13,135 nt of DNA from an uncultured Bacteroidales bacterium (GTDB lineage: Bacteria > Bacteroidota > Bacteroidia > Bacteroidales > P3). Location: NCBI GenBank assembly GCA_947176875.1, contig CAMWSI010000006.1, forward strand, positions 1-13,135. The letters are read 5' to 3'. Below are positions 1-13,135 of this stretch, piece by piece. The notes under the pieces were generated by a model. The model worked only from the letters and a program-made list of their open reading frames with translations. It did no database searches and was not told the origin of the DNA. Made by a program: the position numbers and the translations under genes. Position 1 is the first letter of the stretch. Each line of letters opens with the position of its first letter.

Positions 1-1
1 G

Positions 2-1156
2 AAGGAGATTAAAGAAATCCAGAAGAACAGTTTACGGGAACGAGCCGAGGATATCGAGAAGCAGATCGACGAGCAGTACGAGGACGACCTGAAGCGCTAC
101 CAGTCCAACGAGCGGAAGAAGACGGAGATCACGATCGAGCAGCTGCAGGCGCAGAAAGCCGCTAAGGAGAGAGAGGGATTGGACACCTACGACGAGGATG
201 CCCAGCTGCTCGAATCGCGCCGGCGTCTCAACCAAATGGACTTGGATAGCCAGCTGCTGGCCGCCGGGGAAAATGCAAAAGCGATCTATGAGGCCAAGAA
301 GCGCTACATCGACGAGGAGCGGAAGCTCGCCGCCGGGAACCTCGACCGGCAGGCCGAGCTCAACGCCGAATCCCTCAAGAACGAGCAGGAGTACACGCAG
401 TCGCGCATCGAGGCCGTGGAGCAGTGGGCGAATGCCGCGATGAATGCCATGTCGAGCGTCAACGACCTCTTCGCCGCGCTCGACGAGCAACGCCTGCAGG
501 AGGTGCAGGAGAAGTACGACCGGGAATCGGAGATGCTGCAGGATCAGCTCGACAAGGGGCTTATCTCACAGGAGGTGTACGAGAAGAAGCAGAAAGCGCT
601 GGATCAAGACCTCGAAAAGGAGCAAAAGAAAATCGCTCAGGAGCAGGCCAAGCGTGAAAAAGCGATGGCGATCTTCCAAGTCATCGTCGACACGTCGCTG
701 GGCATCATGAAAGCGTTGGCCACGATGCCACCTCCTGTAAGCTACGCAATGGCGGCCGTAACCGGTGCGCTGGGTGCCGTACAGCTCGCTACAGTCATCG
801 CGCAGCCGCTACCCAAAGCAGCCCGTGGCCGTAAAATCAAGGGCAAGTCGCACGCGCAGGGCGGGGAGCTCGTCGTGGCCGAGGACGGGGAGATCATTAT
901 GAACAAACGCTCCGTGTCGATGTTCGAGCCGCTGCTCTCAGAGATCAGCGTCGCCGGGGGTGGCGTTCCGTTCTCCAGCCATATACCGGACGGCGGCTAC
1001 ACGGCCCGGTGGGTGCAGTCGAACAGCACGGACGTCGAAGACCTACGCGATGCTATGAGCGATGCGGTCAAGGATCTGAAGATCTATACGGCCATTACCG
1101 ACATCCGTCGCGAGGACGGGCGATATACCACTGTCGAAACGCGGGGCTCGTTCTGA
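2..1156 (+). CDS. Phage tail tape-measure-like protein, C-terminal part (5' end outside window)
   Basis: The reading frame is open to the window edge, so this is the last 384 residues of a larger protein; the TTG at 179 is only an internal codon. The first ~220 residues are highly charged and rich in Glu, Lys, Gln and Arg, consistent with long coiled coils. A hydrophobic Ala/Val/Pro segment follows (MPPPVSYAMAAVTGALGAV), then a basic linker (KAARGRKIKGKSHAQGG) and a conserved-looking module ending GEIIMNKRSVSMFEPLL. In Bacteroidetes phages, tape-measure proteins commonly end in this order: coiled coil, hydrophobic patch, Gly/His linker, then an 'E-x-I-x-N-K/R-R-S' module. The expected role is to set tail length and act in DNA ejection. 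A terminator follows directly, so the gene closes its own transcription unit. A different coiled-coil tail or virion protein cannot be excluded. Confidence 0.75.
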   Translation, partial: KEIKEIQKNSLRERAEDIEKQIDEQYEDDLKRYQSNERKKTEITIEQLQAQKAAKEREGLDTYDEDAQLLESRRRLNQMDLDSQLLAAGENAKAIYEAKKRYIDEERKLAAGNLDRQAELNAESLKNEQEYTQSRIEAVEQWANAAMNAMSSVNDLFAALDEQRLQEVQEKYDRESEMLQDQLDKGLISQEVYEKKQKALDQDLEKEQKKIAQEQAKREKAMAIFQVIVDTSLGIMKALATMPPPVSYAMAAVTGALGAVQLATVIAQPLPKAARGRKIKGKSHAQGGELVVAEDGEIIMNKRSVSMFEPLLSEISVAGGGVPFSSHIPDGGYTARWVQSNSTDVEDLRDAMSDAVKDLKIYTAITDIRREDGRYTTVETRGSF

Positions 1157-1176
1157 CGACTGCCGGTTTTTGAGCG

Positions 1177-1205
1177 AAAAAGAGGGGTTTTTACCCCTCT
1201 TTTTT
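1177..1205 (+). terminator. Intrinsic terminator after the tape-measure-like gene
   Basis: An AGAGGGG / CCCCTCT stem, extended by A/T pairs, has a 6-nt loop and runs into six or more T residues. It lies 20 bp after the stop codon at 1156 and separates the tail gene from the next operon. Confidence 0.85.
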
Positions 1206-1212
1206 CATATCT

Positions 1213-1251
1213 GTTGCCAGTTGTTTTCAAATTGGTTGTCAGTTGTTTTCA
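1213..1251 (+). repeat. Two 17-bp direct repeats upstream of the late-operon promoter
   Basis: GTTGCCAGTTGTTTTCA at 1213-1229 recurs as GTTGTCAGTTGTTTTCA at 1235-1251. There is one mismatch and the period is 22 bp, about two helical turns. The second copy ends four bases before the probable -33 element. The layout fits paired binding sites for an activator or repressor acting on the promoter at 1256-1286; the regulator is not identified. Confidence 0.6.
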
Positions 1252-1255
1252 TCTA

Positions 1256-1286
1256 TTGCCGAGCAAGTTCGGGGCGTCTACTTTTG
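1256..1286 (+). promoter_or_regulatory. Bacteroidetes-type promoter of the structural operon
   Basis: TTG at 1256-1258 and TACTTTTG at 1279-1286 are separated by 20 nt. This matches the -33 TTG and -7 TAnnTTTG consensus known for Bacteroidetes primary sigma factors. Transcription would begin near 1292-1294, giving a leader of only about 15 nt before the ATG at 1308. The -7 element lies inside an 11-bp inverted repeat. Confidence 0.6.
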
Positions 1287-1307
1287 GGGAAAGTAGACGC
1301 TTTTTTT
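1274..1307 (+). terminator. Perfect inverted repeat plus T-tract abutting a start codon
   Basis: GCGTCTACTTT (1274-1284) and AAAGTAGACGC (1290-1300) form a perfect 11-bp stem with a 5-nt loop, followed by seven T residues. By form this is a canonical intrinsic terminator for any transcript coming from upstream. It also contains the -7 box of the predicted promoter, and its T-tract touches the ATG at 1308. A transcript starting near 1293 would carry only the 3' arm and escape the hairpin. It may therefore insulate the operon from read-through, act as an operator, or do both. Confidence 0.7.
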
Positions 1308-2423
1308 ATGATCGAAATCGAACTGCGTGGCGATATAGCCACTCCCGAAGAGGGGGCGAGGCTCCGGATGATGGGCTTTGAAGATACCATTTGTTCGGCT
1401 GAAAGCATCCGCAACGCCCTCGAATCCGCGCCCGATGATCCGGATGTGCGGATCAACATCAATTCCTGCGGCGGCATGACCAGCGAGGGGCTGGCCATCT
1501 ACGACATTCTGCGCACTTCCGGCAAGAACATCCACACCAATATCATCGGTAAGTGCCATTCGATGGCCGTGTGCATCCTGCTCGCGGCGCCTTCGGAGAA
1601 CCGTACAGCGAACCCCAACGCACGGGCCTTGATCCACAAGGTGCACGCTCCGGGCTACGGTGAGATGTCGGCCGAAGAGGCAATGGCCTTAGCAAAGTAC
1701 ATCGCGATGGAGGAGGATGCGATCCTCGACATCTACGAGGAGCGGACGGGCCAGCCGCGCGACGTCATTGAAGAGCTGATGGACGCCGAGGAGATGCAGG
1801 ACGCCGACGCCCTGCTCAAATACGGATTCATTTCACGAATCAACAATTATAACACCAACAAATTTAAACAAATGGCAAACAAAAACAGCAATTCGTCTCG
1901 CTGGGCAAAGTTCCTGGCGAACGCGCGCAACTCGCTGGGCATCGAGCCCCGCAACTACGACTACACCGACGGGGACGGCAAGGTCGTCTTCTCCACCGAC
2001 GGGGATGACGACGAAGTCCTCAAGGTCGGCACGGTCGTGCGCTTGGCCGACGGCAACACGTCGGGCACCTTCGTGCTGGGCGACGGCCGCCGCGTGAAGA
2101 TCGAGGACAACGAGGTTGTCGAGATCGAGGAGGCCCGATCCGAGGATGCGGCCCGCATCGCCGAGCTGGAAAACCTCGTGCAGGAGGGCATGGCCGTGGC
2201 TGAGGAGCTGACCAACCGAAACAGCTACCTCGAAGCGGAGAACCGCCGCCTTTCGGCCGAGAACGGATCCCTGCGTAACCAAGTGCAGAGTACGGGCCAG
2301 CCGCGCGGTCGGCTCTCGAACCCCGGCGTCCGCAACGGCGGCGCCCTCTCCATCGAGGAGCTCAAAGCCCGCGCCCGGGAGGGTCGTCAGGCGTTCAACA
2401 CGAAGTCGAACTCCAAAAACTAA
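1308..2423 (+). CDS. ClpP-like prohead protease fused to a scaffold-like domain
   Basis: A 371-aa protein whose first ~185 residues match ClpP-family phage prohead proteases. It has an NSCGG oxyanion-type loop near residues 52-56 (NSPGG is usual), the nucleophile motif HSMA with Ser85, and His110 in ALIHKV. The 25-residue spacing from Ser to His equals that of ClpP. The third acidic residue would be D159 or E161. Residues ~190-371 are acidic then coiled-coil (roughly 275-326, leucine/glutamate heptads) with a basic, Asn-rich end, as in scaffolding domains that the protease removes during capsid maturation. The start at 1308 is chosen because earlier in-frame codons lie in the terminator and promoter region. 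The gene ends 5 bp before the capsid gene. The function of the C-terminal half is inferred from layout, not from homology. Confidence 0.8.
   Translation: MIEIELRGDIATPEEGARLRMMGFEDTICSAESIRNALESAPDDPDVRININSCGGMTSEGLAIYDILRTSGKNIHTNIIGKCHSMAVCILLAAPSENRTANPNARALIHKVHAPGYGEMSAEEAMALAKYIAMEEDAILDIYEERTGQPRDVIEELMDAEEMQDADALLKYGFISRINNYNTNKFKQMANKNSNSSRWAKFLANARNSLGIEPRNYDYTDGDGKVVFSTDGDDDEVLKVGTVVRLADGNTSGTFVLGDGRRVKIEDNEVVEIEEARSEDAARIAELENLVQEGMAVAEELTNRNSYLEAENRRLSAENGSLRNQVQSTGQPRGRLSNPGVRNGGALSIEELKARAREGRQAFNTKSNSKN
1872..2423 (+). CDS. Possible nested in-frame scaffold gene (internal start at Met189)
   Basis: The ATG at 1872 is in frame with the protease gene and would give a 183-aa protein made of just the acidic and coiled-coil scaffold half. 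About 30 nt before it are strikingly AT-rich (AACACCAACAAATTTAAACA) in a GC-rich gene, and look like the A-rich leaders that serve as initiation regions in Bacteroidetes. Lambda offers the precedent: Nu3 scaffold is translated from an internal start in the protease gene C. The position at the domain junction supports the idea, but an AT-rich linker between fused domains would look the same. Confidence 0.4.
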   Translation: MANKNSNSSRWAKFLANARNSLGIEPRNYDYTDGDGKVVFSTDGDDDEVLKVGTVVRLADGNTSGTFVLGDGRRVKIEDNEVVEIEEARSEDAARIAELENLVQEGMAVAEELTNRNSYLEAENRRLSAENGSLRNQVQSTGQPRGRLSNPGVRNGGALSIEELKARAREGRQAFNTKSNSKN

Positions 2424-2428
2424 CGAAG

Positions 2429-3490
2429 ATGCCCGGATTACTCAACATGAGCAACTTCACCTTCTGCGGTGAAGTCATCCGCGCCGTCAACGAGCTGCTC
2501 TTCGACGAAACGATCCGCAGCCCGCAGCTCGACGCGATCCACCAAATTTGGACTGGCGCCGTTACTGACAAGGAGGTCGGTTTCATCGGCAAGGGCGGCA
2601 TCATCGGCGTGCCGGAAACGGGGTGCGATCCCAAGCCGCAGCCGTGGGACATCACGACCCGCGCGGTCAAGTGGTCTCCCAAGATGTGGGAGTTCCTGAT
2701 CGCCTCGTGCTGGAAAGACCTCGAAAACACGGCCGCCGTCTATTCTCTGAAGACGGGAAAGGACATTCCCGACTTCACGGACACGGACTACATGGCGATC
2801 GTCGTCGAAGTCCTCAGCGGCTCGCTGCTCGACATGATGTGGCGCTGGATATGGTTCGCCGATACGGAGGCCAAGAACGTCGCCGATTCGGGTCTGATCA
2901 CCGACGGCCTCAACCTCGATCACTTCACGCTGATCGACGGTCTGTGGAAACAGGTGTACAGCCAGATCGGGGGCACCGGTGCTGCTCAGCACACGGCGAC
3001 CATCACCGAGAACGCCGCAACGACCTACGCCACGCAGGCTCTCGACCCGGACAACGTGATCGGCTACCTGCAGCGTGTGGTCATGGGCGCGCCCCTCGTG
3101 CTGCGCCGTCAGGCAGACAAGGAGCTGCTGGTTACGCAATCGGTGTACGACGCCTATCAGATGGCCCTCGAAGGTAAGGGTTCGACGGTGCTCTACAACA
3201 ATCTCGTGAACGGACAGTCGCAACTGATGTACAACGGCATTCCGCTGCATCCGCTGCCCGTGTGGGACGAGATGATCGCCGAATACGAGAACACGGGAAC
3301 GAAGCTCCACGACCCGCATCGTATCCTCTTCACCACGAAGAGTACGTTGGCCGTCGGCGTCGATTCCGAAAATTCGTATTCCGACTTCAAAGTCTGGTAC
3401 AACGAGGACGAGCGCAAGGTTAAGATGCAGGGCTTCGGCCGCGTCGACGCCAAGCTGGCGAATCCGGCCATGTTCTCGGTCGGTCTGTAA
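2429..3490 (+). CDS. Major capsid protein (putative)
   Basis: A 353-aa protein directly downstream of the protease-scaffold gene, where the capsid gene normally sits. It is rich in aromatic residues and has a DPHRILFTTKSTLAVGVD segment followed by a short basic strand (DERKVKMQGFGRVDAKLANP) near the end. This is typical of HK97-type major capsid proteins, which often end in a beta-rich region describing the shell subunit. It starts at 2429 (MPGLLNMSNF); the ATG at 2447 (MSNF) is a credible alternative, as it is preceded by an A-rich stretch. There is no signal peptide or membrane segment. The call rests on position, size and overall character; no diagnostic catalytic motif exists for this family. 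A GC-rich antisense open frame over this gene is ignored. Confidence 0.7.
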   Translation: MPGLLNMSNFTFCGEVIRAVNELLFDETIRSPQLDAIHQIWTGAVTDKEVGFIGKGGIIGVPETGCDPKPQPWDITTRAVKWSPKMWEFLIASCWKDLENTAAVYSLKTGKDIPDFTDTDYMAIVVEVLSGSLLDMMWRWIWFADTEAKNVADSGLITDGLNLDHFTLIDGLWKQVYSQIGGTGAAQHTATITENAATTYATQALDPDNVIGYLQRVVMGAPLVLRRQADKELLVTQSVYDAYQMALEGKGSTVLYNNLVNGQSQLMYNGIPLHPLPVWDEMIAEYENTGTKLHDPHRILFTTKSTLAVGVDSENSYSDFKVWYNEDERKVKMQGFGRVDAKLANPAMFSVGL

Positions 3491-3508
3491 CCCAAAAACG
3501 CAAGAATC

Positions 3509-4093
3509 ATGGATTGCAGCAAGATTACCACGGGGTTCATCGTCGCAGATTGCGACGGCCCCGCTTTGGCCGGCACGACGGGCCGCATCATCCTCGTCAG
3601 CTTCACGGACATCGACCGCGCGAAATCGAAGGACGCCGCGAACGTCATTTCGGCCATCGTCCTCAAGGAGGGGGCGAAAGGTTACGAGGTCGATTCTCTG
3701 CCCAACGCTGTCGTGGGTGAGGCCCCTATTACTGCCGGTACCTACGTTACGACCTTCCAGCACAACCTGACCGTGCGTATCTTCAAGAAGAGCGAGGCGG
3801 CCAAGAAGTTCGTGAACCAGCTTTCGACGGCCCGTGTCGTCGCTATCGTCGAGAACAACGAACGCGGTGCGAACGGGGAGGTCAAGTACGAGGTCTACGG
3901 CTGGAACAGCGGTCTGTCGCTTACCGACCTGACCGATTCCACCGAGATGACCGACGGCGTGGCTTACCAGATCGGGCTGGGTAGCTCCAGCACCGCTCAG
4001 GAAAAGAGCCTCCCGCTGAGCTTCTTCAACACCGACGAGGCGACCACGGACGAAGCCGTGAACGCCCTGCTCGGTACAGCACCCGCGGCCTGA
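3509..4093 (+). CDS. Tail-tube / major-tail-like structural protein (putative)
   Basis: A 194-aa protein that starts with MDCSKITTGF and contains mostly short beta-prone stretches, a KYEVYGWNSGLSLTDLTD segment, and a Ser/Thr-rich C-terminus. The motif 'YEVYG-x-x-x-GL' in a ~190-aa acidic beta protein resembles major tail (tube) proteins of Bacteroidetes phages. Its place right after the capsid gene also fits a decoration or head-completion protein. It is separated from the capsid gene by 18 bp and overlaps the next start by one base (TGATG at 4091-4095), suggesting translational coupling. Virion role fairly likely, exact role uncertain. Confidence 0.5.
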   Translation: MDCSKITTGFIVADCDGPALAGTTGRIILVSFTDIDRAKSKDAANVISAIVLKEGAKGYEVDSLPNAVVGEAPITAGTYVTTFQHNLTVRIFKKSEAAKKFVNQLSTARVVAIVENNERGANGEVKYEVYGWNSGLSLTDLTDSTEMTDGVAYQIGLGSSSTAQEKSLPLSFFNTDEATTDEAVNALLGTAPAA

Positions 4094-4884
4094 TGGAAGC
4101 GAGGCTGAAACGCTTCCAAGCTGAACATCGAGGGCTGGCCAATAACCGGCCGGCCTTCGATGCGAAGCGGGCCTCCGATCCGGCTTTCGCGGCAGAGATC
4201 GAAGCCCTGTATAAGTACTTCGTGGGCACGTTTCGCCGCTACTGCGGCAACTGCTGGCACGACGCTTTTATCCAACTTTTAACAATCAAGAAAATGAACA
4301 GTAAATCGCATTTCCGGGTGCTTGCAGGCACCCTCCTGCACGATCCGGTGAACCGGGACGTGAAGTATATGCTCACCCCGCAGCGGCTCGCTGACATGGG
4401 CGACGACCTCGCCCTGCGTCATCTGGCGAACAACCCGAAAGCCGTCGAGTATTTCGAGAAACCGCTTCCCGAGAACCTCGACGAGCTGATCGCGGACTAT
4501 CGGAAACGGCATGCGGAACCTACTGCAGCTGAAGCGCCCGCCGCAACGGCGTCCGATCCCGAACAGGAGGCCCCGAAAGAGGCGTCGGAAGACGCCAAGG
4601 CGGCCAAGCCCGGCCGCGGCGGACGTCGCAACGCCGCAGCGGTGGAGAAAGCGGAGGAATCCGCGGCGCCCGCTGCCGCTGAAGCGCCCGCTCAGGCGTC
4701 GGACGACGCCGAAAAGGCAGCCGCAACAGCCGCAACGGCGTCCGATTCCGAGCAGGCGGCAGGCGAAAAAGCCGACGATCCGGCCGCTGCCCCGGCTTCG
4801 GAGGAGGAGGCCCCGAAAGAGGCGTCGGAAGACGCCAAGAAGAACGCCGAGGAGTACGAAGAAGTTCCCTCGGGCGCTCGGTAG
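4093..4884 (+). CDS. Structural-operon protein with Cys motif and Ala/Glu-rich repetitive tail
   Basis: A 263-aa protein in three parts. Residues 1-67 hold a basic helical region with FRRYCGNCWHDAF, a CxxC-x-H cluster near residues 49-52 that might bind metal. Residues 68-140 begin MNSKSHFRVLAGTLLHDP and look like a small globular domain. From ~140 to the end it is low complexity, rich in Ala, Glu, Lys and Pro, with repeated APKEASEDAK units. I do not recognise a family. Position between tail-like and portal genes suggests an assembly factor, connector or minor virion protein. The stop codon at 4882-4884 falls inside the 5' arm of the tRNA-like element that follows. The ATG overlaps the previous stop by one base. 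Confidence 0.65.
   Translation: MEARLKRFQAEHRGLANNRPAFDAKRASDPAFAAEIEALYKYFVGTFRRYCGNCWHDAFIQLLTIKKMNSKSHFRVLAGTLLHDPVNRDVKYMLTPQRLADMGDDLALRHLANNPKAVEYFEKPLPENLDELIADYRKRHAEPTAAEAPAATASDPEQEAPKEASEDAKAAKPGRGGRRNAAAVEKAEESAAPAAAEAPAQASDDAEKAAATAATASDSEQAAGEKADDPAAAPASEEEAPKEASEDAKKNAEEYEEVPSGAR
4294..4884 (+). CDS. Possible nested in-frame start giving the C-terminal two domains
   Basis: The ATG at 4294 (Met68) is in frame and is preceded by an AT-rich run (TTTTAACAATCAAGAAA) in an otherwise GC-rich gene, again like a local ribosome-entry leader. It would make a 196-aa protein starting MNSKSHFRV. The preceding 67 residues could then be a separate small Cys-motif gene that has lost its stop codon and fused in frame with its neighbour. 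Both readings are inference. Confidence 0.3.
   Translation: MNSKSHFRVLAGTLLHDPVNRDVKYMLTPQRLADMGDDLALRHLANNPKAVEYFEKPLPENLDELIADYRKRHAEPTAAEAPAATASDPEQEAPKEASEDAKAAKPGRGGRRNAAAVEKAEESAAPAAAEAPAQASDDAEKAAATAATASDSEQAAGEKADDPAAAPASEEEAPKEASEDAKKNAEEYEEVPSGAR
4565..4839 (+). repeat. 35-bp direct repeat within the Ala-rich coding tail
   Basis: An identical 35-bp stretch occurs at 4565-4599 and 4805-4839, encoding most of the unit EAPKEASEDAK. Shorter repeats overlap it: GCTGAAGCGCCCG at 4528 and 4678, and CCGCAACGGCGTCCGAT at 4541 and 4730. The pattern indicates internal duplication of a low-complexity segment, so its length is expected to vary between related phages. Confidence 0.85.
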
Positions 4885-4940
4885 GTTAGGAGTAGGTCAG
4901 GCGGCCTCGGCCGCTGGGGGTTCGAATCCCCCTCTACCAC
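4880..4940 (+). other. tRNA-like element or tRNA relic before the portal gene
   Basis: The 3' half is a textbook tRNA end: a T-stem of GGGGG (4916-4920) and CCCCC (4928-4932) around the loop TTCGAAT, then TCTACC and A at 4939. The 5' arm GGTAGG (4880-4885) pairs with TCTACC over six positions (one G-T). In between are only about 30 nt, with a hairpin GCGGC-CTCG-GCCGC (4901-4914) where the anticodon arm should be. Its loop is four nt, so no anticodon can be read, and a proper D-arm is missing. It is therefore not a normal tRNA gene. It overlaps the stop codon of the upstream gene and ends 17 bp before the portal start. Confidence 0.55.
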
Positions 4941-4957
4941 AAAAAAAGCAGGAAATC

Positions 4958-6223
4958 ATGAAAGCGATAGACATCAAAGCGGCCCGGCCGTTTCAGACGC
5001 GCAACGACAAGTCCCTCGGCATACAGACCTACGGCGAGGGCAACAACTTTCCGCAGCAGGTCGCCAAGATCGTGGGTGCGAGCTGCACGGGCAAGAGCTG
5101 TCTGAACATCTTCGCGCAGTTCGTGTACGGCGACGGCTTCAACGACCACGGTCTCCAAGACCTCGTCGTCAACCGACGCCGGCAGAAGCTGGGTGCGGTG
5201 CTGAAAGCGGTTGCCGGCGACTTCACGAAGTTCAACGGCTTCGCGTTGCATGTCAACTACAACGCGAACTATCAGATCGTCGAGATTCAGCATGTCCCTT
5301 TCGAACATTGTCGCTTTGAGAAGGTCGATTCGGAGACGGGCGAGTTTCACAAAATCGCAGAGCACGACGACTGGGGCCGCGACTTCGAGGGGATCAAGCG
5401 CTTCCGCAAGCAGGACATCACTTTCTACGACATGTTCGACCCGCGCCCCGAAGTCATTCAGGCGCAGGTCGACGCCGCCGGCGGCTGGGACAAATATCGT
5501 GGCCAAATCCTCTACTATTCGGGAGACGGTGAGCGCACCTATCCGACGCCGATCTACGAGCCCGAACTTACCGACATGCGCATCGAGGAGGCTATCTCTA
5601 ACGTGCTGGGCCGAAATGCAGCCAACAACTTCTTCCCGGCCGGCGCGCTGGTCGACATCCACAACGGCGATCAGAGCGAAGCCGAAGCGAAGAATACGAT
5701 CGACATGATTCACAAGTATCAGGGTGCGGAGAATGCGGGGACGATGATGTACATGCAGGTCGGCAGTAAGGACGAAGTACCCATCTTCATCCCGTTCACG
5801 GGCGAGAACTACGACAAGCACTTCACGCAGACGCAGGCCACGATCCCCGACAACATCGGTCGGATGTTCAACCAGCCGCCGATCTTGCGAGCAAAGGACG
5901 TCGGGGCGAACTTCGGCGCCGACCTGATGATCAACGCCTACACGTACTACAACACGAAGACCTCGGGCGATCGTCAGACCCTCTCGGAGACGTTCAGGAT
6001 GCTATTCGAGCGGTGGCCGCAGCACGTGGCGGACGACTTCGCGATCCGTCCCCTTTCCTACATCGCCGGAAACTCGCTACTCGCACGCCTCGGACAAACG
6101 GCCGTCGACAAGATCATGGAGATCGTGAAGGACACGACCATCGCGGACGATCAGAAGCGAAGCATGCTTCGCTTCGGCTACGACTTGCCCGATGATGACA
6201 TCGACAAATTATTGAGCAAATGA
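4958..6223 (+). CDS. Phage portal protein
   Basis: A 421-aa protein starting MKAIDIKAARPFQTRNDKS. It has the features of portal proteins in Bacteroidetes phages: an N-terminal region with GNNFPQQVAKIVGAS, a central alternating beta/alpha region (FNGFALHVNYN, QHVPFEHCRFEKVD, YYSGDGERTYPTPIYEP), and a helical C-terminal half with NVLGRNAANNFFPAG and the 'Q-x-TIPDNIGRMFNQPPIL' type segment before the last helices. The portal is the dodecameric ring at one capsid vertex through which DNA is packaged and the tail attached. The frame is open upstream to 4511, but that part is a shadow of the Ala-rich gene; the ATG at 4958 is chosen because it follows the tRNA-like element and an A-rich leader. Its stop overlaps the next start by four bases (ATGA). 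Confidence 0.8.
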   Translation: MKAIDIKAARPFQTRNDKSLGIQTYGEGNNFPQQVAKIVGASCTGKSCLNIFAQFVYGDGFNDHGLQDLVVNRRRQKLGAVLKAVAGDFTKFNGFALHVNYNANYQIVEIQHVPFEHCRFEKVDSETGEFHKIAEHDDWGRDFEGIKRFRKQDITFYDMFDPRPEVIQAQVDAAGGWDKYRGQILYYSGDGERTYPTPIYEPELTDMRIEEAISNVLGRNAANNFFPAGALVDIHNGDQSEAEAKNTIDMIHKYQGAENAGTMMYMQVGSKDEVPIFIPFTGENYDKHFTQTQATIPDNIGRMFNQPPILRAKDVGANFGADLMINAYTYYNTKTSGDRQTLSETFRMLFERWPQHVADDFAIRPLSYIAGNSLLARLGQTAVDKIMEIVKDTTIADDQKRSMLRFGYDLPDDDIDKLLSK

Positions 6224-6780
6224 TAACGACGGTCGAATACATGCGGCTTGTGCGGCCTATCGCTCAGAACATCGACGGCCTTAACCGCATCGAGCCCTAC
6301 ATCAAAGAAGCGGAATCCCTCAACATCCTGCCGCAGATCGGCGCCGCCGTGTACCGGTGGCTGGACGAGACGGACTTCAACGGAGACGGGCCGTGGGTAT
6401 TCTCGGCGCCGGACGGCCGCGCCGTAACGATCACCAAAGAGCAGCACAACGCAATCCTGATGGGCGGCTACTACGATGGCCCTTGCCAGAGTGGCCATTC
6501 GATGGGCCTTGTCGCTGCCGCATCGTACTACGCCTATTCCCGCGCCGTGCTGGACAATCAGGTCAACGTTACCAGCTTCGGCGTGGTCAAGAAGCGGACG
6601 GAGTTCAGCGAGCCCGTGGATAGCAGCACGCTGGTGCAGGTTTCGCGTGAGGCCAAGAAGCTGGGCGACGAGGTAACGCGGGAGGTCATCGAGCACCTGC
6701 GTGCGCTCGGTATGATCGAATGCTGCCATAAGCCGCAGCGGGTTCCGCACTTCATGGCCGTGGCGCCCAAAAAGATGTAG
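6220..6780 (+). CDS. Head-tail connector / head-completion protein candidate
   Basis: A 186-aa soluble protein whose ATG overlaps the portal stop (ATGA, 6220-6223), so it is probably translationally coupled. It starts with a helical segment (VEYMRLVRPIAQNIDGLNRIEPYIKEAE), followed by an aromatic, Gly-rich middle (GGYYDGPCQSGHSMGLVAAASYYAYSR) and a helix-rich end. Proteins of this type, beginning 'T-x-EYLR...I...IEPYI-x-EAE', are found next to portal genes in Bacteroidetes phages and are thought to be head-completion or adaptor proteins. The neighbourhood supports this; the biochemical role is inferred. Confidence 0.55.
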   Translation: MITTVEYMRLVRPIAQNIDGLNRIEPYIKEAESLNILPQIGAAVYRWLDETDFNGDGPWVFSAPDGRAVTITKEQHNAILMGGYYDGPCQSGHSMGLVAAASYYAYSRAVLDNQVNVTSFGVVKKRTEFSEPVDSSTLVQVSREAKKLGDEVTREVIEHLRALGMIECCHKPQRVPHFMAVAPKKM

Positions 6781-6783
6781 ACC

Positions 6784-7269
6784 ATGAACCTCTTGACTGA
6801 GCAATCTCCCATGACGGAGACGGTCGTTCAGAACTCAGCGACCGCCATACTGACGTCGATCTTCTATCAGACGCTGTCCGATTCGATAATCTGGCTGGTC
6901 ATCGCCGCCGTGGCGATCGTCTGCGACCTCTTCTTCGGGTGCGAGGCGGCCCGGCGCCGCGGCGAGCGCGTCCGCTTCTCGCGGGCCGTCCGCCGGACGG
7001 GAAATAAGGTCTGCGAATACCTGTGCTGGGTGATGCTGGCAATCACCATATCGATAGGCTTCTCGGCCGACTGGCTCAAATACGCCATCTTCGCCGTCAT
7101 TTACGGCAATGAGCTCTCCTCGTGCCTCTCGAACTACTTCGAGGCCAAAGGCAAGCGGATTACGTTTAACGTCTTCTCAATGCTCGGCCGACGCTTCGGC
7201 ATTACAGAGCTCGAAGAATGCCATATCGAAGATGAGGATCGGACACCGAATAACCAAAATTTACAATAG
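6784..7269 (+). CDS. Phage holin family protein
   Basis: A 161-aa membrane protein with three hydrophobic segments: about residues 34-53 (SIIWLVIAAVAIVCDLFFGC), 76-95 and 97-115. A basic loop (ARRRGERVRFSRAVRRTG) lies between the first two, and the C-terminal tail is charged. This topology and the location immediately upstream of an endolysin gene (2 bp gap) match the Bacteroidetes phage holin family. It would form inner-membrane lesions that release the endolysin and time lysis. A second in-frame ATG at 6811 (MTETVVQ) could be the true start, or the two starts could give a dual-start holin/antiholin pair as in lambda S; the sequence does not decide. Confidence 0.75.
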   Translation: MNLLTEQSPMTETVVQNSATAILTSIFYQTLSDSIIWLVIAAVAIVCDLFFGCEAARRRGERVRFSRAVRRTGNKVCEYLCWVMLAITISIGFSADWLKYAIFAVIYGNELSSCLSNYFEAKGKRITFNVFSMLGRRFGITELEECHIEDEDRTPNNQNLQ

Positions 7270-7271
7270 AG

Positions 7272-7754
7272 ATGAAGCACTTTACAATGTTGGAATTTAC
7301 CAACTCCGCCACGGCCCGAAAACTGGGCCTCGACAACACCCCCTCGGCCGTGCATGCGGCCAACCTCGAAATGCTGGTCGCCCAGTTGCTCGATCCGCTG
7401 CGCGAAGCGTGGGCGGTCAAGTGTGCCCATGAGCAATGGGGTACCCCGGCGTTGACCGTTACGTCCGGGTACCGTGGCCCGGCACTCAATAAGGCCGTCG
7501 GCGGCGCTGCAACCTCGGCCCATTGCGTAGGCTATGCCGCCGACCTTGTACCGGCTAACGGACGGCTTGCGGAATTCAAGGCGTTCTGCCGCGACTGGCT
7601 CAAAGATAAGCCGTTCGACCAGATGATCTCGGAGGACGAGAATGCCGCGGGCGTACCCCGCTGGATCCATATCGGCTACAAGAATCAGCAGGGCGGCCAG
7701 CGGCGGCAGCTGCTCTCGATGATCGGGGGCAAGTACCAAACACTCACCGCTTAA
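7272..7754 (+). CDS. Endolysin, peptidase M15-type (D-Ala-D-Ala carboxypeptidase-like)
   Basis: A 160-aa protein with the M15 peptidase signature. SGYRGPALN at residues 65-73 precedes the zinc motif SAHCVGYAAD, with His84 and Asp91 as ligands, and WIHIG supplies the third ligand, His133. The order and spacing (SGYR, HxxGxAxD, WxH) are those of the M15_3/VanY-like family that cleaves peptide cross-links or stem peptides in peptidoglycan. The substrate is inferred from the family. There is no signal peptide, so it should depend on the holin just upstream for access to the cell wall. Confidence 0.85.
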   Translation: MKHFTMLEFTNSATARKLGLDNTPSAVHAANLEMLVAQLLDPLREAWAVKCAHEQWGTPALTVTSGYRGPALNKAVGGAATSAHCVGYAADLVPANGRLAEFKAFCRDWLKDKPFDQMISEDENAAGVPRWIHIGYKNQQGGQRRQLLSMIGGKYQTLTA

Positions 7755-7764
7755 CCAAAAAGCT

Positions 7765-8778
7765 ATGAACATCCAACTCTATAACGAAGACTGCATCGAG
7801 GGGCTGAAGCGCGTCCCCGACGGAAGTGTGGACGTCGTGCTGACCGATCCGCCGTACCTCTACCTGAAGAATCAGAAGCTCGAACGTCCATTCGATGAGC
7901 AAGCGTTCTTCGGGCACGTGAAGCGAATCCTGAAAAAGGACGGCTTCATCGTAATGTTCGGCCGCGGCACGTCGTTCTACCGCTGGAACACGATTCTCGA
8001 CGACATGGGTTTCCATTTCAAGGAGGAGATCATCTGGGACAAATCCTATTGCACAAGCCCGCTTATGGCGATTTCCCGCGTGCATGAAACGATCTCGATC
8101 CACACGAAAGGGAAAGGCATAATTAACCGCTGCAAGGTTCCCTACCTCGAAATGAAAGCCCACGATCCGCAATCGATCATGCAGGACATCAAACGCATGA
8201 GCGCTATTTTGCATAACCCGAAATCACTGAAAGCAGTAGAGGATTTTTTGAAAAACAATCTTCCTATTTATGATTTAAAACGTACAAAAAAGCATAATGT
8301 TTCAGCACAACCGGGATTCTCAAACGAAGATCGTTCAGCTGCCGTAATGCGAGCTTTGGTTGACGGATTCACCGAAAAATCTATCGTCCGAACCGATTTC
8401 GAGGGCAAGCGTAAGGGAGAAGGTATTGTAAGGAGGAATGCAGGATGGGGAGATCGTTCCTGCAACGTAATGCAGTCTATCGAATTTGGGCAAAATGAGA
8501 AAACGATCATCAGGCAGATTCGCGATCACTATGCAACGATTCATCCAACGCAGAAGCCCGTTCGACTGCTCGAACGCCTGCTGAACCTCGTTTCCAAGCC
8601 CGGCGCGGTTGTCGTCGACCCGTTCATGGGATCGGGATCAACGGCTATTGCCTGCCTCAACAGCGGCCGCCACTTCATGGGCTGGGAAATCGACAAGGAG
8701 TATTTCGAGGGTGCGGAACAGCACATCTCCGCCCACCAGCAGGAAATGGGCCTTTTCGCAAATACCGAAACGGCATGA
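7765..8778 (+). CDS. Beta-class DNA methyltransferase (orphan), probably N6-adenine
   Basis: A 337-aa site-specific methyltransferase. Motif IV is DPPY at residues 28-31 near the N-terminus, and motif I, VDPFMGSGST at residues 284-293, is near the C-terminus, preceded by HPTQKP (residue ~260). The order IV - target recognition - I is the beta class. DPPY favours N6-adenine methylation, though N4-cytosine cannot be ruled out. Between them, residues ~148-260 form the presumed target-recognition region, encoded by DNA of visibly lower GC than the flanks. No restriction endonuclease is next to it, so it is probably an orphan enzyme that masks phage DNA from host restriction. It ends inside the next start (ATGA at 8775-8778). 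Confidence 0.85.
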   Translation: MNIQLYNEDCIEGLKRVPDGSVDVVLTDPPYLYLKNQKLERPFDEQAFFGHVKRILKKDGFIVMFGRGTSFYRWNTILDDMGFHFKEEIIWDKSYCTSPLMAISRVHETISIHTKGKGIINRCKVPYLEMKAHDPQSIMQDIKRMSAILHNPKSLKAVEDFLKNNLPIYDLKRTKKHNVSAQPGFSNEDRSAAVMRALVDGFTEKSIVRTDFEGKRKGEGIVRRNAGWGDRSCNVMQSIEFGQNEKTIIRQIRDHYATIHPTQKPVRLLERLLNLVSKPGAVVVDPFMGSGSTAIACLNSGRHFMGWEIDKEYFEGAEQHISAHQQEMGLFANTETA

Positions 8779-9395
8779 AACGCTTCGCCTCGCTTCTGAT
8801 CTTCACGGCCGGCATGGCCGCGATCTTCCTCCTCGGCTGGTGGGCCCGCGGCGCCCAGCTCGACAACGCCGGGCAGGTGGTCGAAACTCGCATCGACACG
8901 GTCTACTACGAGCGGCCGCAACCGATCGCCACGACCAGCCGCCCGGTAACGGTCAATGTCCCGCGAATCCTCTTTGCCGGGGAATCCCGCAAATCCTGTG
9001 CGGGTGGTTCCGCAAATGTTCGGGAAACGGCGGAAGTCGTTGCATATTCTGCAACAACTCCTTACGGGGAGCAATGTGCAAATAATGCACAATGCCCCGG
9101 CAGTTGTCCAGAAATCCCGAACAACTCGGCCGATAGCGTGTCGCTGACGTTGGAGATCGAGACGTTCGTTTACGAAGATTCTCTTTACCGCGCCCAGGTC
9201 AGCGGCCCGGCCGTGGCGGGCTACCGCCCCTCGCTCGACTGGATCGAGACCTATAGCCGTACGCAGACGATCACCCGCACGGAGACGCGGCGGAATCGCT
9301 TCGCCGTAACGGCGGGCGTCGGTGCCGCCTATACCCCGCGGGGCTTTCAGCCGACCGTCGGCGTGCAGGTCGGCGTCGTGCTGTGGGGCTTTTGA
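8775..9395 (+). CDS. Membrane-anchored late protein of unknown function (spanin-like position)
   Basis: A 206-aa protein overlapping the methyltransferase stop by four bases. Residues ~6-23 (SLLIFTAGMAAIFLLGWW) form one hydrophobic segment after MKRF, giving a signal anchor with most of the protein outside the inner membrane. The C-terminal ~90 residues alternate beta-type strands and end in GVQVGVVLWGF, like an outer-membrane or beta-barrel-type terminal strand. Residues ~70-118 are Cys-, Asn- and Ala-rich and coincide with a run of perfect DNA hairpins, so this part looks inserted. Position after holin and endolysin, with a single anchor, is compatible with a disruption protein for the outer envelope, but no coiled-coil or lipobox supports a canonical spanin. 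I do not recognise the family with confidence. Confidence 0.6.
   Translation: MKRFASLLIFTAGMAAIFLLGWWARGAQLDNAGQVVETRIDTVYYERPQPIATTSRPVTVNVPRILFAGESRKSCAGGSANVRETAEVVAYSATTPYGEQCANNAQCPGSCPEIPNNSADSVSLTLEIETFVYEDSLYRAQVSGPAVAGYRPSLDWIETYSRTQTITRTETRRNRFAVTAGVGAAYTPRGFQPTVGVQVGVVLWGF
8986..9126. repeat. Cluster of perfect short hairpins inside a coding region
   Basis: Four stem-loops lie within 141 bp: CCCGCA/TGCGGG (8986-9004, 7-nt loop), GTTGCA/TGCAAC (9039-9055, 5-nt loop), TGTGCA/TGCACA (9075-9091, 5-nt loop, extended by GCA/TGC across an A-A mismatch to 9071-9095) and AGTTGT/ACAACT (9102-9126, 13-nt loop). The first three share a core of TGCA or GCA with an AT-rich loop. The reading frame remains open throughout. 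Confidence 0.65.
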
Positions 9396-9427
9396 TAAAG
9401 TTTGTCAATTCTTCGAAAACTAACAAG

Positions 9428-9910
9428 ATGAAAACCTACCTCCACGCCTTTTTGCAGTTCTTCGTGTGGCTGTGGCAGCTGCCGCAGGTCATCGCCGGCT
9501 GCGTGTGGTGCATCTTCACACGGCCGCGCTACCTCTACACCCATCACCACGTCCATCTGTTCACGTGCCGCTTCGGCGGCGGCGTGTCGTTCGGCCCGAT
9601 GGCGTTCTACGACGAGCGACACCGTGCGGGCCTGCTGTCGCGCGATCCCCGCGTCATGCCCTACATCACCCATGAATACGGCCACTCGATGGATAGCCGG
9701 CTGTGGGGGCCGCTCTACCTCTTTGTAATCGGCATCCCGTCCGGCGTGCACCTATGGGTGCGCGAGTGGTTCAAGGATCGGTGGCCGCGGCTGGAAAACT
9801 ACTACGACTTCTACACCGAGCGCCGGGCGAACAGGAAGGCCGGCATCGAGGTCGTGAAGACCCCGGCCGGCCAGTATGCGCTGCGCATGAAGCGCCCGTC
9901 GAAGCTATAA
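9428..9910 (+). CDS. Small membrane-associated HExxH zinc-metallopeptidase-like protein
   Basis: A 160-aa protein. The N-terminus (FLQFFVWLWQLPQVIAGCVW) is hydrophobic and could insert in the membrane. HEYGH at residues 82-86 is a full HExxH zinc motif, followed by a hydrophobic stretch (LYLFVIGIPS) and YDFYTERRANRKAG, where Glu131 may be the third zinc ligand. Small bacterial proteins with 'HEYGH-x-x-x-S...GPLYL-x-VIG-x-PS...TERxAN' form a recognised but uncharacterised group; recall of this group is from memory. The ATG at 9428 is chosen because it follows an A-rich leader (GAAAACTAACAAG). The ATG at 9383 overlaps the previous gene. It is the last gene before the terminator at 9934. Its role in the phage cycle is unknown; envelope modification or lysis is possible. 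Confidence 0.6.
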   Translation: MKTYLHAFLQFFVWLWQLPQVIAGCVWCIFTRPRYLYTHHHVHLFTCRFGGGVSFGPMAFYDERHRAGLLSRDPRVMPYITHEYGHSMDSRLWGPLYLFVIGIPSGVHLWVREWFKDRWPRLENYYDFYTERRANRKAGIEVVKTPAGQYALRMKRPSKL

Positions 9911-9933
9911 CTACGGCATGCCCCTGTTGCCAT

Positions 9934-9963
9934 GCAGTCGATCGGAAGATTGACTGCTTTTTT
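9934..9963 (+). terminator. Intrinsic terminator at the end of the late operon
   Basis: GCAGTCGATC (9934-9943) pairs with GATTGACTGC (9948-9957) through ten positions, including one G-T, with a GGAA tetraloop and six T residues. It lies 24 bp after the stop of the HExxH gene. Confidence 0.85.
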
Positions 9964-9994
9964 GTGCCTTTTTTGAAAAAAAGTGTCTGAAAAT

Positions 9995-10025
9995 TTGGAT
10001 AGTGTGAAATATTACACTATATTTG
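9995..10025 (+). promoter_or_regulatory. Bacteroidetes-type promoter for the small genes at 10046 and 10224
   Basis: TTG at 9995-9997 (within TTTG from 9994) and TATATTTG at 10018-10025 are 20 nt apart, an excellent match to the -33/-7 consensus. The expected start site is near 10032, about 14 nt before the ATG at 10046. Confidence 0.7.
9999..10020. promoter_or_regulatory. Palindromic operator between -33 and -7
   Basis: ATAGTGT (9999-10005) and ACACTAT (10014-10020) are perfect inverted half-sites separated by 8 bp. The site fills the promoter spacer and overlaps the first bases of the -7 element, so a dimeric repressor bound here would block RNA polymerase. The repressor is not identified in this window. 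Confidence 0.6.
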
Positions 10026-10045
10026 TAATACCAAAATAAAGATAT

Positions 10046-10177
10046 ATGGAACTATCGCAAAAAGAGAAAGACTTGATCGAGATGATCCGGAATTTCAGGC
10101 GAGCGCGGCCAAACGGCGAACGGGAAATCGAGACCTATATTCATGAACTTCTTCTCGAACTGCTTTACGAAGATTAA
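10046..10177 (+). CDS. Small 43-aa hypothetical protein
   Basis: The frame reads MELSQKEKDLIEMIRNFRRA, then a Pro-Asn-Gly turn and an acidic amphipathic helix ending ELLLELLYED. It is highly charged and probably two-helical. Support comes from its position just after a consensus promoter with operator and just before an intrinsic terminator, plus an A-rich leader (CCAAAATAAAGATAT). Small 'LS/T-x-KEK-x-LIE-x-IRN' proteins are common in Bacteroidetes mobile elements; their function is not known. A regulatory role is suggested only by the location between the late operon and the integrase. Confidence 0.6.
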   Translation: MELSQKEKDLIEMIRNFRRARPNGEREIETYIHELLLELLYED

Positions 10178-10180
10178 CCC

Positions 10181-10212
10181 AATGCCCCTCCCAGAGAGGG
10201 AGGGGCATTTTA
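10181..10212 (+). terminator. Intrinsic terminator/attenuator between the two small genes
   Basis: AATGCCCCTCCC (10181-10192) and GGGAGGGGCATT (10198-10209) form a perfect 12-bp stem with a 5-nt loop, followed by TTTT overlapping the stem end. It is three bases after the stop at 10177 and 12 bases before the next ATG at 10224. It would stop most transcription and limit expression of the next gene. Confidence 0.8.
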
Positions 10213-10223
10213 ACAAAACGCTT

Positions 10224-10457
10224 ATGAAATCGAACTCGCTTTTTAAACAAAAATTAGACGATATATTGGTGGAGGTGTCCTGGGGGCATTTGTCGATGCG
10301 GTATTTTGGGAAATCTCCATCGTGGCTTTACAACAAGCTGCGCGGAATCGACGGAAACGGGAAGCCGGTATCGCTGACCGACGAAGAACTGGAGCGGTTC
10401 AAGGGCGCACTATGCGACCTTGCAGACAGAATTAGACGGGTAGCGGATTCGCTATAA
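10224..10457 (+). CDS. DUF5053-like small protein, probably DNA-binding
   Basis: A 77-aa protein starting MKSNSLFKQKLDDILVEVSW. The segment SMRYFGKSPSWLYNKLRGIDGNGKPVSLTDEELERFKGAL has the form of a helix-turn-helix ('YFG-x-S-x-SWLY-x-KL-x-G' then 'L-T-x-E-E'), as in the DUF5053 proteins of Bacteroidales phages; the family name is from memory. The start at 10224 is preferred over 10143 because the longer frame would run through the upstream gene and the terminator stem. It is followed by a strong terminator. A repressor or regulator of the adjacent promoter is plausible but not shown. Confidence 0.65.
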   Translation: MKSNSLFKQKLDDILVEVSWGHLSMRYFGKSPSWLYNKLRGIDGNGKPVSLTDEELERFKGALCDLADRIRRVADSL

Positions 10458-10508
10458 GGCTCAAGTTTCATATCATTTTGGTAGCCTCGTTCGAGCCTTG
10501 CGGGGCGG

Positions 10509-10536
10509 CACCCCGGCCACACGGCCGGGGTGTTTT
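10509..10536 (+). terminator. Strong GC-rich terminator between the small genes and the convergent integrase gene
   Basis: CACCCCGGCC (10509-10518) and GGCCGGGGTG (10523-10532) form a perfect 10-bp stem with a 4-nt loop, then TTTT. The T-run is on the forward strand only. A further inverted pair, AAGGCTC (10456-10462) and GAGCCTT (10493-10499), encloses 30 nt upstream and may add structure. The stem ends 4 bp from the integrase stop. Confidence 0.8.
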
Positions 10537-10539
10537 CGT

Positions 10540-11733
10540 TCAAGGCCTCGGAGAGTAGACGTAGTCGATGACTTGCCGATTCGCCCGGTCGACCTTTGTC
10601 CAGTCATAGGATATGTAGTACTTGCCGGCCACCGAGGTGTCGACGTGCCCGAGGGCTTTGCCGATCTCTTTCTCCGATATTCCGATCTTGTCGGCCAGCG
10701 TCGCCCACGTGTAGCGGGCCCAGTAGTACGTCAGGCCCTCGATGCCGAGCTCTACGGCGATCGCACGCAGGGCTTTCTGTATGCGATTCTTGAAATTCTC
10801 GTAGGCGGCCATCTCCTCGGCAAAGCGCAGGACGTGATCGCGGCCGGCATAGCGGGCGATGATTTCCGCCGCTTCCGGCTGTACGAGCAGCGACACGGGG
10901 TTCGGGTTTTTGCCCGCCGTCTTCGTCCGAACGAAGTGCGCCCGGCCGTCGCGCAGCCGGTCGAGGTGGAAGAGGTCGACGAGGTTCATGCCGCAGAGGT
11001 AGAACGAGAGCAGGAACAGATCGCGAGCGATGCGGCGGATCTGGTGGGGGCTGTCGTAGGCTATGATACGCCGCAGCTGCTCCTCCGTCAGCGTCTCTTT
11101 CTCCTTGCGGGCGCTGGCGATCTTGAACTTCCTGAAAGGGTAGGCGTCGAGCCTAACGACGTCTTCGTCGATCGCGCTGTTGAACACCGCCCGTATATTG
11201 CGGAAGTGTATTGCCCGCGTGTTGACACTGAGGCCCTGCTCCGTGAGGTGTGCCTCCAGTGCGCGCAGCCATATGACCGTGATTTCCTCGAACGTCAGAT
11301 CATGGCCCCCGAACGCACGGACGGCCTTCAGCGTGTACAGGTAGGCCTCGCGGCTGTTCTCCGTGCGGCGGCTGTCGGCGTAGCGCTGGAGGCAGTCGGT
11401 GAACAACTCGGGCCGCTGCTCCGAGCGCGTTGCCGTTAGCAGGCGTTTGATCTCGACGACGCCTTTCCCGGCGAGGCGCCCGTCGGCCTCCAATCCTCGC
11501 AGGGCGTTGGACAACCGGAAATAGGCCTCCTCTAAATCGGCATTGATCGCGCGGGCATTCGGACACTTCGGAACGACCGCCTTGTTGATCTCGCCGTTCC
11601 AGTGTTCGGGCCGAATCGAAATACCGGTGCCGATCGTCGTAGTGGCCCCTTTGTGTGAGAGGAGGAACTGAACCGGGTAGAGCCCGCGGGCGTTCGCCCG
11701 GCGTCGGTCTAACTTCAGGGTAATAGTAGCCAT
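10540..11733 (-). CDS. int: Tyrosine recombinase / phage integrase
   Basis: A 397-aa integrase. The N-terminal ~100 residues (ATITLKLDRRRANARG, then GTGISIRPEHWNG) match the arm-binding domain of Bacteroidetes integrases; a SAM-like core-binding domain follows, then the catalytic domain. Visible catalytic residues are Lys271 (VRTKT), Arg340 (YWARYTWAT), His363 (LGH) and Tyr372 (GKYYISY), nine residues after His363 as in XerD. Two usual residues differ: the first Arg is Cys247 (FYLCGMN), and the His of HxxR is Tyr337. Loss of the first Arg is known in IntDOT, where it is Ser. Met at 11733 is chosen since the upstream extension to 11895 runs through repeats and looks non-coding. The att region lies directly upstream of the start. 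Confidence 0.9.
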   Translation of the reverse strand: MATITLKLDRRRANARGLYPVQFLLSHKGATTTIGTGISIRPEHWNGEINKAVVPKCPNARAINADLEEAYFRLSNALRGLEADGRLAGKGVVEIKRLLTATRSEQRPELFTDCLQRYADSRRTENSREAYLYTLKAVRAFGGHDLTFEEITVIWLRALEAHLTEQGLSVNTRAIHFRNIRAVFNSAIDEDVVRLDAYPFRKFKIASARKEKETLTEEQLRRIIAYDSPHQIRRIARDLFLLSFYLCGMNLVDLFHLDRLRDGRAHFVRTKTAGKNPNPVSLLVQPEAAEIIARYAGRDHVLRFAEEMAAYENFKNRIQKALRAIAVELGIEGLTYYWARYTWATLADKIGISEKEIGKALGHVDTSVAGKYYISYDWTKVDRANRQVIDYVYSPRP

Positions 11734-11737
11734 TTTT

Positions 11738-11757
11738 TTTGCAAGTTTTTTGCAAGT
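11738..11757 (+). repeat. Pair of TTTGCAAGT repeats, one attachment-site arm
   Basis: TTTGCAAGT occurs at 11738-11746 and 11749-11757, in the same orientation with an 11-bp period. They lie immediately before the integrase start codon. With matching copies beyond the tRNA fragment they are the best candidates for arm-type integrase binding sites, and integrase bound here could also repress its own gene. Confidence 0.7.
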
Positions 11758-11772
11758 GGCGGGGGAATACGA

Positions 11773-11801
11773 ATGCCACCAGATGCCACCAGATGCCACA
11801 C
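11773..11801 (+). repeat. Three tandem copies of a 10-bp repeat upstream of int
   Basis: ATGCCACCAG occurs at 11773-11782 and 11783-11792, and a third partial copy ATGCCACAC at 11793-11801. A 10-bp period puts each copy on the same face of the helix, as expected for cooperative binding of a small protein such as an excisionase, or an int regulator. Confidence 0.65.
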
Positions 11802-11886
11802 AAAGGTGGTCTATTTTCCCGGATTGGGCAAGATTTTGCAATAAAAAAAGCACCTGCAATTTTGCAAGTACTTGATTTTCAGTTTG

Positions 11887-11928
11887 TGGGAACATGCGGA
11901 TTTGAACCGCAGACCTCCTGCTTGTCGA
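11887..11928 (-). other. 3' half of a tRNA, probable attachment core
   Basis: Read on the reverse strand: an anticodon-stem strand GCAGG (11917-11921), variable AGGTC, T-stem TGCGG and CCGCA around the loop TTCAAAT (11900-11906), acceptor strand TGTTCCC (11888-11894) and discriminator A (11887). No CCA is encoded. No matching 5' acceptor (GGGAACA type) or D-arm occurs upstream on that strand, so the tRNA is incomplete. A partial tRNA pointing at an integrase gene is the usual form of a phage attachment core. The tRNA identity cannot be read because the anticodon loop is at or beyond the edge of the fragment. Confidence 0.75.
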
Positions 11929-11940
11929 ATAAGTGTATTG

Positions 11941-11957
11941 TTGTTGAGGATCAACAA
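11941..11957. repeat. Inverted repeat flanking the attachment core
   Basis: TTGTTGA (11941-11947) and TCAACAA (11951-11957) form a perfect 7-bp inverted repeat with a 3-nt spacer, just beyond the 5' limit of the tRNA fragment. It may be a core-type site for integrase or a site for an accessory protein. Confidence 0.5.
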
Positions 11958-11979
11958 TTTAACGCATGATATTTTACCT

Positions 11980-11999
11980 TTTGCAAGTTATTTGCAAGC
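11980..11999 (+). repeat. Second pair of TTTGCAAGT-type repeats, other attachment arm
   Basis: TTTGCAAGT at 11980-11988 and TTTGCAAGC at 11991-11999 have the same 11-bp period and orientation as the pair at 11738-11757, but lie on the opposite side of the tRNA fragment. Confidence 0.7.
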
Positions 12000-12001
12000 G
12001 C

Positions 12002-12032
12002 AAAACCATTCCGAGGGCAACCTCGAAATGGT
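12002..12032 (-). terminator. Intrinsic terminator of the reverse-strand lipoprotein operon
   Basis: On the reverse strand ACCATTTCGAGG pairs with CCTCGGAATGGT (12 positions, one G-T) around the loop TTGC, followed by TTTT. It lies 12 bp after the lipoprotein stop and keeps that operon from reading into the attachment region. Confidence 0.75.
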
Positions 12033-12044
12033 CGCATACGACGG

Positions 12045-12530
12045 TTATTCGGGCAGGAGATCATCCGGAAGTCCGACGTCCGACCACTGCGAGACGCGGG
12101 TGAACGGATATTGATAATCCCCGTTGAATTGGAGCGTGGTTTCGTCAACCGTGAACCCCGTAAACCTCAACGGCATATTAGAATCGCAGATCGTGCCCGG
12201 CGTCATGGGGTGGTCATGGTTCCAGTAGTCATAGCAGAATGTGATTTCCGCGTTGAAGATGGCGTAACGGAACGTATCGAATCCAAGTTCTGGATTCGGT
12301 GTTATAAGTGGATCATCGTAATGTCCGTGAATGCCTGTCCCTTCTTCTCGAAATACATATAGATCGTAGCCTGAATATACAGCCGGTCGTCGACAAGCCC
12401 ATTTGCCGACGATCAACTCCCGCTTCTGCTGATTCTCTTCCTCTTGCTCGTTGTAGGTTGAGGTAGAGCAGGAAGACAGCAAAGCCGCCCCCACAAATAT
12501 TGATGCGATGATTCGATAAAACGATTTCAT
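12045..12530 (-). CDS. Small lipoprotein (lipocalin-like beta character), possible phage cargo
   Basis: A 161-aa protein with a clear lipoprotein signal: MKSFYRIIASIFVGAALLSSC, lipobox LSSC, lipidated Cys21. An acidic Glu/Gln-rich linker (NEQEEENQQKRE) follows, which could favour surface export in Bacteroidetes. The mature part is beta-rich (GKWACRRP, YDLYVFREEGTG, EITFCYDYW, TLQFNGDYQYPFTR) and ends DDLLPE; small lipoproteins with 'GKW' near the start are often lipocalin-like, but the match is loose. It begins 3 bp after the stop of the upstream gene, so the two are co-transcribed. If the att region is attP, this is a phage gene beside att, and phage lipoproteins in such places often cause superinfection exclusion; that function is only a hypothesis here. 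Confidence 0.7.
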   Translation of the reverse strand: MKSFYRIIASIFVGAALLSSCSTSTYNEQEEENQQKRELIVGKWACRRPAVYSGYDLYVFREEGTGIHGHYDDPLITPNPELGFDTFRYAIFNAEITFCYDYWNHDHPMTPGTICDSNMPLRFTGFTVDETTLQFNGDYQYPFTRVSQWSDVGLPDDLLPE

Positions 12531-12533
12531 ATG

Positions 12534-13028
12534 CTATTCTTTTATAAAGTCCGGAATAACAGCACCTTCTGAATTTGGCACACCGAGCAATGTTAATTCA
12601 AACGTATTGTTATAGTTGTCTATGCTAATATCTGACCACATTCTGGAGAATGTGATACCATTCATTATAGCGGAAAGGTCTTGTTTTGTAACTTTTCCGG
12701 AGCAACCTGAATTTAGAACATCCGGCCCATATTTTTCGGCGCAAAAATTTATAAAGTCAATAGCTTCATTAGAGAGTTTATTGTATTTTCCTGAAAAAAC
12801 GAGCGTCTTTGATCCGGTTTCGTGATAAATTATTTCAAGGCGGTCGAACATAGATAATTCTATGTCTTTAAGTTGCATGCAGTATTTATTTATAAATTGC
12901 CCTAATTTATTTTGTTCAACCTTGATGAAATGAATATCGGGGTATTGAAAGATATTCCCTACGTCGATTTTGAAAAAGTCGTACTCGCTGTTTATTTTTC
13001 GCGCTTTCTTAAAATTAAAAAGTCCCAT
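12534..13028 (-). CDS. AT-rich hypothetical protein of 164 aa, accessory gene
   Basis: A soluble mixed alpha/beta protein starting MGLFNFKKARKINSEYDFF; a TTG six bases upstream is a possible alternative start. It has no signal peptide or membrane segment. The gene is much more AT-rich than the phage structural genes, suggesting recent acquisition. I do not recognise a domain. Size, acidic to neutral composition and place between a truncated upstream gene and a small lipoprotein would fit an immunity or cargo protein, but nothing in the sequence proves it. It ends 3 bp before the lipoprotein start and begins 12 bp after the nearest stop of the gene upstream. Confidence 0.65.
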   Translation of the reverse strand: MGLFNFKKARKINSEYDFFKIDVGNIFQYPDIHFIKVEQNKLGQFINKYCMQLKDIELSMFDRLEIIYHETGSKTLVFSGKYNKLSNEAIDFINFCAEKYGPDVLNSGCSGKVTKQDLSAIMNGITFSRMWSDISIDNYNNTFELTLLGVPNSEGAVIPDFIKE

Positions 13029-13040
13029 ATCCAATAGATT

Positions 13041-13135
13041 TTAGTGAATAATATATTTTATATTTGTTCCATTTTTTATTGCGGCCATATCGAATAACTC
13101 CGGATCGGCAAGCCGCATCACGGTAGGGCGGCGCT
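13041..13135 (-). CDS. C-terminal end of an upstream reverse-strand gene (partial, frame uncertain)
   Basis: On the reverse strand, the frame ending at TAA 13041-13043 reads RRPTVMRLADPELFD followed by MAAIKNGTNIKYIIH, 30 codons without a stop up to the window edge. A second frame is also open across the window edge and ends with KYKIYYSLKSIGYGTF, overlapping the next start, so the true frame is not settled. Base composition falls sharply from GC-rich to AT-rich near 13075. This marks the end of a gene of unknown function upstream in the same operon. Confidence 0.3.
   Translation of the reverse strand, partial: RRPTVMRLADPELFDMAAIKNGTNIKYIIH

Follow-up and report, generated by a model that had tools for sequence, protein, structure and literature searches.

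A very probable intact attP of a temperate Bacteroidota phage, with paired repeats on both sides of a tRNA half, in a contig of a bacterial draft genome

Lambda-type integrases contact arm sites with their N-terminal domain and core sites with the remainder of the protein, and it is by analogy with these enzymes that we read the integrase described here. Phage attachment sites (attP) with the 3' half of a tRNA as the core and with arm repeats on both sides have been described, in the portions of the sources consulted, for mycobacteriophages and for Oenococcus prophages (PMC10865867, PMC8074189), and the corresponding table for Oenococcus oeni has entries such as 2/2, 2/3 and 2/4, which we take to be the repeats per arm (PMC8074189). 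The CTnDOT integrase, according to the consulted part of another source, lacks the first catalytic arginine (PMC8138268). Judging by its sequence and by that of related loci, the region 11738-11999 analysed here is very probably an intact, unsplit attP belonging to a temperate tailed phage that infects Bacteroidota.

The window, that is, the whole stretch of DNA that was analysed, is an entire contig of 13,135 bases from a draft genome (bin) that comprises 279 contigs and is 61% complete, and its source appears to be a member of the Bacteroidota based on the related loci. Its features are the following:

2..9910, plus strand: phage genes, with the order of seven conserved in G048 and G227
within 2..9910, plus strand: tape measure gene (C-terminal part)
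within 2..9910, plus strand: ClpP-type head protease (head maturation protease)
within 2..9910, plus strand: likely capsid protein, by position
within 2..9910, plus strand: portal
7765-8778, plus strand: N6/N4-type DNA methyltransferase (PF01555), located after the structural genes and before the integrase
10540..11733, minus strand: tyrosine integrase, 397 aa, ATG at 11733 (PF17293, PF13102 and, below its curated cut-off, PF00589)
11738..11757, plus strand: integrase-side arm pair (P arm), two copies of TTTGCAAGT spaced by 11 bp, lying 4 nt upstream of the start codon of the integrase
11773..11799, plus strand: three copies of ATGCCAC spaced by 10 bp, lying between P pair and hairpin
11843..11873, minus strand: terminator-like hairpin, 11 pairs and a T run, behind the tRNA 3' end
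11887..11926, minus strand: putative attP core, the 3' half of a tRNA-Val(GAC) from anticodon to discriminator base, by its match to G003
11980..11999, plus strand: far-side arm pair (P' arm), 53 nt away from the core, with TTTGCAAGT and TTTGCAAGC spaced by 11 bp
12045..12530, minus strand: small lipoprotein-like gene (signal sequence by our reading), presumed phage cargo, adjoining the P' arm
12534..13034, minus strand: gene of unknown function, presumed to be phage cargo

The seven phage genes are collinear with their counterparts in G048 and G227 at 31-45% identity. The genes in 2-6780 run in the order tape measure, head protease, likely capsid and portal, which differs from the usual phage order of head before tail. 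A high-similarity search of the entire window against 50,697 phage records gave no match, and the portal protein found no relatives in IMG/VR at the sensitivity of the search used. The G+C content of the window (57%) agrees with the mean over 22 loci of the bin (55%), so composition gives no sign of misbinning.

The integrase carries the arm-binding, core-binding and catalytic domains of IntCTnDOT-type recombinases: the arm-binding PF17293 and the SAM-like PF13102 scored over their cut-offs, and the catalytic PF00589 below its curated one. This domain search used a longer frame that reaches 11895 and thus begins within the attachment site; we take the ATG at 11733 as the probable start, in line with the start codons of the relatives. 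R274, K276, R345 and Y378 (numbering of the aligned segment), presumably the catalytic residues, are conserved in 53 of 54 related integrases, and the residues CGMN stand where the first catalytic arginine would be expected, which we take to resemble its absence from CTnDOT. No solved structure was matched by the integrase sequence, and the nearest integrases found in the family are those of G028 and G221 (33-36% identity).

Exact copies of TTTGCAAGT start at 11738, 11749, 11861 and 11980, and the copy at 11991 reads TTTGCAAGC, with one mismatch; these are the five positions that an earlier, sequence-only reading of this DNA had listed, and no further copy with at most one mismatch was found on either strand of the whole window. 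Five copies are not striking by number alone, given that shuffled versions of the whole window held 2.25 copies of this type on average and at least five in 15 of 200 cases. The arrangement is a different matter: in 0 of 2000 dinucleotide shuffles of 11650-12150 did a 7-mer form two pairs with 11-bp spacing that were separated by more than 100 bp, and in 12 of 2000 a 9-mer occurred four times. A chance origin is thus rejected on arrangement, though not on copy number. The two arm pairs are 20-nt units that are 95% identical to each other, and the pattern TTTGCA-N5-TTTGCA is confined to the G028 and G221 junctions within the 246 kb of DNA taken from relatives (14 loci, some of them overlapping). 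The ATGCCAC triple might be a site for an excisionase, a bending protein or another accessory factor, which is conjecture on our part; G028 and G221 have one ATGCCAC each between arm cluster and terminator, and their two sequences are nearly alike there.

Between the arm pairs, 11886-11926 (minus strand) matches the tRNA-Val(gac) of the same-genus genome G003 at 37 of 41 positions, starting at the anticodon; the core comprises 40 nt read leftwards from 11926, from the GAC anticodon to the discriminator base. ARAGORN found no tRNA in the window, the 5' half being missing. The earlier description of a tRNA 3' half without its 5' half therefore stands, with its end moved from 11928 to 11926, where the identity stops. 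The adjoining hairpin folds at -14.5 kcal/mol (z -3.7; equal folding in 1 of 200 shuffles), and the TTTGCAAGT copy at 11861 forms most of one of its sides. Hairpins at the corresponding place in G028 and G221 have a different sequence without TTTGCA, which disfavours the 11861 copy as an arm site; it is probably a part of the terminator instead, although its position had been listed correctly. The phage thus seems to supply both the tRNA end and the terminator. In an Arcticibacter element (L157), the 85-nt stretch common to both junctions includes a terminator-like hairpin, meaning that element and host had an identical one.

A complete tRNA sharing this half, which the sequence-only reading had suggested seeking in related hosts, did not turn up: a search of 190 genomes in the family and 393 in the order (overlapping sets) that allowed up to 3 mismatches across the 40 nt gave only the window itself, and no exact 30-nt match was present in IMG/VR. 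The bin yielded 22 tRNA matches, 21 of them typed, none as Val, and one untyped; since the bin is only 61% complete, the absence of an integrated copy from it means little. When the 5' half of the G003 tRNA is joined to the phage 3' half, a U-U mismatch results in the acceptor stem (by our pairing).

The organization of integrated relatives is what gives the arrangement its meaning. At the integrase end of the G028 element, three TTTGCA at 11-bp spacing are followed by a hairpin and then by a complete tRNA-Arg, and at its far end, about 54 kb off and located within its own sequence, an identical 51 nt of tRNA-Arg are followed, 56 nt on, by two TTTGCA, again at 11-bp spacing; the genes on the opposite side of this displaced half are, by our reading, host genes for ribosomal proteins and EF-Ts. 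G221 has an integrase junction with a complete tRNA-Val(tac), on a contig that stops 9 kb past the integrase. Displaced halves were also sought, separately from G028, in three further genomes (L030, L077 and L068), using the tRNA 3' sequence alone and not the arm motif, and were found in two of them, 27 kb away in L030 and 72 kb away in L077; this search by the 3' half found neither a displaced half nor a second junction in L068. Behind these displaced halves, the motif pair of the integrase side recurs with 11-bp spacing, at 89 nt in L030 and 58 nt in L077. The tRNA beside the integrase is complete in G028, G221, L030 and L077.

Both ends could be located for three elements, inserted in tRNA-Arg (G028), tRNA-Lys (Arcticibacter pallidicorallinus) and tRNA-His (Mucilaginibacter galii). 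They resemble the window in having a related integrase (27-36% identity), a tRNA 3' half as the core, and 11-bp-spaced repeats next to the start of the integrase as well as behind the far core; they differ from it in using other tRNAs and other motifs (TTTGCAWAATA, TTGTGACG and TTGTAAAAC) and in being integrated, with the arms divided between two junctions. In all three, one arm cluster lies at each junction, the integrase side has the complete tRNA, and the stretch common to both junctions measures 45, 51 or 85 nt. This is how the sequence-only reading had pictured the integrated form, with one arm per junction and the tRNA restored at one of them.

Because both arm clusters surround a single tRNA half in the window and are split in all three of these integrated relatives, we read the window site as an attP, and because an unsplit attP has phage DNA on either side, the contig is probably phage DNA outside the chromosome, derived from an unintegrated (or tandem) copy. 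The earlier reading had suggested a free, circular or circularly permuted phage genome; its intact attP is supported, and a free circle, a tandem and permuted DNA are alike compatible with a 13-kb contig. Indeed, the same attP could lie in a tandem (double) prophage or in packaged head-to-tail DNA rather than in a free circle, since the site between two joined phage copies is likewise unsplit and a contig of 13 kb whose ends do not overlap is what such DNA could also give. We regard this as unlikely, though by no means negligible; for a tandem, neither a junction nor a second copy of 11700-12100 was found in the (incomplete, 61%) bin. It is considerably less probable that the site is an assembly chimera, in which the two junctions of an integrated prophage were falsely joined through the repeated tRNA core: the 45, 51 or 85 nt shared by the junctions of integrated copies would be a likely place for such a join, but common reads are longer than a core of about 40 nt, and the bin, incomplete as it is, holds no matching host junction contig.

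The genes right of 12045 had been assigned to the phage in the sequence-only reading, and this assignment gains from their position, although neither protein has relatives in the phage collections searched. The lipoprotein-like protein has no match in the phage records, and both right-hand proteins lack relatives in IMG/VR at the sensitivity of the search used. The former has 13 homologues besides itself, one of them named as Alistipes, and its C-terminus WSDVGLPDDLLPE is invariant in 13 aligned members; of 190 family genomes, 1 has its gene, namely its own, and 3 of 392 other genomes of the order gave weak matches (E about 3e-5 to 1e-4). For the gene at 12534-13034, a search of about 5.8 billion proteins gave a single homologue other than itself; its G+C content is 34%, within a right-hand part of 34-50% as opposed to 58% in 1-10500. 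The right-hand genes are most likely phage genes, mainly because they lie beyond the P' arm, and their accessory distribution fits cargo. That the site is instead one junction of an integrated prophage, with host chromosome right of 11928 and a coincidental right-hand pair, is very hard to sustain, since the lack of phage relatives and the deviating G+C content of the right-hand genes, which would suit it, are set against its prediction of a complete tRNA beside the integrase, as at the G028, G221, L030 and L077 junctions, against a right-hand pair that matches the far-side arms of the three elements in motif, spacing and distance, and against a lipoprotein gene confined to its own genome in the family.

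Under the attP reading, the N-terminal arm domain of the integrase would contact the TTTGCAA pairs, spaced by 11 bp, that flank the core, and strand exchange would take place in the tRNA core, with a presumed crossover point near the anticodon. The insertion target would be a host tRNA-Val(GAC) gene, for which base pairing predicts GGGAACA as the 5' acceptor strand and CCTGC in the anticodon stem. After insertion, the integrase side should carry a tRNA made of the host 5' half and the phage 3' half, followed by the phage-borne terminator, and the far side the displaced host 3' half. With the P pair only 4 nt upstream of the start codon, integrase binding could also repress the integrase gene itself.

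To assess how widely this spacing occurs, we surveyed 102 integrase loci, of which 48 could be tested (2 gave no hit, 46 had no match that extended to the N-terminus, and 6 had less than 150 nt upstream), counting repeats that were 7 nt or longer, were spaced by exactly 11 bp and lay no more than 120 bp from the start of the integrase. Such a pair was present at 27 of the 48 loci including the window (26 of the 47 others, with different motifs) compared to 7 of 666 background pieces, while other spacings from 8 to 17 were found at only 0-4 of the 48 loci; 11 bp corresponds to one helical turn. An exact 7-nt pair is absent from the remaining 21 loci. These figures supersede those of an earlier survey that allowed spacings of 10-12 and included some duplicate loci (34/50 vs. 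a background of 54/744). At 14 of the 48 loci, a complete tRNA whose 3' end faces the integrase lies within at most 900 nt, and a second pair of the same motif upstream was found only in the window among the 27 loci with a pair, 6 of which had less than 900 nt upstream, with L004 and L006 (<260 nt) too short to judge.

The motifs vary by integrase (e.g., TTTATGAC, TCCGACAAC, TTTGTGCCC and TTGTAAAAC). Across 22 of the 27 loci, after dropping integrases more than 90% alike, motif similarity correlated with that of the N-terminal part of the integrase (Spearman 0.50, with 0 of 2000 permutations as high) and with that of the C-terminal part (0.55). The partial correlation for the N-terminal part is only 0.08, a value reached by 268 of 2000 permutations, and given this and the result for the C-terminal part we do not attribute the motif to the arm domain alone. 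We consider it somewhat probable that this family of Bacteroidota integrases shares an att grammar, consisting of integrase-specific sites exactly 11 bp apart at the start codon, a tRNA half with a terminator behind it, and, at a further 53-89 nt, a second pair.

The attP marks this contig, although binned with a bacterial draft genome, as phage DNA of an unsplit copy, and places the genes to its right in the phage. The 11-bp pair rule (27 of 48 loci; far junction in 3 of 3 elements), of which we found no description for Bacteroidota in the consulted portions of the open-licence literature (including PMC10865867, PMC6764341, PMC8138268 and PMC8074189), would allow prophage ends and attP sites in this phylum to be recognized by a simple sequence test. 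If the proposed grammar is true, sequence alone would suffice to locate the attP and the two ends of a prophage, with the motif changing along with the integrase, and unsplit phages could be told apart from prophages in metagenome contigs.

Sites of this kind are already described in mycobacteriophages and Oenococcus, so the window represents a further example that would work in a well-known way; the likenesses and differences that follow are drawn from the parts of the sources consulted. The attP of Oenococcus oeni prophages likewise has a tRNA-overlapping core and direct repeats on its arms, although the phylum and the integrases are different and spacing lies outside the comparison (PMC8074189). 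In the mycobacteriophages Boilgate and Fionnbharth, pairs of putative arm-type sites flank the core as they do here, but these phages have other hosts, and in Fionnbharth only 10 bp are shared and the tRNA is not rebuilt (PMC10865867). The IntCTnDOT subgroup (including CTnDOT and NBU1) shares with the window its occurrence in Bacteroidota and the arm-binding domain, the difference being that CTnDOT and NBU1 are conjugative or mobilizable elements (PMC8138268). Finally, the NBU1 core lies at the 3' end of the tRNA (PMC10865867), whereas that of the window lies at the anticodon loop.
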